A stretch of 64,000 bases of DNA from Microbacterium sp. 10M-3C3 (GTDB lineage: Bacteria > Actinomycetota > Actinomycetes > Actinomycetales > Microbacteriaceae). This document shows positions 1 to 64,000 of this stretch, piece after piece (within the stretch, counting starts at the first letter, position 1; every line of letters starts with the position of its first letter). The stretch spans positions 744,001 through 808,000 of the forward strand of contig NZ_CP034245.1 in NCBI RefSeq assembly GCF_003931875.1, given 5' to 3'. The notes under the pieces were generated by a model. That model did not search any database and had not been told where the DNA came from. It was given only the letters and a program-made list of their open reading frames with translations. The translations under genes were made by a program, and so were the position numbers.

Positions 1-216
1 AACCTCCGCTTCCAGTCGGCCACCGGCCAGCTCGAGAGCCACGGCCGCATCCGCGCCGTCAAGCGCGACATCGCGCGGCTGTACACGGTGATCCGCGAGC
101 GCGAGCTCGGCATCCGTGCCACGCCCGCTCCGGTCGCCGCGTCGACCAAGGCGAAGAAGACCAAGGCCTCGAAGGCGGATGCTGCGCCTGAGGCCGCGAA
201 GGAAGAGGCCGAGTGA
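1..216 (+). CDS. rpmC: 50S ribosomal protein L29, C-terminal part
   Basis: The window opens inside this gene, so its start lies upstream. The readable 71 residues begin with the L29 core: a helix containing [24 protein letters not shown], here quoted only as its recognisable ARLYTVIRE end. A lysine/alanine-rich tail follows ([22 protein letters not shown]) that goes beyond the usual 65-75-residue family length. L29 sits by the exit tunnel of the large subunit. The TGA stop overlaps the ATG of rpsQ by one base (TGATG), so the two are translationally coupled in the S10/spc operon. Confidence 0.9.
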
Positions 217-593
217 TGGCTGAGACCACCGAGAAGAAGGCGCCGGCGCGCAAGCCGGCCGCCAAGAAGGCCGCCGCCGAGGTGGAGACCCCCCGGGTCG
301 CGGGTCACGAGAGCGCCGCGCACGACGTGCGCGACGCTGACGCCCGTGGCTACCGCAAGTCGCGTCGTGGCTACGTCGTGAGCGACAAGATGGACAAGAC
401 GATCGTCGTCGAGGTCGAGGACCGCGTGAAGCACCCCCTCTACGGCAAGGTCATCCGTCGCACCTCCAAGGTGAAGGCGCACGACGAGGGCAACACCGCC
501 GGCATCGGCGACCTGGTTGTCATCAACGAGACCCGTCCGCTCAGCGCCACCAAGCGCTGGCGCCTGGTCGAGATCGTGGAGAAGGCCAAGTGA
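216..593 (+). CDS. rpsQ: 30S ribosomal protein S17 with N-terminal extension
   Basis: S17 is a primary 16S rRNA-binding protein. The core starts near residue 45 with [19 protein letters not shown] and runs through the conserved [11 protein letters not shown] to the C-terminus. The 125-residue product is about 40 residues longer than typical S17, because of an Ala/Lys-rich head containing [12 protein letters not shown]. Almost the same block occurs at the N-terminus of L15 in this operon. I chose the ATG at 216, which overlaps the rpmC stop; a GTG three bases earlier is also in frame. The stop overlaps the rplN start (GTGA). Confidence 0.95.
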
Positions 594-958
594 TCCAGAA
601 CGAATCGCGCCTCAAGGTCGCCGACAACACCGGCGCCAAGGAGCTGCTCACCATCCGCGTGCTCGGCGGCTCCAACCGCCGGTACGCGGGCCTGGGCGAC
701 GTCATCGTCGCCACGGTCAAGGACGCGATCCCCGGCGGCAACGTCAAGAAGGGCGACGTCGTCAAGGCCGTGGTCGTGCGCGTCGTCAAGCAGACCCGCC
801 GTCCCGACGGCTCGTACATCAAGTTCGACGAGAACGCCGCCGTGATCCTGAAGAACGACGGGGAGCCCCGCGGCACCCGCATCTTCGGACCGGTCGGCCG
901 TGAGCTTCGCGACAAGAAGTTCATGAAGATCGTCTCGCTCGCCCCGGAGGTCATCTGA
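590..958 (+). CDS. rplN: 50S ribosomal protein L14
   Basis: L14 (122 aa) binds 23S rRNA at the subunit interface. The sequence matches the family from end to end: an N-terminal [18 protein letters not shown], the GDVI and [12 protein letters not shown] strands, and a C-terminal [22 protein letters not shown]. The start is a GTG embedded in the rpsQ stop codon (GTGA), a four-base overlap that implies coupling. It is followed after 2 nt by rplX. Length and spacing are normal for the spc operon. Confidence 0.97.
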
Positions 959-960
959 TC

Positions 961-1320
961 ATGGCGAAGATCAAGAAGGGCGACCTGGTTCAGGTCATCT
1001 CGGGCGCCAAGCCCGAGCGCGGCGGCGACCGCGGCAAGCAGGGCAAGGTCCTCGAGGTCCTCGTCGAGCAGAACCGCGTCATCGTCGAGGGCGTGAACTA
1101 CGTCACCAAGCACAACCGCGTGGGTCAGACCCAGCGCGGCACGAAGACGGGCGGCATCGAGACGTTCGAGGCCCCCATCCACATCTCCAACGTCGCCCTG
1201 GTCGACCCCTCGAGCAAGAAGCCGACGCGCGTCGGCCACCGCGTCGAGGAGAAGGTCAAGGACGGCGTGAAGCGCACGGTCCGCGTGCGCTACGCGAAGA
1301 AGAGCGGCAAGGACCTCTGA
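961..1320 (+). CDS. rplX: 50S ribosomal protein L24
   Basis: L24 (119 aa) is an assembly-initiating 23S rRNA-binding protein. A KOW motif is visible near the start ([28 protein letters not shown]), followed by [12 protein letters not shown] and the family's [20 protein letters not shown] stretch. The ATG at 961 lies 2 nt after the rplN stop. rplE begins 2 nt after this gene. Nothing in it departs from the family. Confidence 0.96.
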
Positions 1321-1322
1321 AC

Positions 1323-1913
1323 ATGAGCACCGCGACTGCCGCGGTGGCTGGCAAGACCCAGCCCCGCCTGAAGCAGAAGTACAACACCGAGATCAAGAGG
1401 GCCCTGCAGGACGAGTTCGGCTACGCCAACGTCATGCAGATTCCCGGCCTGGTCAAGGTCGTCGTGAACACGGGTGTCGGCGAGGCCGCGCGCGACAGCA
1501 AGGTGATCGATGGTGCGGTCGACGACCTCACCAAGATCACCGGCCAGAAGCCGGTCGTCACCAAGGCCCGCAAGTCGATCGCGCAGTTCAAGCTGCGCGA
1601 GGGCCAGCCCATCGGCGCGCACGTCACCCTCCGCGGCGACCGCGCGTGGGAGTTCATCGACCGTCTGGTGAACCTCGCCCTGCCCCGCATCCGCGACTTC
1701 CGTGGCCTGTCGGGCGCGCAGTTCGACGGCCACGGCAACTACACGTTCGGCCTGCAGGAGCAGTCGGTCTTCCACGAGATCGACCAGGACCGCATCGACC
1801 GCGTCCGCGGCTTCGACATCACGATCGTGACGACGGCGAAGACCGACGACGAGGGCCGCTCGCTGCTGCGTCAGCTGGGCTTCCCGTTCCGCACGGACGA
1901 CCAGCAGGCCTGA
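1323..1913 (+). CDS. rplE: 50S ribosomal protein L5
   Basis: L5 (196 aa) binds 5S rRNA and contacts the small subunit in the central protuberance. Family landmarks are [49 protein letters not shown] and [12 protein letters not shown]. About a dozen extra residues ([12 protein letters not shown]) precede the core. Instead of rpsN, a 97-bp spacer separates it from rpsH. Confidence 0.97.
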
Positions 1914-2010
1914 CACACCACCCCGCCGTGCCCGTCCGGGACACGGCACCCATGGAAGGTCGTCTGTCGTGTAACGGCAGCCGAAACCTCATGAACGAAA
2001 GAAGACATCC
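1914..2010. other. Spacer where rpsN is usually found
   Basis: In many spc operons rpsN (S14) lies between rplE and rpsH. No S14 coding sequence, whole or partial, is readable in these 97 bp. The spacer holds a short imperfect dyad (GTGCCC and GGGACAC around 1927-1943) and, just before rpsH, the AG-rich AACGAAAGAAGA stretch that can serve as a ribosome-binding site. S14 must be encoded elsewhere. Confidence 0.6.
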
Positions 2011-2409
2011 ATGACGATGACAGACCCGGTCGCAGACATGCTGACCCGTCTGCGCAACGCGAACTCGGCTCACCACGACGCCGTGTCGCTGCCGAGCTCG
2101 AAGCTCAAGACCAACATCGCCGAGATCCTCAAGCAGGAGGGCTACATCTCGGAGTGGGCCGTCGAGGACGCCCGCGTCGGTCAGACGCTCACGCTCACCC
2201 TCAAGTACGGCCCGAACCGCGAGCGGTCGATCGCCGGCATCAAGCGCGTGTCGAAGCCCGGCCTGCGCGTGTACGCCAAGTCGACCGAGATCCCCAAGGT
2301 CCTCGGCGGCCTGGGCGTGGCCATCCTGTCCACCTCCTCTGGCCTCCTCACGGACCGCCAGGCCGAGCAGAAGGGCGTGGGCGGGGAAGTCCTCGCCTAC
2401 GTGTGGTGA
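2011..2409 (+). CDS. rpsH: 30S ribosomal protein S8
   Basis: S8 (132 aa) organises the central domain of 16S rRNA and represses the spc operon in other bacteria. It opens with [19 protein letters not shown] and carries [14 protein letters not shown] and, at the C-terminus, [26 protein letters not shown], of which GLLTDRQA and GGEVLAYVW are diagnostic. Two in-frame ATGs (2011 and 2017) are possible; the first has AGAAGA about 5 nt upstream. rplF follows after 6 nt. Confidence 0.96.
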
Positions 2410-2415
2410 TCTGAC

Positions 2416-2952
2416 ATGTCGCGAATCGGACGTCTCCCCATCGACATCCCCGCCGGCGTGACCGTGACGGTCGACGGCCAGGCGGTTGTGGTCAAGGGCC
2501 CGAAGGGCGAGCTCTCGCTCACCGTCGCGCGCCCCCTCGAGGTGAAGGTCGACGACAACCAGGTCGTCGTCACGCGCCCCGACGACGAGCGCGAGTCGCG
2601 GTCGCTCCACGGCCTGACCCGCACGCTCATCAACAACAACATCATCGGTGTCACCCAGGGCTACTCGAAGGGCCTCGAGGTCGTGGGCACGGGCTACCGT
2701 GTCGCGCAGCGCGGCTCCTCCGTCGAGTTCGCGCTCGGCTTCTCGCACCCCGTGCTCGTCGAGCCCCCCGCGGGCATCACGTTCACGGTCGAGGGCAACA
2801 ACAAGCTCACCGTGAGCGGCATCGACAAGCAGGCCGTCGGCGAGGCGGCTGCGAACATCCGCAAGATCCGCAAGCCCGAGCCGTACAAGGGCAAGGGTGT
2901 GCGCTACGCGGGCGAGGTCGTCCGCCGCAAGGCCGGAAAGGCTGGTAAGTAA
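2416..2952 (+). CDS. rplF: 50S ribosomal protein L6
   Basis: L6 (178 aa) sits near the factor-binding region of the large subunit. The sequence matches across both L6 domains: [17 protein letters not shown] at the start, VKGPKGELS, and at the end the family signature [23 protein letters not shown] (shown here in part as PYKGKGVRY). It starts 6 nt after rpsH and is followed 2 nt later by rplR. The length is standard. Confidence 0.97.
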
Positions 2953-2954
2953 GC

Positions 2955-3314
2955 ATGGCTGTGCAGTCGAAGTCGGTCGCACGCGCGCGTCGTCACGCGC
3001 GCCTGCGCAAGAAGGTCGTCGGCACCGAGGCGCGCCCGCGCCTGGTCGTGACCCGTTCCGCGCGCCACGTGTTCGTCCAGCTCGTCGACGACGCGAAGGG
3101 CCACACCGTGGCATCCGCATCCACCCTCGAAGCGGACCTGCGTTCGTTCGACGGTGACAAGACCGCCAAGGCCCGCAAGGTCGGCGAGCTCGTCGCCGAG
3201 CGTGCGAAGGCCGCCGGCGTCACCGACGTCGTGTTCGACCGCGGTGGCAACCGCTACGCCGGCCGCGTCGCCGCGATCGCCGACGGCGCCCGCGAAGGAG
3301 GGCTCAACCTGTGA
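2955..3314 (+). CDS. rplR: 50S ribosomal protein L18
   Basis: L18 (119 aa) binds 5S rRNA together with L5. Visible landmarks are [32 protein letters not shown], and the C-terminal [24 protein letters not shown]. The stop overlaps the GTG start of rpsE by 4 nt, so the genes are coupled. Confidence 0.97.
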
Positions 3315-3991
3315 GTGACGTGACCAACAACCAGGAGACCGAAGTGACCGAGACGCCGCAGGGTGCGCCCGAGGCGGCGGAGGGCCAGCGCGAGCAGCGC
3401 GAGGCCCGCCGCGGCGGTCGCGAGCGCAACCCCAACCGCGACCGCAACTCGCGCGACCGCAACGAGAGCCAGTTCCTCGAGCGCGTCGTGACGATCAACC
3501 GCGTGTCGAAGGTCGTCAAGGGCGGTCGTCGCTTCAGCTTCACGGCGCTCGTCGTCGTGGGCGATGGCAACGGCGTCGTGGGCGTCGGCTATGGCAAGGC
3601 CCGTGAGGTGCCTCTGGCGATCTCGAAGGGCGTCGAGGAGGCGAAGCGGAACTTCTTCCGCGTGCCGCGCTCGGGCTCGACCATCCCGCACCCGGTGCAG
3701 GGCGAGGCCGCTGCCGGTGTCGTGCTGCTGCGTCCGGCCGCCGCGGGTACCGGTGTCATCGCCGGTGGTCCCGTGCGCGCCGTGCTCGAGTGCGCCGGCA
3801 TCCACGACGTCCTGTCGAAGTCGCTCGGCTCGTCGAACACGATCAACATCGTGCACGCGACCGTCGAGGCGCTGAAGCAGCTCGAGGAGCCCCGTGCCGT
3901 GGCCGCCCGTCGCGGCCTGGAGTTCGACCAGGTGGCGCCGGCCCGGCTCGTCCGCGCCGAGGCCGCCGCGTCGCAGAAGGTAGGTGCCTGA
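3311..3991 (+). CDS. rpsE: 30S ribosomal protein S5
   Basis: S5 (226 aa) acts in decoding accuracy and helicase activity at the mRNA entry. The dsRBD-like part is visible from [23 protein letters not shown], followed by [14 protein letters not shown] and the C-terminal domain with [10 protein letters not shown] and NIVHAT. An N-terminal extension of about 50 residues precedes the core, first acidic and then very Arg/Asn-rich ([20 protein letters not shown]). The GTG start overlaps rplR by 4 nt; the stop overlaps the rpmD ATG by one base. Confidence 0.96.
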
Positions 3992-4176
3992 TGGCCGCGC
4001 GCCTCAAGGTCACGCAGATCAAGTCCAAGGTGAGCGAGAAGCAGAACCAGCGCGACACGCTGCGTTCGCTGGGTCTCAAGCGGATCGGCGACTCGGTCGT
4101 CCGTCCCGACGACGCGCAGACGCGCGGCTACGTCAAGACCGTCGCGCACCTCGTGAAGGTTGAGGAGATCGACTGA
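3991..4176 (+). CDS. rpmD: 50S ribosomal protein L30
   Basis: L30 is 61 aa here, the usual bacterial size. The sequence [20 protein letters not shown], then [18 protein letters not shown] and the end [14 protein letters not shown], fits the family throughout. Both ends overlap the neighbouring genes by one base (TGATG), which shows tight coupling of rpsE, rpmD and rplO. Confidence 0.96.
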
Positions 4177-4754
4177 TGGCGGAGAACGAGAAGGTCGAGG
4201 CCGAGACGGCCGAGGCCCCCAAGAAGAAGGCGCCCGCGCGCAAGCCGGCCGCCGCCAAGGCGGACGCCAAGCCCGCCGCCAAGGCTGCCCCGAAGAAGGA
4301 CGCTCCGGTCTCGCGCCCGGGCGTGCTCAAGGTGCACCACCTGCGCCCGGTCCCCGGTGCGCACACCGCCAAGACGCGCGTCGGCCGCGGTGAGGGCTCG
4401 AAGGGCAAGACCGCCGGTCGCGGCACCAAGGGCACGAAGGCCCGCTACCAGGTGCGCGCCGGCTTCGAGGGCGGCCAGATGCCGCTGCACATGCGTACGC
4501 CGAAGCTGCGCGGGTTCAAGAACCCGTTCCGCGTCGAGTACCAGGTCGTCAACCTCGACAAGCTCGCGGAGCTGTACCCCACCGGTGGCGACGTCACCGT
4601 GAGCGACCTCGTCGCCAAGGGCGCGGTGCGCAAGAACGAGAAGGTCAAGGTGCTCGGCACCGGCGACATCTCGGTGAAGCTGAACGTGACGGTGGACAAG
4701 GTCTCGGGTTCTGCCGAGCAGAAGATCGTCGCGGCGGGCGGCTCGGTCAACTGA
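4176..4754 (+). CDS. rplO: 50S ribosomal protein L15 with lysine/alanine-rich head
   Basis: L15 (192 aa) binds late in large-subunit assembly. The core begins near residue 50 with [28 protein letters not shown], of which [19 protein letters not shown] is the family signature, and continues with [21 protein letters not shown] (GGQMPLHMR). The first 45 residues are an extension rich in Lys, Ala and Pro; [13 protein letters not shown] nearly repeats the S17 head in the same operon. A strong terminator follows directly, ending the first transcription unit. Confidence 0.96.
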
Positions 4755-4770
4755 GTCACCCGAACCCCGT

Positions 4771-4803
4771 AGAGGGCCGGAGGCCGTTCGCCTCCGGCCC
4801 TCT
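4771..4803 (+). terminator. Terminator after rplO
   Basis: A perfect 14-bp stem (AGAGGGCCGGAGGC, 4771-4784, pairing with 4790-4803) closes a 5-nt loop. There is only a weak T-run after it (TCTGCGTT). It sits 16 nt downstream of the rplO stop, where the spc run ends. Confidence 0.85.
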
Positions 4804-4807
4804 GCGT

Positions 4808-4813
4808 TAGGCT
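4808..4813 (+). promoter_or_regulatory. Putative -10 of the secY promoter
   Basis: TAGGCT lies immediately after the terminator hairpin and about 50 bp before the secY start. It matches the TANNNT pattern seen before many genes here. No good -35 is visible, because that position falls in the terminator stem. Confidence 0.5.
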
Positions 4814-4862
4814 GGTCCTCTGTGCGCCCCCGGGGCGCCGGAACCGTTCTGGAGGAATCCAC

Positions 4863-6185
4863 TTGTTCAGCGCAATCGCGCGGGTCTTCCGCACGCCCGA
4901 CCTGCGGCGGAAGATCGGCTTCACCCTGGGGATCATCGCGATCTACCGTCTGGGTGCGCACATCCCCACGCCGTTCGTGAACTTCCCGAACGTGCAGTCC
5001 TGTCTGGACCAGTCCGGCGGGACCGAGGGCCTGCTCTCCCTCGTCAACCTCTTCTCGGGCGGCGCGCTGCTGCAGCTGTCGATCTTCGCGCTGGGCGTCC
5101 TGCCCTACATCACCTCGACGATCATCGTGCAGCTGCTGCGTGTGGTGATCCCGCACTTCGAGACCCTCTACAAGGAGGGGCAGGCGGGCCAGGCCAAGCT
5201 CACGCAGTACACGCGCTACCTCACGATCGCGCTCGCGCTGCTGCAGTCGACGACGCTCGTGACGGTCGCCCGCAGCGGGCAGCTGTTCGGCCAGACCGGC
5301 ATCCCCGAGTGCGAGAACATCCTCACGAACGACGTGTGGTGGGCGCAGCTGCTCATGATCATCACGATGACCGCCGGCACCGGCCTCATCATGTGGTTCG
5401 CGGAGCTCGTGACCGAGCGCGGCGTCGGCAACGGCATGTCGATCCTCATCTTCACCTCGATCGCGGCGACCTTCCCGGCGGCGATGGGCGCGATCCTCGC
5501 CTCGCGCGGCTTCGAGGTCTTCCTCCTCGTGCTGGCCGTCGGCATCGTCGTGGTCGCGCTCGTGGTGTTCGTCGAGCAGTCGCAGCGCCGCATCCCGGTG
5601 CAGTACGCGAAGCGGATGGTGGGACGCCGCACGTACGGCGGCACGAACACGTACATCCCGATCAAGGTGAACATGGCCGGTGTCGTGCCCGTCATCTTCG
5701 CCTCGTCGCTGCTGTACATCCCGGCGCTGATCGCGCAGTTCAACCAGCCGCAGCCCGGCCAGGAGGTCCCCGGCTGGGTCGCGTGGATCTCGCAGTACCT
5801 CACGCGCGGCGACCACCCGCTGTACATGGCGATCTACTTCCTGCTGATCGTGGGCTTCACGTACTTCTACGTGGCCATCACGTTCAACCCCGTCGAGGTG
5901 GCCGACAACATGAAGCGCTACGGCGGCTTCATCCCCGGCATCCGCGCCGGCCGTCCGACCGCGGAGTACCTCGACTACGTGCTCACGCGCATCACGCTGC
6001 CGGGCTCGATCTACCTCGGCCTCATCGCGCTCCTGCCGCTCATCGCGCTCGCGACGGTCGGCGCCAACCAGAACTTCCCGTTCGGCGGTGCATCGATCCT
6101 CATCATCGTGGGCGTGGGCCTGGAGACGGTGAAGCAGATCGACGCGCAGCTGCAGCAGCGCCACTACGAAGGGCTTCTCCGCTGA
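4863..6185 (+). CDS. secY: Protein translocase subunit SecY
   Basis: SecY (440 aa) forms the channel of the Sec translocon in the cytoplasmic membrane. Ten hydrophobic segments can be followed. Family motifs include FRTPDLRRKIGFTL at the N-terminus, SGGALLQLSIFALGVLPYI, QLLRVVIPHFE, RRIPVQYAKRMVGRRTYGG and GFIPGIRAGRPTAEYL. The start is a TTG at 4863 with GGAGG 7-8 nt before it. It has its own likely promoter after the rplO terminator. Its stop overlaps the adk start by one base. Confidence 0.97.
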   Translation: MFSAIARVFRTPDLRRKIGFTLGIIAIYRLGAHIPTPFVNFPNVQSCLDQSGGTEGLLSLVNLFSGGALLQLSIFALGVLPYITSTIIVQLLRVVIPHFETLYKEGQAGQAKLTQYTRYLTIALALLQSTTLVTVARSGQLFGQTGIPECENILTNDVWWAQLLMIITMTAGTGLIMWFAELVTERGVGNGMSILIFTSIAATFPAAMGAILASRGFEVFLLVLAVGIVVVALVVFVEQSQRRIPVQYAKRMVGRRTYGGTNTYIPIKVNMAGVVPVIFASSLLYIPALIAQFNQPQPGQEVPGWVAWISQYLTRGDHPLYMAIYFLLIVGFTYFYVAITFNPVEVADNMKRYGGFIPGIRAGRPTAEYLDYVLTRITLPGSIYLGLIALLPLIALATVGANQNFPFGGASILIIVGVGLETVKQIDAQLQQRHYEGLLR

Positions 6186-6778
6186 TGGCACGTCTCCTCA
6201 TCGTCGGTCCGCAGGGCTCGGGCAAGGGCACGCAGGGCGTGCGCATCGCCGAGGCGTTCGGCGTCCCCGTCGTCTCGACGGGCGACGTGTTCCGCGCCAA
6301 CGTCGCCGAAGGCACCGAGCTGGGAGTGCAGGTGAAGGAGATCATCGACGCGGGGCGCCTCGTCCCCGACGAGCTGACGAGCGCCGTCGTGCGCGACCGG
6401 CTCTCGAAGGCGGATGCGGCGGACGGTTTCCTCCTGGACGGCTACCCGCGCAACCTCGGCCAGGTCATGCACCTCGACGAGTTCCTCGGCGGCCGTGACG
6501 AGAGCCTCGACGCGGTCATCGCGCTCGTGGTGCCGCGTGAGGAGTCGATCGAGCGGCTGCGCAAGCGCGCGGTCGAGCAGGGCCGCGCGGACGACACCGA
6601 AGAGGTCATCGCCAACCGCCTGGCGATCTACGAGTCGGAGACGGCGCCGATCCTCGGCGTGTACGGCACGCGCGGGCTCGTCGACGAGATCGACGGCGTC
6701 GGCAGCCTCGACGAGGTGACCGAGCGCATCTTCGCGGCGCTCGAGGCCCGCGGACTCGGCCGCACGGCCGCCGCCTGA
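6185..6778 (+). CDS. adk: Adenylate kinase
   Basis: Adenylate kinase converts ATP + AMP to 2 ADP in the cytosol. The P-loop GPQGSGKGTQ is at residues 8-17, STGDVFRAN forms the AMP-binding part, and DGYPRN is the family signature. At 197 aa, with no long inserted zinc/LID domain, it is the short-lid type common in actinobacteria. The ATG overlaps the secY stop (TGATG); map follows after 1 nt. Confidence 0.97.
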   Translation: MARLLIVGPQGSGKGTQGVRIAEAFGVPVVSTGDVFRANVAEGTELGVQVKEIIDAGRLVPDELTSAVVRDRLSKADAADGFLLDGYPRNLGQVMHLDEFLGGRDESLDAVIALVVPREESIERLRKRAVEQGRADDTEEVIANRLAIYESETAPILGVYGTRGLVDEIDGVGSLDEVTERIFAALEARGLGRTAAA

Positions 6779-6779
6779 C

Positions 6780-7622
6780 GTGGCGTTCCGGTCCTCGGTC
6801 TACAAGTCGCCCGCCCAGCTGCGGGCGATGGTGGAGCCCGGGCTCATCACCGCGGCGGCGCTCGACGCGGTGAGCGCGCTCATCCGTCCCGGTGTGACGA
6901 CGCTCGAGCTCGACGCGGAGGCGTCGCGCGTCATCCGCTCGCGGGGGGCGCGCTCGAACTTCCAGCTGGTGCGCGGCTACCGCCACACGATCTGCGCATC
7001 GGTGAACGAGCAGGTGGTCCACGGCATCCCGGGCGACCGGGTGCTCCAGGCCGGCGACCTCGTGTCGATCGACGCCGGCGCGGAGCTGCGCGGATGGAAC
7101 GGCGACTCGGCCATCAGCGTCATCGTGCCCGGCGATGCGCCGCGCGAGATCGTGACCGCGCGTCAGCGCCTGTCCGACGTGACCGAGGGATCCCTGTGGG
7201 CGGGGATCGCCGCTCTCGCGACGGCGCGGCGCCTCGGCGAAGTGGGCGCGGCGATCCAGGACTACATCGAGGCGAACGCGCCCGAGGGCGGCTACGGCAT
7301 CCTGCGCGAGTACGTCGGCCATGGCATCGGGCGCAAGATGCACGAGTCGCCGAGCATCTTCAACTACCGCACGCCCGACCCCGGCGCCGAGGTGCGCCCG
7401 GGGCTCGCGGTGGCGATCGAGCCGATGGTCGTGGCGGGCGACGAGGCCACCTTCGTCGAGGACGACGACTGGACGGTGTCGACGCTCGACGGGTCGGACG
7501 GCTCACACTGGGAACACAGCGTGGCCGTGCACGATGGAGGAATCTGGGTGCTCACGGCACCGGACGGCGGTGCCGCCGGCCTGGCACCCTTCGGAATCGT
7601 TCCCCGGGAGATCGGACACTGA
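6780..7622 (+). CDS. map: Methionine aminopeptidase, type I
   Basis: This enzyme removes the initiator Met from nascent proteins. Metal ligands of the pita-bread fold are readable: the D of SIDAGAE, the D of WNGDSA, the H of YVGHGIGRKMHE, the E of AIEPM, and the final E of WEHSVAV. The length is 280 aa. It starts at a GTG 1 nt after adk and ends overlapping the ATG of the next gene, so secY, adk, map and the DsbA-like gene form one run. Confidence 0.96.
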   Translation: MAFRSSVYKSPAQLRAMVEPGLITAAALDAVSALIRPGVTTLELDAEASRVIRSRGARSNFQLVRGYRHTICASVNEQVVHGIPGDRVLQAGDLVSIDAGAELRGWNGDSAISVIVPGDAPREIVTARQRLSDVTEGSLWAGIAALATARRLGEVGAAIQDYIEANAPEGGYGILREYVGHGIGRKMHESPSIFNYRTPDPGAEVRPGLAVAIEPMVVAGDEATFVEDDDWTVSTLDGSDGSHWEHSVAVHDGGIWVLTAPDGGAAGLAPFGIVPREIGH

Positions 7623-8317
7623 TGGCTGCTGTCGCGCGCAAGACGAACTGGTTCGCGGTGTGGGTGAGCATCGCGGTGGTGGTCGTCCTCGTCGCCGTCG
7701 GGGTCGTCGTGTGGCTGGGCAACGTCGCGGCGACCTCGCCGGGGGAGCCCCCCAAGAGCGCGGTCGTGAACGCCGACACCGGTGCGATCGCGGTCGGCGA
7801 CGGTCCGAAGACGGTCGACACGTACATCGACTTCATGTGCCCTATCTGCAACCAGTTCGAGCAGACCTACGGCGAGACGCTCCAGCAGCTCTCGAGCGAT
7901 GGGACGATCACGCTGAACATCCACCCGATCTCGATCCTCGACCGCCAGTCGCAGGGCACCGAGTACTCGACGCGGTCGGCGAACGCCGCATACTGCGTCG
8001 CGGTCGACACGCCCGACGCCGTGCTCCCGTTCGTGCAGGCGCTCTACGCGAACCAGCCCCAGGAGGGGACCGCGGGCCTGACGGACGACCAGCTCGCCGC
8101 GTTCGCGGAGCAGGCCGGCGCATCCGGAGACGTCGCCTCGTGCATCAGCGACGGCACGTACCAGCGCTACGTCACGGCGAAGACGCGCGACACCCCTGTC
8201 CAGCCCGGCCAGGCCGGCATCGCGACGCCGACGATCGCCATCGACGGCACGGTGCTCAGCAACCAGACCGACCTCACCGGCGACCCGCAGAAGGACATCG
8301 TCGCCCGCGTGCAGTAG
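7622..8317 (+). CDS. Membrane-anchored DsbA-like thioredoxin-fold protein
   Basis: The 231-aa product has one N-terminal transmembrane helix (about residues 10-32) and an extracytoplasmic thioredoxin-fold domain. The CxxC active site is C-P-I-C in DFMCPICNQFE. The DsbA_4-type fold is further supported by the helical middle and the cis-Pro region IATPTIAIDG. It is probably an oxidoreductase or folding factor for secreted proteins. The position between map and infA is unusual; its start overlaps the map stop, so it would be co-expressed with the Sec channel. The substrate is unknown. Confidence 0.85.
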   Translation: MAAVARKTNWFAVWVSIAVVVVLVAVGVVVWLGNVAATSPGEPPKSAVVNADTGAIAVGDGPKTVDTYIDFMCPICNQFEQTYGETLQQLSSDGTITLNIHPISILDRQSQGTEYSTRSANAAYCVAVDTPDAVLPFVQALYANQPQEGTAGLTDDQLAAFAEQAGASGDVASCISDGTYQRYVTAKTRDTPVQPGQAGIATPTIAIDGTVLSNQTDLTGDPQKDIVARVQ

Positions 8318-8369
8318 TTCGGCGCGGCGGGGTGTTCGCGGAGGGCGGAGGAGTGCGGGGTCGGGCGAG

Positions 8370-8398
8370 TTGCCGGAGGCGGTCCTAGCACGTACTAT
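8370..8398 (+). promoter_or_regulatory. Promoter of infA-rpmJ-rpsM-rpsK
   Basis: The -35 is TTGCCG (8370-8375) and the -10 is TACTAT (8393-8398), separated by 17 bp. This is the best sigma-70-type promoter in the window. Transcription would start near 8405, leaving a leader of about 90 nt before infA. Confidence 0.75.
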
Positions 8399-8460
8399 TG
8401 ATCTTTGGTGCCTTGCGCCTTCGTTGGCGTGTCGAAGCACCGGAATCAACCCCACCCACC

Positions 8461-8478
8461 GCAGACCGGCCGGTCTGC
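8461..8478 (+). repeat. Perfect 18-bp palindrome in the infA leader
   Basis: The sequence GCAGACCGGCCGGTCTGC is self-complementary over its full length. It lies between the likely start of transcription and the infA start codon (20 nt before the ATG). In RNA it would fold only with a small loop at the cost of the central pairs; in DNA it could bind a dimeric protein. No T-run follows, so it is not an obvious terminator. Confidence 0.6.
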
Positions 8479-8497
8479 AACGAGCGTTAGCGAGTAT

Positions 8498-8719
8498 ATG
8501 GCGAAGAAAGACGGTGTCATCGAGATCGAGGGCGTCATCTCCGAAGCGCTGCCCAACGCGATGTTCCGCGTCGAGCTGACCAACGGACACAAGGTGCTCG
8601 CCACGATCTCGGGCAAGATGCGGCAGAACTACATCCGCATCATTCCGGAAGACCGCGTGGTCGTGGAGCTCAGCCCCTACGACCTCACCCGCGGCCGGAT
8701 CGTCTACCGCTACCGCTAG
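8498..8719 (+). CDS. infA: Translation initiation factor IF-1
   Basis: IF-1 (73 aa) binds the A-site of the 30S subunit during initiation. The sequence is typical: [38 protein letters not shown] and [14 protein letters not shown] chose the ATG at 8498, where the conserved protein begins, rather than upstream in-frame codons. No strong Shine-Dalgarno is visible before it. It is followed by rpmJ after 63 nt. Confidence 0.96.
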
Positions 8720-8782
8720 GCCGGCCGAGAAGTAACGCCCCAGGCGCAAGCGTGCCCGGCGAAGACAGCGAAACAGGAAATC

Positions 8783-8899
8783 ATGAAGGTCAACCCCTCC
8801 GTCAAGCCCATCTGCGACCACTGCAAGGTCATCCGCCGCCACGGCCGCGTGATGGTCATCTGCAAGAGCAACCCGCGTCACAAGCAGCGCCAGGGCTGA
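8783..8899 (+). CDS. rpmJ: 50S ribosomal protein L36, zinc-ribbon form
   Basis: L36 is 38 aa. It starts [19 protein letters not shown] and ends [12 protein letters not shown]. The Cys-x2-Cys, later Cys and His (C11, C14, C27, H33) form the zinc site, so this is the zinc-dependent type. Zinc-replete cells use this form; a Cys-free paralogue elsewhere would be expected if there is a Zur switch, but none is visible here. AACAGGAAAT before the ATG gives a plausible binding site. Confidence 0.96.
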
Positions 8900-8905
8900 T
8901 CGGAT

Positions 8906-8922
8906 GCTGCGCCCTGCGCAGC
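8906..8922 (+). other. Short hairpin after rpmJ
   Basis: GCTGCGC and GCGCAGC (7-bp stem, 3-nt loop CCT) lie 7 nt after the rpmJ stop. They are preceded by the GGATGC motif that also occurs in other hairpins of this window. There is no T-run. It may be a processing or pause site between rpmJ and rpsM. Confidence 0.45.
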
Positions 8923-9069
8923 CTGCGAACCCCTAACTCAATACACACCACGGCAGGATCAGAACCGCCGCCGCCGGCCCGACGGGTCGACGGCGACGGG
9001 GACACCTCGGGGCGGAGGCCCGGGCACCGATCCTGCTCCACACCTCCACGACACTCCTAGGAGAGCCGC

Positions 9070-9450
9070 ATGGCACGTCTCGCCGGCGTCGACATCCCGC
9101 GCGACAAGCGCGTGGTCATCGCCCTGACCTACATCTACGGCGTTGGCCGTACCCGCTCGAACGAGATCCTCGCCGCGACGGGGATCGACGAGAGCATCCG
9201 CGTCAAGGACCTCACGGACGACCAGCTCGTCGCGCTCCGTGACTACATCGAGGGCAACTACAAGGTGGAGGGTGACCTGCGCCGCGAGGTCGCCGCCGAC
9301 ATCCGCCGCAAGGTCGAGATCGGCTCCTACGAAGGCCTGCGCCACCGCCGCGGCCTCCCCGTGCGCGGTCAGCGCACCAAGACGAACGCCCGCACGCGCA
9401 AGGGTCCCAAGCGCACCGTCGCCGGCAAGAAGAAGGCCGGCCGCAAGTAA
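9070..9450 (+). CDS. rpsM: 30S ribosomal protein S13
   Basis: S13 (126 aa) forms inter-subunit bridges in the head of the 30S subunit. It reads [20 protein letters not shown], then [12 protein letters not shown], and in the C-terminal part [24 protein letters not shown], of which [19 protein letters not shown] is the family signature. The C-terminal lysine-rich tail is normal. AGGAGAG 5 nt before the ATG is a strong Shine-Dalgarno. Confidence 0.97.
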
Positions 9451-9482
9451 GCGGGCGCGCACAGGTTTAGGAGAGAACGCAC

Positions 9483-9881
9483 ATGGCACAGGCCAAGAGC
9501 GCCGCGCGCAAGCCGCGCCGCAAGGAGAAGAAGAACATCGCCGTGGGCCAGGCCCACATCAAGTCGACGTTCAACAACACGATCGTCTCGATCACCGACC
9601 CGTCGGGCGCCGTCATCAGCTGGGCGTCCTCGGGTGGCGTGGGCTTCAAGGGCTCGCGCAAGTCCACGCCGTACGCCGCGGGCATGGCGGCCGAGTCCGC
9701 CGCCCGTCAGGCGCAGGAGCACGGCGTGAAGAAGGTCGACGTGTTCGTGAAGGGCCCGGGCTCGGGCCGCGAGACCGCGATCCGCTCGCTGACGGCCGCC
9801 GGCCTCGAGGTGGGCTCGATCCAGGACGTGACGCCGCAGGCGCACAACGGCTGCCGCCCGCCCAAGCGTCGCCGCGTCTGA
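9483..9881 (+). CDS. rpsK: 30S ribosomal protein S11
   Basis: S11 (132 aa) lies on the platform of the small subunit. Visible features are [35 protein letters not shown], and the end [28 protein letters not shown] precedes the ATG. rpsD, which in some bacteria follows rpsK, is absent here; rpoA comes next after 141 bp. Confidence 0.97.
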
Positions 9882-9910
9882 CCCTCGACGTCTCAGGGAC
9901 CGCACGCTTC

Positions 9911-9950
9911 GGATGCTGCGGCCCCGCCCTGTGCGGCGGCCGCAGCATCC
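9911..9950 (+). terminator. Hairpin between rpsK and rpoA
   Basis: A perfect 13-bp stem (GGATGCTGCGGCC at 9911-9923 with 9938-9950) encloses a 14-nt loop. It lies 30 nt after rpsK. No T-run follows, so it may be a partial terminator, attenuator or RNase barrier. It may separate rpsK from rpoA-rplQ. Confidence 0.6.
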
Positions 9951-10022
9951 TCGAACACAACTCAACACCTCACCCCAATTGCACGTGTCATATAGCGGGC
10001 ACGTGATCGAAAGGAACCCATA

Positions 10023-11012
10023 GTGCTCATCGCACAGCGTCCCACTCTGACCGAGGAGAAAATCGGGGAGTTCCGCAGCCGCTTCGTCATCGAGCCGCTG
10101 GAGCCCGGCTTCGGTTACACGATCGGCAACGCGCTGCGTCGCAGCCTCCTCTCGTCGATCCCCGGCGCGGCCGTCACCAGCATCCGCATCGACGGCGTGC
10201 TGCACGAGTTCAGCACCATCCCGGGTGTCAAGGAGGATGTCACCGAGATCATCCTCAACATCAAGCAGCTCGTCGTCTCGAGCGAGCGCGACGAGCCCAT
10301 CACGGCGTACCTGCGCAAGACGGGCGCCGGCGAGGTCACTGCGGCCGACATCTCCGCTCCCGCGGGCGTCGAGGTGCACAACCCCGACCTGGTCATCGCG
10401 ACCCTCAACGACACCGCGAAGTTCGAGCTCGAGCTCACGATCGAGCGCGGTCGCGGCTACGTGTCGGCGACGCAGAACCGCAACGAGTACGCCGAGGCCG
10501 GCCAGATCCCGATCGACTCGATCTACTCGCCGGTCCTGAAGGTGTCGTACCGCGTCGACGCCACGCGTGCCGGTGAGCGCACCGACTTCGACAAGCTCGT
10601 CCTGGACGTCGAGACCAAGCCGTCGATCGCCCCGCGCGATGCCGTCGCGTCGGCCGGTCGCACGCTGACCGAGCTGTTCGGTCTGGCCCGCGAGCTGAAC
10701 GTCGAGGCCGAGGGCATCGAGATCGGCCCCGCGCCCGTGGAGACGGTGCTCTCCAACGAGCTCGCGATGCCGATCGAGGACCTGGACCTGTCGGTGCGGT
10801 CGTACAACTGCCTCAAGCGCGAGGGCATCAACACCGTCTCGGAGCTCGTCGCCCTGTCGGAGACGCAGCTGATGAACATCCGCAACTTCGGTCAGAAGTC
10901 GGTCGACGAGGTGCGCGACAAGCTCACGTCGCTCGGTCTGTCGCTGAAGGACTCGGTGCCCGGCTTCGACGGCGCCCACTTCTACGGCGGCTACGACGAC
11001 GAGACCGTCTGA
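10023..11012 (+). CDS. rpoA: DNA-directed RNA polymerase alpha subunit
   Basis: The alpha dimer is the scaffold of RNA polymerase. At 329 aa both domains are complete. The N-terminal domain carries [23 protein letters not shown], whose [10 protein letters not shown] is diagnostic, and [14 protein letters not shown]. The C-terminal domain (about residue 250 on) has [15 protein letters not shown] and [15 protein letters not shown], the DNA/activator-binding helix-hairpin-helix. The start is a GTG with GAAAGGA 7 nt upstream. Confidence 0.98.
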
Positions 11013-11055
11013 CGCCGACGCTTCCCGACACGATTTCTTCCAGGAGTAACTGAGA

Positions 11056-11643
11056 ATGCCCAAGCCCACGAAGGGTCCCCGCCTCGGAGGCGGCCCCGCC
11101 CACGAGCGTCTGCTGCTGGCGAACCTGGCCGCGGCCCTGTTCACGCACAAGTCGATCCAGACGACCGAGACGAAGGCCAAGCGCCTGCGTCCGCTCGCCG
11201 AGCGCCTCATCACGTTCGCCAAGCGCGGCGACCTGCACGCGCGCCGTCGCGTGCTGAGCGTCATCGGTGACAAGGAGGTCGTGCACGTCCTCTTCACCGA
11301 GATCGCGCCGCTCGTGGCCGACCGTGAGGGCGGCTACACGCGCATCACCAAGGTCGGCAACCGCAAGGGCGACAACGCGCCCATGGCGGTCATCGAGCTC
11401 GTGCTCGAGCCGGTGACGCCGAAGGTGAAGTCGTCGAAGAAGGCCGCGCCCGCCGCCGCGACGCCCGCGCCCGCCGCGGAGGAGGCTCCCGCCGAGGAGA
11501 GCGCCGCCGACGAGACCGAGGCCGAGGCCACCGACGCGGTCGCCGAGGCCGATGCGACCGACGACGCGTCCGCCGACGCCGGCGCGGAGTCGCCCGCCGA
11601 GGGTGAGGCCGCCGAGGCCGCCGCCGAGGACGCCGCGAAGTAA
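11056..11643 (+). CDS. rplQ: 50S ribosomal protein L17 with long acidic tail
   Basis: The L17 core takes up residues 1-120: [25 protein letters not shown] (in short [12 protein letters not shown]), then [21 protein letters not shown]. The product is 195 aa. About 75 residues are a C-terminal tail made almost only of Ala, Glu, Asp, Pro and Thr. Acidic tails on L17 occur in Actinobacteria, but the function is not known. It is cotranscribed with rpoA and ends in a terminator 20 nt downstream. Confidence 0.95.
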
Positions 11644-11663
11644 CGCATCCGCACCTGCACGAG

Positions 11664-11686
11664 GCCCCCGTCCGATGGACGGGGGC
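11664..11686 (+). terminator. Terminator after rplQ
   Basis: A 10-bp perfect stem (GCCCCCGTCC/GGACGGGGGC) with a 3-nt loop GAT is followed by TTCGTCGTT. It ends the rpoA-rplQ unit and, read backwards, also closes the convergent acyltransferase gene. Confidence 0.85.
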
Positions 11687-11702
11687 TTCGTCGTTCCGGG
11701 GG

Positions 11703-13610
11703 TCAGCCGCGGTCGGCGTCGGCGACGCGGGCGACCGCGTCGCGGAAGAGCGCGGCGCGCTGCTCGGCCTGCACGCGCTCGTTGCGCGCGGCCTCGATGG
11801 CGGATGCGACGGTGTCCGCGAAGATCCGTCCGCCCGCGTCGCCCGGGTGGATGCGGTCGCCCGCCAGCAGGTCCTCGTGGGGTGCGATCGCGGCGGCCCA
11901 GTCGGCGAGTTCGACGCCGGGGCGCTGCGCGAAGGCCGCGAGCTCGTCGTTGACGCCCGCGATCCACTCCCGCGGCGCGGAGGCCGTCACGAGGATGAGG
12001 TCGCGGTCCGGCCCGACGATCCGCTGCACGTCCTCGAGGGTCGAGGGATCGATCGCGCCGTTCGTGCCGAGACCGATCACGACGTCCTCCCGCAGGCGCC
12101 CCTCGTCCGCCAGGCGCTGGAGGATGCCCGGCGCGGCGTACATCGAGCGCGACACGGCGGCGTCGACGTCGATGCCCGGGAAGCGCTCGACGAGCGCCGG
12201 CGCCGACGCCAGCATCACGGAGTCGCCGACCGCGGTGATGTCGGCACCGGCCGGCTCGCTCGTCGTGGCGGCGGGGGAGGGCGCCGTCCCGCCCGTCGGT
12301 GCGATGGACGGAGTTACCGTGGGCGACGCATCCGGGGCCTCCGCCTGCTCGCGGAGCGCCTGGATGCCGGCGGCGACCGCGGACTCGGCGCTCGTGCGCG
12401 CGGGGGCGCTCGCGATGGCCGCCGTGGTGCCGCCGAGCACGAGGGCGCCGATCGCGACGGCGGCGATGCCCGCGAGCCGCTGCGTCGGACCTCCCGCGAT
12501 CTGCGCACGCAGCGCCCGCGCGGCGCCGCGGAACCCGTCACGCCGGATGGGCGTCTCGATGAGCCGGTACGACAGCTCGGCGGCCCCGAGCGTGAGCACG
12601 AGTGCCCCCAGTGCGGCCTGGGGCGTGATCGCGCCGTCACGTGCGGTGACGAGCACGAGCAGCGGCCAGTGCCACAGGTAGATCCCGTACGACCGGTCGC
12701 CGAGCCAGCGCAGCGGCGGGACGTCGAGCGCGCGGCCGAACCACGAGCCCGGACGCACGGCCGCGGCGATCGCCCCGACCGTCAGCACGCTGGCTCCGGC
12801 CAGGGCGCCGGGGAACGTGCCGATGCCGTCGGTCGCGGGAAGCAGCGCGATCGCGATGACCCCCGCGAGGCCCAGCACGCCTCCCGCGAGCCCCAGGATC
12901 CGTGCCGGTGCGCGCGGAGGCACGGCGGGAGCGTCGGTCCGCCCGTGCAGCGCGAAGGCGAGCGCGATGCCCGCCAGCAGTCCGAAGGCGTGCGTGTCGG
13001 TGCCGACGTAGGCGCGCGTCGTGTCCGCGCCCGAGGCGACGAGCGCTCCCATCCAGACCGCGGATGCGGCGGCCGCCGCGGTGGCGACCGCGACCCGCAG
13101 CGCGCGGCGGCGCAGCAGCAGGACCAGCGGCAGCAGGAGCGGCCACAGCACGTAGAACTGCTCCTCGACGGCGAGCGACCAGAAGTTGCGGAAGAGCTCG
13201 GGGGTCGCGGCGGAGAAGTAGCCGTCGCCGATGCCGACGGACACCCAGTTGTAGGCGAACGTCGCCGCCCCCGCCACCTGGGCGCCGATGCGGCTGAGCA
13301 CGTCGCCGCCGACGAGCCACGCCAGGCTCGTGCAGACCGTGATGACGACCGCCATCGCGGGAAGGAGCCGTCGCGCGCGGCGCGCCCAGAACCGTCGCAA
13401 CGCGACGCGTCCGTGCGCGTCGCGCTCCCGCAGCAGGAGCGTCGTGATCAGGAAACCGCTCAGCACGAAGAACACGTCGACGCCGACGAAGCCCCCGGGC
13501 AGCGGCCCCTCGGGGAAGGCGTGATAGAGCACGACGAGCAGCACCGCGACGGCGCGGAGGCCGTCGAGGCCGGACAGGCGGGCGCGACGGACGTTCGGGT
13601 CGGAAGTCAT
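11703..13610 (-). CDS. Acyltransferase 3 / SGNH fusion (OafA-type)
   Basis: This integral membrane protein (635 aa from the chosen start) likely O-acetylates a cell-surface glycan. The N-terminal acyltransferase-3 domain has LDGLRAVAVLLVVLYH, whose His is the catalytic residue, and VGVDVFFVLSGFLIT, followed by about ten TM helices. The last 190 residues form an SGNH hydrolase-like domain: GDSVML, GLGTNG and DRIHPGDAGG. I took the ATG at 13610; a GTG at 13664 with TAGACT just upstream (a leaderless arrangement) is possible. It stands alone, divergent from truA. Confidence 0.88.
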   Translation of the reverse strand: MTSDPNVRRARLSGLDGLRAVAVLLVVLYHAFPEGPLPGGFVGVDVFFVLSGFLITTLLLRERDAHGRVALRRFWARRARRLLPAMAVVITVCTSLAWLVGGDVLSRIGAQVAGAATFAYNWVSVGIGDGYFSAATPELFRNFWSLAVEEQFYVLWPLLLPLVLLLRRRALRVAVATAAAAASAVWMGALVASGADTTRAYVGTDTHAFGLLAGIALAFALHGRTDAPAVPPRAPARILGLAGGVLGLAGVIAIALLPATDGIGTFPGALAGASVLTVGAIAAAVRPGSWFGRALDVPPLRWLGDRSYGIYLWHWPLLVLVTARDGAITPQAALGALVLTLGAAELSYRLIETPIRRDGFRGAARALRAQIAGGPTQRLAGIAAVAIGALVLGGTTAAIASAPARTSAESAVAAGIQALREQAEAPDASPTVTPSIAPTGGTAPSPAATTSEPAGADITAVGDSVMLASAPALVERFPGIDVDAAVSRSMYAAPGILQRLADEGRLREDVVIGLGTNGAIDPSTLEDVQRIVGPDRDLILVTASAPREWIAGVNDELAAFAQRPGVELADWAAAIAPHEDLLAGDRIHPGDAGGRIFADTVASAIEAARNERVQAEQRAALFRDAVARVADADRG

Positions 13611-13717
13611 AGGCGAGCGGTGGGGGAGATCAGTCGCGGGCGGGTATCGGGGATACGCGGACACGCCAGTCTAAGCGACGCCTCCGCCGGTGACGGAGGC
13701 GCGCCGGGAGGGCGGAT

Positions 13718-13723
13718 TAGGCT
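13718..13723 (+). promoter_or_regulatory. -10 of a leaderless truA promoter
   Basis: TAGGCT ends 6 nt before the GTG of truA. The transcript would begin at or next to the start codon. An 8-bp stem (13679-13686 with 13694-13701) lies just upstream, between the two divergent genes. Confidence 0.6.
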
Positions 13724-13729
13724 GGCGAG

Positions 13730-14566
13730 GTGCGCCTGCGTCTCGACATCGCCTACGACGGGACGCACTTCCGCGGCTGGGCGGCGCAGCCTGGTCTGCG
13801 CACGGTGCAGGGGACGCTCGAGGATGCGCTGGAGCGCATCCTCGGCACGCGGCCGCGGCTGGTCGTCGCCGGGCGCACCGACGCCGGCGTGCACGCGAGC
13901 GGGCAGGTCGCCCACGTCGACCTGGACGAGGACCAGGTGCGGCGCCTGCCGCGACGTCGCGACGCCGGCGACCCGGTCGACGCGCTCGCCGGACGCATCC
14001 GTGGGCTCTTGGGCGCGTATCCGGAAGTGACCGTCGCGCGCACCGCACGCGCCCCCGAGGGATTCGACGCGCGGTTCTCCGCGGTGTGGCGCGCGTACGA
14101 GTACCGCCTCGCGGACGCGACCGTGCCGTACGACCCGCTCGAGCGCGCCCGCACGACGACGATCCGCGGGCGTCTCGACCTCGACGCGATGGATGCGGCG
14201 GCCCGCTCGCTCATCGGACTCCACGACTTCGCGGCCTACTGCAAGGCGCGCGAGGAGGCGACGACGATCCGCACGCTCCTGGACTTCCGGTGGCGGCGCG
14301 AGTCCGACGGCGTGCTCGTGGCCGACGTCCGGGCCGACGCCTTCTGCCACAGCATGGTGCGTGCCCTCGTCGGAGCATGCGCGGCGGTGGGCGAGGGGCG
14401 CCTGCGCGTCGAGGACGTCGTCCGCATCCGCGACGACGGCGCCCGGACCGCCGACACGAAGGTCCTCGCGGCGCGTGGTCTCACCCTCGTCGAGGTGGGC
14501 TACCCTGCGGACGATCTGCTCGCCGCCCGCGCGCAGCAGACCCGCAACCGGCGCGACGCCGGATAG
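13730..14566 (+). CDS. truA: tRNA pseudouridine(38-40) synthase TruA
   Basis: TruA makes pseudouridine at positions 38-40 of the tRNA anticodon arm. The catalytic Asp is in AGRTDAGVHASGQVAHVD, in the classic GRTDAGVHA motif. DIAYDGTHFRGWAAQ at the N-terminus and FCHSMVRALVG near the C-terminus complete the family pattern. The 278-aa length is normal. The GTG start has a -10 hexamer 6 nt upstream and no Shine-Dalgarno. Following rplQ at a short distance is the usual context in many bacteria; here one gene intervenes. Confidence 0.95.
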   Translation: MRLRLDIAYDGTHFRGWAAQPGLRTVQGTLEDALERILGTRPRLVVAGRTDAGVHASGQVAHVDLDEDQVRRLPRRRDAGDPVDALAGRIRGLLGAYPEVTVARTARAPEGFDARFSAVWRAYEYRLADATVPYDPLERARTTTIRGRLDLDAMDAAARSLIGLHDFAAYCKAREEATTIRTLLDFRWRRESDGVLVADVRADAFCHSMVRALVGACAAVGEGRLRVEDVVRIRDDGARTADTKVLAARGLTLVEVGYPADDLLAARAQQTRNRRDAG

Positions 14567-14642
14567 CGCCACCCTGGGAAACGCTGGGTGTCGCTGTCAA
14601 GCGGGTCCCTCCGTGCGAGCCGTGTGCCAGGGTGGAACGGCC

Positions 14643-15347
14643 ATGAGAGTCATCTCGTACAACCTGCGCAAGCACCGGGCGGCGGGGGAGCTGAGCACCC
14701 TCGTCGAACGCCACGGCGCCGACGTCCTGTGTCTGCAGGAATGCGACACGAAGGACATGCCCGACGAGATCGCCGGGCTGCGGCTGGCGGAGGCGACGCA
14801 GCGCAACCGGCTCGGCCTCGCGGTGTACTACCGTGCGAACACCTTCCGCGCGGTCGACGTCCGGGCGCTCGCACTGAAGAAATCGCTGCACGACTATGTG
14901 CTCAAGCCCGCCGAGGAGCGCCTGCTGGGCGTGCGCCTGCATGACATCGACCACGGGCGGGACATCATCGTGGCCTCCTTCCACGCCGCGCCCCTCACGG
15001 CGCTCAACTCGCTCCGCCGTCACCAGATCCGCACGGCTCTCAGTGAGCTCGAGGCGCTCGGCGCGGGTCTGCCGGCGCTCATGGTCGGCGACTACAACTA
15101 CCCGGTCTTCAAGGAGAACCTCGGGCAGAAGGTGCGGGCGCAGGGCTACGAGCTCACGCTGAGCGACGCGCGGACGTACACGCGGTACCGCTTCTTCCGC
15201 GGTCACTACGACTTCGCGACGTCGCAGGGCTTCGACATCGAGCACATCCGGACGCTCCCGCAGGGCTCGAGCGACCACCTGCCGATCCTCGTCACCGCCG
15301 AGGTCACCGCGGGCCGGGCGGCGGCACCCCGCGACTCGGTCGCCTGA
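14643..15347 (+). CDS. Endonuclease/exonuclease/phosphatase-family protein
   Basis: A 234-aa single-domain EEP protein. The fold's metal and catalytic positions are visible: N in SYNLRKH, E in CLQECD, H in ASFHAAPLT, D and N in VGDYNYP, and the final DH in GSSDHLPIL. Members cut DNA, RNA or phospho-compounds; the substrate cannot be read from the sequence. There is no signal peptide, so it is probably cytosolic. A 9-bp inverted repeat (CCACCCTGG at 14569, CCAGGGTGG at 14627) spans the gap after truA. Confidence 0.85.
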   Translation: MRVISYNLRKHRAAGELSTLVERHGADVLCLQECDTKDMPDEIAGLRLAEATQRNRLGLAVYYRANTFRAVDVRALALKKSLHDYVLKPAEERLLGVRLHDIDHGRDIIVASFHAAPLTALNSLRRHQIRTALSELEALGAGLPALMVGDYNYPVFKENLGQKVRAQGYELTLSDARTYTRYRFFRGHYDFATSQGFDIEHIRTLPQGSSDHLPILVTAEVTAGRAAAPRDSVA

Positions 15348-15365
15348 GCGGGCCGACCCTGCGGC

Positions 15366-15899
15366 TCAGAGCGCGTCGCGGCGACGACGGACGACGGCCG
15401 TGGCGACGGCGATCCCGCCGCCGGCGACCGCGAGGGCCGCGGCTCCGATCGTCACGCCGACGTACGGGCCGAAGTCCGCGCCGGTCGCGCTCAGACCGTT
15501 GACGGTCACGGTGACGGTGTCGCCGGGCGAGGACGACGTGAAGACCGCGAGCGTGTAGGCGCCGCGGGCATCCGCGGGGAAGGTCACGCGCACCGGGTCG
15601 AGGCCGCCGGCGGCGTTGGTGCGCGCATCGCGGTACGTCGCCGTCGACACCGCCGCGCGCACGATCGCGAAGGTCGCCCCGGCGCCGTTCTCACCCGTCA
15701 CGGTGATCGTCGCCTGCTCCTCCGGGGCGAACGTGCCGTCCTGCACGGTCAGCGTGACGGTGCCACCGGGCTCGACGACCGCGTCGGACACGCGCGCCGA
15801 GTCGTCGGCGGGGTAGGCGGATGCAGCGGCGGGAACGCCGATCACCGCCGCGGCGGTGAGGGCCACGGTCGCGGTGACGCGGGGGAGCAGGGAGGTCAT
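15366..15899 (-). CDS. Secreted surface protein with sortase-like sorting signal
   Basis: The 177-aa protein has a signal peptide (MTSLLPRVTATVALTAAAVI, cleaved after ASA), a beta-rich domain and a C-terminal sorting signal: LSATG at about 135, a hydrophobic stretch, then RRRR. This matches the LAxTG-type signals used by sortase E-like enzymes in Actinobacteria, with Ser in place of Ala. I chose the ATG at 15899 because it begins the signal peptide. No sortase gene is in the window. The function is unknown; it may be a wall adhesin or coat component. Confidence 0.75.
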   Translation of the reverse strand: MTSLLPRVTATVALTAAAVIGVPAAASAYPADDSARVSDAVVEPGGTVTLTVQDGTFAPEEQATITVTGENGAGATFAIVRAAVSTATYRDARTNAAGGLDPVRVTFPADARGAYTLAVFTSSSPGDTVTVTVNGLSATGADFGPYVGVTIGAAALAVAGGGIAVATAVVRRRRDAL

Positions 15900-15936
15900 C
15901 GAGCCGATTTCACGGGGGGCTGGAGCGCAGGTCGGC

Positions 15937-17724
15937 TCATTCTCCCGTAGCGGAGCACGCCGGGGCAAATCCCGCGTCTTCGAGAGGTGTCGCGAGCGGC
16001 GTCACGACCGCTTCCAGGTGCGGTGTCTGGCTCGTGCGCACGCGCACGGTCGCGACAGCCTCCTCGCCGGGAGCCAGCACCGTGGACCACGTCAGCACGC
16101 GCCGGCCGTCGTGATAGCCGCCGCCGAAGCCGGTCGCACCGCCGGAGCCGTCGGCGACCGCGCCGACCACCTCCGCACCCGGTGGCAGATAGAGGTAGGC
16201 GAGCGTCTCGGTGGAGCCGGCAGGCGTCCCGAACGAGCCGTCACCGGTGATGTAGTCGGGCAGCGTCGCGGCATCGGCGGGGGCGTCGCTGCGCAGGCGC
16301 ACGGTCAGCTCGGCCTCGGGAGCGCCCTCCGTGTCGGTGCACCAGCCGACCGAGGTCGCGGCCCGCATGTAGTAGTCCATCTTCGAGCCGGTGCTGTCGT
16401 TCAGGTACACGCCGAACCGCGTCGTCTCGTCGTCGCTCTCGGGCAGCCGCGCCTGCAGCGATGTCCCGTCCAGCACGGCCTGATCGACGGGATCGGCGTT
16501 CCACAGGGCGAGGCGGCGCTCCTGACCGGCGCGCGCGAGCGCCTCGACGAGCTTCTTCGGATCCGTGTCGCCCGAGGAGACGACGCCGAACACGGCGGCC
16601 GTGGCCGCGGCGAAGAAGGCGTCCTGGTCGCGTGGGTTCTCGTACCGCAGGTACACCTCGTTGAGGAGCAGGGGGACGGCGGTGTCGGCGGAGAGCACAT
16701 CGCCCGTCGGCAGGGTCACCGGTCCGGTCGCCTCAAGGAAGTACGACAGCGCGACCGGGTCGACGGCGATGACCCCGTCGACGTCGAGGCCGAACACGTT
16801 CCGCCACATCTCGCGGGCGATGGGCGCGCCGACGGTGAAGTCCGGCACCTGCGTCACGTTCTGGATGAAGCGCGTCGGCCGCGTGCCGAAGATCTGCTGC
16901 AGCTCCGACGGCAGCGGAGTGATGGGGCCGATGTTGCGCTGGAAGTCACCCGTGTCTCCCTGCCCGGCGAGCGAGATGCGGCCGTCCTCGGTGTGCACGA
17001 CCGCCATCGCTCCGGCGATGCCCCCGAGCGAGCGCCACTCGGCGTTGTTCTGGAACAGCACGAGGTAGTTGCGCGGGCCGTTCGCGCCGAGCATCTCTGG
17101 CATGAGCGTCGTGGCGCGCTCCAGCGCGTCGGCGCCGCCCGCCACCTCGTCGAGCAGATCCTGCACGTCGGACACCGGGGCGCGCAGCGGCGCGACCAGC
17201 TCCTCGGTGCGCACGGCGTCGATGTCGGCCGCGGCGGCGCGCAGGCGCTCCGCCGTCGTCGCCGCGGGCTCGCGCAGCGCCGCGAGGGTCGCCAGGTCGA
17301 AGCGCCCGTCGGTGGGACGGAGCGAATCCAGCGAGAAGGATGCGGCGGCATCCGTGAGCGGTCGCACCGCATCGCTCGCGACGTCGTCGACGGCGGCCGT
17401 GACCGTCGCGACCGCCGACAGCTGCGAACCGAGCCACGGCAGTCCCTCAGCCAGGCGCCAGACCGGGTCGCTGGTGAGCTCGCGCGCGGCGGAGGTGTCC
17501 GCGGAGACGCGGGCGACGACGTCGCCGGCCGAGGCCGGATCGGACAGCGCCGCCGTGACGTCGGCGGCCTGGGCGCGGGCATCCTGGAGGTGCGTGTACG
17601 CGAGGTAGCCGCGCACGCCGATCCACGCCGCGGCGAGGACGAAGACCGTGAGGACCGCTGCGAGGCTCCATGCGACCACCCGTCCGGCGACCCGTCGAGC
17701 GGGGGTCAGAGGGTATTCGGCCAC
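15937..17724 (-). CDS. DUF4012 membrane-anchored protein
   Basis: A 595-aa protein with one N-terminal TM helix (about 12-36) and a large extracellular part. The block NYLVLFQNNAEWRSLGGIAGA, of which LFQNNAEWRSLGG is the family mark, and the following FQRNIGPI identify DUF4012. The family's role is not established; members often sit in exopolysaccharide or surface-polymer loci, which fits this location. The GTG start is leaderless: TAGGGT ends 6 nt upstream on the minus strand. It is divergent from the lipoprotein at 17817. Confidence 0.8.
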   Translation of the reverse strand: MAEYPLTPARRVAGRVVAWSLAAVLTVFVLAAAWIGVRGYLAYTHLQDARAQAADVTAALSDPASAGDVVARVSADTSAARELTSDPVWRLAEGLPWLGSQLSAVATVTAAVDDVASDAVRPLTDAAASFSLDSLRPTDGRFDLATLAALREPAATTAERLRAAAADIDAVRTEELVAPLRAPVSDVQDLLDEVAGGADALERATTLMPEMLGANGPRNYLVLFQNNAEWRSLGGIAGAMAVVHTEDGRISLAGQGDTGDFQRNIGPITPLPSELQQIFGTRPTRFIQNVTQVPDFTVGAPIAREMWRNVFGLDVDGVIAVDPVALSYFLEATGPVTLPTGDVLSADTAVPLLLNEVYLRYENPRDQDAFFAAATAAVFGVVSSGDTDPKKLVEALARAGQERRLALWNADPVDQAVLDGTSLQARLPESDDETTRFGVYLNDSTGSKMDYYMRAATSVGWCTDTEGAPEAELTVRLRSDAPADAATLPDYITGDGSFGTPAGSTETLAYLYLPPGAEVVGAVADGSGGATGFGGGYHDGRRVLTWSTVLAPGEEAVATVRVRTSQTPHLEAVVTPLATPLEDAGFAPACSATGE

Positions 17725-17730
17725 GCGACC

Positions 17731-17736
17731 ACCCTA
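17731..17736 (-). promoter_or_regulatory. -10 of the leaderless DUF4012 gene
   Basis: Read on the minus strand this is TAGGGT, 6 nt before the GTG start at 17724. No ribosome-binding site lies between. Confidence 0.55.
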
Positions 17737-17816
17737 ACCAGCGCCCGCCGTCGAGATGGACGTCCCGACGGCGCCCGCACCCTAGACTGTCGGCGAGACG
17801 AGGGAAGGGGACGTCC

Positions 17817-18437
17817 ATGGTCCGAACCAGCGGACGTCGCGTTTCCGGCGTCGCTCTGGCGCTCGCCGCCGCACTCGCGCTCGCCGCATGCGGTCCCGCC
17901 CCGTGGAATCTGCCGAACGCCGGCGGCGAGACGCCGACCCCCACGCCGTCGCGCTCCGCCAGCGCCGCGCCGCAGCCGGTGCCCAACGACCTCTCGAGCG
18001 GATCGACGCAGCGGAAGCTCCAGGCGGGCGCCGTGGCCGCCGACGTCAACTACTGGTCGACGCTGTCGATGGACCGCTGGACGGCGTCGGCGCTCAAACC
18101 CGTCAGCCTGTCGATGACGACGACGGTCACGCCGAACGACGGCCAGCAGGTCGGGCTCCAGCGCGTCTCGATGATCGCGGTCCCCGCCAACGCGACGACG
18201 ACGTTCGCGCCGCTGGAGGCCCAGGTCGACCAGTCCAACCAGACCGCGGGATACCCGGTGCTGAACCCGTACAGCTACTCGCAGACGTTCAACATCGGCG
18301 AGGTCCCCGCCGAGGCGACGTTCGTGACGCTGCAGTTCACGTACGAGTTCCTCGTGCAGACCACGCCGACGTCGAACGAGTACGCCAAGCAGACGACGAC
18401 CGACTCGCTGACGGTCGCGATCGCCGGTCAGGACTGA
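17817..18437 (+). CDS. Lipoprotein, copy 1 of a duplicated family
   Basis: A 206-aa secreted lipoprotein. The signal peptide ends in a lipobox (LALAAC, Cys about 25), followed by a Pro/Thr linker. The C-terminal half (VPAEATFVTLQF and Y.KQTTTDSLTVAI) aligns with the end of the lipoprotein at 21397 (LPADAYGVTLEF, FAQQTVYQYVPIAI), so the two are paralogues. TAGACT at 17783 is a likely -10, and GGGAAGGGGA before the ATG is the ribosome site. Its stop overlaps the convergent gene by 10 bp. I recognise no known function. Confidence 0.75.
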   Translation: MVRTSGRRVSGVALALAAALALAACGPAPWNLPNAGGETPTPTPSRSASAAPQPVPNDLSSGSTQRKLQAGAVAADVNYWSTLSMDRWTASALKPVSLSMTTTVTPNDGQQVGLQRVSMIAVPANATTTFAPLEAQVDQSNQTAGYPVLNPYSYSQTFNIGEVPAEATFVTLQFTYEFLVQTTPTSNEYAKQTTTDSLTVAIAGQD

Positions 18438-19555
18438 CCGCGCGCCCCGATCCGCTCCCAGCGGTCACCGCCCTGCCGCGACGCCTCGTCGGCCGCGCGG
18501 TCGGCGGCGGCCAGGAGGGCGTCGAAGTCGTACCCGACGATGTCGGCCGGCGCCCACCCGACGCTCGCCGACAGCTGCACCGCGACGCTGGTCGTCGCCT
18601 CGAGCTCGGTGATCCGGCGCAGCGCGGCGCGCACATGCTCGCGCAGCACGGGGCCCGGACGCGCGACGAGGACCACGACGCGTCCGCGTCCTTCGCGGCC
18701 GATGTCGGCCTCCGCGGGGAAGGAGCGCGCCACGACGTCCTCGAACCCCGCGGCGAGCCGTGAGAAGACGGCGTCGCCGAGCGTCGCGCGGATGTCTTCG
18801 GGGTCGTCGATGCGGATGGCGAGCAGAGCCCACGAGGTCTCGGCGGCCGCCGAGGCACGGCGCAGGCGATCGACGGCCGTGACGGTGAACTGCGGCCACG
18901 AGGCGGCCGTGTGCACGCCGACCGGCGAGACGGACGTGAAGAAGAGGAGGGTGACGGTCGCGCACACGAGATAGACGAGCATGCCGAGGGCGTTGAGCAT
19001 GCGCACGAGGGTGAGGTCGCTCTGCTGCACGGGGAGGACGACGGCAGCGAGGAGGATCAGGACGCCGAGCACCACGAACGCCCCCGACACGATGGCCAGG
19101 GGCAGGACGAGCCGGTCGTGACGGTCCGGTGAGCGCCGGATCTCCCACAGCGTGAGACCGGCGAACACGCCGGCTGCGAAGAACAGCGCGCGGAAGGTGA
19201 GGTTGTAGGCGATCGGGTCGGTCACCGCCACCAGGACGAGCGCGGTGACGACCGACTGCACGAGTGCCACCCACGGCAGCGCCTGCACGCCGCGCCGCGC
19301 GCGGAATCCCGACCAGATGAGGGCCGGCGCACCCAGCATGACGCCCAGGCCCGCGCGCCGGACCGATTCCATCCCGAGCGACTCGCCCGCCAGAGTGACC
19401 CACGTGCTCACCATGGCCAGGACGAAGGCCAGCGACCACAGCAGCGACGCCCGCGACGGACGCTGCAGGAAGCCGAGCCCGATGATCATGACCGTGCCGA
19501 GCGTGGCCACGGCGACCTGTGCGATGCCGAGGTTCGCGACGGCGAGTCCCCCCAT
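18428..19555 (-). CDS. Membrane protein with degenerate GGDEF domain, copy 1
   Basis: A 375-aa protein with six to seven TM helices (residues 1-205), then a cytoplasmic nucleotide-cyclase-like domain of about 150 residues. GGDEF-domain landmarks can be followed (ALLAIRIDDPEDI, LGDAVFSRLA, SASVGWAP). The GG[D/E]EF loop itself reads GREGRGRV, so diguanylate cyclase activity is unlikely. It begins 1 nt after the histidine kinase gene, so the two are cotranscribed. It may be a signal receiver or scaffold. A paralogue with the same layout is at 22137. Confidence 0.7.
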   Translation of the reverse strand: MGGLAVANLGIAQVAVATLGTVMIIGLGFLQRPSRASLLWSLAFVLAMVSTWVTLAGESLGMESVRRAGLGVMLGAPALIWSGFRARRGVQALPWVALVQSVVTALVLVAVTDPIAYNLTFRALFFAAGVFAGLTLWEIRRSPDRHDRLVLPLAIVSGAFVVLGVLILLAAVVLPVQQSDLTLVRMLNALGMLVYLVCATVTLLFFTSVSPVGVHTAASWPQFTVTAVDRLRRASAAAETSWALLAIRIDDPEDIRATLGDAVFSRLAAGFEDVVARSFPAEADIGREGRGRVVVLVARPGPVLREHVRAALRRITELEATTSVAVQLSASVGWAPADIVGYDFDALLAAADRAADEASRQGGDRWERIGARGQS

Positions 19556-19556
19556 G

Positions 19557-21221
19557 TCAGCTGTCGCTTCCGGCCGCGGGGAGCGTCATCGTGACGGTCG
19601 TGCCCGTGCCCTGCTCGCTCTGCACGTCGAGGCTGCCGCCGGACTCCTCGACGATCGAGCGGATGATGCCCATCCCCAGCCCGGTGCCGGTCGTCGTGCT
19701 CTCGCGCACGGACTGCGCGCGGAAATAGGGATCGAAGATGCGGGGCAGATCCTCCGGCGCGATGCCGATCCCGGTGTCGGCGATCGTCAGGCGCACGACG
19801 CCGTCGTCCTCGGAGCCGGTCACCGTGACCGACCCGCCGCCGGGCGTGTACTTGATCGCGTTGCTCAGCACGTTGTCGACGGCCTGGCGGAGGCGGAACG
19901 CGTCGCCGCGGGCGAGCAGCCGGGGCGGGAGGTCGACGGTGACCGACACCCGTCGACCGTCGGCCGCGGGGCGGAAGGACTCGAGCGAGGCCTCGAGCAC
20001 GCGGCGGAGGTCTGCCGGCTCGGTGGGAGCGGGATCGAGGGCGTCCTTCCGCGACCCCGCGAGGATCTCGGAGATCAGCGTCTGCATCCGCAGCGCGGCG
20101 TTGTCGATCACCTCGAGCTGCTCGCGCGTCTTGTCGGGGATGTCGTCGTTGTCGAGGGCGAGGTCGGCGTGCCCGAGGATCGCCGTGAGGGGGTTGCGCA
20201 GCTCGTGCGACACGACCGCGGCGAGCCGCTCGCGCGCCCTCTCGGCCTCGATGAGGGCCGTGACGTCGTGCACGATCAGGAGGATGCTGTCGGGCTCGTC
20301 CGCCGCCGGGGTCAGCCGGCGCGTCGACACCGACAGCGCGTGCCACTGACCGGCCGTGTCGAAGAGCCACACCCGCTCGTCCTCGAAGATCTCGCCGCGC
20401 GCCGCGCGGGCGAACGGCCGGTCGGCCTCGGGGAGAGGCTCGCCGCGCAGCGACGCGTACTCGACGGCGCCTCCGGGGCGCTTGGGGTCATCGCGGTCGA
20501 TCGCGTACAGCGAGACGTATGTGTCGTTCAGCGCGAGCACCTCGCCGCCGCGGGAGAGGCGCGCGATGCCGGTGTCCAGGCCGTTCAGCATCTGCGACAC
20601 CCGCCGCTCCTGACCCTGCACGCGCTGGAGGGTGCCCTGCAGACGCGACGCCTGTCGACGCAGCAGATGCTTGAACGCCTTGTTCTGGCGCGCCGTGAGG
20701 TAGGTCGTCAGCCCGATGAAGGCGAGGGAGAGCACGACGACGATGAAGCGCAGCGCCGTCACCGAGCTGGGGCCGTTGACGGTCGCGTCGACGAGGATCA
20801 CGACGGCGACGACGCCGAGCCCGCAGGCGAGCGCGGCGAGGGAGAAGTAGGTCGCGATCCACGTGATCGGGAACACCCAGAAGAAGCCGAACCGCAGATC
20901 GCTGTCGAAGGCGAGCAGGCTGATGCCGAGGAGATCGCCGAAGGGCAGCATCATGATCGCCCACCGCGGCACGCGCGGCCACGGGACCACGAGCGCCACT
21001 GCTGTCAGCGCGATGATGACCGCGACGCCCGCCGAGAAGCTCCAGATCCCGAACAGCCGCGGCTCGATGGCCTGCACCACGAGCACCGTGACGACGATGC
21101 TCGCCGCGAGGACCAGCTGCAGCAGCCAGATCGACCGCGTGCGGGAACGGGGGGAACCGTCGGCCTCGGTCGCACCGGACTCCGTCGCCGCGGGCGCCGA
21201 GAAGGGGTTCGCGGCTGCCAT
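19557..21221 (-). CDS. PAS-containing sensor histidine kinase
   Basis: A 554-aa membrane kinase. Five or six TM helices fill the first 190 residues. A PAS-like domain follows (about 215-310). The HisKA domain has VVSHELRNPLTAILGH, with the phospho-His near residue 330. The ATPase domain has NVLSNAIKY (N box), DTGIGIAPEDLP (G1) and GTGLGMGI (G2). I chose the ATG at 21221 because TAGACT ends 7 nt before it (leaderless); an ATG 21 nt earlier is less likely. It is cotranscribed with the GGDEF-like gene. The nearest free regulator is at 24924. Confidence 0.88.
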   Translation of the reverse strand: MAAANPFSAPAATESGATEADGSPRSRTRSIWLLQLVLAASIVVTVLVVQAIEPRLFGIWSFSAGVAVIIALTAVALVVPWPRVPRWAIMMLPFGDLLGISLLAFDSDLRFGFFWVFPITWIATYFSLAALACGLGVVAVVILVDATVNGPSSVTALRFIVVVLSLAFIGLTTYLTARQNKAFKHLLRRQASRLQGTLQRVQGQERRVSQMLNGLDTGIARLSRGGEVLALNDTYVSLYAIDRDDPKRPGGAVEYASLRGEPLPEADRPFARAARGEIFEDERVWLFDTAGQWHALSVSTRRLTPAADEPDSILLIVHDVTALIEAERARERLAAVVSHELRNPLTAILGHADLALDNDDIPDKTREQLEVIDNAALRMQTLISEILAGSRKDALDPAPTEPADLRRVLEASLESFRPAADGRRVSVTVDLPPRLLARGDAFRLRQAVDNVLSNAIKYTPGGGSVTVTGSEDDGVVRLTIADTGIGIAPEDLPRIFDPYFRAQSVRESTTTGTGLGMGIIRSIVEESGGSLDVQSEQGTGTTVTMTLPAAGSDS

Positions 21222-21228
21222 AGAGCGC

Positions 21229-21234
21229 AGTCTA
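21229..21234 (-). promoter_or_regulatory. -10 of the leaderless kinase promoter
   Basis: TAGACT on the minus strand, 7 nt before the ATG at 21221. On the plus strand TAGTCT at 21247-21252 could be the divergent -10 for the lipoprotein at 21397. Confidence 0.55.
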
Positions 21235-21396
21235 CCCACCATGGTGTAGTCTGCTTGCCGCCATCCTGTCTCTGCTCCGCCGTCGGTCCGATCCGGGCCG
21301 CCGACCGGCAGACTCCCCCTGAGGCCTGCATCCCGCAGCGCGGTGGTTCACAACCCGACCCCGCACACCTGCGTGACCCCGCCTCAGGAGACCCCG

Positions 21397-22134
21397 ATGC
21401 CTTTCCCGACCCCGCGCCGCTCGGCGCGCACCGCGGCCTTGGCCGCTTCCCTCGCCCTCGCCGGCGTGCTGTCCCTCACGGGCTGCTCGCAGGTCGTCGA
21501 CGCGTTCAACGCGATCCAGGGCACGAACCCCGCCGGCCAGACCTCGGTCCCCGCGACGGTCGCGACGCCCGCGCCGCAACCGTCGGCGTCGATGGCGTTC
21601 AACTCCCAGTTCACCTACGACGGGTCGGTGTCGCTCAAGACCGACGTCGCAGACGGGCTCGTCCTGACCCTCGACGTGTGGGCGGTCGACTCCAAGCGCA
21701 CGATGGAGTGGACGACGGATGCGCCGAAGACCTTCGGCTTCGCGGTCAACGTGCAGGACACGCGCGTCGACGACAAGGCGACGCTCGATCAGAAGCGCCG
21801 AGTCTTCATCTCCAACATCAGCATCACGTCGCAGACGGCGCAGACCTCCGGGCAGACGCAGCAGCCGTTCCAGTTCAGCGCAGACCCCCGCACGCTCGTG
21901 CCCAGCGACACGATCCGCTCCGACAAGGGCCTGCTGCTGAACACGTTCCAGGGCGGCCTGCTGGTGCCCGAGACCACCATCCACCAGCTGCCCGCCGACG
22001 CGTACGGCGTCACGCTGGAGTTCTCGATGAACGTGTCGGTGGAGGGCACCGCGAACACCGACAGCTCCTTCGCGCAGCAGACCGTGTACCAGTACGTGCC
22101 GATCGCGATCTACCCGGCGGGCGCCGCCGGCTGA
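21397..22134 (+). CDS. Lipoprotein, copy 2 of a duplicated family
   Basis: A 245-aa lipoprotein with lipobox LTGC (Cys about 29) and a Pro/Ala/Thr linker. Its beta-rich domain is paralogous to the lipoprotein at 17817 (shared VTL[QE]F and VAI/IAI ends and similar spacing). CAGGAG lies 6 nt before the ATG. It ends 2 bp from the stop of the convergent GGDEF-like gene, exactly mirroring the arrangement of copy 1. Presumably it is an outer-face component of the same system; no function is known. Confidence 0.75.
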   Translation: MPFPTPRRSARTAALAASLALAGVLSLTGCSQVVDAFNAIQGTNPAGQTSVPATVATPAPQPSASMAFNSQFTYDGSVSLKTDVADGLVLTLDVWAVDSKRTMEWTTDAPKTFGFAVNVQDTRVDDKATLDQKRRVFISNISITSQTAQTSGQTQQPFQFSADPRTLVPSDTIRSDKGLLLNTFQGGLLVPETTIHQLPADAYGVTLEFSMNVSVEGTANTDSSFAQQTVYQYVPIAIYPAGAAG

Positions 22135-22136
22135 GG

Positions 22137-23210
22137 TCACCGACGCCGCGCCGCGAGGGTCTCGCCCCGCACGCGGCCGGCGCCGGGGCGGAAGAAGGCG
22201 TCCAGCTCTTCCGGCGTCGTGATCGTCGCGCGGGCCCACCGCACCTCGGGGTCGCCGATGTCGTCGTCGCGCAGCGCCTCCGTCAGGGTGCGGCGGAGCT
22301 CGCGCCAGTCGGCTTCGGCGAGCTCGGGGACGAGAGCGCCGACCGTGTCGCGCGACACCACCGCGGCGGTGCCGCCCGGAAGGTGGGCGCGCGCCGCATC
22401 CGTCACCTGCTCGAGGAGCGCGTCGGAGCGGGCGTGACCGTGCGCGGCGCGCACGAGGTCGAGGTCCGGCAGCCCGACGCGGACGGCGACGAGCGGATGC
22501 TGCGCGAGCCGGGCGATCGCGTCCTCACGGAACGAGCGGCGCGCGTGCGTGCGGGTGCCGGGCTCGGGGTCGTCGAGGAGGCGTCGTCCGAGCACCAGCG
22601 CGCCGACGCTGACCACGACGATGGTCACGGCGCTCACGAGCGACGTGATCTGCGCCGACGCGACCGTGTCCCACAGCGCCGAGTGCATGCCCGCCGCGGC
22701 CGCCACGATCAGCCGCGTCGCGTTGTAGGCCGCGAAGAGCGCGAGGGCGGCGGACATCGTCCGGGCGCCGGAGAGGGCGCCGAGAGGACGCCGGCGCAGC
22801 TCGACGGCGGCGAGGATGCCGAACACCGCGATCAGGGCGGTCTTGATGAGGGTGGCGGAATCCAGCGGCACCACGAACGTGATCGCGAGCATGAGGAGGG
22901 TCACGGCGGCGCCGGAGAGGGCGCCGATCGCGGGGCGGCGATTCACGCGCCGCGCGCCCGCCCATAGCGCGATCGGCGCCAGGACGTTCGTTGCGTTGCC
23001 GACGGCGGCGGCCACGGCGCCCCCGCCCAGCGCCTCGGCGATGTTCATCGCGGCGCACACCATCGCCGCGATCGCCCCCGCGCCGAAGTACAGCACGAAG
23101 TCCCCGCGGAGGCCGCGGTCCCGATGCAGGCGGCCGCCGACGATCAGCAGCGCGACCAGGGCGACCACGGTCGCTGCGATCGCCGCGATCAGATCGCCGA
23201 AAGGGCCCAT
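22137..23210 (-). CDS. Membrane protein with degenerate GGDEF domain, copy 2
   Basis: A 357-aa protein with about seven TM helices followed by a cytoplasmic domain of GGDEF type. The active-site loop reads VVSRDTVGALVP where an active enzyme has R-x-GG[D/E]EF, so catalysis is unlikely. Layout and neighbour match the gene at 18428. I chose the ATG at 23210, with GGAG 8 nt upstream; the open frame continues upstream without a convincing start. It is convergent with its lipoprotein partner and divergent from the GT2 gene. Confidence 0.7.
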   Translation of the reverse strand: MGPFGDLIAAIAATVVALVALLIVGGRLHRDRGLRGDFVLYFGAGAIAAMVCAAMNIAEALGGGAVAAAVGNATNVLAPIALWAGARRVNRRPAIGALSGAAVTLLMLAITFVVPLDSATLIKTALIAVFGILAAVELRRRPLGALSGARTMSAALALFAAYNATRLIVAAAAGMHSALWDTVASAQITSLVSAVTIVVVSVGALVLGRRLLDDPEPGTRTHARRSFREDAIARLAQHPLVAVRVGLPDLDLVRAAHGHARSDALLEQVTDAARAHLPGGTAAVVSRDTVGALVPELAEADWRELRRTLTEALRDDDIGDPEVRWARATITTPEELDAFFRPGAGRVRGETLAARRR

Positions 23211-23364
23211 GCCCGGCTCCGTTCCCCGAGGGGAGCGGGCCCGATGCGATCTTGAGCAAATCTTGCGGTCACGCTCACCGGAATCGGGCCTATTCCCTGC
23301 GGCGAGTGTACCAATGTGGGTCCTGCCGCCACCGACGGCACCCCCTCCGACCGAAGGACTCATC

Positions 23365-24840
23365 GTGACCGATCCGCGCACCGCCATCGCCCGTCCCGGG
23401 TTCGCGCCGACGTCGTATGCCCACGAGCCGGTCCAGGCGACCACGGAGGCCGGCTTCGCCGACGACTTCGCCTCGGTCCTGGAGAACGCCACCGGGCACC
23501 GCTCGACGATCGGCTGCGTCATCCCCGCGTACAACGAGGAGGAGTCGATCGCGGAGGTGATCGAGGCGCTGTTGAACCAGACCCGCGTGCCCGACGTCAT
23601 CCATGTCGTCGTCAACAACACCTCCGACGCGACGGTGAAGATCGCCTCGGAGTACAGCGGCCCCCACGAGATCGTGAACGAGCTCGGCGAGCAGTTCACC
23701 GAGGTCTTCGTCCACGACATCGGCAAGAACCCCGACAAGAAGGTCGGCGCCCTGAACTACGGCTACTCGCTGGTCGAGGGCTACGACTATCTCCTCGGCG
23801 TCGACGGCGACACGATCGCCCACGAGAAGGCGGTCGAGTACCTCGAGACGGAGGCCGTCTCGGACTCCCGCATCGGCGGCATCTCCGCGATCTACTCGAT
23901 CGACGACCGGCCCATCAAGGGTCTCATGGCCAAGTTCCTCATCGCCGGCCAGCGCACGCAGTTCGCGGCGTTCAACCTGCAGAACCTGCTCCGCGGTCGC
24001 AACATGGCGGTGCTCGGCGGCCAGTTCTCGATCTTCTCGACCAACGCGCTGCGCGACGCGATGAAGGCCAATCACCAGGTCACGCCGTGGGTGAAGGACT
24101 CCGAGGTGGAGGACTCCCTGCTGTCGCTGCAGATCAAGAGCGCCGGCTACCTCACCAAGATCAGCCCGTTCGCCCGCGCCAACGTCGGCGGCATGACGAC
24201 GCTCTCGGGCTACGACGCCCAGCAGGTCAAGTGGACCTACGGCGCGATCGAGCTCATGTGGCCCGGCCAGCGCGGCGACACGAAGGGCCAGCCCTTCCAC
24301 CCCAACCTGCGCCTTCGCTGGTTCGAGAACTTCGGCATGCTCACGAACCTGTTCGTGCGTGTCGCGTTCCTGACGCTGCTGGCCGGCTCGCTGTCGATCA
24401 ACGCGTTCGTCTTCTCGCCGCTGTGGCTCATCCCGCCGGCCGTCGCGGTCCTCCTGAACCTCCGTATCGCCTACACGATGAAGTACCGCGACACGCGCGA
24501 CGTGCTCTTCGCGCTGCTGGTCTTCCCCGCGGAGATGTTCATGTGGGTGCGCATCAGCCACTTCGTCCGCTCGTGGAGCCGGTTCCTGTCCCGCAAGAAG
24601 GTCGACAACTGGGCCATGCAGGCCAAGGCCGAGCGCGGCGGCGGGCTCGGGCACTGGGCGCCGTTCATCGTCCTCATCGCCGTGGGCATCGCCCTCGCCG
24701 TCGTGTGGAACCTCGTGGGTCCGGTCGTGCAGTCCTCGATCCTGTGGATCGGCTGGCCGATCGTCGGTGTCGTCACCGTCCTGCAGACGCTCCTCATGTT
24801 CACCAAGCTCGTCCGTCGTCACCACGGATACAAGGTCTGA
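23365..24840 (+). CDS. Processive family-2 glycosyltransferase (cellulose/hyaluronan-synthase type)
   Basis: A 491-aa inner-membrane glycosyltransferase. The GT2 domain has VIPAYNEEESI, the DGD metal site (147-149), E-V-E-D (247-250, catalytic base) and QQVKW (286-290), which stands where processive synthases have QxxRW. Four or five TM helices follow. This pattern suggests synthesis and export of a beta-linked glycan from UDP-sugars. No PilZ domain is present. The start is a GTG with GAAGGA upstream; an ATG at 23314 is an alternative. The GH6 gene and signalling genes nearby support a regulated polysaccharide locus; the polymer is unknown. Confidence 0.82.
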   Translation: MTDPRTAIARPGFAPTSYAHEPVQATTEAGFADDFASVLENATGHRSTIGCVIPAYNEEESIAEVIEALLNQTRVPDVIHVVVNNTSDATVKIASEYSGPHEIVNELGEQFTEVFVHDIGKNPDKKVGALNYGYSLVEGYDYLLGVDGDTIAHEKAVEYLETEAVSDSRIGGISAIYSIDDRPIKGLMAKFLIAGQRTQFAAFNLQNLLRGRNMAVLGGQFSIFSTNALRDAMKANHQVTPWVKDSEVEDSLLSLQIKSAGYLTKISPFARANVGGMTTLSGYDAQQVKWTYGAIELMWPGQRGDTKGQPFHPNLRLRWFENFGMLTNLFVRVAFLTLLAGSLSINAFVFSPLWLIPPAVAVLLNLRIAYTMKYRDTRDVLFALLVFPAEMFMWVRISHFVRSWSRFLSRKKVDNWAMQAKAERGGGLGHWAPFIVLIAVGIALAVVWNLVGPVVQSSILWIGWPIVGVVTVLQTLLMFTKLVRRHHGYKV

Positions 24841-24865
24841 TAGCGCACCCGACGCATCGGAAACA

Positions 24866-24901
24866 CGGATGCTCCGGCCCTGGGGAGGGCCGGAGCATCC
24901 G
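24866..24901. terminator. Bidirectional terminator between GT2 and regulator genes
   Basis: A perfect 15-bp stem (CGGATGCTCCGGCCC with its complement at 24887-24901) closes a 6-nt loop. It lies 25 nt after the GT2 stop and 22 nt after the convergent regulator gene, so it can serve both. The stem is built on the GGATGC/GCATCC motif. Confidence 0.85.
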
Positions 24902-24923
24902 TACATTCACGCCCGGCGCGGGG

Positions 24924-25916
24924 CTAGGAGGCCATGAGCTCCGAAGTGAGGCGGTAGCCGACGCCGCGCACGGTCTCGATGTACCGCGGGTTGGCGGGGT
25001 TGTCGCCGAGCTTGCGGCGCAGGTTCGTCATGTGCGCTTCGATCGCGCGCTTGTCGGCCTCGCCGACGAAGTAGCTCGTCACGTATGACTCGCCGCGCAG
25101 CACCAGCGTGAGATCGGCCTTGCTGCGCACCCGGCGCTTGGACTCCAGGAGGGTCGCGAGCAGATCGAACTCTGTGCGCGTCAGCTCGAGCTCATGGCCG
25201 CCGACGAGCACGATGCGGGAGTCGGGGTCGAGCTGGAGGTCGCGGTGCACGAGCCAGTTGTCACCCGTCGTGACCAGCTCGGCCGGCCCGCGGGTGGCGA
25301 TCTCCGTGCCCGCCACGCCGTGCGGCTCGGGGCCCTGCGTCGAGGGGACGATGACCGGCCCGGCGGGCATGGCCGCCGTCGGCGCGTGCTGGTCGAGCCC
25401 GTCGTCCACCGGGACGCCGGAGAGCCCGCCGTCGGGCTGGACGACCGGGATGCTCTGCGTCGCGCCGCGTGCGCCCGGGAACGACGGCCCGACCGGCCCT
25501 TGGCGGGGCGCGGCCGCGGCCGCGGTGCCGCCGGCGCGGGGACGGCGCAGCAGCGCCTCGATGCGGGCGCGCAGCTCGCGCGGGCGGAACGGCTTGACGA
25601 CGTACTCGTCGGCGCCCGCCCCGAGGCCGAGCACCACGTCGGCCTCGTCCTCGAGGCCCGTGAGCATGATGATGTACGTGTCGGACTGGGCGCGGATGCG
25701 GCGCGCAGCCTCGAAGCCGTCGATGCCCGGCATGTTCACATCGAGCGTCGTGATCAGCGGCTGATAGGCGATGACGGCGCGCACGCCGTCGATGCCGTTG
25801 CCCACCGACACCGTGGAGAAGCCGGCCGACTCGAGGACCTCGACGAGAAGGTGGCGGATATCCGGATCGTCTTCGACGATCACCGCAGTCTTCTGCGCGT
25901 CGGCGGAGTCGCTCAT
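24924..25916 (-). CDS. OmpR-type response regulator with long linker
   Basis: A 330-aa regulator. The receiver domain has the acidic pair EDD (15-17), phospho-Asp 59 in LDVNMPG and Lys 108 in VVKPF. The C-terminal winged helix has ELELTRTEFDLLATLL and RYIETVRGVGYRL. Between them is an insert of about 100 residues rich in Gly, Pro, Ala and Thr; OmpR-family linkers are normally 5-20 residues. No kinase is adjacent, so the PAS kinase at 19557 is the natural candidate partner. I chose the ATG at 25916 as the start of the receiver fold. Confidence 0.88.
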   Translation of the reverse strand: MSDSADAQKTAVIVEDDPDIRHLLVEVLESAGFSTVSVGNGIDGVRAVIAYQPLITTLDVNMPGIDGFEAARRIRAQSDTYIIMLTGLEDEADVVLGLGAGADEYVVKPFRPRELRARIEALLRRPRAGGTAAAAAPRQGPVGPSFPGARGATQSIPVVQPDGGLSGVPVDDGLDQHAPTAAMPAGPVIVPSTQGPEPHGVAGTEIATRGPAELVTTGDNWLVHRDLQLDPDSRIVLVGGHELELTRTEFDLLATLLESKRRVRSKADLTLVLRGESYVTSYFVGEADKRAIEAHMTNLRRKLGDNPANPRYIETVRGVGYRLTSELMAS

Positions 25917-26049
25917 GGTCAGGGCCTCACAGGTTCCGATCGGTCGTCGCCGCTGCCGCGGAATGGTGCGCTGGCCCGCGGCCGCGGGAGGTCTGCCACA
26001 TCCTCCCACACTTCCCAGGTCGCCGACGGCGGCCGAGCACGGCGGCGCG

Positions 26050-27078
26050 TCAGCGTGCCTCGCGGGTGAGTTCGACGGCCGCCTCGGGCCACCACACGCC
26101 GGCCGCGGGCCCGCCGTTGCAGGCGCCGTCGCTCTCGCCGGGGGGCTTGATCCACAAGTTCGTGTCGACGACGTCGTCGCCGTACTCGCCGCCCGGCGTG
26201 CCGACGAGACGCCCCGGGGGATTGCACCACTCGGCCCCGGCCGGACCGGCGCCGTTGCGGGACGTGTCGACGACGGCGTGCGCACCACCGAGCAGCTCGG
26301 ACACGCGGTGCGCGTAGTCGAACTCGGCGGAGGTCGTCTGATAGTTCGAGACGTTCGTGGCGAATCCGCGCACTCTGTCGAGCACGCCCACCTGCCGGAT
26401 CAGGTCGGCCATCTGCTCAGCCGGCAGCCAGCTGGAGTGGCCGCCGTCGAGGTAGATCCACGTGTTCACGCCCGCGATCCGCTCGACGGCGCCCTGCAGC
26501 TGCGGCACGCGCTCGGCGAGGTTGCCGCACTCGGGGGCGAGGGCGAGGCTGTCGGGTTCGAGGATGACGATCTTCTGCACGTCCTGCGCGTTGCGCAGCG
26601 CCTGGCCGATGAGGTCGGTCCACTGCACGTAGGCGTCGGGGTCGAGGCCGCCGGCGGAGTGGTTGCCGCAGTCGCGTCCCGGGAGACCGTACACGACGAC
26701 GGCGAGCGCGGCCTTCTGCTCGCGTGCCTCGGCGGCGAGGTGCGCGACGCGATCCCACACCTTGTCGATCGGATCGAGCTCGGGGGTCAGCCAGTACGCC
26801 GTCGGCTGCGCCGCGAGGTAGTCCGTCGCCGCACGCTCCTCGGCGCTCATGTCCGCGGCATCCGTCGCGAACTGCGCGGCCTTCGACTCGTCCGGGGCGA
26901 CGATCGTGGTGCCGACGGCCGGCGGACGGGCGGCGAGCATCTGGAAGAAGTTCTGCGCGTTCACGCCGATCACCGCGACGCCCGCGACGAGGATGATCGC
27001 GCCGACGGCGACCGCACCGATCACAAGACCGGTCTTCACCCGGCGGCGCTGGGCCGGCGTCGACCGCGGTCTCCTCAC
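26050..27078 (-). CDS. Membrane-anchored glycoside hydrolase family 6
   Basis: A 342-aa protein with an N-terminal TM anchor (about 15-38) and an extracellular GH6 domain. Motifs in order: VVVYGLPGRDCGN (Asp 136), VILEPDSLAL (Asp 176, the expected acid), YLDGGHSSWL, ATNVSNY, VVDTSRNG, WCNPPGR and LWIKPPGESDG (Asp 317). GH6 enzymes cut beta-1,4-glucan. Gly replaces Asp in the usual LPDRDC. GH6 proteins partner cellulose-like synthases in Streptomyces, so here it probably trims the product of the GT2 at 23365. The GTG start is leaderless (TAGAGT 6 nt upstream). Confidence 0.88.
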   Translation of the reverse strand: MRRPRSTPAQRRRVKTGLVIGAVAVGAIILVAGVAVIGVNAQNFFQMLAARPPAVGTTIVAPDESKAAQFATDAADMSAEERAATDYLAAQPTAYWLTPELDPIDKVWDRVAHLAAEAREQKAALAVVVYGLPGRDCGNHSAGGLDPDAYVQWTDLIGQALRNAQDVQKIVILEPDSLALAPECGNLAERVPQLQGAVERIAGVNTWIYLDGGHSSWLPAEQMADLIRQVGVLDRVRGFATNVSNYQTTSAEFDYAHRVSELLGGAHAVVDTSRNGAGPAGAEWCNPPGRLVGTPGGEYGDDVVDTNLWIKPPGESDGACNGGPAAGVWWPEAAVELTREAR

Positions 27079-27084
27079 GGATGG

Positions 27085-27090
27085 ACTCTA
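27085..27090 (-). promoter_or_regulatory. -10 of the leaderless GH6 promoter
   Basis: TAGAGT on the minus strand, 6 nt before the GTG at 27078. Confidence 0.55.
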
Positions 27091-27264
27091 TCCGACGGAT
27101 CTGCAGACCGGCGACGACGGTCCGGACAGCAGGAGCCCCCGGCGGCGGATCGGAGTGTACGTCGTCGAGGGCTCGGGCGGCCGGTGCCGGGCCGCGCACA
27201 CCATGCTACTACGCATGTCCACCGAATGGAGGACAAACCGCGCGCAGCTCGTCCGACCGGAGAT

Positions 27265-27281
27265 GCTTAGGCAGCCTAAGC
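27265..27281. promoter_or_regulatory. Palindromic operator candidate before the first DUF7882-type gene
   Basis: GCTTAGG-CAG-CCTAAGC is a perfect 7-bp inverted repeat with a 3-bp centre, 27 bp upstream of the -10 (TACGCT, 27308-27313) of the gene at 27320. AGTTAGCCC follows at 27288. TTAG-containing boxes also occur in the promoter region of the marR-like gene, so the MarR-type protein encoded next door is the likely binder. Confidence 0.5.
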
Positions 27282-27319
27282 TTCGATAGTTAGCCCGCAC
27301 AGCGGTGTACGCTCGGAAA

Positions 27320-27643
27320 GTGGGCAAACTGGTTTACAACGCCCTCGGTCATTCATTCGACATCGAGGATCGCACTCTGTCCCACCTGCGGGTGGTCTTC
27401 ATGAACAAGCTGCGCCGCGGCGAGCCGTTCATGTTCCACCACACGGTGGGCGACGGCAGCGGATCGCGCAGCCTGTGGATCCATCCCGCGATCCCGCTCG
27501 TGTTCCACTTCTACGGCAGTCGCCCGCCGGCGCTGAACCGCCACTGGATCGACGACCTCATGCGCGAGGCGAACAGTCCGAACGGACTCGCGGTGACCCC
27601 GGAGCCCGATCCGGATGCGATTCGCGAGCCCGAGCGCGCCTAG
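27320..27643 (+). CDS. Small DUF7882-type protein, copy 1
   Basis: A 107-aa cytosolic protein of a type common in Microbacteriaceae, recognisable from GKLVYN at the start, DIEDRTLSHLRVVFMNKLRRGE, SLWIHPAIPLVFHFYGSRPP and a C-terminal ANSPNGL. Relatives are sometimes labelled ATP-dependent DNA ligase without support; the function is unknown. The GTG at 27320 has TACGCT 6 nt upstream (leaderless). Its TAG stop shares the CTAG palindrome with the stop of the convergent MarR gene. A paralogue lies at 28282. Confidence 0.75.
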   Translation: MGKLVYNALGHSFDIEDRTLSHLRVVFMNKLRRGEPFMFHHTVGDGSGSRSLWIHPAIPLVFHFYGSRPPALNRHWIDDLMREANSPNGLAVTPEPDPDAIREPERA

Positions 27644-28095
27644 GCGCACTCGGCGTCGACGGCCTCGCGGACGCTCGCCAGGAACTCGGCGACGTGCTCG
27701 GCCTCGCGCGGGGTGAGCCGCGTCGCGAGGTCGCGGATCTGCGCCGTGAGCGGATCCACGTCGGTGAGATCGATCGAGCGATCGAAGGGCACGACGAGCT
27801 TGCTCCGCCGGTCGCGCGGATGCGGCTCGAAGGCGATGAGTCCGCCGCTGTGCAGCCGGTCGAGCATGCCGGTGACGGATGCGGCCGACACCCCGAGGTG
27901 CTGGGCGATCTCCGACGGCGTCACCGCCTCGCCGTCGTCGGCTCGGTCGAGGATGTAGCGCATCGCGGCGCGCGCGTTCTCGCTCGGGCCGCACGCGGTC
28001 TGCCGTCGGCGGGCGAGCCGGGCCTCCGACAGGCGCAGGCGTTCGACGGCGAGCGCGGCGGAGAGGGCGGCGTCGGGTGTCTCCGTTGTCGTCAC
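27640..28095 (-). CDS. MarR-family transcriptional regulator
   Basis: A 151-aa dimeric winged-helix regulator. The HTH reads TPSEIAQHLGVSAASVTGMLDRLHSGGL, with the wing in PHPRDRRSKLVV; both are diagnostic for MarR. It lies between two DUF7882-type genes, convergent with the first and divergent from the second. It probably represses one or both and itself, given the TTAG-type inverted repeats on either side. The GTG start at 28095 is the first plausible one. The ligand is unknown. Confidence 0.85.
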   Translation of the reverse strand: MTTTETPDAALSAALAVERLRLSEARLARRRQTACGPSENARAAMRYILDRADDGEAVTPSEIAQHLGVSAASVTGMLDRLHSGGLIAFEPHPRDRRSKLVVPFDRSIDLTDVDPLTAQIRDLATRLTPREAEHVAEFLASVREAVDAECA

Positions 28096-28159
28096 GGTGC
28101 GGCTCCTCCCAGGGTCGGGGTGGCGGGCGGTGCGCCGCCCATCTTAGTTAGGCACGGTG

Positions 28160-28169
28160 ATTACTAGCC
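28160..28169. promoter_or_regulatory. Operator half A between marR-like and DUF7882-type genes
   Basis: ATTACTAGCC is the inverted counterpart, with one mismatch, of GGTTAGTAAT at 28232. Further TTAG-type elements (TTAGTTAGGC) lie at 28144-28153. Confidence 0.45.
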
Positions 28170-28213
28170 AAGCGATTGATGTGTGCGCGTGCAGGCGCTC
28201 GGCTTTCGTTCTG

Positions 28214-28243
28214 TTGCCTGGTATCTCGATGGGTTAGTAATAT
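28214..28243 (+). promoter_or_regulatory. Promoter of the second DUF7882-type gene with overlapping operator
   Basis: The -35 is TTGCCT (28214-28219) and the -10 is TAATAT (28238-28243), with an 18-bp spacer. GGTTAGTAAT (28232-28241) overlaps the -10, where a bound repressor would block polymerase. Confidence 0.6.
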
Positions 28244-28281
28244 GCCTGCATCGACGCACTGCTGGCGGAAAGGAACATGTG

Positions 28282-28623
28282 ATGGGCTCCCTGTACTACG
28301 GCAACGCGACCGAACCCGTGCACGTGCCCGACCGTCTGCTGGCGCACGTGAAGGTCGTGATCGCGACGAAGCTGCGTCGCAACGAGAGCTTCACGCTGTC
28401 GTGGCGTCATCCGGGCGATGTCCCGGGCGGGCGGTCGACGCTGTGGATGCAGCCCGCGATCCCGCTGCGCTTCGTCTTCGAGACCGACGAGACAGAGATG
28501 CTCGACCCGCAGGTGCTGAAGGAGTTCGCGAACGCCGCGAACTCCTCGAGCGGGCTCGTGCTCGACCTCGAGCGGGCGATTCCGGGCGCGGCCGGCGAGC
28601 GCGTCCACGCTCGCGTCGCCTGA
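28282..28623 (+). CDS. Small DUF7882-type protein, copy 2
   Basis: A 113-aa paralogue of the protein at 27320: MGSLYYGN, VPDRLLAHVKVVIATKLRRNE, TLWMQPAIPLRFVFE and ANAANSSSGLVL align with it throughout. It starts at the ATG at 28282, with GGAAAGGAA 6 nt upstream; an out-of-frame ATG lies 5 nt earlier. A conventional promoter with an operator-like box is visible upstream, unlike the leaderless copy 1. The function is unknown. Confidence 0.78.
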   Translation: MGSLYYGNATEPVHVPDRLLAHVKVVIATKLRRNESFTLSWRHPGDVPGGRSTLWMQPAIPLRFVFETDETEMLDPQVLKEFANAANSSSGLVLDLERAIPGAAGERVHARVA

Positions 28624-28629
28624 GGTCGG

Positions 28630-30429
28630 TCAGGGCGTCGAGGTCGGCGTCGCACGGGCGCCGAAGATGCCGTCTCCGTGCCGCTGGAGCGCGTCGTACG
28701 CCTCCTGATAGGTCTCGGGGATGGGCTCGCCCGGCGCGCCGTATTTCGCCACGAGCATCGCGACGAGCCCGACGCCCGGAGGGCTGAGCGGCCGATCCGC
28801 GGCGCCGGCGTCGAAGGGGCGCTTGCTCTCGGGGTTCGGTGGCACGTAGGCCGGCTGAGTCGACGGCCAGTCCCGGGGGTCGCGCGGCGTCGTGAGCGTC
28901 ACCGCGTTGTCGATCGTCGGAGCGCCCCTGTCGCGTGCCGTCAGCGGGTCGAGGCCGTACTTCGTCGTGAGCGTGCTGATCACCGAGCCGTGGTGCATCG
29001 CGTCGTGGATGACATGGCCCTTCGCGGTGTACGCGGAGATGGCGATCGCCGGGACCCGCACGCCCAGGCGGTCGAACGCGAACCCCATCTCGGTGCGCGC
29101 GGGAAGCCCTTCCGGCACCGCCGCCGCGGGCGGCGGCACGTGGTCGAACGTGCCGCCGTGCTCGTCGAAGGTCACCAGCAGCATCGTGTTCATGGCATTC
29201 GAGCCCTCGGGCGACGCGCTCGAGCGCACCGCGGAGTAGATCTTGTGCAGGAGCGCCTCGCCCGCCCGCACGTCGGAGATCGCCGCGCCCGTGATGATGC
29301 GCCCGTCGTCGTCGGTCTCGGTCATGGGCCCGACGGGCGGGTGCATGTCGTTGTGGTCGTAGACCAGGCGCGGCTCGACGAACGCGTACGCCGGCAGCGT
29401 GCCCTTCTCCACGTCGTCCCAGAACCGCGACATCGCGCGGAAGTGATCGGTGGCGAAGTACGGCTCGAGGGCGGGGGCGTGGATGAAGCCGGTGAGCGGG
29501 ACGACCGAGACGTCGTCGTAGTAGATCGCCCAGTCCAGCCCGGCGTCTTCGAGCCGGTTGAAGATCGTGGGGGAGTCGTTCTCCGCCCCGAACCACTTCT
29601 TGTATCCGCCGTGATGCCCGTTCGTGACATAGCCGTGCGATGTCGAGGCGTGGAAGAACGACCGGTTGCAGAAGGTCTGCGAGGGCACCGCGCAGTGCCA
29701 CGCGTCGTAGACGGCGAAGTTGCGCGCGAGCGTCGAGATGACCGGCAGCATCGCCGGGTCGAACGCGCCCATGATGACCGAATACTCCTCGGCGGTGGGC
29801 TCGCGGTTGCGATCGGCGATGAAGCTGTCGATGTAGTCCTGGACGAAGCCGCTCATGGATGCGGCGGCGCCGGCCGGCGGCGCGTTGAACGGCGCCGTCA
29901 TGTCCCGGATCTTCTTGTGGCGGTTTTCGTCCGGGTCCACGGTGCCGAACAGCTGCGTGTTGACGTGCGGGTACTCCTCGCCGGGATCCGGGCGCGGGCT
30001 CGACATCACCTCGTCGGTCGGCCCCGAGTAGCGGTGGGCGGCGATCGACTCGCCCGCGTGCGTCGCGTTCGCGATGTCGGCGCGCAGACCGTCGAAGCTC
30101 TGCCCGCGGGGCGGCTTCTCCTCGTCGTACAGCCATCCCAGCAGGTTGTCGAACGACCGGTTCTCGAACATGACGACAACCAGGTGGTCGAAACCGGGTC
30201 CGGCCGCCCGGGGCGCGACGCTCATCGACGGGGTGGGCGCGGACGTGTCGCCGGGCGCGGGGGCGCCGCCGGGCTGCGCCACGCGCGAGAGGCCGAACGC
30301 GGTGCCGGCGGCCGCCGCGAGGCCCGCGGCACCGATGCCCGCGAACTTCAGGAAGCTCCGGCGGCTCTGCGCACTCCGCGGATCGGGCTCCTGCTCGGGG
30401 CCGTGCTCGGGGGTGGGGGAGTCGGTCAT
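28630..30429 (-). CDS. Tat-exported phosphoesterase (phospholipase C / acid phosphatase family)
   Basis: A 599-aa protein. A twin-arginine signal (QSRRSFLKFAGIGAAGLAAA, motif SRRSFLK) leads the chain. The alkaline-phosphatase-fold domain begins with HLVVVMFENRSFDNLLGWL (FENRSFDN is the family's metal/nucleophile motif) and has DEHGGTFDHVPPP toward the C-terminus. Members hydrolyse phospholipids or other phosphate esters outside the cell. It ends 6 bp from the convergent DUF7882-type gene and stands as a single unit. The exact substrate cannot be predicted. Confidence 0.88.
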   Translation of the reverse strand: MTDSPTPEHGPEQEPDPRSAQSRRSFLKFAGIGAAGLAAAAGTAFGLSRVAQPGGAPAPGDTSAPTPSMSVAPRAAGPGFDHLVVVMFENRSFDNLLGWLYDEEKPPRGQSFDGLRADIANATHAGESIAAHRYSGPTDEVMSSPRPDPGEEYPHVNTQLFGTVDPDENRHKKIRDMTAPFNAPPAGAAASMSGFVQDYIDSFIADRNREPTAEEYSVIMGAFDPAMLPVISTLARNFAVYDAWHCAVPSQTFCNRSFFHASTSHGYVTNGHHGGYKKWFGAENDSPTIFNRLEDAGLDWAIYYDDVSVVPLTGFIHAPALEPYFATDHFRAMSRFWDDVEKGTLPAYAFVEPRLVYDHNDMHPPVGPMTETDDDGRIITGAAISDVRAGEALLHKIYSAVRSSASPEGSNAMNTMLLVTFDEHGGTFDHVPPPAAAVPEGLPARTEMGFAFDRLGVRVPAIAISAYTAKGHVIHDAMHHGSVISTLTTKYGLDPLTARDRGAPTIDNAVTLTTPRDPRDWPSTQPAYVPPNPESKRPFDAGAADRPLSPPGVGLVAMLVAKYGAPGEPIPETYQEAYDALQRHGDGIFGARATPTSTP

Positions 30430-30559
30430 GCGCGTCTTTCGCCGGGGCGGGTTCCCAGCATACGACCGGGCCTCGCGCGGGCAACCGCGCGGCCGGTTGT
30501 CAAGGGTGTCGGCGAAGCGGCAGGGGCGGGCTCACAGTGGAGCGCGAACCCCCGGAGTC

Positions 30560-30733
30560 ATGATGAAGAGGTCGGACGAACCGTGGCGGCGGCCGATCGA
30601 GATCGCTCATCTGCCGCCCCTCACCGCACGCATCGTGCAGACGCGCATCACCGTGCGCGCGCCGGTCCCTGCGTCGGGACAGGACCGAGGGGCGCCGCGC
30701 CGCCGTCGGGATGGCACGCTGGAGTCGTGCTGA
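30560..30733 (+). CDS. Possible small basic protein
   Basis: A 57-codon frame beginning MMKRSDEPWRR with GGAG 4-5 nt before the ATG pair. It is rich in Arg and Pro and resembles nothing I know. It overlaps the start of the next gene by 7 bp, and the next gene has its own leaderless -10 inside it. It may be spurious; codon use is not decisive. Confidence 0.25.
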   Translation: MMKRSDEPWRRPIEIAHLPPLTARIVQTRITVRAPVPASGQDRGAPRRRRDGTLESC

Positions 30734-31110
30734 CAGACGCCGGGCGGGCCTTCCTCGCCGACTATCACCTCGCCACGCTCTCCACGGTCGGACGGGACGG
30801 CCGTGTGCACGTCGTGCCGGTGGGGTTCACGCTCGAGGACGGCGTCGTGCGCGTCATCGGCTCGCGCGGAACGCAGAAGTTCGTCAACGCCGCCCGCTCG
30901 GGTCGTGCCGCCGTCTGCTCGGTCGACGGACCGCGCTGGCTGACGTTCGAGGGGCCCGCGGTCGTCACCGACGACGCGGATGCGGTCGCCCGCGCGGTGG
31001 CGCTGTATGCGGCGCGCTATCGGCAGCCGCGGGAGAACCCGAACCGGGTCGTCCTGGAGATGACGGTCGAGAAGGTGCTCGGGTCGGCCGAGTACCGCGT
31101 GCGCGCGTAG
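30727..31110 (+). CDS. PPOX-class (F420/FMN) oxidoreductase
   Basis: A 127-aa split-barrel flavin/F420-binding protein. Landmarks are LADYHLATLSTVGRDGRVHVVPVGF, KFVNAARSGRAAVCSVDG and the C-terminal VLEMTVEKVL. These proteins reduce substrates with F420H2 or FMN; an LLM-type F420 enzyme is encoded at 36212. The start is a GTG with CACGCT 6 nt before it (leaderless). Its TAG stop forms part of the next gene's -10. Confidence 0.82.
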   Translation: MLTDAGRAFLADYHLATLSTVGRDGRVHVVPVGFTLEDGVVRVIGSRGTQKFVNAARSGRAAVCSVDGPRWLTFEGPAVVTDDADAVARAVALYAARYRQPRENPNRVVLEMTVEKVLGSAEYRVRA

Positions 31111-31113
31111 GCT
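31108..31113 (+). promoter_or_regulatory. -10 of the leaderless DoxX-family gene
   Basis: TAGGCT, 7 nt before the ATG at 31121. Its first three bases are the stop codon of the preceding gene. Confidence 0.55.
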
Positions 31114-31120
31114 GACGGGC

Positions 31121-31498
31121 ATGCGGACGGCAGCGCGATGGCTCCTGGCAACGGCGATGATCTTCGCGGGCCTCAGCCACCTGTTCTGGGCTCGGAAGGA
31201 CTTCCAGGCGCAGGTGCCCGACTGGGCGGTCGAGGATCTCCCGCTCGACAAGGACGCGGTCGTCGTCGCGTCCGGAGTCGTGGAGGCGGCGTTCGGTGTC
31301 GCGCTGCTGGCTCTGCCCAAGGAGCGGCGCCGGGTGGGCGCGGCGCTCGCCGCGTTCTTCATCGCGGTGTTCCCCGGGAACATCGACCAGTGGCGCAAGC
31401 GACGGTCGGCCTTCGGACTCGACACCGACGAGCGACGCTTCCAGCGTCTGTTCTTCCAGCCCGTGCTCGTCGCATGGGCGTGGTGGTCGACGCGCTAG
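31121..31498 (+). CDS. DoxX-family membrane protein
   Basis: A 125-aa four-helix membrane protein. RWLLATAMIFAGLSHLFW, SGVVEAAFGVALLALP and ALAAFFIAVFPGNIDQW fit the DoxX-like family, whose members work in quinone/thiol redox or as unknown membrane factors. It starts 10 nt after the PPOX gene but has its own -10. The stop overlaps the convergent GH114 gene by 4 bp. Confidence 0.75.
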   Translation: MRTAARWLLATAMIFAGLSHLFWARKDFQAQVPDWAVEDLPLDKDAVVVASGVVEAAFGVALLALPKERRRVGAALAAFFIAVFPGNIDQWRKRRSAFGLDTDERRFQRLFFQPVLVAWAWWSTR

Positions 31499-32304
31499 CA
31501 GCGCTCGTACACGTAGCCGGGCTGGCCGGCGGCGACGAGGTCGCGGTCGCGCAGGATCGTCGAGCGCGGCGTTGCGGCGTCGGCGCACACGTCTGCGAAG
31601 GGTCGGGGGAGGGCGTCGACGTACTCGATCGCGAGCACGTGCGCGCCGTAGACGTCGGCGTACGCGTCGCATTCGTCGAATGCCGCGCATTCCTCGGCGA
31701 CGGCGAAGTCGAACCCGGCGGCGTCGTGCAGCTCGTGGGTGTACTCGGCGGCGTTCTTCTGACCCGCCGCGAGTCCGGCGCGGTGGCTCGCCGCGACGAG
31801 CTCTCGGGCGACGGCGAGATTGTCCTCGAGCGTGAGCGCGCCGTCGGTCCGCGTGAAGGTGTCGAGATTGTCGAACTCGACGGCGGAGTAGCCGTCGTGG
31901 GCGCACTGCTCGATCCACCCCGAGACGATCCCGACGATCGTCGTGCGCGCCGTCTCGGTGGAGGTGTCGAGGATCACCTCGTCCGGCCAGTCCGGATCGA
32001 TCACGGGCTCGCCGTCGGCGCGCAGCAGCGTGTTCTCCGGCCACACGTCGAGCTCGCCGGGCTGCGTCTGGAAGGCGTTCAGGTAGCAGACCGAATAGAC
32101 CCCGTCGGCCGCGGGGGCGGTGCGATCGCGCGCGACGACGTCGACGCCGTCGGGCGGCGGGTACGCCGCACCGAGCTGGTAGTCGAAGGCCGCGCCGGCC
32201 GGCGGCGCAGTCACGGCGGACTCGGATGCGGCGGGCGCGGCGCATCCCGTCAGGGCGGCGAGGACGAGCGCGAGCACGGCGGAGGCCGGGACGCGCTGCC
32301 GCAT
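31495..32304 (-). CDS. GH114 lipoprotein (endo-alpha-1,4-polygalactosaminidase-like)
   Basis: A 269-aa lipoprotein (lipobox LTGC, about residue 20) carrying a TIM-barrel domain of the GH114 type. The pattern VYSVCYLNAFQ, WPDEVILDTSTE, GYSAVEFDNLDTFTR (acidic catalytic pair region) and GLAAGQKNAAEY is typical. Characterised members cut alpha-1,4-linked galactosamine polymers. I chose the ATG at 32304, which has GGAGG 8-9 nt upstream, over one 18 nt earlier. It may act on self or foreign surface glycan. Confidence 0.8.
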   Translation of the reverse strand: MRQRVPASAVLALVLAALTGCAAPAASESAVTAPPAGAAFDYQLGAAYPPPDGVDVVARDRTAPAADGVYSVCYLNAFQTQPGELDVWPENTLLRADGEPVIDPDWPDEVILDTSTETARTTIVGIVSGWIEQCAHDGYSAVEFDNLDTFTRTDGALTLEDNLAVARELVAASHRAGLAAGQKNAAEYTHELHDAAGFDFAVAEECAAFDECDAYADVYGAHVLAIEYVDALPRPFADVCADAATPRSTILRDRDLVAAGQPGYVYERC

Positions 32305-32326
32305 CCCGGCCTCCGTGCGCATGTGC

Positions 32327-32596
32327 TCAGCCGCTGTAGTAGGCGCCCGAGTTGACGGCGGCGACCGCGATCACGATCGAGATGATCGCGAAGATGATGC
32401 CGAGCGCCAACAGGACGGCACCGATGATGATGCCGACGAGCGCGGGGGTGTTCTTGTATCCGGCCTTCTTCGACTGGTTGTAGGCCACCGCCGAGATGAT
32501 GAGGCCGATCAGGTTGAAGAAGATCGCCAGGACGAGTCCGACGACGCCGAGGGTCTTGCCCGGGTAGTCCTGTCCCGGTGCGGGCTGCTGAGTCAT
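32327..32596 (-). CDS. DUF4190-like small membrane protein
   Basis: An 89-aa protein with two TM helices (about 17-39 and 53-82). GKTLGVVGLVLAIFFNLIGLIIS and KNTPALVGIIIGAVLLA resemble DUF4190-type proteins. The N-terminus is short and Gln/Pro-rich. The ATG at 32596 has GAGAGGA upstream. The function is unknown. Confidence 0.65.
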   Translation of the reverse strand: MTQQPAPGQDYPGKTLGVVGLVLAIFFNLIGLIISAVAYNQSKKAGYKNTPALVGIIIGAVLLALGIIFAIISIVIAVAAVNSGAYYSG

Positions 32597-32654
32597 TGAG
32601 GTCCTCTCGTGGAACGAAATGGGCGCCTCCACTGTGGCAGAAGTCTGAGCGTTT

Positions 32655-32673
32655 GCCGAGAACATGTTTCGGC
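32655..32673 (-). terminator. Possible terminator after terC
   Basis: The dyad GCCGAGAACATGTTTCGGC (5 bp plus G-U/A-T pairs) lies 18 nt past the terC stop. On the minus strand it is followed by AAACG rather than a T-run, so its role is uncertain. Confidence 0.3.
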
Positions 32674-32690
32674 GCGCTACGATGCCGCGC

Positions 32691-33710
32691 TCACTCGTCG
32701 GCGTTGATCACCGGCTCGCCCTCGACCTCCGCCCGGTCGGCTTTCGCCCGGTCGCCGCGCGTCTTCATGAGGCTCGCGACGGTGGCGACGGCGATCGTGG
32801 CGCCGATGAACAGCAGGGAGAACCAGATCGGGATCTCGGGCACCCACAGCAGCGGCTCCCCGCCGTTGATGAAGGGCAGCTCGTTGACGTGCAGCGCGTG
32901 GAAGACGAGCTTGACGCCGATGAAGGCCAGGATGACCGCGAGACCCTGCGAGAGGTACACGAGGCGCTCGAGCAGGCCGCCGATGAGGAAGTACAGCTGG
33001 CGCAGGCCCATGAGGGCGAACGCGTTCGCCGTGAAGACGATGTACGCCTCGTTGGTCAGTCCGTAGATGGCCGGGATCGAGTCGACGGCGAAGATGAGGT
33101 CGATGAAGCCGATCGCGATGATGACCAGCAGCATCGGCGTGACGAAGCGCTTGCCGTCCTTCTTCACCGTCAGCTTGTCTTCGTGGTACTCCTCCGAGAC
33201 CGGGAGATGACGGCGGACGAACTGCATGAACTTGCCGTTGGCCGGGTCGCTCTCGCCGTGCGCGAAGGCCTGGCGGTAGGCCAGGAACAGCAGCAGCGCG
33301 CCGAAGATGTAGAAGACCCACGAGAAGTTCTCGATGAGGCCCGCGCCGATCGCGATGAAGGCGCCGCGCATGACCAGCGCGATCACGATGCCGATCATGA
33401 GCACCTTCTGCTGGTACTTCTTCGGCACGGCGAAGCCGGTCATGAGCAGCAGGAACACGAAGAGGTTGTCGATCGACAGCGCCTTCTCCGTGAGATAGCC
33501 GGCGAAGTACTCGCCGCCGAAGTTCCAGCCCGACACGACGCCGATGCCGACGCCGAACAGCAGCGCGAGGCCGATGTAGAAGGCCGACCACAGGGCCGAC
33601 TCACGGATCGAGGGCTCGTGGGGCTTGCGGACGTGCGCGAAGAACTCGAAGACGAAGAAGGCGATCGTCACCGCGATGGTGATGAGCCAGATGAGGGGTG
33701 TCACCTGCAT
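32691..33710 (-). CDS. TerC-family integral membrane protein (probable Mn2+ exporter)
   Basis: A 339-aa protein with nine TM helices. The family features SIDNLFVFLLLMTGFAVPKKYQQK, MRGAFIAIGA, IFAVDSIPAIYGLT (the acidic AVDS motif) and HALHVNELPF are clear. TerC proteins under yybP-ykoY control export manganese or metallate secretion enzymes, and the riboswitch directly upstream supports this role. I chose the ATG at 33710 with GGAG 8 nt before it; a TTG 12 nt earlier is in frame. Confidence 0.9.
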   Translation of the reverse strand: MQVTPLIWLITIAVTIAFFVFEFFAHVRKPHEPSIRESALWSAFYIGLALLFGVGIGVVSGWNFGGEYFAGYLTEKALSIDNLFVFLLLMTGFAVPKKYQQKVLMIGIVIALVMRGAFIAIGAGLIENFSWVFYIFGALLLFLAYRQAFAHGESDPANGKFMQFVRRHLPVSEEYHEDKLTVKKDGKRFVTPMLLVIIAIGFIDLIFAVDSIPAIYGLTNEAYIVFTANAFALMGLRQLYFLIGGLLERLVYLSQGLAVILAFIGVKLVFHALHVNELPFINGGEPLLWVPEIPIWFSLLFIGATIAVATVASLMKTRGDRAKADRAEVEGEPVINADE

Positions 33711-33742
33711 GGGGTACTCCAATGGTGGGTAGGCGTGTCGTT

Positions 33743-33846
33743 ACGCCAAGGTCTCCTCCATCCCGGCTGACCGGGCCGACGGGCCGGGACATCGTCGTGA
33801 TGTCCGTATTGACGGGGTCCGTCGCGTTGGGAGTACTCCCCTTGCC
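33743..33846 (-). promoter_or_regulatory. yybP-ykoY (manganese) riboswitch upstream of terC
   Basis: Read on the minus strand, the leader contains both conserved ends of this RNA: AAGGGGAGTA (complement of 33834-33843) and GAGACCTT (complement of 33748-33755). The two are linked by GC-rich helices and lie 30-40 nt before the terC ATG. The family senses Mn2+ and controls Mn exporters, including terC genes. TATCGT just upstream (complement of 33853-33858) may be the -10. The gene context matches the known regulon. Confidence 0.82.
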
Positions 33847-33928
33847 CGGGCAACGATACCGGATGCCGGTGCGCCGAAGCCGGGAGAGCGCTGGACGCAA
33901 CCCCATCGGACCGTGGCATCCGGCCCCC

Positions 33929-33934
33929 TAGCCT
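33929..33934 (+). promoter_or_regulatory. -10 of the leaderless SQR-like gene
   Basis: TAGCCT, 6 nt before the ATG at 33941. It is divergent from the riboswitch promoter. Confidence 0.55.
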
Positions 33935-33940
33935 GCCGCC

Positions 33941-35128
33941 ATGGATGCGCGCGTGGTGATCATCGGCGGCGGCAACGCCGGGCTCTCGGTCGCGGGCCGG
34001 CTGCGTCGGGCGGGCCTGCGCGACGTGACGGTGATCGAGCCGCGTGGCACGCACGTGTTCGCGCCGCTGCAGTCGCACATCGCCGGCGGCGTCGCCCGGG
34101 CGAGCGAGGCGGCGCGGCCCCAGCAAGACGTGACGCCGCGGGGCGTGCGGTGGGTGCAGGACGCGGCGACCGCGGTGGATGCCGACGCGCGCACCGTGAC
34201 GCTGGCATCGGGCGACGTCCTCCCGTACGACCAGCTCGTGCTGTGCCCCGGCATCCACATGGATTGGGACGCGGTGCCGGGCCTCGCCGAGGCGATGGAC
34301 ACGCCCGAGGGTGTGTCGAACTACGACTACGCCCTGGCCGCGAAGGCATCGCCCGTGCTCCGGGATGTCCGCGGCGGCACCGTGGTCTTCGTGCAGGCGG
34401 GCTCCGCCACGACCTGCCCGGGAGCCGCCCAGAAGCCGATGTATCTCGCGTGCGACTGGTGGCGCGCCACCGGCGTGCTCGCCGACATCCGCGTCGTCCT
34501 CGTGACACCCGAGCGCTCGCTCCACGGCATCGACGCGATCGACGCCGAGCTGCGCCGCAAGGTGGAGGAGTACGGCATCGAGGTGCGGCGGGGCGCCCAC
34601 CTGCTCGCCGTGGACTCCGCGACACGCACGGTGACGATCGGCACCGCGGATGCGGCGGAGACGCTCGCGTATGACGTGCTGCACGCCGCGCCGCCGCAGT
34701 CGGCGCCCGCGTGGCTGGAGCCGACCGGGCTGACGGTGCCGCGCTCCTCGGGCGGCTGGATCGACATCGATCCCGAGACGCTGCGTCATCGGCGCCGCCC
34801 GGAGGTGTGGGCGCTCGGGGATGCGGCGGCGATCGACGCCTACCGCTCCGGCGGAGGCCTGCGGTCGCAGGCCAAGGTCCTGGCGGCGAACCTCGTGGCC
34901 GCGGTGCGCGGCCGGGAGATCCGGGCCCGCTTCGACGGGTACGGTGTGTGTCCCTACACGGTGAGCCGCCGCACCGTCGTGTTCGCGGAATTCGACCGCC
35001 GCGGCCGGCTCGAGCCGACAGTGCCGTTCTGGCGGACGCTCTACCGCGAGCGGCGCTTCTCGTGGGTGATGGACCGGCGCATCCTGCCCTGGGTGTACTG
35101 GCATCTCATCCTGTCGGGCCGCGCGTGA
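33941..35128 (+). CDS. FAD-dependent oxidoreductase, sulfide:quinone reductase-like
   Basis: A 395-aa flavoprotein. The N-terminal Rossmann motif is VVIIGGGNAGLSVAGRL. Two cysteines at the positions used by SQR for sulfide oxidation are present: C159 in SATTCPGAAQK and one near residue 336 in YGVCPYT. EVWALGDAAA binds FAD. A hydrophobic, basic C-terminus fits membrane association. Sulfide:quinone reductase is the best guess; a type-II-like dehydrogenase is possible. The ATG is leaderless. Confidence 0.8.
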   Translation: MDARVVIIGGGNAGLSVAGRLRRAGLRDVTVIEPRGTHVFAPLQSHIAGGVARASEAARPQQDVTPRGVRWVQDAATAVDADARTVTLASGDVLPYDQLVLCPGIHMDWDAVPGLAEAMDTPEGVSNYDYALAAKASPVLRDVRGGTVVFVQAGSATTCPGAAQKPMYLACDWWRATGVLADIRVVLVTPERSLHGIDAIDAELRRKVEEYGIEVRRGAHLLAVDSATRTVTIGTADAAETLAYDVLHAAPPQSAPAWLEPTGLTVPRSSGGWIDIDPETLRHRRRPEVWALGDAAAIDAYRSGGGLRSQAKVLAANLVAAVRGREIRARFDGYGVCPYTVSRRTVVFAEFDRRGRLEPTVPFWRTLYRERRFSWVMDRRILPWVYWHLILSGRA

Positions 35129-35212
35129 GCCTGACGGCGGCGGGGGAGGCGACGGTGTAGCCTCATGCCAGGGCGGGGCAGGGGGCATCCGTCCGATGCG
35201 GGGGATGAGCGC

Positions 35213-35950
35213 ATGGTCACGACTTCGGGCGGACGCGCCGGCGTCTTCGTCGCCCCGCAACATGCCGCGGCCATCGCCGGTCTCGGCGCTCTCGTCGCGG
35301 CCGCCCGCACCGAGCGCGGCTTCTCGCCGCAGGAGTTCGCGGCGCTCGCCGCCATCTCCACGGCCGATCTCGCCGCGCTCGAAGCGGGCGACGCCGGCAC
35401 GACCCTCGCGGTGCTGCACGCCGTCGCCGAAGCTCTCGACATGTCGGCCGGCGAGCTGCTGGCCGGTCCGCCGCCTCAGCCTCAGCCTCAGCCACGCACC
35501 ACCGCCGCGCCCCGCACGCCGGAGCCCGCCCACGCGCCGCAGTACGTCTTCGTCACCGACGCCGCTGCCCGCCCCGAGCACGCCGTTGTGGAGCCCATCG
35601 TGCCGCAGCCCGTGCCCGTGGCGTCCGCGCCCGGGGCGCAGCCCGTGCGCACGGCATCCGCTCCGCACGCGGGCCGCAGCTACGTCACCCGCGTGCCCGA
35701 CACCGCCGGCGCACCCGCGCCCCGCCGCACGCACGGCGTGCCCCGCACGTTCGCCGACCTTCGCGTCGGCGTGCTCGCCGAGCGCGCCTTCCCGACGCTG
35801 CCGCACTTCGCCGTGGCCGCGGTCACCGAGGCGGGGCACGCGATCTCGGTGGTCGCGCGCATCTTCCGCGTGCCGGCGTGGAAGCTCGAGGGGTGGGTGC
35901 GCGACGGCGTGTCCGAGCCGCCCGCGGCCCGCACCCGGCAGTGGACGTAG
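35213..35950 (+). CDS. XRE-type HTH protein with C-terminal conserved region
   Basis: A 245-aa protein. Residues 15-75 form a Cro/C1-like HTH (LVAAARTERGFSPQEFAALAAIS, LEAGDAGTTLAVLHAVAEAL). A Pro/Ala-rich linker with PQPQPQP follows. The last 70 residues (FADLRVGVLAERAFPTLPHFAVAAVTEAG) are a separate helical part ending in KLEGWVRDGV. I chose the ATG at 35213, with GGGGGATGA upstream, because TAGCCT at 35158 leaves no room for the ATG at 35165. The targets are unknown. Confidence 0.65.
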   Translation: MVTTSGGRAGVFVAPQHAAAIAGLGALVAAARTERGFSPQEFAALAAISTADLAALEAGDAGTTLAVLHAVAEALDMSAGELLAGPPPQPQPQPRTTAAPRTPEPAHAPQYVFVTDAAARPEHAVVEPIVPQPVPVASAPGAQPVRTASAPHAGRSYVTRVPDTAGAPAPRRTHGVPRTFADLRVGVLAERAFPTLPHFAVAAVTEAGHAISVVARIFRVPAWKLEGWVRDGVSEPPAARTRQWT

Positions 35951-36009
35951 CGCCCGCGCACGTGCCCTCCGGTTCATCCGCCGTAACCCGCCCGTCATCG
36001 GCAGTGCGC

Positions 36010-36015
36010 TACCGT
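36010..36015 (+). promoter_or_regulatory. -10 of the leaderless 46-aa membrane peptide gene
   Basis: TACCGT, 7 nt before the ATG at 36023. Confidence 0.5.
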
Positions 36016-36022
36016 CGGGCGC

Positions 36023-36163
36023 ATGCCGAGCCGCAGAGCACGTTCCCGAGCGCCGATCCGCCCGCCGTACCGGCAGCCGGTGTGGCTCGTCGTGGGCGTG
36101 TCGATCATCGCCGCCGGCACGCTCGTGCTCGTCGTCGCGGCGTTCCTCACCTTCGGGCGCTGA
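36023..36163 (+). CDS. Small single-TM protein (46 aa)
   Basis: The frame encodes MPSRRARSRAPIRPPYRQPV, a basic cytoplasmic head, followed by one hydrophobic helix (about 20-44) ending FLTFGR. Positive-inside charge and a -10 hexamer at the leaderless distance support a real gene. It is too short for routine gene callers. No family is recognised. Confidence 0.6.
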   Translation: MPSRRARSRAPIRPPYRQPVWLVVGVSIIAAGTLVLVVAAFLTFGR

Positions 36164-36211
36164 CCGCCGGGGCGCTCCGGCCGCAGCCACCGCCTCACCG
36201 GGCGCGGGGTG

Positions 36212-37207
36212 TCACAGGGCGCGGAGCTTCTCCAGCAACGGCTCGGCGACCTCCGACACGAAGCGGTCCTGCTGCTCGTCGCCGACCTGCACGACAGCGA
36301 TGTCGGTGAAGCCGGCGTCGATGTACGGGCGCACGCTCTCAGCGAGGGCGTCGAGATCCGGCCCGCATGCGATCGAAGAGGCGACGTCCTCCTCGCGCAC
36401 GAACTGGGACGCGGCGGCGAAGCCCGCGGGCGTGGGCAGGTCGGCGTTGACGTACCAGCCGCCGCCGAACCACCGGAACTGCTCGTGCGCACGCGCGATC
36501 GCGGTCTTCTCGTCCGGGTCCCAGCTGATCGGGATCTGGCCGATCTTGCGGGAGGCAGCCGTGCCGGTGCCCGACTCCGAGCCGCCGGCCGGATGCGCCG
36601 CATCCCAGCTGTCCACGAGATCGGCGTCGGGCTCCACGGCGATCATGTGCTCGGCGAGTCCGGCGAAGCGGTCCACGCCGCTGTCACCCGATACGGCGAC
36701 GCCGATCGGCACGCCGCCGTCCGGGCAGTCCCAGATGCGGGCGGAGTCGACGCGGAAGTACTGTCCGTCGTAGGTCACGAGGTCGCCGGTGTGCAGTTCC
36801 CGGATGATCTCGAGCGCCTCGACGAGCATGTCCTGGCGCGCGGCGACGGCCGGCCAGCCCTCGCCGACGACGTGCTCGTTGAGGTTCTCGCCCGACCCGA
36901 CGCCGAGTGTGAAGCGCCCCTCGGACATCAGCTGGAGGGTTGCGGCCTTCTGCGCCACGACGGCGGGGTGATAGCGCACCGTCGGACACGTCACGTACGT
37001 CATGAGGTCGACGCGCGACGTCGCGTACGCGACGGCGCCGAGCACGCTCCACGCGTACGGCGCGTGGCCCTGGCTCACGAGCCACGGCGAGTAGTGGTCG
37101 CTCGAGACGAGGAAGTCGAAGCCGGCCTCCTCGGCCTTCACGGCATAGTCGACGAGCTGGCGGGGGCCGCTCTGCTCGGTCATGAGGGTGTATCCGAATC
37201 GCGTCAT
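36212..37207 (-). CDS. LLM-class F420-dependent oxidoreductase
   Basis: A 331-aa TIM-barrel enzyme of the luciferase-like superfamily. It resembles the F420-dependent glucose-6-phosphate dehydrogenase-related group: FGYTLMTEQ, GFDFLVSSDHYSPWL, APYAWSVLGAVA, TYVTCPTVRYHPAVVAQKAAT and FTLGVGSGENLNEHVVG. It transfers hydride with cofactor F420; the substrate is unknown. GGAGGAGAGG before the ATG is a very strong ribosome site. Confidence 0.88.
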   Translation of the reverse strand: MTRFGYTLMTEQSGPRQLVDYAVKAEEAGFDFLVSSDHYSPWLVSQGHAPYAWSVLGAVAYATSRVDLMTYVTCPTVRYHPAVVAQKAATLQLMSEGRFTLGVGSGENLNEHVVGEGWPAVAARQDMLVEALEIIRELHTGDLVTYDGQYFRVDSARIWDCPDGGVPIGVAVSGDSGVDRFAGLAEHMIAVEPDADLVDSWDAAHPAGGSESGTGTAASRKIGQIPISWDPDEKTAIARAHEQFRWFGGGWYVNADLPTPAGFAAASQFVREEDVASSIACGPDLDALAESVRPYIDAGFTDIAVVQVGDEQQDRFVSEVAEPLLEKLRAL

Positions 37208-37351
37208 GGCGCCTCTCCTCCGGGGGTGTCCTGGCACGATACGACCGGGGCCGGCGCCCGATCCGGGGCTTGCACCCGGGCGCCGTGAGGGGTACTCCGC
37301 GCCGCTGTCAAGGGCGGGGTCCGCCGCCCGGCACGGGAGGACGATGATGCG

Positions 37352-37642
37352 GTGTTCGAACTTCCGCTGTCCCCGCGCGCCCAGCGCGTCGCGTGGCTGA
37401 CCGCCTGGGCGTCGCTCGCGATCGCCGGCGCCGTGACCGCGATCGCGGGCGGCATGATCGCCATCGACGCCTCGGTCGATGCGGCGCTGTCGCGTCAGGC
37501 CGATCCCACCTCCGCGCCGGTCGTCGCGATGTCGCTCGGCGCGCTCGTCATGGTCGTGTGCGCGGCGCTGTTCGTGCGGCTGGTGGTGCGCGAGGTCGAT
37601 CCCGCGCTCGTCGAGCTCGCCCCCGCCGACGAAACGCTGTGA
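37352..37642 (+). CDS. Small two-TM membrane protein
   Basis: A 96-aa protein with TM helices at about 12-40 and 57-77 and a short acidic tail. The start is a GTG at 37352, 12 nt after GGGAGG; two ATGs nearby are out of frame. I do not recognise the family. It lies 42 bp before corA, which has its own -10. Confidence 0.6.
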   Translation: MFELPLSPRAQRVAWLTAWASLAIAGAVTAIAGGMIAIDASVDAALSRQADPTSAPVVAMSLGALVMVVCAALFVRLVVREVDPALVELAPADETL

Positions 37643-37684
37643 CGCGCCCACGCGTCGCATAGGCGAGGGGGGAAGACTGGGGTC

Positions 37685-38683
37685 GTGCCGATCATCGACA
37701 ACGCGGTGTACGTCTCCGGACACCGCATCGAGAACCCGGACAGCCTCGACGACACGTTCGAGTACATGCGGGCCAAGCACGGCATGGCGTGGATCGGCCT
37801 GTTCCGGCCGACGCGCGAAGAGCTCGAGCGCGTCGCGGCGGAGTTCTCGCTGCATCCGCTCGCCGTCGAAGACGCCCTCGGCGGCCACCAGCGGCCGAAG
37901 CTCGAGCGCTACGGCGAGATCCTCTTCGCGGTGCTGCGCCCGGCGCGCTACCTCGATGCCACCGAGACGGTCGAATTCGGCGAGCTGCACGTCTTCGTCG
38001 GTCCCGACTTCGTCGTGACGGTGCGCCACGCCGAGGCGCCCGACCTCGCGCGGGTGCGACGGCGCATGGAGGACTCGCCCGATCTGCTCTCGCTCGGCCC
38101 CGAGGCGGTGCTCTACGCGATCCTCGACGAGGTGGTCGACGAATACGAGCCCGTGTGCGCGGGTCTGCAGAACGACGTCGACGAGATCGAGGACCAGCTG
38201 TTCTCGGACGCCGGCGCCGAGCTGTCGCGGCGGATCTACGACCTCTCGCGCGAGGTCATCATCTTCCAGCGCGCGACGGAGCCGCTGCGGGGCATGCTCG
38301 ACGCGCTGCGCGGCGGCGCCGACAAGTACCACGTCGACCTCGAGCTGCAGCGGTCGCTGCGCGACGTGCACGACCACGTTCTGCGCATCACCGACAAGCT
38401 CGGCTCGATCCGCTCGATCCTCGAGAACGCGCTGACCGTGAACGCGACCCTGGTGACGCAGCGGCAGACCGAGACCGCGCTCAGCCAGAACGAGCAGGTG
38501 AAGAAGATCTCCGGCTGGGCGGCGATCCTCTTCGGCCCGACGCTCGTCGCCGGCATCTACGGCATGAACTTCGACAACATGCCCGAGCTGCACTGGACGT
38601 TCGGCTACCCGATGGCGCTCGCGCTCATGCTCGTGACCTCCGTCACGCTGTGGGGCGTGTTCAAGTGGAAGAAGTGGCTCTGA
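37685..38683 (+). CDS. corA: CorA-family Mg2+/Co2+ transporter
   Basis: A 332-aa protein. The cytoplasmic alpha/beta domain (PLAVEDALGGHQRPKLERYG, DFVVTVRHAEAPDL) leads into the long stalk helix and two TM helices. The GMN selectivity motif is present in GIYGMNFDNMPEL, at the end of the first TM helix. It mediates passive uptake of Mg2+ (or Co2+) as a pentamer. The GTG start has AAGACT 6 nt upstream, consistent with leaderless translation. Confidence 0.93.
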   Translation: MPIIDNAVYVSGHRIENPDSLDDTFEYMRAKHGMAWIGLFRPTREELERVAAEFSLHPLAVEDALGGHQRPKLERYGEILFAVLRPARYLDATETVEFGELHVFVGPDFVVTVRHAEAPDLARVRRRMEDSPDLLSLGPEAVLYAILDEVVDEYEPVCAGLQNDVDEIEDQLFSDAGAELSRRIYDLSREVIIFQRATEPLRGMLDALRGGADKYHVDLELQRSLRDVHDHVLRITDKLGSIRSILENALTVNATLVTQRQTETALSQNEQVKKISGWAAILFGPTLVAGIYGMNFDNMPELHWTFGYPMALALMLVTSVTLWGVFKWKKWL

Positions 38684-38726
38684 CAAGCCCCGGCGGCGTC
38701 AGAGCGGCGCAGGTTAGCGTCGCGGG

Positions 38727-39025
38727 ATGACCTCACAGCCGTGGGCCGCCGCCTCCGCCGCCCCGTTCGTCCTCCTCGGCACCACCAAGCGCAGCGGCGA
38801 GGAGGTGGGGGTGCCGGTGTGGATCGCGCCCGACGGCGACGAGCTCGTCGTGACGAGCGAGCGCACCACGGGGACGCCGCGGCGAACCGCGCGCTCGCGC
38901 GCAAGTACGGCTTCCAGTACCGCGCGATCCTCGGCTTCGAGCGACTGGTGCGACGGCTGCAGCGCCGCGACGGATCGCGCGTGATCCTGCGCATCCGCCC
39001 GATGCGGGATCAGGGCACGCGATGA
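38727..39025 (+). pseudogene. Decayed PPOX-class F420 enzyme gene
   Basis: The first 49 codons read as a normal PPOX enzyme start (FVLLGTTKRSGEEVGVPVWIA, ELVVTSERTTG). The frame then changes near 38873 and continues one frame over as GDAAANRALARKYGFQYRAILGFERLVRRL, the usual C-terminus of the same family. About 30-50 residues between the halves are missing. An internal deletion with frameshift explains this. The end overlaps the convergent aldo/keto reductase gene by 16 bp. Confidence 0.8.
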
Positions 39026-39930
39026 CCTGCGGCTCGTAACAGCGCGTACCACTCCGGCCGGCTCAGCTCCAGGGCGGAGCCGAGCGCGGCGTCGGCCACG
39101 CGCTGCGGGGTCGTGGTGCCGAGGACGACCTGCATGCCGGCCGGATGCCGCGTGATCCACGCCGTGGCGACCGCGATCGCCGGCACGTCGTGGCGCGCGG
39201 CGATCTCGTCGATGACGGCGTTCAGCTCCGGATAGCGCGGTGAGCCGAGGAACACGCCGTCCTCGCCCTGGAACGGCGACCAGGCCTGCACTGTGATCCC
39301 GTTCAGCCGGCAGTAGTCGAGCACGCCGCCGCCGTCGCGCGTGACGCCGCCGTCGTCATCCGTGTTGGCGACGAGGCCCTGGGCGATGATGTGCGCGTGC
39401 GGGATGGACAGCTGCAGCTGGTTGGCGACGATCGGCTGGCGGACGGCTGAGCGGAGCAGCTCGATCTGGCGGGGCGTGTGGTTGGACACTCCGAACGCCC
39501 GCACCTTGCCGGACTCCTCGAGCTCGTCGAACGCGCGTGCCACTTCGTCGGGCTCGACCAGCGCGTCGGGTCGGTGCAGGAGGAGCACGTCGATGCGGTC
39601 GGTGCGCAGCGCCGCGAGCGACCCGTCGACCGACGCGACGATGTGCTCGTAGGAGAAGTCGAAGGACGGACCGTCTTTGACGATGCCCGCCTTCGTCTGG
39701 ATCGTGAGGGCGTCGCGCTCGCTCGGCGAGAGCCGGAGCGCCTCCGCGAACCGCCGCTCGCACTCGTGCAGCTCGCGGCCGTAGATGTCGGCGTGGTCGA
39801 AGAAGTCGATGCCTGCGTCCCGGGCGGTGGCGACGAGGGTGCGGATCTCCTCGTCGCTCTTGTCGGCGATGCGCATCATGCCGGCGACGACGTTGGGGGC
39901 GGTGGTGGAGCCGAGGGGGACGGAACGCAT
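39010..39930 (-). CDS. Aldo/keto reductase
   Basis: A 306-aa NADPH-dependent TIM-barrel reductase. The catalytic tetrad can be read: D in DFFDHADIYGR, Y in DIYG, K in IQTKAGI and H in VLLLHRPDAL. FGVSNHTPRQIELL and the C-terminal VVLGTTTPQRV (cofactor loop) also fit. It belongs to the YdhF-like group of AKRs. I chose the ATG at 39930, since TAGCGT ends 7 nt upstream. The substrate is unknown. Confidence 0.9.
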   Translation of the reverse strand: MRSVPLGSTTAPNVVAGMMRIADKSDEEIRTLVATARDAGIDFFDHADIYGRELHECERRFAEALRLSPSERDALTIQTKAGIVKDGPSFDFSYEHIVASVDGSLAALRTDRIDVLLLHRPDALVEPDEVARAFDELEESGKVRAFGVSNHTPRQIELLRSAVRQPIVANQLQLSIPHAHIIAQGLVANTDDDGGVTRDGGGVLDYCRLNGITVQAWSPFQGEDGVFLGSPRYPELNAVIDEIAARHDVPAIAVATAWITRHPAGMQVVLGTTTPQRVADAALGSALELSRPEWYALLRAAGHRVP

Positions 39931-39937
39931 GGACCTC

Positions 39938-39943
39938 ACGCTA
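39938..39943 (-). promoter_or_regulatory. -10 of the leaderless aldo/keto reductase gene
   Basis: TAGCGT on the minus strand, 7 nt before the ATG at 39930. Confidence 0.5.
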
Positions 39944-39954
39944 GCCGCGCCCGC

Positions 39955-40709
39955 TCAGAAGGCGTAGCGGATGCGGCAGTAGGGGATCGTCCGCGCCATG
40001 AGGTCGCCGAGCGCCGCGACGCTCTGCGCCTTGAGCGGGTGGCGGTAGCGCACGTTCTCTGCGCCGTTCTGCGAGCGCTTCGTCTCCTGTACGGCCGGTG
40101 TCCACAGCAGCTTCTCGGCTTTCGGGTGCCAGCCGAGATTGACCTCGTGGAGCCCCTCGTTGTGCGTGAGGAAGATCACCTCGGCCGCGAGCTGCGCTTT
40201 GGCGCGCGGGTGCAGTGCGGCGTCGAGCTGCGCGAACAGGTCCTCCCAGTCGGCACGCCACGTCGGCGTGAGGATCACGGGCGAGAAGTTCACGTGCACC
40301 TCGTATCCCGCGTCGACGAAGTCGTTGATCGCCGCGATGCGCTCGGCGATCGGGGACGTGCGGATGTCGGTGACCCTCGCAGTCTCGACGGAGCAGTCGC
40401 CGTTCTCGCCGATGTCGTACACCCACGCATCGGGGTCGCACTGGTTCGCCTCGGTCTTCGCGCCCTGCGTGGCGATATGACGGGCGAGATGCCGCGTGAT
40501 CTCGTCGATGTTCGTGAACACGGTGACCGGGTTGCTGTAGCCCTTCCGCCGCGGCACGTGGCAGTACGCTCGGGGATCCGCCAGTGCGACGCGACCGGCA
40601 CGACCTCGGCGCCGGGCCAGCGGCCGAGGATCTCCTGCCCGCGCGGCAGCGCGAGCGCCGCTTCCTCCGCATAGATGCGGGAGATCTGCAGCAGGGTGCG
40701 CTCGGCCAC
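39955..40709 (-). pseudogene. Decayed spore-photolyase-like radical SAM gene
   Basis: The N-terminal piece (MAERTLLQISRIYAEEAALA to SHWRIPE) is in one frame. Near 40570 it jumps to another frame that continues YCHVPRRKGYSNPVTVF to the end EVNLGWHPKAEKLLW and IPYCRIRYAF. The stretch in between, which should contain most of the radical SAM cysteine cluster, is gone. A second, in-frame loss lies after GENGDCSVE, where about 55-60 family residues are missing before VTDIRTSPIAERI. The product cannot be functional. Confidence 0.8.
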
Positions 40710-40751
40710 CCTTCCTTCCTACGCCGGGCCTCCGACATCGGCGGATCGGCG

Positions 40752-40768
40752 CTTCAGGGCTGCTTCAG
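40752..40768 (+). promoter_or_regulatory. Direct repeat of CTTCAG before the response regulator
   Basis: CTTCAG at 40752 and again at 40763, an 11-bp period as expected for an OmpR-type dimer binding one face of DNA. The -10 CAGACT (40780-40785) of the leaderless regulator gene follows. Confidence 0.65.
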
Positions 40769-40791
40769 CATCCGCACGCCAGACTGGGCAC

Positions 40792-41469
40792 ATGCGGATC
40801 CTGGTCGTCGACGACGAAGTGCGTCTCGCCGACGGCGTGCGACGCGGGCTCGAGGCCGAGGGGTTCGCGGTCGACGTCGCGCACAACGGCGTCGACGGGC
40901 TGTGGCGGGCACGGGAGAACCGCTACGACGCGATCGTGCTCGATCTCATGATGCCGGGCATGAGCGGCTGGAAGGTGTGCGAGGCGCTGCGGGCGGACGA
41001 CGACTGGACGCCCGTGCTCATGCTCACCGCGAAGGACGGCGACTGGGACCAGGTCGAGGCGTTCGAGGCGGGGGCGGATGACTTCGTCACGAAGCCGTTC
41101 TCGTCGGTCGTGCTCGTGGCGCGGCTGCGCGCGCTCATCCGGCGCGGCGCCGTGCCGCGGCCGCAGGTGCTCGAGGCGGGCGATCTGCGCGTCGACCCCG
41201 GCGCACGACGCGTGTGGCGCGGCGACACCGAGGTCGCCGTGACGAGTCGCGAGTTCGCGGTGCTCGAGCACCTCATGCGCCATCGCGGGCACGTCCTGTC
41301 CAAGCGCGACGTCATCGACGCGGTGTGGGACGACGACTTCGACGGCGACCCGAACATCGTGGAGGTGTACGTCGGGCACCTGCGCCGCAAGCTCGACCGG
41401 CCTTTCGGTCGCGCCGGCATCGAGACGGTGCGGGGCGCGGGGTACCGGCTGGCGGCCGACGGTGGCTGA
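40792..41469 (+). CDS. OmpR-family response regulator
   Basis: A 225-aa regulator: receiver with DDE (7-9), phospho-Asp 51 in VLDLMMPG and Lys in FVTKPF; winged helix with TSREFAVLEHLMRHRG and GIETVRGAGYRLA. It pairs with the kinase that starts inside its own stop codon region. CTTCAG repeats upstream of itself and of the gene at 42850 mark the probable regulon. The ATG has CAGACT 6 nt upstream (leaderless). Confidence 0.94.
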   Translation: MRILVVDDEVRLADGVRRGLEAEGFAVDVAHNGVDGLWRARENRYDAIVLDLMMPGMSGWKVCEALRADDDWTPVLMLTAKDGDWDQVEAFEAGADDFVTKPFSSVVLVARLRALIRRGAVPRPQVLEAGDLRVDPGARRVWRGDTEVAVTSREFAVLEHLMRHRGHVLSKRDVIDAVWDDDFDGDPNIVEVYVGHLRRKLDRPFGRAGIETVRGAGYRLAADGG

Positions 41470-42793
41470 GCCGCGGCGCCGGTTCCGGTCGCTGCGGGGT
41501 CGCACGACGATCCTCGCGACGGTCGTGGTCGGGCTCGCGCTCGCCGTGGGTGCGCTGGTGTTCTACGGGGCGCTGAGCGCGAGTCTCGACGCATCGGCGC
41601 TCGCGACCGCCCAGTCGCGCGTCGAGGGCATCGCCGCGCGTCTCGAAGGCGATGGTCCGGGACCGAGGCAGCGGCCAGGCGACGTGCTGGAGGGCATCGG
41701 CGACGACGAGATCGCCCAGGTGATCGACGGACGGACCGGCGCGGTGATCGCGACGACCGACGAGGCCGAGGGCGTGCGCCTGCCCGTGAGCGACGACCCG
41801 GTCATCACACGAGTGGACGGCGAGCGCGTGCTCGTCGTGAGCGAGGACGAGCGTGACACGCGTGTGGTCGCCGGCGTCTCGCTGCAGAGCAACGACGAGA
41901 CCCTCCGCACCGTGGGCCTGCTGCTGCTGGCCGCGGTGCCCCTCCTCACGGTCGTCGTCGGCCTCACGACGTGGCTCGTGGTCGGCCGGGCGCTGCGACC
42001 GGTCGAGCGCATCCGGGCCGAGGTGGCTGCGATCCGCGGCGACCGCCTCGACCGGCGCGTCCCCGTGCCCGACTCGGGCGACGAGATCGCGGCGCTGGCG
42101 GGCACGATGAACGGCATGCTCGACCGCCTGGATGCGGCGGCCCGCGCGCAGCGGCGGTTCGTCTCGGATGCGTCGCACGAGCTGCGCTCGCCGCTGGCGA
42201 CCATCCGCCAGCACGCCGAGACGGCGGCCGCGCACCCGGAGGCCGTCGACACCGCGGAGCTCGCGGCGGTCGTGCGCGACGAGGGCCTGCGCCTGCAGGA
42301 CCTCGTCGAGTCGCTGCTGCTGCTCGCGCGGCTGGACGAGGGCGCGCCCCTGCGGCGGGAGGAGGTCGACCTCGACGATCTCGCGCTCGCCGAGGCAGCG
42401 CGGCTGCGCGCGGGCGGCGCCGACGTCGACACCGCGGGCGTCGGACCGGCGCGCGTCCACGGCGATCCGCGCCTGTTCGGCCAGGTCACGCGAAACCTCG
42501 CCGACAATGCCGCGCGTCACGCGCGCAGCCGCATCGCGATCGGCGTCGTGGAGCACGCCGGCGCGGCGGTGCTCACGGTCGAAGACGATGGCGACGGCAT
42601 CCCCGAGAGCGAGCGCGAGCGCGTCTTCGACCGGTTCGTCCGGCTCGACGAGGCCCGCGCGCGCGATGCGGGCGGCAGCGGCCTGGGCCTGGCGATCGTG
42701 CGCGGCATCGTCGTCGCGGCCGGCGGCAGCATCCACGTCGACGCCTCGCGATGGGGCGGCGCCCGGTTCACGGTCGTGTTGCCGACTTCCTGA
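41462..42793 (+). CDS. Sensor histidine kinase
   Basis: A 443-aa kinase with TM helices at about 16-38 and 151-175 around an extracellular sensor. A HAMP domain follows, then HisKA (SDASHELRSPLATI, His 239) and the ATPase with NLADNAARHA, DDGDGIPESER and GSGLGLAIV. The GTG start overlaps the regulator by 8 bp. The stimulus is unknown; the order regulator-kinase-target membrane protein suggests envelope sensing. Confidence 0.93.
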   Translation: MAEPRRRFRSLRGRTTILATVVVGLALAVGALVFYGALSASLDASALATAQSRVEGIAARLEGDGPGPRQRPGDVLEGIGDDEIAQVIDGRTGAVIATTDEAEGVRLPVSDDPVITRVDGERVLVVSEDERDTRVVAGVSLQSNDETLRTVGLLLLAAVPLLTVVVGLTTWLVVGRALRPVERIRAEVAAIRGDRLDRRVPVPDSGDEIAALAGTMNGMLDRLDAAARAQRRFVSDASHELRSPLATIRQHAETAAAHPEAVDTAELAAVVRDEGLRLQDLVESLLLLARLDEGAPLRREEVDLDDLALAEAARLRAGGADVDTAGVGPARVHGDPRLFGQVTRNLADNAARHARSRIAIGVVEHAGAAVLTVEDDGDGIPESERERVFDRFVRLDEARARDAGGSGLGLAIVRGIVVAAGGSIHVDASRWGGARFTVVLPTS

Positions 42794-42799
42794 AGCCGC

Positions 42800-42826
42800 C
42801 TTCAGACTGCTTCAGGGTGGCTTCAG
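42800..42826 (+). promoter_or_regulatory. Triple CTTCAG box before the gene at 42850
   Basis: CTTCAG occurs at 42800, 42810 and 42821, with 10- and 11-bp spacing, and an inverted CTGAAG starts at 42790. These are the same elements as at 40752-40768. The upstream regulator is the likely binder. Confidence 0.7.
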
Positions 42827-42849
42827 CGCCCCGCTCGCACGATGGGACC

Positions 42850-43647
42850 ATGAGCCAGAACACGCCCTCCGACCACAACGACGAGACCCGCCCCTTCCCG
42901 ACGCCCGCCGACACGGACACGCCGCAGCCCGCGGCCGCGCCCGCCGTATCCGAGCCGGCGAAGAAGCCCCTCCACAAGCGCGGATCGACGTGGGCGATCG
43001 CCGGCGGCGGCGTCCTCGCCGCGCTCGTGCTCGTCGGCGGGGGAGCGGCCCTCGGCGCCGCGCTGTCCGACGACGGCCCGGACGGCTTCGACGGCCCGCG
43101 GGTCTCCGACAGCCGCGAGCTCCCCGGCGGCCCCGGCGGCGACGAGCGCGGCCCCGGACGTGACGACGACCGCGGCCCGGCAGAGGGCCCCGGCGGCGGC
43201 ACCGGTCCGGGAACCGGCCCGAGCGCCGAGGCCGGTGCGGCGGATGCGGCGACCCTGACGGGCATCGTCGCGAAGGCCAGCGCCGTCTCCGACGTGCAGG
43301 GCGTCGTGACGCGCATCGAGACCCGCCGCGGCGGCGACTGGGAGGTGCGCTTCGAGACCGGGACGAGCGAGACGGAGGTGCTCGTGCCCGCGAGCGGCGA
43401 CGCGCGCGTCGTGCGCACCGAGACCGACGACGACGACTCGGCGCCCGCGAACGCGCTGGACGACGCGACGGTCGACGCGATCGTGCGCGCCGCGCTCGCC
43501 GAGGCCGACGGCACGATCCTCGAGGTCGAGGCGGACGACGACACGGCCTCGCCGTACGAGGCGACCCTGCGGCTCACCGACGGCGGCCGCATGGAGATCG
43601 AGCTCGGAGCAGACTTCTCGGTCGTGAGCACCGACACCCGCGCCTGA
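42850..43647 (+). CDS. Single-TM protein with PepSY-like extracellular domain
   Basis: A 265-aa protein: a Pro/Asp-rich cytoplasmic head, one TM helix (about 48-70), an Asp/Gly/Pro-rich linker and a C-terminal domain with two repeats resembling PepSY (SDVQGVVTRIETRRGGDWEVRFE and ADGTILEVEADDDTASPYEA). Such proteins often accompany two-component systems of this type. It lies directly after the kinase and behind triple regulator boxes, so it is probably the system's main target. Confidence 0.7.
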   Translation: MSQNTPSDHNDETRPFPTPADTDTPQPAAAPAVSEPAKKPLHKRGSTWAIAGGGVLAALVLVGGGAALGAALSDDGPDGFDGPRVSDSRELPGGPGGDERGPGRDDDRGPAEGPGGGTGPGTGPSAEAGAADAATLTGIVAKASAVSDVQGVVTRIETRRGGDWEVRFETGTSETEVLVPASGDARVVRTETDDDDSAPANALDDATVDAIVRAALAEADGTILEVEADDDTASPYEATLRLTDGGRMEIELGADFSVVSTDTRA

Positions 43648-43673
43648 GCGCGGACGCCGCCCCCAGACAGGGA

Positions 43674-43715
43674 AGCGGGGCCCGGATCCTCTTCGGGGAG
43701 GTTCCGGGCCCCGCT
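43674..43715 (+). terminator. Terminator after the gene at 42850
   Basis: A 13-bp perfect stem (AGCGGGGCCCGGA with its complement at 43703-43715) and a 16-nt loop that can itself pair (TCCT..GGGGA). There is no T-run. It lies 26 nt after the stop codon. Confidence 0.7.
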
Positions 43716-43718
43716 GGC

Positions 43719-43757
43719 GACGCTCAGCCGCGCATGCGGCCCCCAATGATGAGCGTC
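43719..43757 (+). other. Two-part hairpin
   Basis: GACGCTCA (43719-43726) pairs with TGAGCGTC (43750-43757). Inside, GCCGC pairs with GCGGC around a GCAT loop, leaving CCCCAA bulged on one side. Such a bulged helix is unusual for a terminator and could be a structured leader or a small RNA. Confidence 0.45.
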
Positions 43758-43928
43758 GTGACTCATTCCGTTCCCCAGACGGTCTGATGTCGCTTTCCCC
43801 ACAGATGAGACCCCGCCCCCCGCGATCTATTACGCGGGTGACGCGAATTCTTTCCGCTGCGATTCCAGCGTCCCCGTCGTGCCGCCAGGTCCCCCCTATC
43901 GAGGGGATCTTGTCAAGTGCACCTTTCC

Positions 43929-43946
43929 GTCCCCCAAATGGGGGAC
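43929..43946. promoter_or_regulatory. Operator-like palindrome GTCCCCC-AAAT-GGGGGAC
   Basis: A perfect 7-bp inverted repeat with a 4-bp centre, directly followed by ACAATA, which could be a -10. It lies 56 bp before the sigma factor start. It could be a binding site for a dimeric repressor or activator. Confidence 0.5.
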
Positions 43947-44001
43947 AATAAGACCACATGTCGCACGCAGCCGGGGGGCGCGTGTCAGTGGGGGTGTCGA
44001 C

Positions 44002-45705
44002 ATGGTGCATAGTGACGTCTGGCTCGAGACCGACGATGAGGTTCCGATGTCGGACGCGGAGCTCGTCTCGCGTGCGCGCGCGGGTGACGCCGACGCGTTC
44101 GGAGACCTGTGGCGCCGCCACTACGTGTCGGGCCTGACCGTCGCGCGCGCGGTCACCTCGTCCATCGACGCCGACGACCTCGTGCAGGAGGCGTTCGTGC
44201 GCATCTTCCACTCGCTCCAACGCGGCGGGGGGCCCACCGGCTCGTTCCGCGCCTACCTCTTCACCGCCATCCGCAACACCGCCGCCGGGTGGGGACGGCG
44301 CCGCCAGGACGTCGGCATCGAGCACCTCGAAGCCGTCCCCGACCCCGACGCCGAAGCGCACACGTCCGACGAGACGCTCGATCGGCGCTTCACGACCGAG
44401 GCGTTCGCCGCCCTTCCCGCCCGCTGGCAGGAGGTGCTCTGGTACACCGAGGTCGAGGGGCTCAAGCCCGCCGAGATCGCGCCGCTGCTGGGCATGAAGC
44501 CGACGGCGGTCGCGCAGCTCGCGTTCCGGGCGCGCGAGGGGCTCCGCGAGGCCTGGATCCAGCAGCACATCGTTGCCGACGGCGCTGACGGCGAGCACGC
44601 GTGGGCGCTCGAGCACATGGGCGCCTACGCCCGCGGCAACCTCCGCGCCCGCGACCGCGCGCGGATGACCGCGCACCTCGACGAGTGCGAGCGCTGCGCC
44701 GCCGTCGCCGCCGAGGCCACGCACGTGTCGAAGCGCCTCGCGTTCTCGCTCCTGCCGCTCGTCGTCGGCGGCGCCGCCGCGGGCGCGGTTTTCGGCGCCC
44801 TGCGCGACGGCTCCGCGTATGCGGCGGCCCTCGCGCCCGCGGCTCCCGCGGTCGGCGGCCTCTCGGCAGCGCCCGCGGCATCCGGTGCGGCCGCGGCGTC
44901 GAGCGGTGCCGCAGCGTCCGGCGCCGTCGGCGGTGTGACCGCGGCGATCACGGCGCTCGCGGCGAGCGTCTCGCTCGTCGCCGGCGCTTCGCTCCTCGCG
45001 CTGCAGCCCGACGCGCGCGCCGGCGCCGCCCCGGTCGCGCCGGCGCCGGTCACCGCCACCACCGCCGCGACCCCGGTCGCCCCCGCGACGCCGTCACCGA
45101 CGGCTTCCGCGACGTCGCCCGCCACGGAGCCCCTTCCCGACCCGCCCGCACCGACCGCTGCGCCCGCGTCGCCCGCGCCGCGGCCGAGCACGCCGTCGTC
45201 GACCCCGGCCGCGACGCCCGCGCCGCAGCCGCCGACCGCGCTCCCGACGCCGACCGCGACGCCGGAGCCGCCGCCCGCGCCGCCGGAGCCGACGGCTACG
45301 CCGACCGCGACGCCCGATCCGACGCCGACTCCCGATCCGACGCCGACTCCCGATCCGACGCCGACTCCCGACCCGACGGTCACCCCGGATCCCACGCCGA
45401 CTCCCGACCCGACGCCGGTGCTTCCCGAGGGAAGTCCGACGATCGCCTCGTCCGAGGTGGTGCTGCGGGACGACCTCATCACGGAGGTGCGCCTGAACGT
45501 CTCGGGCAGCCCCGGCGCGACGGTGCAGGCGCTCACCTGCGGCAGCGTCCGCGACTCGACCGTGCTCGACGAGAACGGCCGGGGGTCGCTCGTCGTCCGC
45601 CCGACGCTCGTGCAGCTGCTGCGCGACACGCGCATCGAGCTCCGCTACATCGCAGGGGACGAGGTCGGTGCCGCTGCCGGCCCGCGCATCAGCAGCCTCA
45701 TCTGA
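44002..45705 (+). CDS. ECF sigma factor fused to anti-sigma-like, TM and extracellular domains
   Basis: A 567-aa chain. Sigma-2 (about 25-95: DADAFGDLWRRHYV, DADDLVQEAFVRIF) and sigma-4 (about 130-185: LPARWQEVLWYTEVEGL, LGMKPTAVAQLAFRARE) form a complete ECF sigma factor. A zinc-finger anti-sigma motif follows (H225-x3-C229-x2-C232 in AHLDECERCA), then hydrophobic segments near 246-268 and 311-336. A Pro/Thr-rich spacer with (PTPDPT) repeats and a C-terminal extracellular domain end it. Sigma release would need proteolysis or a conformational change. ECF proteins with such C-terminal extensions are known in Actinobacteria. The start is the ATG at 44002 after a GGGGG tract. Confidence 0.85.
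   Translation: MVHSDVWLETDDEVPMSDAELVSRARAGDADAFGDLWRRHYVSGLTVARAVTSSIDADDLVQEAFVRIFHSLQRGGGPTGSFRAYLFTAIRNTAAGWGRRRQDVGIEHLEAVPDPDAEAHTSDETLDRRFTTEAFAALPARWQEVLWYTEVEGLKPAEIAPLLGMKPTAVAQLAFRAREGLREAWIQQHIVADGADGEHAWALEHMGAYARGNLRARDRARMTAHLDECERCAAVAAEATHVSKRLAFSLLPLVVGGAAAGAVFGALRDGSAYAAALAPAAPAVGGLSAAPAASGAAAASSGAAASGAVGGVTAAITALAASVSLVAGASLLALQPDARAGAAPVAPAPVTATTAATPVAPATPSPTASATSPATEPLPDPPAPTAAPASPAPRPSTPSSTPAATPAPQPPTALPTPTATPEPPPAPPEPTATPTATPDPTPTPDPTPTPDPTPTPDPTVTPDPTPTPDPTPVLPEGSPTIASSEVVLRDDLITEVRLNVSGSPGATVQALTCGSVRDSTVLDENGRGSLVVRPTLVQLLRDTRIELRYIAGDEVGAAAGPRISSLI
45316..45417 (+). repeat. 18-bp tandem repeat encoding PTPDPT units
   Basis: The unit GATCCGACGCCGACTCCC is repeated three times exactly (45316-45369), then twice with changes, plus a partial copy. 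It encodes the Asp-Pro-Thr-Pro-Thr-Pro spacer of the membrane-tethered sigma factor. Repeat number probably varies between strains and would change spacer length. Confidence 0.8.
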
Positions 45706-45784
45706 TCAGCCCTGAGTGCCTGGGCGTTCCGTGGGAACGCGTGCGGAGGCGTGAGGACGCGGCTCCTCGACGCGTCTTCGTTGT

Positions 45785-45982
45785 ATGCGCAACAGACTGC
45801 TGATCTTCGCCGTCGTCGTGCTCGGCGCTTACGCCGTGGGCACGCGTGCTCGCACCCGCGAATCGGTCGCCCACCAGCTCGTGCGGCTGTGGAACGACCC
45901 CAAGGCGCGACGGCGCCGTGAGCGTGCGCGCCGACGCGTCGAGCGGCGGATCTCGCGCGTGATCAGCGACGTGCGATCATGA
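45785..45982 (+). CDS. Small basic membrane protein
   Basis: A 65-aa protein: one TM helix (about 4-20) then a strongly basic tail (KARRRRERARRRVERR). Its stop overlaps the next gene by 4 bp (ATGA), so the two are coupled. No family is recognised. Location behind the sigma factor gene could make it a target. Confidence 0.6.
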   Translation: MRNRLLIFAVVVLGAYAVGTRARTRESVAHQLVRLWNDPKARRRRERARRRVERRISRVISDVRS

Positions 45983-46359
45983 CCCGGCCTCGTCCGCGGG
46001 GCGTGCTGATCGCCGCGGCCGTCGGAGCGCTGCTCGTCACGCTCGTCGCGGCCGCCCTGTATGCGCCGATCGTCGCGTTCCTCGCCGGCGTCGCCGCCAC
46101 GACCGCGGGCGTCGTGCCGTTCCCGGCGCTCACGGTCGTGGGCGCGACGGCGCTCGGCGCGGTCGTCGTGCTCGTGCTCCTCGTGCTCGCGATCACCCGG
46201 CGTCGGACGCCTACGGCGTGGGTGCTCGCGGTGTGCGCGGTGCTCGTCGCACTCGCGGTGGCCGTCGTGCCGCCGGTGGTCGTCGTCACCGCGTCAGCCG
46301 AGCGTGCGAGCGAGGTCGGCCCGCTCATCGCCGACCTGTGGTCGCGATGGACGGGCTGA
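45979..46359 (+). CDS. Three-TM membrane protein
   Basis: A 126-aa hydrophobic protein with helices at about 8-32, 45-72 and 79-103, and a short C-terminal tail (ERASEVGPLIADLWSRW). It is coupled to the preceding small gene by an ATGA overlap. Its stop lies 5 bp from the convergent protease gene. The function is unknown. Confidence 0.6.
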   Translation: MTRPRPRGVLIAAAVGALLVTLVAAALYAPIVAFLAGVAATTAGVVPFPALTVVGATALGAVVVLVLLVLAITRRRTPTAWVLAVCAVLVALAVAVVPPVVVVTASAERASEVGPLIADLWSRWTG

Positions 46360-46364
46360 CCGCA

Positions 46365-48158
46365 TCAGGAGGCGCGACGCCGGCGACCGCGCACCGTGAC
46401 GAGTACCGCTCCGAGGGCGACCAGTGCGAGCGCCGCGATACCGGCGGACGCCGCATCGCCTCCGCCGCTTGCCGCCAGGACGGGTCGGGGGGCCGGATTG
46501 TCGGGATCGGGCACCGGCAGCGCAGCCTCCACGGCATCGAGCATCGCGCGCGCATCGATGAGCCCGGCCCCGACCGACACCGCCGCCGGCAGCAGCGGGT
46601 ACGGCGACGGCTGCGGCGCAGCGGTCGCCACGAGCAGCGACCGGATCTCGGCGGGGGACAGCTGCGGGTTCAGCTGCAGTGCGAGCGCGGCCACTGCTCC
46701 GGCCGACGGCGCGGCGGCCGATGTGCCGTAGAAGAGGAAGACGCCCGGGGTCGCCGTGGGCGCTCCCACCATGACGTTCTGGCGTGCGCCGTCGACTGAG
46801 AGCAGGTCGGGCTTGCCGACCGGCTGCGGCTGCGGCAGCGGACCGGCGGGCGTCGCGCCCTCGGGGGTCACGTAGTAGGTGACCGGGCCGAGCGAGCTGA
46901 AGTAGTCCAGGCGATCGTCGTCGAACGCTCCGGAGGCTGCGGTCGTGATCGCCGCCGGTGCGCCGTTGTGGCCGGCGATCGAGCGTCCGACCGTGTCGGG
47001 GCCCTGCGACTGCATGATGTCGGAGCTGACGATCCACTGCGGTCCGTCGGTTCCGAACACGAAGCCGAGGGGAGGCGTGATGTCGGTGGCGCTCGTGCCG
47101 TCGAGGTACCGCACGATCGAGATGTCCATCGTGACCTCGTCCGGGATGAGGTCGGTGGGATCGCGCTTGTCGGTGACGTCCACGGCGAAACTGCCCGCGC
47201 GCAGCGGGTCCGTGGCGCCGTCCGGGGGTACGACGAGCGGAGCCGCGCCGTCGAGGGAGATCAGCATCTCGAACTTGGCTTTGCTCTCGCCGAAGGGCTC
47301 CGCCCACTGCATGGCCACCGGCAGGCTCACGTAGTAGCGACCGTTCACCTCGACCGCGGCATTCGCGGCCGGGAGGGTGACGAACGACGTGATGGTGGGT
47401 GCCGCGAGGCCGGGGTCGAAGTCGAGGCAGTCGTAAGTCGTGTATCCGGCGACCGCGGGCACGACGAGGCCGGGGTCGCACGGCGCGGGGCGGTACGCCG
47501 TCGTCTCCCACGAGCCGACCGGCGTCACCTCGGTGGTGCCCGGATTCCGGGCGAGCAAGGTGTTGTTCCCCGCTGCCGTGACGTAGGTGATGCCGCTCGC
47601 GACGGCGTCGGCGATGGCCTGCGCCTCGAGCGACTCCTGGTAGAACGGCTCGGTGAGGGGGATGACGTCGTCGATGATGACGTCGACGCCGGCGTTCCTC
47701 ATGAGCGTGATGGCCCCGGTGAGGTCGCCGAGGTCGGCGCCGGCCGTCGCGAAGTACAGCGCGGCGCCCGGGGCGACCCCGTGCACCTGCTGCAGCATCG
47801 CCCGTCCTTCGTCGTCGGGCGTCGGCGTGACGTTGTGCAGATCGGACAGCACGGCGACCGGCGTCTCGTATCCGCAGGGATTGCCGGGTCCGGGCAGCAG
47901 GCCCTGCTGCACGTTCTGCGCCGCGGTGCTGTAGGTGGCGTTGGCGTCGAACGAGTTGGAGATGACGCCGACCTTGATGCCGGTCCCATCGACTCCGAAC
48001 TCCGCGCGCGCAGCATCGGAGTGCAAGACGGGGTCGACATCGACCGGCAGCAGACGGCAATTCTGCGGTGGCGCGGCGGATGCAGCGACGGGAGTGGCCG
48101 CGATGAGGGCCACGGTGACGGCGAAGACGGCGACGAGCGCACCCGGCTTGGGGATCAC
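46365..48158 (-). CDS. Secreted S8-like (subtilase-fold) protein with altered active site
   Basis: A 597-aa protein with signal peptide (cleaved after ASA), a subtilase-fold domain, and a C-terminal TM helix plus RRRR anchor. The Ser motif is intact (YGTSAAAPSAGAVAAL). At the Asp motif, where relatives read VGVISDS, it reads VGVISNSFDAN (Asn 68). In place of the classic HGT His motif stands DEGRAM (116-121) with His 126 nearby. It may be a weak or unusual protease or a pseudoenzyme. The start is a GTG with GGAG 9 nt upstream. Confidence 0.75.
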   Translation of the reverse strand: MIPKPGALVAVFAVTVALIAATPVAASAAPPQNCRLLPVDVDPVLHSDAARAEFGVDGTGIKVGVISNSFDANATYSTAAQNVQQGLLPGPGNPCGYETPVAVLSDLHNVTPTPDDEGRAMLQQVHGVAPGAALYFATAGADLGDLTGAITLMRNAGVDVIIDDVIPLTEPFYQESLEAQAIADAVASGITYVTAAGNNTLLARNPGTTEVTPVGSWETTAYRPAPCDPGLVVPAVAGYTTYDCLDFDPGLAAPTITSFVTLPAANAAVEVNGRYYVSLPVAMQWAEPFGESKAKFEMLISLDGAAPLVVPPDGATDPLRAGSFAVDVTDKRDPTDLIPDEVTMDISIVRYLDGTSATDITPPLGFVFGTDGPQWIVSSDIMQSQGPDTVGRSIAGHNGAPAAITTAASGAFDDDRLDYFSSLGPVTYYVTPEGATPAGPLPQPQPVGKPDLLSVDGARQNVMVGAPTATPGVFLFYGTSAAAPSAGAVAALALQLNPQLSPAEIRSLLVATAAPQPSPYPLLPAAVSVGAGLIDARAMLDAVEAALPVPDPDNPAPRPVLAASGGGDAASAGIAALALVALGAVLVTVRGRRRRAS

Positions 48159-48291
48159 GCGGCACTCCAGAGACGGTCGGCGTGCTCAGGTGATCGAACA
48201 CGGATGAGAGGCCGCGCACCGCGGATGCTCCCACGCTATGAGAAAGCTGTGCGCCACCGCTGTCGACCGTTCGGAGGACAGCGACGGTCGG

Positions 48292-48435
48292 TCAGACGTG
48301 CGTGAGGTGTCGCGCGGCCGCGCGGCGCGGCTCGTCGCGACGGTCGGCGAGCGTGATTCCCCTGCCGACGAGAAGACCGGCGCCGACCGAGACGATCAGC
48401 CAAGTGGCGAGCAGAACGACGATGAGTGTAGCCAT
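48292..48435 (-). CDS. Small single-TM protein (47 aa)
   Basis: It begins MATLIVVLLATWLIVSVGAG, a hydrophobic helix, followed by a basic tail (DRRDEPRRAAARHL). GGGAGAG 5 nt before the ATG is a good ribosome site. No family is recognised. Confidence 0.55.
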   Translation of the reverse strand: MATLIVVLLATWLIVSVGAGLLVGRGITLADRRDEPRRAAARHLTHV

Positions 48436-48555
48436 CAGACTCTCCCTCGAGTCTTGGTGGAGCTCCCAGCAGGTTGCCCCACTGTACTGCCCCGCCACCC
48501 GCGGGATCGAGAACTTCCCACAGGCGCGCCGGGATGCGCTACAGCGGCCGTGCGT

Positions 48556-48924
48556 TCAGACGGCGTCGTCGGTCGCCGCTCGGCGGCGCCGGAGCTCCTC
48601 CTCGAGCTTGGCGATCTCGATCTCCCGCTCGAGATCGGCCAGCTGCTCCGTGGTGGAGCGGGGTTCCCGTGGGCGCGGCGCGGGGGCCGGAGCCGCTGCA
48701 TCCGCCGACCAGCGCCGCGGGTCGCCGAAGCTCATCGCCTCGCGCGGTGCCGACCATTCGCGCCCGATCGTGAACCACAGCACCGAGCCGATGAACGGCA
48801 GGAGCACGATCAGGATGATCCACGCGAACTTCGGGAGGTGCTTCACCTGGTCTTCGCGCCGCGTGATCGCGTCGATCAGCGCCGTGATCATGATGGCGAG
48901 GGTCAGCAGCGCGAGGATCGGCAC
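48556..48924 (-). CDS. PLDc_N-type membrane protein
   Basis: A 122-aa protein. Two TM helices flank a short loop: MPILALLTLAIMITALIDAI and KFAWIILIVLLPFIGSVLWFTIGR; the latter (LPFIGSVLWF) is the phospholipase-D-nuclease N-terminal motif found in many small actinobacterial proteins without a catalytic domain. A charged coiled-coil tail (LADLEREIEIAKLEEELRRRR) ends it. The start is a GTG. The function is unknown. Confidence 0.75.
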   Translation of the reverse strand: MPILALLTLAIMITALIDAITRREDQVKHLPKFAWIILIVLLPFIGSVLWFTIGREWSAPREAMSFGDPRRWSADAAAPAPAPRPREPRSTTEQLADLEREIEIAKLEEELRRRRAATDDAV

Positions 48925-49011
48925 CGCCCCAGCATGCCCGAGCCGCCGATCGCCGACAAGAGTGGACTCGGCGTCTCATCGGATCGCCACGCTGTCGTAA
49001 CACGGCCGCGC

Positions 49012-49017
49012 TACGGT
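49012..49017 (+). promoter_or_regulatory. -10 of a leaderless lipoprotein gene (now broken)
   Basis: TACGGT, 6 nt before the ATG at 49024. Confidence 0.5.
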
Positions 49018-49023
49018 TCGGAC

Positions 49024-49437
49024 ATGCAGACCAAACGTCGGATGCTGACGGCCGTCGCCGGTGGAGGCCTCGCGGCCATGCTCACCGGCTGCAGCGTGAA
49101 CACGATGATCTGGTGACCTGAGGGGGCGGCCGTGATCGCGCGCACCGACGATCTCATCGCGACCGCCGCATCCGGTGACAGTGCGGCCTTCGCGTGCGCG
49201 GACGGGGTCGCCGACTTCGGCGTCGCGACGGACTGCGCGGGGCTGTCGGCGGGGGAGCCCGAGGCCTTCCAGGCGCACCATTGGCGCGATCAGATGCCGC
49301 TCGACCCGACGTGGAGCATCAACGTGCAGCGCACCGACGCACCGGCGGCGGGGACGAGCATCCCCAGCGACGTCTTCTACAAGCGGGTCGACGGCGAGCT
49401 GTGCGTCGTCGACGTCGCGTGGGCCACGGTCGGCTGA
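49024..49437 (+). pseudogene. Lipoprotein gene with a premature TGA
   Basis: The first 30 codons encode a lipoprotein signal (MLTAVAGGGLAAMLTGC, then SVNTMIW). A TGA at 49114-49116 interrupts the frame. The same frame continues without shift: PEGAAVIARTDDLIATAASGD to VDGELCVVDVAWATVG at 49437. A single change (GGA to TGA, from W-G-P-E) would explain it. A restart at the GTG at 49132 would give a protein without a signal peptide. The family is unknown to me. Confidence 0.7.
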
Positions 49438-49506
49438 TCGCGCAAGCCCTCGCTCTCGCACAGGGTCGCGAGGCACCATGTCGTTCTCGATTCGAAAGGA
49501 CGATTC

Positions 49507-49962
49507 ATGGCGCTCAAGCTCGGTACCCTCACGATCTCCAGCCCCGACTTCGACGAACTCGGCCGCATCCCCGACCGGTTCACCGCCGACGGCGGCAACG
49601 AGGTGCCCCGCATCCGCTTCTCGGGTGTGCCCGAGGACGCCGTCGAGCTCGCGCTGATCTGCCACGACCCGGATGCTCCGCTGCCGAACGGATTCACGCA
49701 CTGGGTCGTGTATGGCATCGCGCCGGACACGACGGAGCTCGACGTCGACGCCGAGGGTGTGCGGCAGGCGCCGAACGGCGCGGGTGCCGCCCAGTGGTAC
49801 GGCCCGCAGCCGCCCGAGGGCCACGGCGAGCACCACTACTACTTCTGGGTGTACGCCCTGTCGCGCCGGGTCGAGGGCGAGCCCTCGCGCGAGGAGTTCC
49901 TCGCGCAGTACGGCGACGACGTCATCCAGCAGGCCCGCACGGTGGGCACCTACTCCCGCTGA
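49507..49962 (+). CDS. YbhB/YbcL (PEBP) family protein
   Basis: A 151-aa phosphatidylethanolamine-binding-protein-fold protein. LGRIPDRFTADGGNEVPRIRFSGVPE, LICHDPDAPLPNGFTHWVVYGIA (the DPDAP and HWV ligand-site motifs) and HHYYFWVYAL are diagnostic. The biological role of bacterial members is not settled. GAAAGGAC 6 nt before the ATG is the ribosome site. Confidence 0.92.
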   Translation: MALKLGTLTISSPDFDELGRIPDRFTADGGNEVPRIRFSGVPEDAVELALICHDPDAPLPNGFTHWVVYGIAPDTTELDVDAEGVRQAPNGAGAAQWYGPQPPEGHGEHHYYFWVYALSRRVEGEPSREEFLAQYGDDVIQQARTVGTYSR

Positions 49963-49974
49963 CCCGAGCGCCCC

Positions 49975-50304
49975 TCAGTCCCGGCGCACCTTGATCACCG
50001 CGCCGGCGACGAGGAACACGATGGCGGCTATGGGCTGGGCGGCGATCCACGCGATGCGGACGCCGCCCTCCCACGGCCAGGGGTAGATGGGGTTCCACAG
50101 CACGACGATAACCGCGAACACCGCGACCCAGACCCACTGCTTCGCCTGGGCCGCGAACCACCCCACGATCGCGGCGAGGATCGCGACGATATAGAGCACC
50201 ACCTGGCCCCAGCCTGCGGCGATGAGCGCTGGGGCGACGAAGAGCGTGATCGCGGCGAGGATGCCGGGCGCGAGCGCGTTGCGCTGCCAGCCTAGGCCGC
50301 GCAT
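49975..50304 (-). CDS. Four-TM membrane protein (DUF6804-like)
   Basis: A 109-aa protein with four short TM helices. WNPIYPWPWEGGVRIAWIAAQP is reminiscent of small DUF6804-type proteins. The function is unknown. The ATG at 50304 is chosen as the first in frame; no clear ribosome site precedes it. Confidence 0.55.
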   Translation of the reverse strand: MRGLGWQRNALAPGILAAITLFVAPALIAAGWGQVVLYIVAILAAIVGWFAAQAKQWVWVAVFAVIVVLWNPIYPWPWEGGVRIAWIAAQPIAAIVFLVAGAVIKVRRD

Positions 50305-50344
50305 CCGGCCGCGGAGCGAGCCGACGGCGTCACGCGGACCTGCG

Positions 50345-51739
50345 TCAGAACGGTGGCGGCTCGGTATCGGGGACGAACATCACTCGGGGCGGTGGAGCTT
50401 CCCGGTAGTGCCGGCCGAGCGGTGTGGTGAAGTGCAGCACCCCTCCCGCGGTCTGCTCGACGGTCCACTCGGTCTCGGTCTTCAGGGTGTGATGTCGTTT
50501 GCAGAGGTGGCAGAGGTTGCACACGTCGGTGCGGCCGCCGTGCTGGTGTTCGTGGTTGTGGTCGATGTCGCACCGCACGGCGGGCTGGCGGCATCCGGGC
50601 ATGCGGCAGTGCTGGTCGCGCGCGCGGAGGAATCGCACCTGGTCGGCGGTGGGGGTGTACCGGTCGGTGGCGAGGACACTGCCGGTGACGGGGTGGCACA
50701 TGACCCGGTCCCATCCGGGGGCGTCGCCGGCGAGGCGCTTCGCGGTGGCCGGGTCGACGGGAATCTGTCCGTTCAGCATCGCCCCGGCGTCCGTCGTACC
50801 GGTCAGCGTGGTGACGGGCACGACGACCTGCACCACCGCGCGGATCGCACCGAGCCCGCCCGGAGACCGGTCGAGCGTCGGGTCGATCGCGGGGGCCGCG
50901 GTGAGCAGCAGGTCGGCGACGAGGTCGGCCTGGATCTGGTCGGCGTTGCGGGTGTCGGCGATGAAAGGCTCTGCTGCGCCTGAGACGGGGAGGTCGGGTG
51001 CGGCGCCGCCGAGCACGTCTTCGGCCATCCGTCGCGCCGCTTCGGCTTCGTCGACGGCGATGCGGGCGCGTTCGGCGTCGGCCTCCGCCTTGAGCTGCTT
51101 CGCCATGCGGCGGATGCGGTCTTTGATCCCGTAGGCGAGGGTCGCGGGAAGCCGCACCTGCAGCAGGGCCATGCCGTCGTCGAGCTCGATGACGCTCACG
51201 GCCCGCATGGCGTTGGCGGTCTCGAACCGGTCGGTCATTCCGCGCGGGTCGACCTTCTCGGCCAGTGCGGTGGCGAACGCATTCGTCCGGCCGGGAGTCG
51301 TGTCGGCGGCGAAATCGAGGACAACGGACTCCCACGCTTCGCGCACCTCCGCGGGGAGGCGGGTGCCGATCCGGTGGATGATGCCCACGTGCGGCATCTG
51401 GATACGGCCGGTCTCGAGTGCGCTCACCGTCGCCGGGAAGCACGTCACGAGCGAGTACGCGTCGGACAGCTGACGCTGCGTGGTGTGGTCGCTCTGATGA
51501 GTGGCGAGCGCCAGCTCGGCGGCCAGCGACCGCATCGCCATGTCGCGCTCCCGCGACGACCGCGATCCCGACTGGTCGCCCGCTGCGATCGCATCCTGCG
51601 CGAGCGTGGCGAGGTCGCGGATGTTCGCGGCTTCCAGCGCAGCGCGCGCCTTCGCGCGTGCCGTCACCGCATCGACCCGCGCGCTCGTCCAGGCGTGCGA
51701 CTCACCCCCATGGGGTGCGCGTCGGGCGGTGTTCTCCAT
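50345..51739 (-). CDS. DUF222 / 13E12-type HNH endonuclease
   Basis: A 464-aa protein with the DUF222 helical domain (LVTCFPATVSALETGRIQMPHVGIIH) and a C-terminal HNH nuclease site: HCRMPGCRQPAVRCDIDHNHEHQHGG and NLCHLCKRHHTLK (Cys pairs, DIDH and terminal HH). This is the 13E12 repeat family, often multicopy in actinobacteria and of unclear function, possibly mobile. I chose the ATG at 51739, with TAGCTT 7 nt upstream; an ATG at 51769 preceded by GGGGG is an alternative. Longer readings run into the tandem repeat and are not credible. Confidence 0.85.
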   Translation of the reverse strand: MENTARRAPHGGESHAWTSARVDAVTARAKARAALEAANIRDLATLAQDAIAAGDQSGSRSSRERDMAMRSLAAELALATHQSDHTTQRQLSDAYSLVTCFPATVSALETGRIQMPHVGIIHRIGTRLPAEVREAWESVVLDFAADTTPGRTNAFATALAEKVDPRGMTDRFETANAMRAVSVIELDDGMALLQVRLPATLAYGIKDRIRRMAKQLKAEADAERARIAVDEAEAARRMAEDVLGGAAPDLPVSGAAEPFIADTRNADQIQADLVADLLLTAAPAIDPTLDRSPGGLGAIRAVVQVVVPVTTLTGTTDAGAMLNGQIPVDPATAKRLAGDAPGWDRVMCHPVTGSVLATDRYTPTADQVRFLRARDQHCRMPGCRQPAVRCDIDHNHEHQHGGRTDVCNLCHLCKRHHTLKTETEWTVEQTAGGVLHFTTPLGRHYREAPPPRVMFVPDTEPPPF

Positions 51740-51866
51740 ACCCCGAAAGCTACTCGGGGCCTCCGACATCGAACCCCCGAAATCCGCCGATCGCGCGAAC
51801 TTTTTTCGCGAGAACACATCCGCGCGACGAGAACCCATCTTTCGGCCAACGCGCCGGTGTCCAGGA

Positions 51867-52049
51867 GGTCCCTGAGCTCGTCGAAGGGCGGTCCCTGAGC
51901 CTGTCGAAGGGCGGTCCCTGAGCCTGTCGAAGGGCGGTCCCTGAGCCTGTCGAAGGGCGGTCCCTGAGCCTGTCGAAGGGCGGTCCCTGAGCCTGTCGAA
52001 GGGCGGTCCCTGAGCCTGTCGAAGGGCGGTCCCTGAGCCTGTCGAAGGG
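51867..52049. repeat. Eight-copy tandem array of a 23-bp repeat
   Basis: The unit GGTCCCTGAGCCTGTCGAAGGGC occurs eight times head to tail with no spacers. The first copy has CTCG instead of CCTG, and the last ends in T. Other copies are identical. It lies between the HNH gene and the NUDIX-like gene; together with the HNH upstream region it makes up a 372-bp gene-free stretch. The core CCTGAGCCTGTCGAAGG is one I associate with dispersed repeats in other genomes. Confidence 0.92.
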
Positions 52050-52098
52050 TGCCACACCCGCGAAACCTCTGCCTCGATCGGCTGTCACACGTCGCTGA

Positions 52099-52104
52099 CA
52101 GACT
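52099..52104 (+). promoter_or_regulatory. -10 of the leaderless NUDIX-like gene
   Basis: CAGACT, 7 nt before the ATG at 52112. Confidence 0.45.
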
Positions 52105-52111
52105 CGGTCGT

Positions 52112-52621
52112 ATGCGCTACCTCCCCGACGACACCTACGCCCTTGTCGAGCAGTCGGTGCCGATCGCGTGCGTCGACTTCGTCCCCCGCCGCTGGGACTT
52201 CACCGGCGCGCAGCCCGAGCAACAGCTCGGGCTCATCCGTCGCACCTCGCCGTTCGGCGAAGTGTGGTGCCACCTCGGGGGACGGATCGGCCGCGGTGAG
52301 TCGATCCGCGAGGCGCTCCTGCGCCATGCCGCCGACACTCTCGCCGTCAAGCTGCAGCTGCCCGACGACCCGCAGCCCGCCTATGTCTATCAGTGGTTTC
52401 CGCCCGACGATCAGCCGGCGGATGCGGCGATCCTGCGTTTCGGCGACGACCCGCGCAAGCATGCAATCGGCCTGTCGTTCCTCGTGGAGATGTCGGGCGA
52501 GCCCGTCGCCCGGAACGAGGCGCTCGAGTTCGCGTGGTTCCCGGCGGAGGAGCTGCCCGAGCCGCTGTGGCCGGGTGCCCGCACCCTCATCCACGAACTT
52601 CTGTGGCACCACCACGACTGA
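52112..52621 (+). CDS. NUDIX-fold protein with incomplete Nudix box
   Basis: A 169-aa protein. The fold and the first half of the Nudix box are clear (GGRIGRGESIREALLRHAADTL), but the REUxEExGU part reads RHAADTLAV, without the metal-binding glutamates. DUF4916-type relatives have the same feature. It may be a hydrolase with other ligands or a binding protein. It is flanked on both sides by clusters of the 23-bp repeat. Confidence 0.75.
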   Translation: MRYLPDDTYALVEQSVPIACVDFVPRRWDFTGAQPEQQLGLIRRTSPFGEVWCHLGGRIGRGESIREALLRHAADTLAVKLQLPDDPQPAYVYQWFPPDDQPADAAILRFGDDPRKHAIGLSFLVEMSGEPVARNEALEFAWFPAEELPEPLWPGARTLIHELLWHHHD

Positions 52622-52628
52622 CGAGCAC

Positions 52629-52763
52629 CGGCCCCCGAGCCCGTCGAAGGCTCGCCACGGTCCCTGAGCTTGATGGGGGGCCGGCCCCGAGCTCGTCGGA
52701 GGCCGCCCCGGTCCCTGAGCCTGTCGAAGGGCCGGCGCCAGCCCGCGAGCTGGTCGAAGGGAC
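52629..52763. repeat. Diverged cluster of the same 23-bp repeat
   Basis: About five degenerate copies follow the NUDIX-like gene: for example CCCGAGCCCGTCGAAGG, CCTGAGCTTGATGGG, CCGAGCTCGTCGGAGG, CCTGAGCCTGTCGAAGG (exact core, near 52713) and GCGAGCTGGTCGAAGG. Spacing is irregular, in contrast to the perfect array at 51867. This could be an older array. Confidence 0.75.
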
Positions 52764-52766
52764 CGC

Positions 52767-53033
52767 CTACCAGATCGTGCCGCCGCCGATCGAGATGCCG
52801 CCCCACGTCAGCAGGATGAAGATGGCGGCGAACACGACCGGCGCGATGCCCGAGCCGCCGCGGGAGACGCCCTTCAGCAGCGCGATCACCGTCAGCACGG
52901 CAGCGACGAGCGACAGGCCGCCGCCCAGGATCAGGCCGATGAAGAGCGGGATGGGCATGAGGATCAGGCCGAGGAGGCCGAGCCAGAATCCCCACCACGC
53001 GGTCGGGTTGCGACGGGTCACCGAAGAAGACAT
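52767..53033 (-). CDS. Small membrane protein (two to three TM helices)
   Basis: An 88-aa protein: PTAWWGFWLGLLGLILMPIP, LILGGGLSLVAAVLTVIALLKG and VVFAAIFILLTWGG are hydrophobic helices. It resembles DUF4190-type proteins in layout but I cannot assign it. Its stop abuts the diverged repeat cluster. Confidence 0.6.
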   Translation of the reverse strand: MSSSVTRRNPTAWWGFWLGLLGLILMPIPLFIGLILGGGLSLVAAVLTVIALLKGVSRGGSGIAPVVFAAIFILLTWGGISIGGGTIW

Positions 53034-53276
53034 GCGGCCATTATCCCGGCCGCGTGTCGATCACCGCACGACGGTGGCGGGCGGGCGCTCCATGCCGTAG
53101 TGCTCCCCGCCGCCGGTGCGCCACGCGGCGTCGGGCACACGTCGCGGAACGCTGCATCCGCCCGCATCGAGGTGCATCGCGTGCGCCTGTCTGCAGCGTC
53201 GCGATAGCCTCGACCGGTATGCGCCGGAGGGGCGCGCGTGGGCGGCTCTTCGTGGAGTCAGTCGAGGGGGAGCGGC

Positions 53277-54464
53277 GTGGGTGCAGTGGACCTCTCCCTC
53301 CTGCTCGTGCCGCTGGTTGCGGTGCTCGCGCCGATCGCCTCGCGGGTGGTGACGCGCTGGGTGCCGATCCACGTGGTGGTGTTCGAGCTGGCGCTCGGCA
53401 TCGTCATCGGCCCCGCGGTGCTGGGGTGGGCGCAGCCGCAGGCGTACCTCGAGACGCTGTCGCAGTTCGGCCTGGCGATGCTGTTCTTCTCCGCCGGCAC
53501 CGAGATCGACTTCGTCGGGCTCCGCGGCCGCACCGGGGCCGGTGCGGTGGGCGGCTGGTTGATCAGCATCGCGCTGGGTATCGGCGTGGGGTGGCTGGTG
53601 CTTCCCGGACCGGGCGCGGTGGTGGTGGGGATCGCGCTCGCATCGACCGCGCTCGGAGCGCTCATCCCGCTGCTCAGCGATGCGCGGGAGCTCAACACCC
53701 CGTTCGGCCGGAGTGTGGGCGCGCTCGGCGCCGTCGGCGAGTTCGGTCCGCTCATCGCGATCTCGATCTTCCTCGGCACCCGCGCTCCGGGCTACGCGAC
53801 GATCGTGCTCGCGGTCTTCATCGTCGTCGCGGCGGGGGCGGTCTGGTATGCGATGCGCGCACCGCAAGCGCAGCTCCACGCCTTCGTCTCCTCCACGCTG
53901 CACACCTCCGGTCAGTTCGCGGTGCGGGTGGTGTTCCTGATCCTCGGGATCCTCGTCACCCTCAGCGTCGCACTCGGCATCGACATGCTGCTCGGCGCCT
54001 TCACGGCGGGGATCGTGTGGCGGCTGCTGATCCGCGGGGCCGCGCCGGAGCTGCGCGCATCGGTGGCGAGCAAGATCCAGGCTGTCGCCTTCGGATTCCT
54101 CGTGCCCGTCTTCTTCATCTATACCGGCGTCACGTTCGACCTGCAGTCGCTGCTCGCCGACCCGCGGTTGCTGCTGCTTGTGCCAGCCGCGCTGATCGCC
54201 CTGCTCGTCGTGCGGGGGCTGCCGTCGCTGCTCGCCGCACCCGCCGGCGCGAGTATGAGAACGCGCGCGTCGATCGTGCTCATGGGGGCGACGGGCCTGC
54301 CGATCATCGTCGCCGTCACCAATCAGGGTGTCGACGCGCAGCTCATCCCGTCGTGGCTCGCCTCGGTGCTGGTGGGAGCCGGGATGCTGTCGATCCTCCT
54401 GTTCCCGCTGGCGGCGATGGCCGTCCGGCGCGTCGCCGCATCCGGTCTCGCCGGACGCGGGTGA
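53277..54464 (+). CDS. Cation:proton antiporter (CPA2 family)
   Basis: A 395-aa protein with 11-12 TM helices. FELALGIVIGPAVLGWAQP, LFFSAGTEIDF, STALGALIPLL and FLVPVFFIYTGVTFDL match CPA2 (KefB/GerN-like) exchangers of Na+/K+ for H+. I chose the GTG at 53277, with AGGGGGAG just upstream; GTGs at 53238 and 53286 are in frame. TAGCCT near 53205 may be the -10. No regulatory TrkA-N domain is attached. Confidence 0.85.
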   Translation: MGAVDLSLLLVPLVAVLAPIASRVVTRWVPIHVVVFELALGIVIGPAVLGWAQPQAYLETLSQFGLAMLFFSAGTEIDFVGLRGRTGAGAVGGWLISIALGIGVGWLVLPGPGAVVVGIALASTALGALIPLLSDARELNTPFGRSVGALGAVGEFGPLIAISIFLGTRAPGYATIVLAVFIVVAAGAVWYAMRAPQAQLHAFVSSTLHTSGQFAVRVVFLILGILVTLSVALGIDMLLGAFTAGIVWRLLIRGAAPELRASVASKIQAVAFGFLVPVFFIYTGVTFDLQSLLADPRLLLLVPAALIALLVVRGLPSLLAAPAGASMRTRASIVLMGATGLPIIVAVTNQGVDAQLIPSWLASVLVGAGMLSILLFPLAAMAVRRVAASGLAGRG

Positions 54465-54525
54465 TCGGTTGGGGCACGGGCTCCGGCGCCTTCTACATGC
54501 GGTGGTCGGTCTGGCCGAGGGTCGG

Positions 54526-55836
54526 CTACGGGCGCCCCATGCCGTAGTACTCCCACCCGGCGGCGCGCCACGCCGCGGCGTCGAGGCAGTTGCGGCCGTC
54601 GACGATGATCCGTCCGCTGGCGAGCGTCGACGCGTGCTCGGGAGAGAGCTCGCGGCGGTACTCGTCCCACTCCGTCACGACGATGACGGCGTCGGCGCCG
54701 CGCAGGGCTTCGTCGCGATCTTCGACGTAGTTCAGCTGCGGGTGGATGCGGCGGGCGTTCTCGATGGCCTCGGGGTCGGTGAGTGTGACCCACGCGCCGA
54801 GGCCGTGCAGGCGCACGGCGACGTCGAGGGCGGGGGAGTCGCGGATGTCGTCGGAATGCGGCTTGAAGGCGGCGCCGAGAACCGTGACGTTCTTCTTGAA
54901 CACCGATCCGCCGAGGGCGGTGACGACGAGGTCGACGGCGCGGTCGCGTCGGCGAAGGTTGATCGCGTCGACCTCGCGCAGGAACACGACGGACTCGCCG
55001 CGGCCGAGCTCCTCCGCGCGGGCCGAGAACGCGCGGATGTCCTTCGGCAGGCAGCCGCCGCCGAACCCGATGCCGGCACCGAGGAAGCGGCGGCCGATGC
55101 GGGCGTCGTGTCCGATCGCGTCGGCGAGGGTCGTGACATCCGCTCCGGTGACCTCGGCGATCTCGGCCATCGCGTTGATGAAGGAGATCTTCGTCGCGAG
55201 GAACGCGTTGGCCGACACCTTGACGAGCTCGGCGGTGGCGTAGTCGGTGACGATGAACGGCGTGTTCTTCGCGATCGAGGGGTGGTAGACCTCGCGCAGG
55301 ATGTCGGCCGCGCGCTCGCCCTCCTCGCCCGCGGGCACACCCGCGACGAGGCGGTCGGGGTCGATCGTGTCTTGCACTGCCCAGCCCTCGCGGAGGAACT
55401 CCGGGTTCCACACGAGCGTCGCGCCGGTCGGCGTGACCCGCTCGGCGAGCGTCGCCGCCGTGCCGACCGGCACTGTGGACTTGCCGGCGACGAGGTCGCC
55501 GGGGGAGAGGAAGGGGAGCAACCCTTGGACGGCCGCGTTCACGTACGTGAGGTCGGCGGCGTAGCCGTCCTTGACCTGGGGTGTGTTCACCGCGACAAAG
55601 TGGACGGCAGCCCCGCGCACGGCCTTGAGGTCGGTTGTGAACTGAAGACGCCCGGATGCGACTCCCTCTCCAATCAGTTCTTCGAGCCCTGGCTCGAAGA
55701 ACGGCGGATGTCCTGCAGCAAGTGTTTCGATCCTCGCCGAGTCGACGTCGACCCCGACCACGTCATGCCCGATGGCGGCCATCGCCGCTGCGTGCACCGC
55801 GCCGAGGTATCCACATCCGATAACCGACAGCCGCAT
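54526..55836 (-). CDS. UDP-glucose 6-dehydrogenase
   Basis: A 436-aa enzyme that oxidises UDP-glucose to UDP-glucuronate using NAD+. The N-terminal GCGYLGAVHAAAMA Rossmann motif, VNTPQVKDG, GKSTVPVGT, FLREGWAVQD and the catalytic Cys in GFGGGCLPKDIRA are present, with the C-terminal UDP-binding domain (GAAFKPHSDDIRDSPAL). It provides UDP-GlcA for the surface polysaccharide made by the neighbouring cluster. It is monocistronic, 166 bp after rmlCD. Confidence 0.94.
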   Translation of the reverse strand: MRLSVIGCGYLGAVHAAAMAAIGHDVVGVDVDSARIETLAAGHPPFFEPGLEELIGEGVASGRLQFTTDLKAVRGAAVHFVAVNTPQVKDGYAADLTYVNAAVQGLLPFLSPGDLVAGKSTVPVGTAATLAERVTPTGATLVWNPEFLREGWAVQDTIDPDRLVAGVPAGEEGERAADILREVYHPSIAKNTPFIVTDYATAELVKVSANAFLATKISFINAMAEIAEVTGADVTTLADAIGHDARIGRRFLGAGIGFGGGCLPKDIRAFSARAEELGRGESVVFLREVDAINLRRRDRAVDLVVTALGGSVFKKNVTVLGAAFKPHSDDIRDSPALDVAVRLHGLGAWVTLTDPEAIENARRIHPQLNYVEDRDEALRGADAVIVVTEWDEYRRELSPEHASTLASGRIIVDGRNCLDAAAWRAAGWEYYGMGRP

Positions 55837-56002
55837 GTCGGGATCCTCCGGTGCGCAGGTGGCCGGTTTTGGTTACCTGCGCCAATCGTCGGTGACCATC
55901 CGCCGAGCAGGAGGTAACGAAGCTGCGCAGTCACGGACGCGCCGCAGGCTCGCGCGTTCCGCCCTGACCTTCTCGCGATATCGCGAGCGGAGCGGGTGTG
56001 CC
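55837..56002. other. Spacer with palindromes between rmlCD and the UDP-glucose dehydrogenase gene
   Basis: Features seen: a perfect 16-bp palindrome CTCGCGATATCGCGAG at 55972-55987; an 8-bp stem GCGCAGGT/ACCTGCGC (55853-55860 with 55875-55882) around a 14-nt loop; GTTACCT/AGGTAAC inverted at 55872 and 55912. The hairpin lies just upstream of the dehydrogenase start and could regulate it; the palindrome may bind a dimeric protein. Confidence 0.45.
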
Positions 56003-58467
<2,465 letters not shown>

Positions 58468-59337
58468 TCAGTGTCCTCGCTTCAGCAGGTCCAGCAGGTA
58501 CGTCCCGTACCCGGATTTCGTCAGCTTCACCGCACGTTCCTCCAGGTCGGCGTCAGTGAGGAACCCCATCCGCCACGCGACCTCTTCCGGGACGCCGATC
58601 TTCATCCCGGTGCGGCGTTCCATCGTGCGCACATACTCCCCGGCGTCCATCATCTGATCGAACGTGCCCGTGTCCAGCCACGCCGTCCCCCGCGGCAACA
58701 CCTCGACCTGCAGCTTCCCGCGGCGCAGGTACTCCGCGTTGATATCGGTGATCTCGTACTCACCCCGAGGGGACGGCGCCAACCCACGCGCGATCTCGAC
58801 CACATCGTTGTCGTAGAAATACAGGCCCGGGATCGCGTAGTTGCTCTTCGGGTCGGCGGGCTTCTCCTCGAGCGAGATCGCACGCCCCGTGCCATCGAAC
58901 TCCACCACCCCGTACGCGGACGGCTCGGCCACCCAGTACGCGAACACAGCGCCCCCGTCCACATCCGAGTAGCGCTGCAGCTGCGACCCGAGGCCCGGCC
59001 CGTAGAGAAGGTTGTCGCCCAGCACCAACGCGACCTTGTCGCCGCCGATGAAGTCCGCGCCGATCGTGAACGCTTGCGCCAACCCATCCGGCGACAGCTG
59101 CGCCTTGAACGACAACGACACCCCGAACTGGGACCCATCGCCCAGAAGCCGCTCAAAGTGCTCGGCGTCGTGCGGTGTCGTGATCACCAGAATCTCGTCG
59201 ATCCCCGCCAGCATCAACGTCGACAGTGGGTAGTACACCATCGGCTTGTCATATACCGGCACCAACTGCTTCGAGACCCCAAGAGTGATCGGATGCAACC
59301 GCGTCCCCGAACCACCCGCCAAGACGATGCCCCTCAT
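58468..59337 (-). CDS. rmlA: Glucose-1-phosphate thymidylyltransferase
   Basis: A 289-aa nucleotidyltransferase, the first step of dTDP-rhamnose synthesis. [18 protein letters not shown] is the nucleotide-binding signature, and [17 protein letters not shown] and [10 protein letters not shown] are family motifs. The ATG overlaps the stop of the preceding glycosyltransferase (ATGA), which fixes the start. GC content returns to the genome level from here on. Confidence 0.96.
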
Positions 59338-60446
59338 TTTGCAGCCATTCGCTTGACCTGCAGATGTTGCGCGCCTTCGGCGGTTGTCTCCAAGAACCAC
59401 TTCCGATAGTCCTCTGCTACCGCGCGCCAGTCGCGATCGCACCACTCACGAGCATTTCTCTCGACCGCTGAACGATCGATTTGATCGACAGCGCGCAGCG
59501 CCTCCGCGAGCTGTTGAGGAGAATCTGGCGAGACGTACACGGCGGCGTCCAAACCGACTGCACGATGTTCAGGTATGTCGCTCAAGATTAGCGGCACGCC
59601 CAACGCGGCGGCTTCGATCACGGCCATCGGCTGAGCCTCTGTCCTAGACATCGAGACCGAAACAGTCGCGCGCGAAACGACCGCCAGTGTCTGGTGGCGT
59701 GGAAGCACTCCCAACCACTGGACGTGAGGGCCGCCTAGTTCACGAAGTTGTCGTTCGTAGTCAGCTGAGTAGGAAGCAGAACCGCCCCCCACCAAGAGAA
59801 GCGGCCCAATGACCTCTGCCAAATCCGGGCCATACGCGCGTAGCACGGCCTCGATGTTCTTCTCCGGCGTCAGCCGTGATACTACAACCGAATACTTGGA
59901 TGGAAGACCGGGACGGGGCAAGGGCAGAACGGGGAGTGATATCCCATTAGAAATTACTCGAACCGGTTTTCCGACAATCTCGCCGAGCCGATCTGCGGTT
60001 GGAGCAGAAACCGCCGACAGCGCGTCTGCACGCCGGAGCGCTGCTACGGAGATCTTCCGGAAGAGCCAACCTGCGGCGCGGGGCCACTTGCGCCTCTCCC
60101 AATCGAGTCCATGAGCAGTGACAAACACTCGACTCTTGCGCTTCCGGAATGGCCAAATCAGCAACACGAATGCGGGCCCGACTCCATGAATATGGACAAC
60201 ATCGAAGTCACCGCGTATCACGTCCCGTAGGCCAAAGATCATCTGAGAGGCGGTATGAGAGTACTTACCGCGGAGCGATCTACTGACATGCACGTGCACG
60301 CCGTCCTGCGTTCGGTCGTGTCCCTCGCTCACGAAAACGGTCACATCGTTGTCGCGAGAGAGCTCTCGAGATAGTTCCTCGACGACGACTTCAAGGCCGC
60401 CGTGTGCTGCGGGATACGAGCGCGAGCCCAACACTGCAATTTTCAA
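59334..60446 (-). CDS. Glycosyltransferase family 4
   Basis: A 370-aa GT-B enzyme. The acceptor side begins [24 protein letters not shown]; the donor side has [17 protein letters not shown] and the EX7E region [18 protein letters not shown]. This form resembles cytosolic WbbL/DUF1972-type rhamnosyl or glycosyl transferases, so rhamnose is a possible donor. The TTG start at 60446 is supported by GGAAGGG and by its overlap with the preceding stop (TTGA). Base composition is lower in GC than the chromosome average here. Confidence 0.85.
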
Positions 60447-61615
60447 GCCGTGACCCTTCCGTACACCTCGGTTACCAGTCGTAAATGGCGTGACCACGAG
60501 AGCGTCTCTCGCAACAAATCCATGTTTCCTGAGCGCGAATCCAACTCGCGCACAGCCGCCTGTAGCGAGGCGCCGGTGATCTCGTTCATAAAGGACACCC
60601 GCGCACCGATGTTGGCGAACTCGGGCAAACCACCACGAGGAGAAGCGATAAGGGGCACGCCATCGATCGCGGCCTCGAGGGCGGACAGTGGGGCGTTCTC
60701 CGGCCACTCGCTGGGCACGATCTGGGCTAGACATCGTTCCCTAAGTCGCGCAAGCTCGTCAGCGGGTAAATGACCCACAAAAGTCACGATCGTCGGATCC
60801 GAGCTCCGCTCCAAGTCGCCCCGAAGCGGCCCGTCACCCGCGACTGTGAGGGGAATCCGGGCTTCGATGGCTGCCTGGATCAATGGCTCGACGCCCTTCT
60901 CTCGCGACAAACGGCCAACGTAGAGAAGCGAGCCACCCCCTCGCCACCGAAGCCCAACCGACTCAGCTGGGTTTCGGATCATCGAGATCGGTATGGTCGC
61001 TACCCAGCTACTCGCGAGCGCGTCAGCCATATATTGGGAGGGCGCAATGATGTGATCCGGAGTCAATCGCTTTGAGCGGACCACCACAGCCTCCGCTGCA
61101 GCAAGCGCGGACCATGAAAGATCATCGTGATGGCATCGATCGAGAATCAACTTGGCGCTGACGTGATGCGAACAAGCGAAGCAATCCTGCCCTTTCCTGT
61201 TGGCAACGTACGCCGGGCAAATCAATTTGTAATCGTGAGCAGTTGCCACGACGGGCATCCCCTGCTCACGCATCAAGTCAATAATCGACGAACTCAACTG
61301 ATGCGCGTAATTGTGTACGTGAACTACGTCGGGTCGAAAATCCTCGATCGCCTGCGATAGGGAGGTTGCTGCTCGCGTGGACCATAGGACCTCGCGCGCA
61401 GCGCGAAGGCGAGAGGTTGTGCTCGTCGCGGCGTGGAAGTCCTGCACCCTGAAGTCGAACAACCGGCGCGAAGTCGTGGTGGTGTTCACGTCACCCGCGC
61501 TGCCAAATATCGCGACCTCGTCGCCAGCCTCAGCTTGACGATCAGAGAGGCGAAACATGTACTCCTCGGCCCCACCTCGCGCGAAGGCAAACTTGTTTAC
61601 ATGAAGAACCCTCAC
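60443..61615 (-). CDS. Glycosyltransferase family 4
   Basis: A 390-aa GT-B enzyme: RVLHVNKFAFARGGAEEYMFRLSD at the start, VVHVHNYAHQLSSSI, ATAHDYKLICPAY, LLYVGRLSREKGVEPLI, and the end EWPENAPLSALEAAIDGVPLIAS (EX7E). It uses a nucleotide sugar to extend a lipid-linked glycan on the cytosolic face. The GTG start overlaps the previous gene's stop (GTGA). The exact sugar is unknown. Low-GC segment. Confidence 0.85.
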   Translation of the reverse strand: MRVLHVNKFAFARGGAEEYMFRLSDRQAEAGDEVAIFGSAGDVNTTTTSRRLFDFRVQDFHAATSTTSRLRAAREVLWSTRAATSLSQAIEDFRPDVVHVHNYAHQLSSSIIDLMREQGMPVVATAHDYKLICPAYVANRKGQDCFACSHHVSAKLILDRCHHDDLSWSALAAAEAVVVRSKRLTPDHIIAPSQYMADALASSWVATIPISMIRNPAESVGLRWRGGGSLLYVGRLSREKGVEPLIQAAIEARIPLTVAGDGPLRGDLERSSDPTIVTFVGHLPADELARLRERCLAQIVPSEWPENAPLSALEAAIDGVPLIASPRGGLPEFANIGARVSFMNEITGASLQAAVRELDSRSGNMDLLRETLSWSRHLRLVTEVYGRVTA

Positions 61616-62766
61616 AGCACAGCCGCCTCTACAAGCGCGCGCTGTCGCTTGGCTTTGCTCTCGATCTCCTCGGGCTCTACAGAGAGTGCACCCTCGAGAT
61701 CTCCGCATAGACGCTCAAGGCCAGCGACAGTCATCACTCCTAGGTGTTTGGGCTCATAGCCAAGGATCAATGCTCTTGTTCCGCTGGTAGCCGCGGCTAG
61801 CGCGGCGTGGAGACGCTCACATACGGCGAACTCGCTCGCCGCCATGGCATCGCGTACTTCTGAGTATCGAGTGGGGCGGACTTGAATGACGCGAAGATCA
61901 GGGCGCATCTCCCTGATCGACGTCTCGAGCCGATCACAGGCTAGATCGTCACCTCCGTCGCCTAATGCGGCGCTCCATCGGTGCATCGGGACAAGGCGCA
62001 CCGTGGATTGTGGATCCAACCGCTCGATTAGGTGTCGTGCTGCCTGCCAAGCGCGAAGCGGCTCACCCTTGTCCGCATAGAAGCTCGATCCGACCGGCGC
62101 AATGCAAATACCCTCGCGATTTTCCGCGTGCGTCTGAACGCCAGTATCCAACCAAGCGAGGTCTGGCACCAACTCTGGCTGAGCCCTCGAGCGGATCAGA
62201 ATGTTCTGGGTGGTTGCGTCGCGAGCTCTCCATCGAACGCCCTTCGTGCTCAAAAGCGCAAGGCGCAGAAGGGGATGCCGGGCCGATGATATAGAAAGCG
62301 GCATGGTCTCTACCTGAGCGCCCAGCGCGATGCAGTATCGATAACTGAGCAAGGAAACCAGGGATTCCCTGAGATATCGATCGCCGAGATAGCCCCCGCC
62401 AACGGCTAGCGCGATTGAAGCGCTCGTCAATGCGCGCAGCCATGGGCTCTTCGATCTGCGAAGCACAGCACGGACCGCTCTATCGCGTAGTCGCTTGGGA
62501 ATGAACGGAACAGCCGCGACGAACAGCAATCGGCTCGCTTCCTGCGACAGCCACCGAAGCTTGGGCAGCCCGCTTCGAGATCGCCAAATCTCGCGCGATA
62601 GCGGCTTATACACGAAGTCCGCATCGTCCTCGAAAGAGGATGGGTGAGTCGCCAACACCGTCGGTGTCGCACCGAAACGCACTATTGCGGCGTCGATTGT
62701 CAAACGCACTAGCTCCGCGTCGCCCACGTTGCTGGCACTGTAGGCATCTAGCACTATGACCGTCAT
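61612..62766 (-). CDS. Polysaccharide pyruvyltransferase
   Basis: A 384-aa protein. VIVLDAYSASNVGDAELVRLTIDAA is the family start (N-x-GD motif); ALAVGGGYLGD and a C-terminal SEFAVCERLHAALAAATSGTRALILGYEPKH, with its (R/E)LHA core, complete the GT-B-like fold. It transfers pyruvate from PEP to a sugar, giving an acidic ketal on the polymer. Such ketals can anchor S-layer proteins in other bacteria. The ATG overlaps the preceding stop (ATGA). Confidence 0.85.
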   Translation of the reverse strand: MTVIVLDAYSASNVGDAELVRLTIDAAIVRFGATPTVLATHPSSFEDDADFVYKPLSREIWRSRSGLPKLRWLSQEASRLLFVAAVPFIPKRLRDRAVRAVLRRSKSPWLRALTSASIALAVGGGYLGDRYLRESLVSLLSYRYCIALGAQVETMPLSISSARHPLLRLALLSTKGVRWRARDATTQNILIRSRAQPELVPDLAWLDTGVQTHAENREGICIAPVGSSFYADKGEPLRAWQAARHLIERLDPQSTVRLVPMHRWSAALGDGGDDLACDRLETSIREMRPDLRVIQVRPTRYSEVRDAMAASEFAVCERLHAALAAATSGTRALILGYEPKHLGVMTVAGLERLCGDLEGALSVEPEEIESKAKRQRALVEAAVL

Positions 62767-63614
62767 GCCGGCACTCGCCAGTCGACCATGTTGTACGCGG
62801 CACGAAGTAGGAACACACCGGCCTTGGTGCTTCGGCGCTTAAGTGCGAATCGAACTCCCCGACTGAGGACTGCAATCGGCAGGACAGCCCGAGAAGAAGC
62901 GCTTCCATACTCGCGCACGAACGCCACCTTTGCGCGAGCCTGGCTTGCGGCGACACTCAGTGGATACTTGACCGCCGTCGATGCTCCGAGATGATCCGCT
63001 CGGTTCGGGAGGACCTCGAGCGTTGTAGGTGCACCCATTCGCGCTCGCCGTAGTACCCAGTCCGAAAACTCCAGCCAAAAGAATTCCGATCGAAGGGGTG
63101 CGCTTCGAAGTGCGTTAGCGTCAATGCTTATTACTGCTCCTGATGGAGCAAATGGCGGACAGGACACGTCTTGCCGGCGACCCGTTGATGTTATCGGGTA
63201 GCGTACTTTTGCCTCACCAAGCAGCAGATTTCTCACTTCGCGCCAGGGAGTAGTCGCGAGACGGACGTTCTCGATTCGGCCGTCGTGATCGATGGTCGGA
63301 ATCGCGAGCAGCGCTTGGGACTCAAGCAGGGGTGGGAGCGAGTCGCCGACTGTCGCATCCGGATTGACGAGCACTAGGCGAGTAGCCTCTGGATACACGC
63401 TTTCGATCAAGAACTGAACAACGGCAGGGAATCCCATTCGTCTCGGAGTTGACAAGCAGGTTGCCTGAGAGAGTTGCGGCCCGCGGCCGCTCGAGTCGTC
63501 AATTACAACTACTTCAACGTCGTCTTCTCGTGCCGCCAACTCTAGCGCGGGAGCGAGGCTTCTTCGGACTTCATCCGCTTCATGACCGAATGTAATGCAG
63601 GCGACAATCTTCAT
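62763..63614 (-). CDS. Glycosyltransferase family 2-like protein
   Basis: A 283-aa protein. The start (KIVACITFGHEADEVRRSL, VEVVVIDDSSGRGPQL) and LVLVNPDATVGDSL resemble rhamnosyltransferase-type GT2 enzymes (N-P-D in place of DxD). CPPFAPSGAVISIDANAL and FWLEFSDWVLRRARMGA continue the domain. The ATG shares one base with the preceding stop. Low-GC segment. Confidence 0.75.
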   Translation of the reverse strand: MKIVACITFGHEADEVRRSLAPALELAAREDDVEVVVIDDSSGRGPQLSQATCLSTPRRMGFPAVVQFLIESVYPEATRLVLVNPDATVGDSLPPLLESQALLAIPTIDHDGRIENVRLATTPWREVRNLLLGEAKVRYPITSTGRRQDVSCPPFAPSGAVISIDANALRSAPLRSEFFWLEFSDWVLRRARMGAPTTLEVLPNRADHLGASTAVKYPLSVAASQARAKVAFVREYGSASSRAVLPIAVLSRGVRFALKRRSTKAGVFLLRAAYNMVDWRVPA

Positions 63615-64000
63615 CAGTCGAGTACCTTCTTGATTGTATCGGCAAAGGACAGGTTCAGGCGGGCGTCATGGCGGATTTGAACGTTTAGCGCGAGGAGTTG
63701 TGAGATATCGAGCCGTTCTGGCAACATTTCCATCCCCCCATCCCCTGTCGGCACATAGGACTTTCGTGTTAAGGCTGAGGTGACGAGTTGAGGAACCCCA
63801 CAAGCAACATAGTCAAAAAACTGTGGGTTTAAGCCCGATTCAAATTGCGGGTGAAGGATGTTCAGTACGCCCGTCTCGTGTCGTCGAAGCCAGCGCAAAG
63901 TCTCCAGGCGCGCCATCGCGGGCGCATTCTCAACGCCATCGATATCTGGCCAGGCTCCGACCGTGACGATTGGCAGAGACTCACGCAGTTGGCGAACGAT
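63614..64000 (-). CDS. Partial glycosyltransferase-like gene, C-terminal part
   Basis: The frame is open to the window edge, so the start lies beyond it. The last 128 residues read IVRQLRESLPIVTVGAWPDI, then NILHPQFESGLNPQFFDYVACGVPQLVTS, which looks like the nucleotide-sugar-binding end of a GT-B enzyme (GLNPKxFDYLACGxP pattern), and a closing SFADTIKKVLD. It is the most upstream visible gene of the coupled minus-strand run. Confidence 0.7.
   Translation of the reverse strand: MVRQLRESLPIVTVGAWPDIDGVENAPAMARLETLRWLRRHETGVLNILHPQFESGLNPQFFDYVACGVPQLVTSALTRKSYVPTGDGGMEMLPERLDISQLLALNVQIRHDARLNLSFADTIKKVLD

Follow-up and report, generated by a model that had tools for sequence, protein, structure and literature searches.

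A gene set conserved in Microbacterium, Nocardioides and other actinobacteria: a possible undescribed machine for a cellulose-like surface polymer

Do the genes gathered at positions 15,937 to 27,078 of a 64,000-nt stretch of DNA from Microbacterium sp. 10M-3C3 (GCF_003931875.1, contig NZ_CP034245.1, 744,001 to 808,000; the whole stretch is called the window here) form a single machine, and what would such a machine make? The original prediction had proposed a glycan synthesis locus composed of a GT2 glycosyltransferase, a GH6 hydrolase, a kinase, an OmpR-type regulator, a DUF4012 protein and two pairs of lipoprotein and GGDEF-like genes, all of which are indeed present in the sequence. The genes at the locus are real, and the majority of them belong together: the core consists of the membrane GT2, the membrane-anchored GH6, the OmpR regulator and a lipoprotein family with two copies in the window. 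This gene set looks like an undescribed machine for a cellulose-like surface polymer. The features of the locus are as follows:

15937..17724, minus strand: DUF4012 protein (Pfam, 152.8 bits), a neighbour judged to lie outside the module
17817..18437, plus strand: LP1, a lipoprotein of 206 aa with a lipobox-like LAAC (open reading frame, family alignment, GT2 neighbourhood)
18428..19555, minus strand: GG1, a membrane protein whose GGDEF domain is degenerate (Pfam GGDEF), directly after the kinase gene
19557..21242, minus strand: membrane histidine kinase with weak PAS, HisKA and HATPase_c (Pfam)
21397..22134, plus strand: LP2, a lipoprotein of 245 aa with a lipobox-like LTGC (translation, homologues, alignment, model)
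22137..23210, minus strand: GG2, a second GGDEF-like membrane protein, divergent from GT2 (Pfam GGDEF; profile homologue of GG1)
23250..23265, plus strand: direct repeat TCTTG-N6-TCTTG with an 11-bp period, a candidate OmpR-type site 100-115 bp before the GT2 start
23365..24840, plus strand: GT2 membrane synthase of 491 aa with a GTG start (Pfam, motifs, hydrophobic segments)
24924..25916, minus strand: OmpR-family response regulator of 330 aa (Response_reg and Trans_reg_C), downstream of GH6 on the same strand
26050..27078, minus strand: membrane-anchored GH6-family glycoside hydrolase of 342 aa (PF01341, Cel6 alignment)

Conservation was followed in the best 80 of 96 loci from a search of public contigs (the named loci, a set biased to DNA-similar relatives), all 80 of which match the GT2 in frame, in a sample of 394 class genomes with 22 GT2-bearing loci and presumed family names, and in 58 near genomes. 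Of the 80 named loci (best 80 of 96), 69 have lipoprotein, regulator and GH6 all within 8 kb of the GT2; the same holds for 64 of the 65 from that set with 6 kb or more on each side, and for 17 of the 22 class-sample loci. Taken singly, the regulator is found within 8 kb of the GT2 in 76/80 and the GH6 in 72/80 named loci (best 80 of 96), and the GH6 lies within 5 kb in all 14 near genomes with a full-length GT2. Synteny across genera, the check that the original prediction had set for itself, therefore holds for these four genes and spans Microbacteriaceae and Nocardioides. The chromosomal surroundings vary: in some Microbacterium and in some Nocardioides/Pimelobacter the cluster adjoins ribosomal L13-S9-phosphoglucomutase-family genes, in other Nocardioides a carboxyl transferase gene.

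The lipoprotein and the GT2 also occur together. Of the 394 class genomes, 22 carry the GT2; the lipoprotein is present in 21, each of them one of those 22. Among the 58 near genomes, the 14 with a full-length GT2 all have the lipoprotein, and one of the other 44 retains a lipoprotein fragment. Three genomes with an eroded GT2 lack the lipoprotein and the neighbouring GH6 and have kept GG1, the kinase and the regulator. We give next to no credence to the view that these genes are neighbours by descent with no joint function. The DUF4012 gene does illustrate that common neighbours within a genus need not be partners, yet the core is found in two orders and in varied surroundings, with near-exclusive co-occurrence and joint absence, and the counts (64/65 loci; 21 lipoprotein genomes inside 22 GT2 genomes of 394) place the grouping beyond chance.

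DUF4012 itself had been counted as a partner, a role that we reject, since it is present in 34 of 35 genomes of the same genus whether or not they carry the GT2; it lies within 8 kb of the GT2 in 36/80 named loci (best 80 of 96) and in 3/22 class-sample loci. An acyltransferase and an endonuclease/exonuclease/phosphatase-like neighbour were likewise set aside as members, since their matches persist beside eroded GT2 copies. At the Nocardioides/Pimelobacter loci the latter has no match, and the former has only a weak one, some 10 kb off, in L074 and L094. The DUF7882 and MarR genes (27305-28623) are not core, since MarR is found in just 19 loci of the gene-call set, including the window.

The GT2 matches the Pfam families Glycos_transf_2 (52.4 bits) and Glyco_tranf_2_3 (48.8 bits) and contains VDGDT, EVEDS and QQVKW. 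Over 81 gene calls (the window and the named loci, best 80 of 96), VDGD, EVED and QQVKW are present in 81/81 and QxxRW in 0/81. The last of its C-terminal hydrophobic segments ends at residue 484 of 491, a Pfam scan found no domain after them, and PilZ gave no Pfam match on the protein at E up to 1. The motifs are of the processive type; that the enzyme is processive is our inference, as are its donor and linkage. In a structure model with a pLDDT of 64.4, the Foldseek list is headed by hyaluronan synthase and also includes chitin synthase and BcsA; the alignments to HAS and BcsA, though loose, are the longer ones and reach into the membrane part. These alignments speak against a non-processive GT2 that decorates a surface glycolipid or wall polymer, with the GH6 acting on an outside glucan and linked to it through shared regulation only. 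Such a linkage also fits poorly with genomes in which the GT2 is eroded and the regulator kept but the local GH6 is absent, and we regard this reading as distinctly unlikely.

The GH6 scores 192.5 bits against PF01341 (cut-off 27) and has one N-terminal hydrophobic segment, at residues 13-45. Its RDCG, EPD, D-x-GHS and PGESDG, which include the conserved active-site aspartates, line up with known Cel6 structure chains. Among 73 GH6 gene calls, three site motifs are present in 73 and PGxSDG in 66, and 67 have the N-terminal hydrophobic segment. With processive-type motifs in the GT2 and a GH6 next to it, the beta-glucan-like product of the original prediction is plausible.

The same architecture could instead make another polymer, an amino-sugar or mixed one (PNAG-, chitin- or hyaluronan-like), with the GH6 shifted in specificity or directed at another target. 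The nearest NCBIfam model of the GT2 is PgaC_IcaA (TIGR03937), with NodC weakly listed, hyaluronan and chitin synthases start the Foldseek list, and some public records name relatives PgaC or poly-beta-1,6-GlcNAc synthase. CslZ, a GH6, is reported in the available text of PMC9040799 and PMC11022532 to cut alpha-chitin and peptidoglycan besides cellulose. The GT2 scores 55.5 bits against the curated PgaC_IcaA cut-off of 422.3, however, which leaves it 367 bits short; a polysaccharide deacetylase, the usual PNAG partner, was found in none of the cluster proteins scanned; and the GH6 is a near-constant partner with intact site motifs. On balance we hold another polymer to be unlikely, while giving it more weight than any other alternative, and a beta-glucan remains our preferred product.

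LP1 and LP2 are remote paralogues (profile comparison, probability 97.5), the lipobox cysteine is invariant across a joint alignment of 27 sequences, and the structure model of LP2 contains a beta-sandwich. Of the 12 Nocardioides/Pimelobacter loci listed with both genes, 5 (L080, L086, L088, L094 and L096) have, by our own gene calls, a 4-bp overlap between GT2 and lipoprotein genes. The lipoprotein is nearly exclusive to GT2-bearing genomes, which fits the proposal that it stands in place of BcsB.

The GGDEF-like proteins are real and look regulatory, and they lie outside the core. GG1 scores 22.9 bits, slightly below the GGDEF cut-off of 23.8, and GG2 11.9 bits (E 0.2); the two are remote paralogues (profile comparison, probability 98.5). 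The GGDEF-type active-site motif is present in 0/76 related gene calls, on which ground we reject these proteins as a source of c-di-GMP, and about 40 aligned GG1-type proteins show other residues in this stretch. Could they nevertheless govern polymer synthesis centrally, with an action on the synthase like that of c-di-GMP in Bcs? Their genes sit among the cluster pieces, GG1 immediately after the kinase gene, and of the 14 Microbacterium genomes whose GT2 is full-length, 13 lack a canonical GGDEF match (E below 1e-20), 10 of these 13 having a weak match somewhere in the genome. We nonetheless consider such control very improbable: the GGDEF-like proteins lie within 8 kb of the GT2 in only 53/80 named loci (best 80 of 96) and 9/22 class-sample loci, GG1 is retained with the kinase and regulator in genomes with an eroded GT2, the motif is missing and no PilZ was found on the GT2. 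They are thus not a constant part of the locus, and the notion that they replace c-di-GMP exceeds the evidence, the GGDEF matches in the source genome being all weak (the best, E 2.3e-5, is GG1). A motif-less GGDEF protein in genomes that have no canonical GGDEF would be a clean case of the fold serving a job other than making c-di-GMP.

The OmpR regulator has a receiver (87.8 bits) and a Trans_reg_C domain (69.9 bits). As for the predicted PAS kinase, its HisKA and HATPase_c domains are solid, whereas the PAS match falls under its cut-off (16.7 vs 23.1 bits); the kinase is within 8 kb of the GT2 in 53/80 named loci (best 80 of 96) and 11/22 class-sample loci. The repeat TCTTG-N6-TCTTG is exact in the window. 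Counted with at most one mismatch within 300 bp before the GT2 (loci from the best 80 of 96), it occurs in 30/59 of the Microbacterium group (which takes in L026, L043 and L054, recorded only as Microbacteriaceae or Actinomycetota), in 5/6 from other genera and in 1/15 of the Nocardioides/Pimelobacter group (one of them, L080, a Pimelobacter record), and before other genes in 6/960. The OmpR regulator would be the protein to bind it.

We propose, with a probability of about 0.58, that the cluster encodes a synthase-dependent system for a beta-glucan, probably beta-1,4, in which an unrelated lipoprotein takes the place of BcsB, GlxA or CcsB; both the product and the complex are predicted from the gene set. 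In the cytoplasm, the GT2 would polymerise sugars supplied by a nucleotide donor (UDP-glucose most likely) and thread the chain outward via its own membrane helices. On the outer face, the lipoprotein, probably in complex with the GT2, would guide, gate or activate it, the role that BcsB, GlxA or CcsB has elsewhere. The membrane-anchored GH6 would trim or release the chain, which would therefore probably have beta-1,4-glucose links. Expression would be set by the OmpR regulator, joined by the kinase and the GGDEF-like membrane proteins in loci that have them, probably via the TCTTG-N6-TCTTG repeat in members other than Nocardioides.

In BcsA-BcsB-BcsZ, CslA-GlxA-CslZ and the clostridial Ccs, according to the available text of PMC11022532 and PMC7710045, the synthase is accompanied by a glucanase gene and by a second partner that is unrelated. 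The Streptomyces system (cellulose synthase, copper radical oxidase and GH6 glucanase, as outlined in PMC11022532 and PMC9040799) resembles ours in having an actinobacterial membrane GT2, a nearby GH6 gene and a dedicated unrelated second partner, but CslA has QXXRW (in the accessible part of PMC11022532) where the window GT2 has QQVKW. It further differs in that the constant partner here is a lipoprotein and the OmpR regulator lies within the cluster. The GO-like_E_set domain PF09118, which we take to be part of GlxA and to mark it, has no match in the source genome and, in all, none in 19 of the 22 GT2-bearing genomes; no LPMO surfaced among the window proteins scanned.

With the Gram-negative Bcs, the cluster shares the logic of synthase, outer partner and glucanase and, in the model with a pLDDT of 64.4, a loose match in GT2 fold that includes the membrane part; it differs in that PilZ was not found, QxxRW is in 0/81 GT2 gene calls (best 80 of 96 plus the window) and BcsB is not among the cluster proteins scanned. 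The available text of PMC7710045 gives Bcs a GH8 in contrast to the GH6 here, and presents Ccs (ccsZABHI) as a synthase locus with its own partner set and a cognate beta-1,4-glucanase; CcsZ is a GH5, and the remaining partners differ too. RiGT2 of Romboutsia ilealis, a Gram-positive GT2 reported to make mixed-linkage (1,3;1,4)-beta-glucan, has QXXRW and a PilZ domain (PMC10374906, as far as its text is available), whereas neither was found in the GT2 here.

Tentatively, and at slightly less than even odds, we see in the cluster a further, independently assembled bacterial synthase complex for a beta-glucan of cellulose-like type. It would be defined by a QxxKW GT2 and an obligate beta-sandwich lipoprotein unrelated to BcsB, GlxA or CcsB, would come with a GH6 and an OmpR control site of its own, and would occur in some Microbacteriaceae, Nocardioides and a few further actinomycete families. 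Many members would add three signalling proteins (the kinase, the GGDEF membrane protein without the motif, and the regulator) that work in genomes lacking a canonical diguanylate cyclase and can persist after the synthase has gone. We found no description of this gene set in literature judged by titles and abstract starts, with subscription papers mostly outside its scope. The available text of PMC9040799, which compares cslA-glxA-cslZ gene clusters across filamentous actinobacteria, does not contain the word Microbacterium, and that of PMC11022532 calls Gram-positive cellulose synthesis largely unknown. Compact as it is, and with a new, near-obligate partner besides a GH6 and a candidate promoter site, the set would allow a direct test of which partner on the outer face a membrane synthase requires. 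In some public records, relatives of LP2 bear the name fructose 1,6-bisphosphatase, and the cluster would assign a role to this lipoprotein family.

In the source genome of the window, a single contig of 3.39 Mb, the genes considered here lie in the following order, from low to high coordinate:

15937-17724 (-), DUF4012 gene, a neighbour
17817-18437 (+), LP1, lipoprotein
18428-19555 (-), GG1, GGDEF-like membrane protein
19557-21242 (-), histidine kinase
21397-22134 (+), LP2, lipoprotein of the LP1 family
22137-23210 (-), GG2, GGDEF-like membrane protein
23365-24840 (+), GT2, membrane synthase
24924-25916 (-), OmpR-type regulator
26050-27078 (-), GH6, membrane-anchored glycoside hydrolase

The GG1 gene directly follows the kinase gene, and the regulator gene follows GH6 on the same strand; LP1 and GG1 share their last 10 bp, and GG2 and GT2 are divergent, with 154 bp between them. 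The original prediction had described duplicated lipoprotein/GGDEF-like pairs, and these are real, since LP1 and LP2 are remote paralogues of one another, as are GG1 and GG2.

Conservation around GT2 was assessed in a named set, the best 80 of 96 relatives' loci, all 80 of which match the GT2 protein. Within 8 kb of GT2, the lipoprotein is present in 77/80, the regulator in 76/80, and GH6 in 72/80, with all three together in 69/80; the kinase and GG genes are each found in 53/80, and DUF4012, as well as LP1 and LP2 together, in 36/80. When only the 65 named loci flanked by 6 kb or more on each side are considered, the three core partners are present in 64; the sole exception, L077, has no lipoprotein within 8 kb of GT2. 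The set reaches beyond Microbacteriaceae, which belong to Micrococcales: the Sanguibacter locus (Micrococcales) has lipoprotein and regulator and stops before the expected GH6 position, and in Nocardioides (Propionibacteriales) and Pimelobacter the lipoprotein gene lies 3' of GT2, with a 4-bp overlap in 5/12 loci by our own gene calls. The unit is retained while flanking genes differ between loci: L13/S9 ribosomal protein and phosphoglucomutase-family genes adjoin it in some Microbacterium (e.g., L066, L076, L077) and in four Nocardioides/Pimelobacter loci (L080, L088, L095, L096), and its neighbour in other Nocardioides is a carboxyl transferase gene. In a subgroup of Microbacterium loci, DUF7882-type genes around a MarR gene (27305-28623 in the window) adjoin GH6.

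A class sample gave 22 GT2 loci besides the window's genome, four of them identical in DNA to named loci; all three partners occur in 17/22 and the lipoprotein in 21/22. The five misses comprise L123, which ends at a contig edge; L135, where GH6 is missing; L134 and L136, with a divergent lipoprotein and nothing else of the set; and L133, where GT2 stands by itself. The genome of L133 carries two lipoprotein genes away from GT2, and no other set members were found within 20 kb around each.

GT2 and lipoprotein also co-occur genome by genome. GT2 is present in 22/394 class genomes including the window's (E up to 1e-60), and the lipoprotein in 21/394 (E up to 1e-5; at most seven candidates scored per genome, so that distant members may go uncounted), all 21 of them GT2-bearing; in the remaining GT2 genome, G344, a weak lipoprotein match (28% identity) adjoins GT2. 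A phylum sample held GT2 in 3/396 genomes including the window's, all of one class (E up to 1e-40). Among 58 near genomes including the window's, GT2 is full-length in 14 and partial in three; all 14 carry the lipoprotein, and all 14 have GH6 on GT2's contig at most 5 kb away. In the other 44, the lipoprotein occurs in G033 alone, as a fragment.

Losses follow a similar grouping. In genomes G012, G017, and G019, GT2 is eroded by large internal deletions relative to the window's copy, and its remnants (loci L112-L114 and L137-L139) sit between kinase and regulator genes; GG1, kinase, and regulator are retained, the lipoprotein is absent both at the locus and in a genome search, and GH6 was not found beside the eroded GT2 (G012 and G017 carry GH6 elsewhere). 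G033 has no GT2 but keeps GH6 next to fragments of the lipoprotein and regulator genes (L140, contig C35, 9342-11015), as if a deletion had run through the module. From this pattern, seen in genomes that are all of one genus, loss or retention tends to involve GT2, the lipoprotein, and the local GH6 jointly, and the signalling genes (GG1, kinase, regulator) seem to be of some use apart from the synthase.

GT2 reads as a putative processive-type synthase. The VDGDT-type, EVEDS, and QQVKW motifs are present in 81/81 gene calls, QxxRW is found in 0/81, and Pfam matches are exclusively to GT2 families; the nearest NCBIfam model, PgaC_IcaA, scores far below its cut-off. With the predicted structure (pLDDT 64.4), Foldseek placed hyaluronan synthase first and chitin synthases and BcsA lower, at TM-scores of just ~0.4. 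A second comparison ranked single-domain GT2 enzymes highest, through the catalytic domain (SpsA, Z 16.8), with hyaluronan synthase at Z 14.8 and BcsA at Z 13.6 (~340-370 residues aligned, rmsd 7-8 Å).

The lipobox cysteine is invariant in a joint alignment of 27 lipoprotein sequences, and LP1 and LP2 match no Pfam family at E up to 1. For LP2, the model has a beta-sandwich fold and gives weak matches of the arrestin type. The name 'fructose 1,6-bisphosphatase' on some public records of LP2 relatives is unsupported, these being lipoprotein-like with no Pfam match.

As described in PMC11022532, the cellulose-type systems Bcs, Csl, and Ccs share a core synthase and a non-homologous second partner, each with a glucanase gene. 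The present set fits this plan with a new second partner and a putative polymer product. It is not classed as a Csl system, because the GlxA-type domain (PF09118) is absent from 19/22 GT2-bearing genomes, including the window's, nor as a Bcs system, given the GT2 motif (QQVKW, no QxxRW) and PilZ not being found on GT2.

Upstream of GT2 by 100-115 bp lies a TCTTG-N6-TCTTG direct repeat with an 11-bp period, which is usual for OmpR-family sites. The pattern is not unusual within the window taken alone; allowing one mismatch within 300 bp upstream of GT2, it recurs in 30/59 Microbacterium-group, 5/6 other-genera, and 1/15 Nocardioides/Pimelobacter loci, against 6/960 other genes, counts that come from related, non-independent sequences. 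Among the other genera, the pattern is likewise found upstream of 4/6 LP1 genes; LP1 and GT2 diverge there, and the site between them is the one already counted for GT2.

A GGDEF-like motif occurs in 0/76 GGDEF-like gene calls. GGDEF matches in the window's genome are all weak, with no canonical match (E < 1e-20) found there; the strongest of the whole genome is the motif-less domain of GG1 (E 2.3e-5). Canonical matches occur in 1/14 genus genomes with full-length GT2 versus 6/21 without, and those six include the three eroded-GT2 genomes.

Elsewhere in the window, 28630-30429 encodes a phosphoesterase-family protein (PF04185) with a twin-arginine-like N-terminus. From 56001 to 64000, G+C drops to 0.64 and then 0.59, compared with 0.69-0.74 elsewhere, so this is possibly an acquired region.
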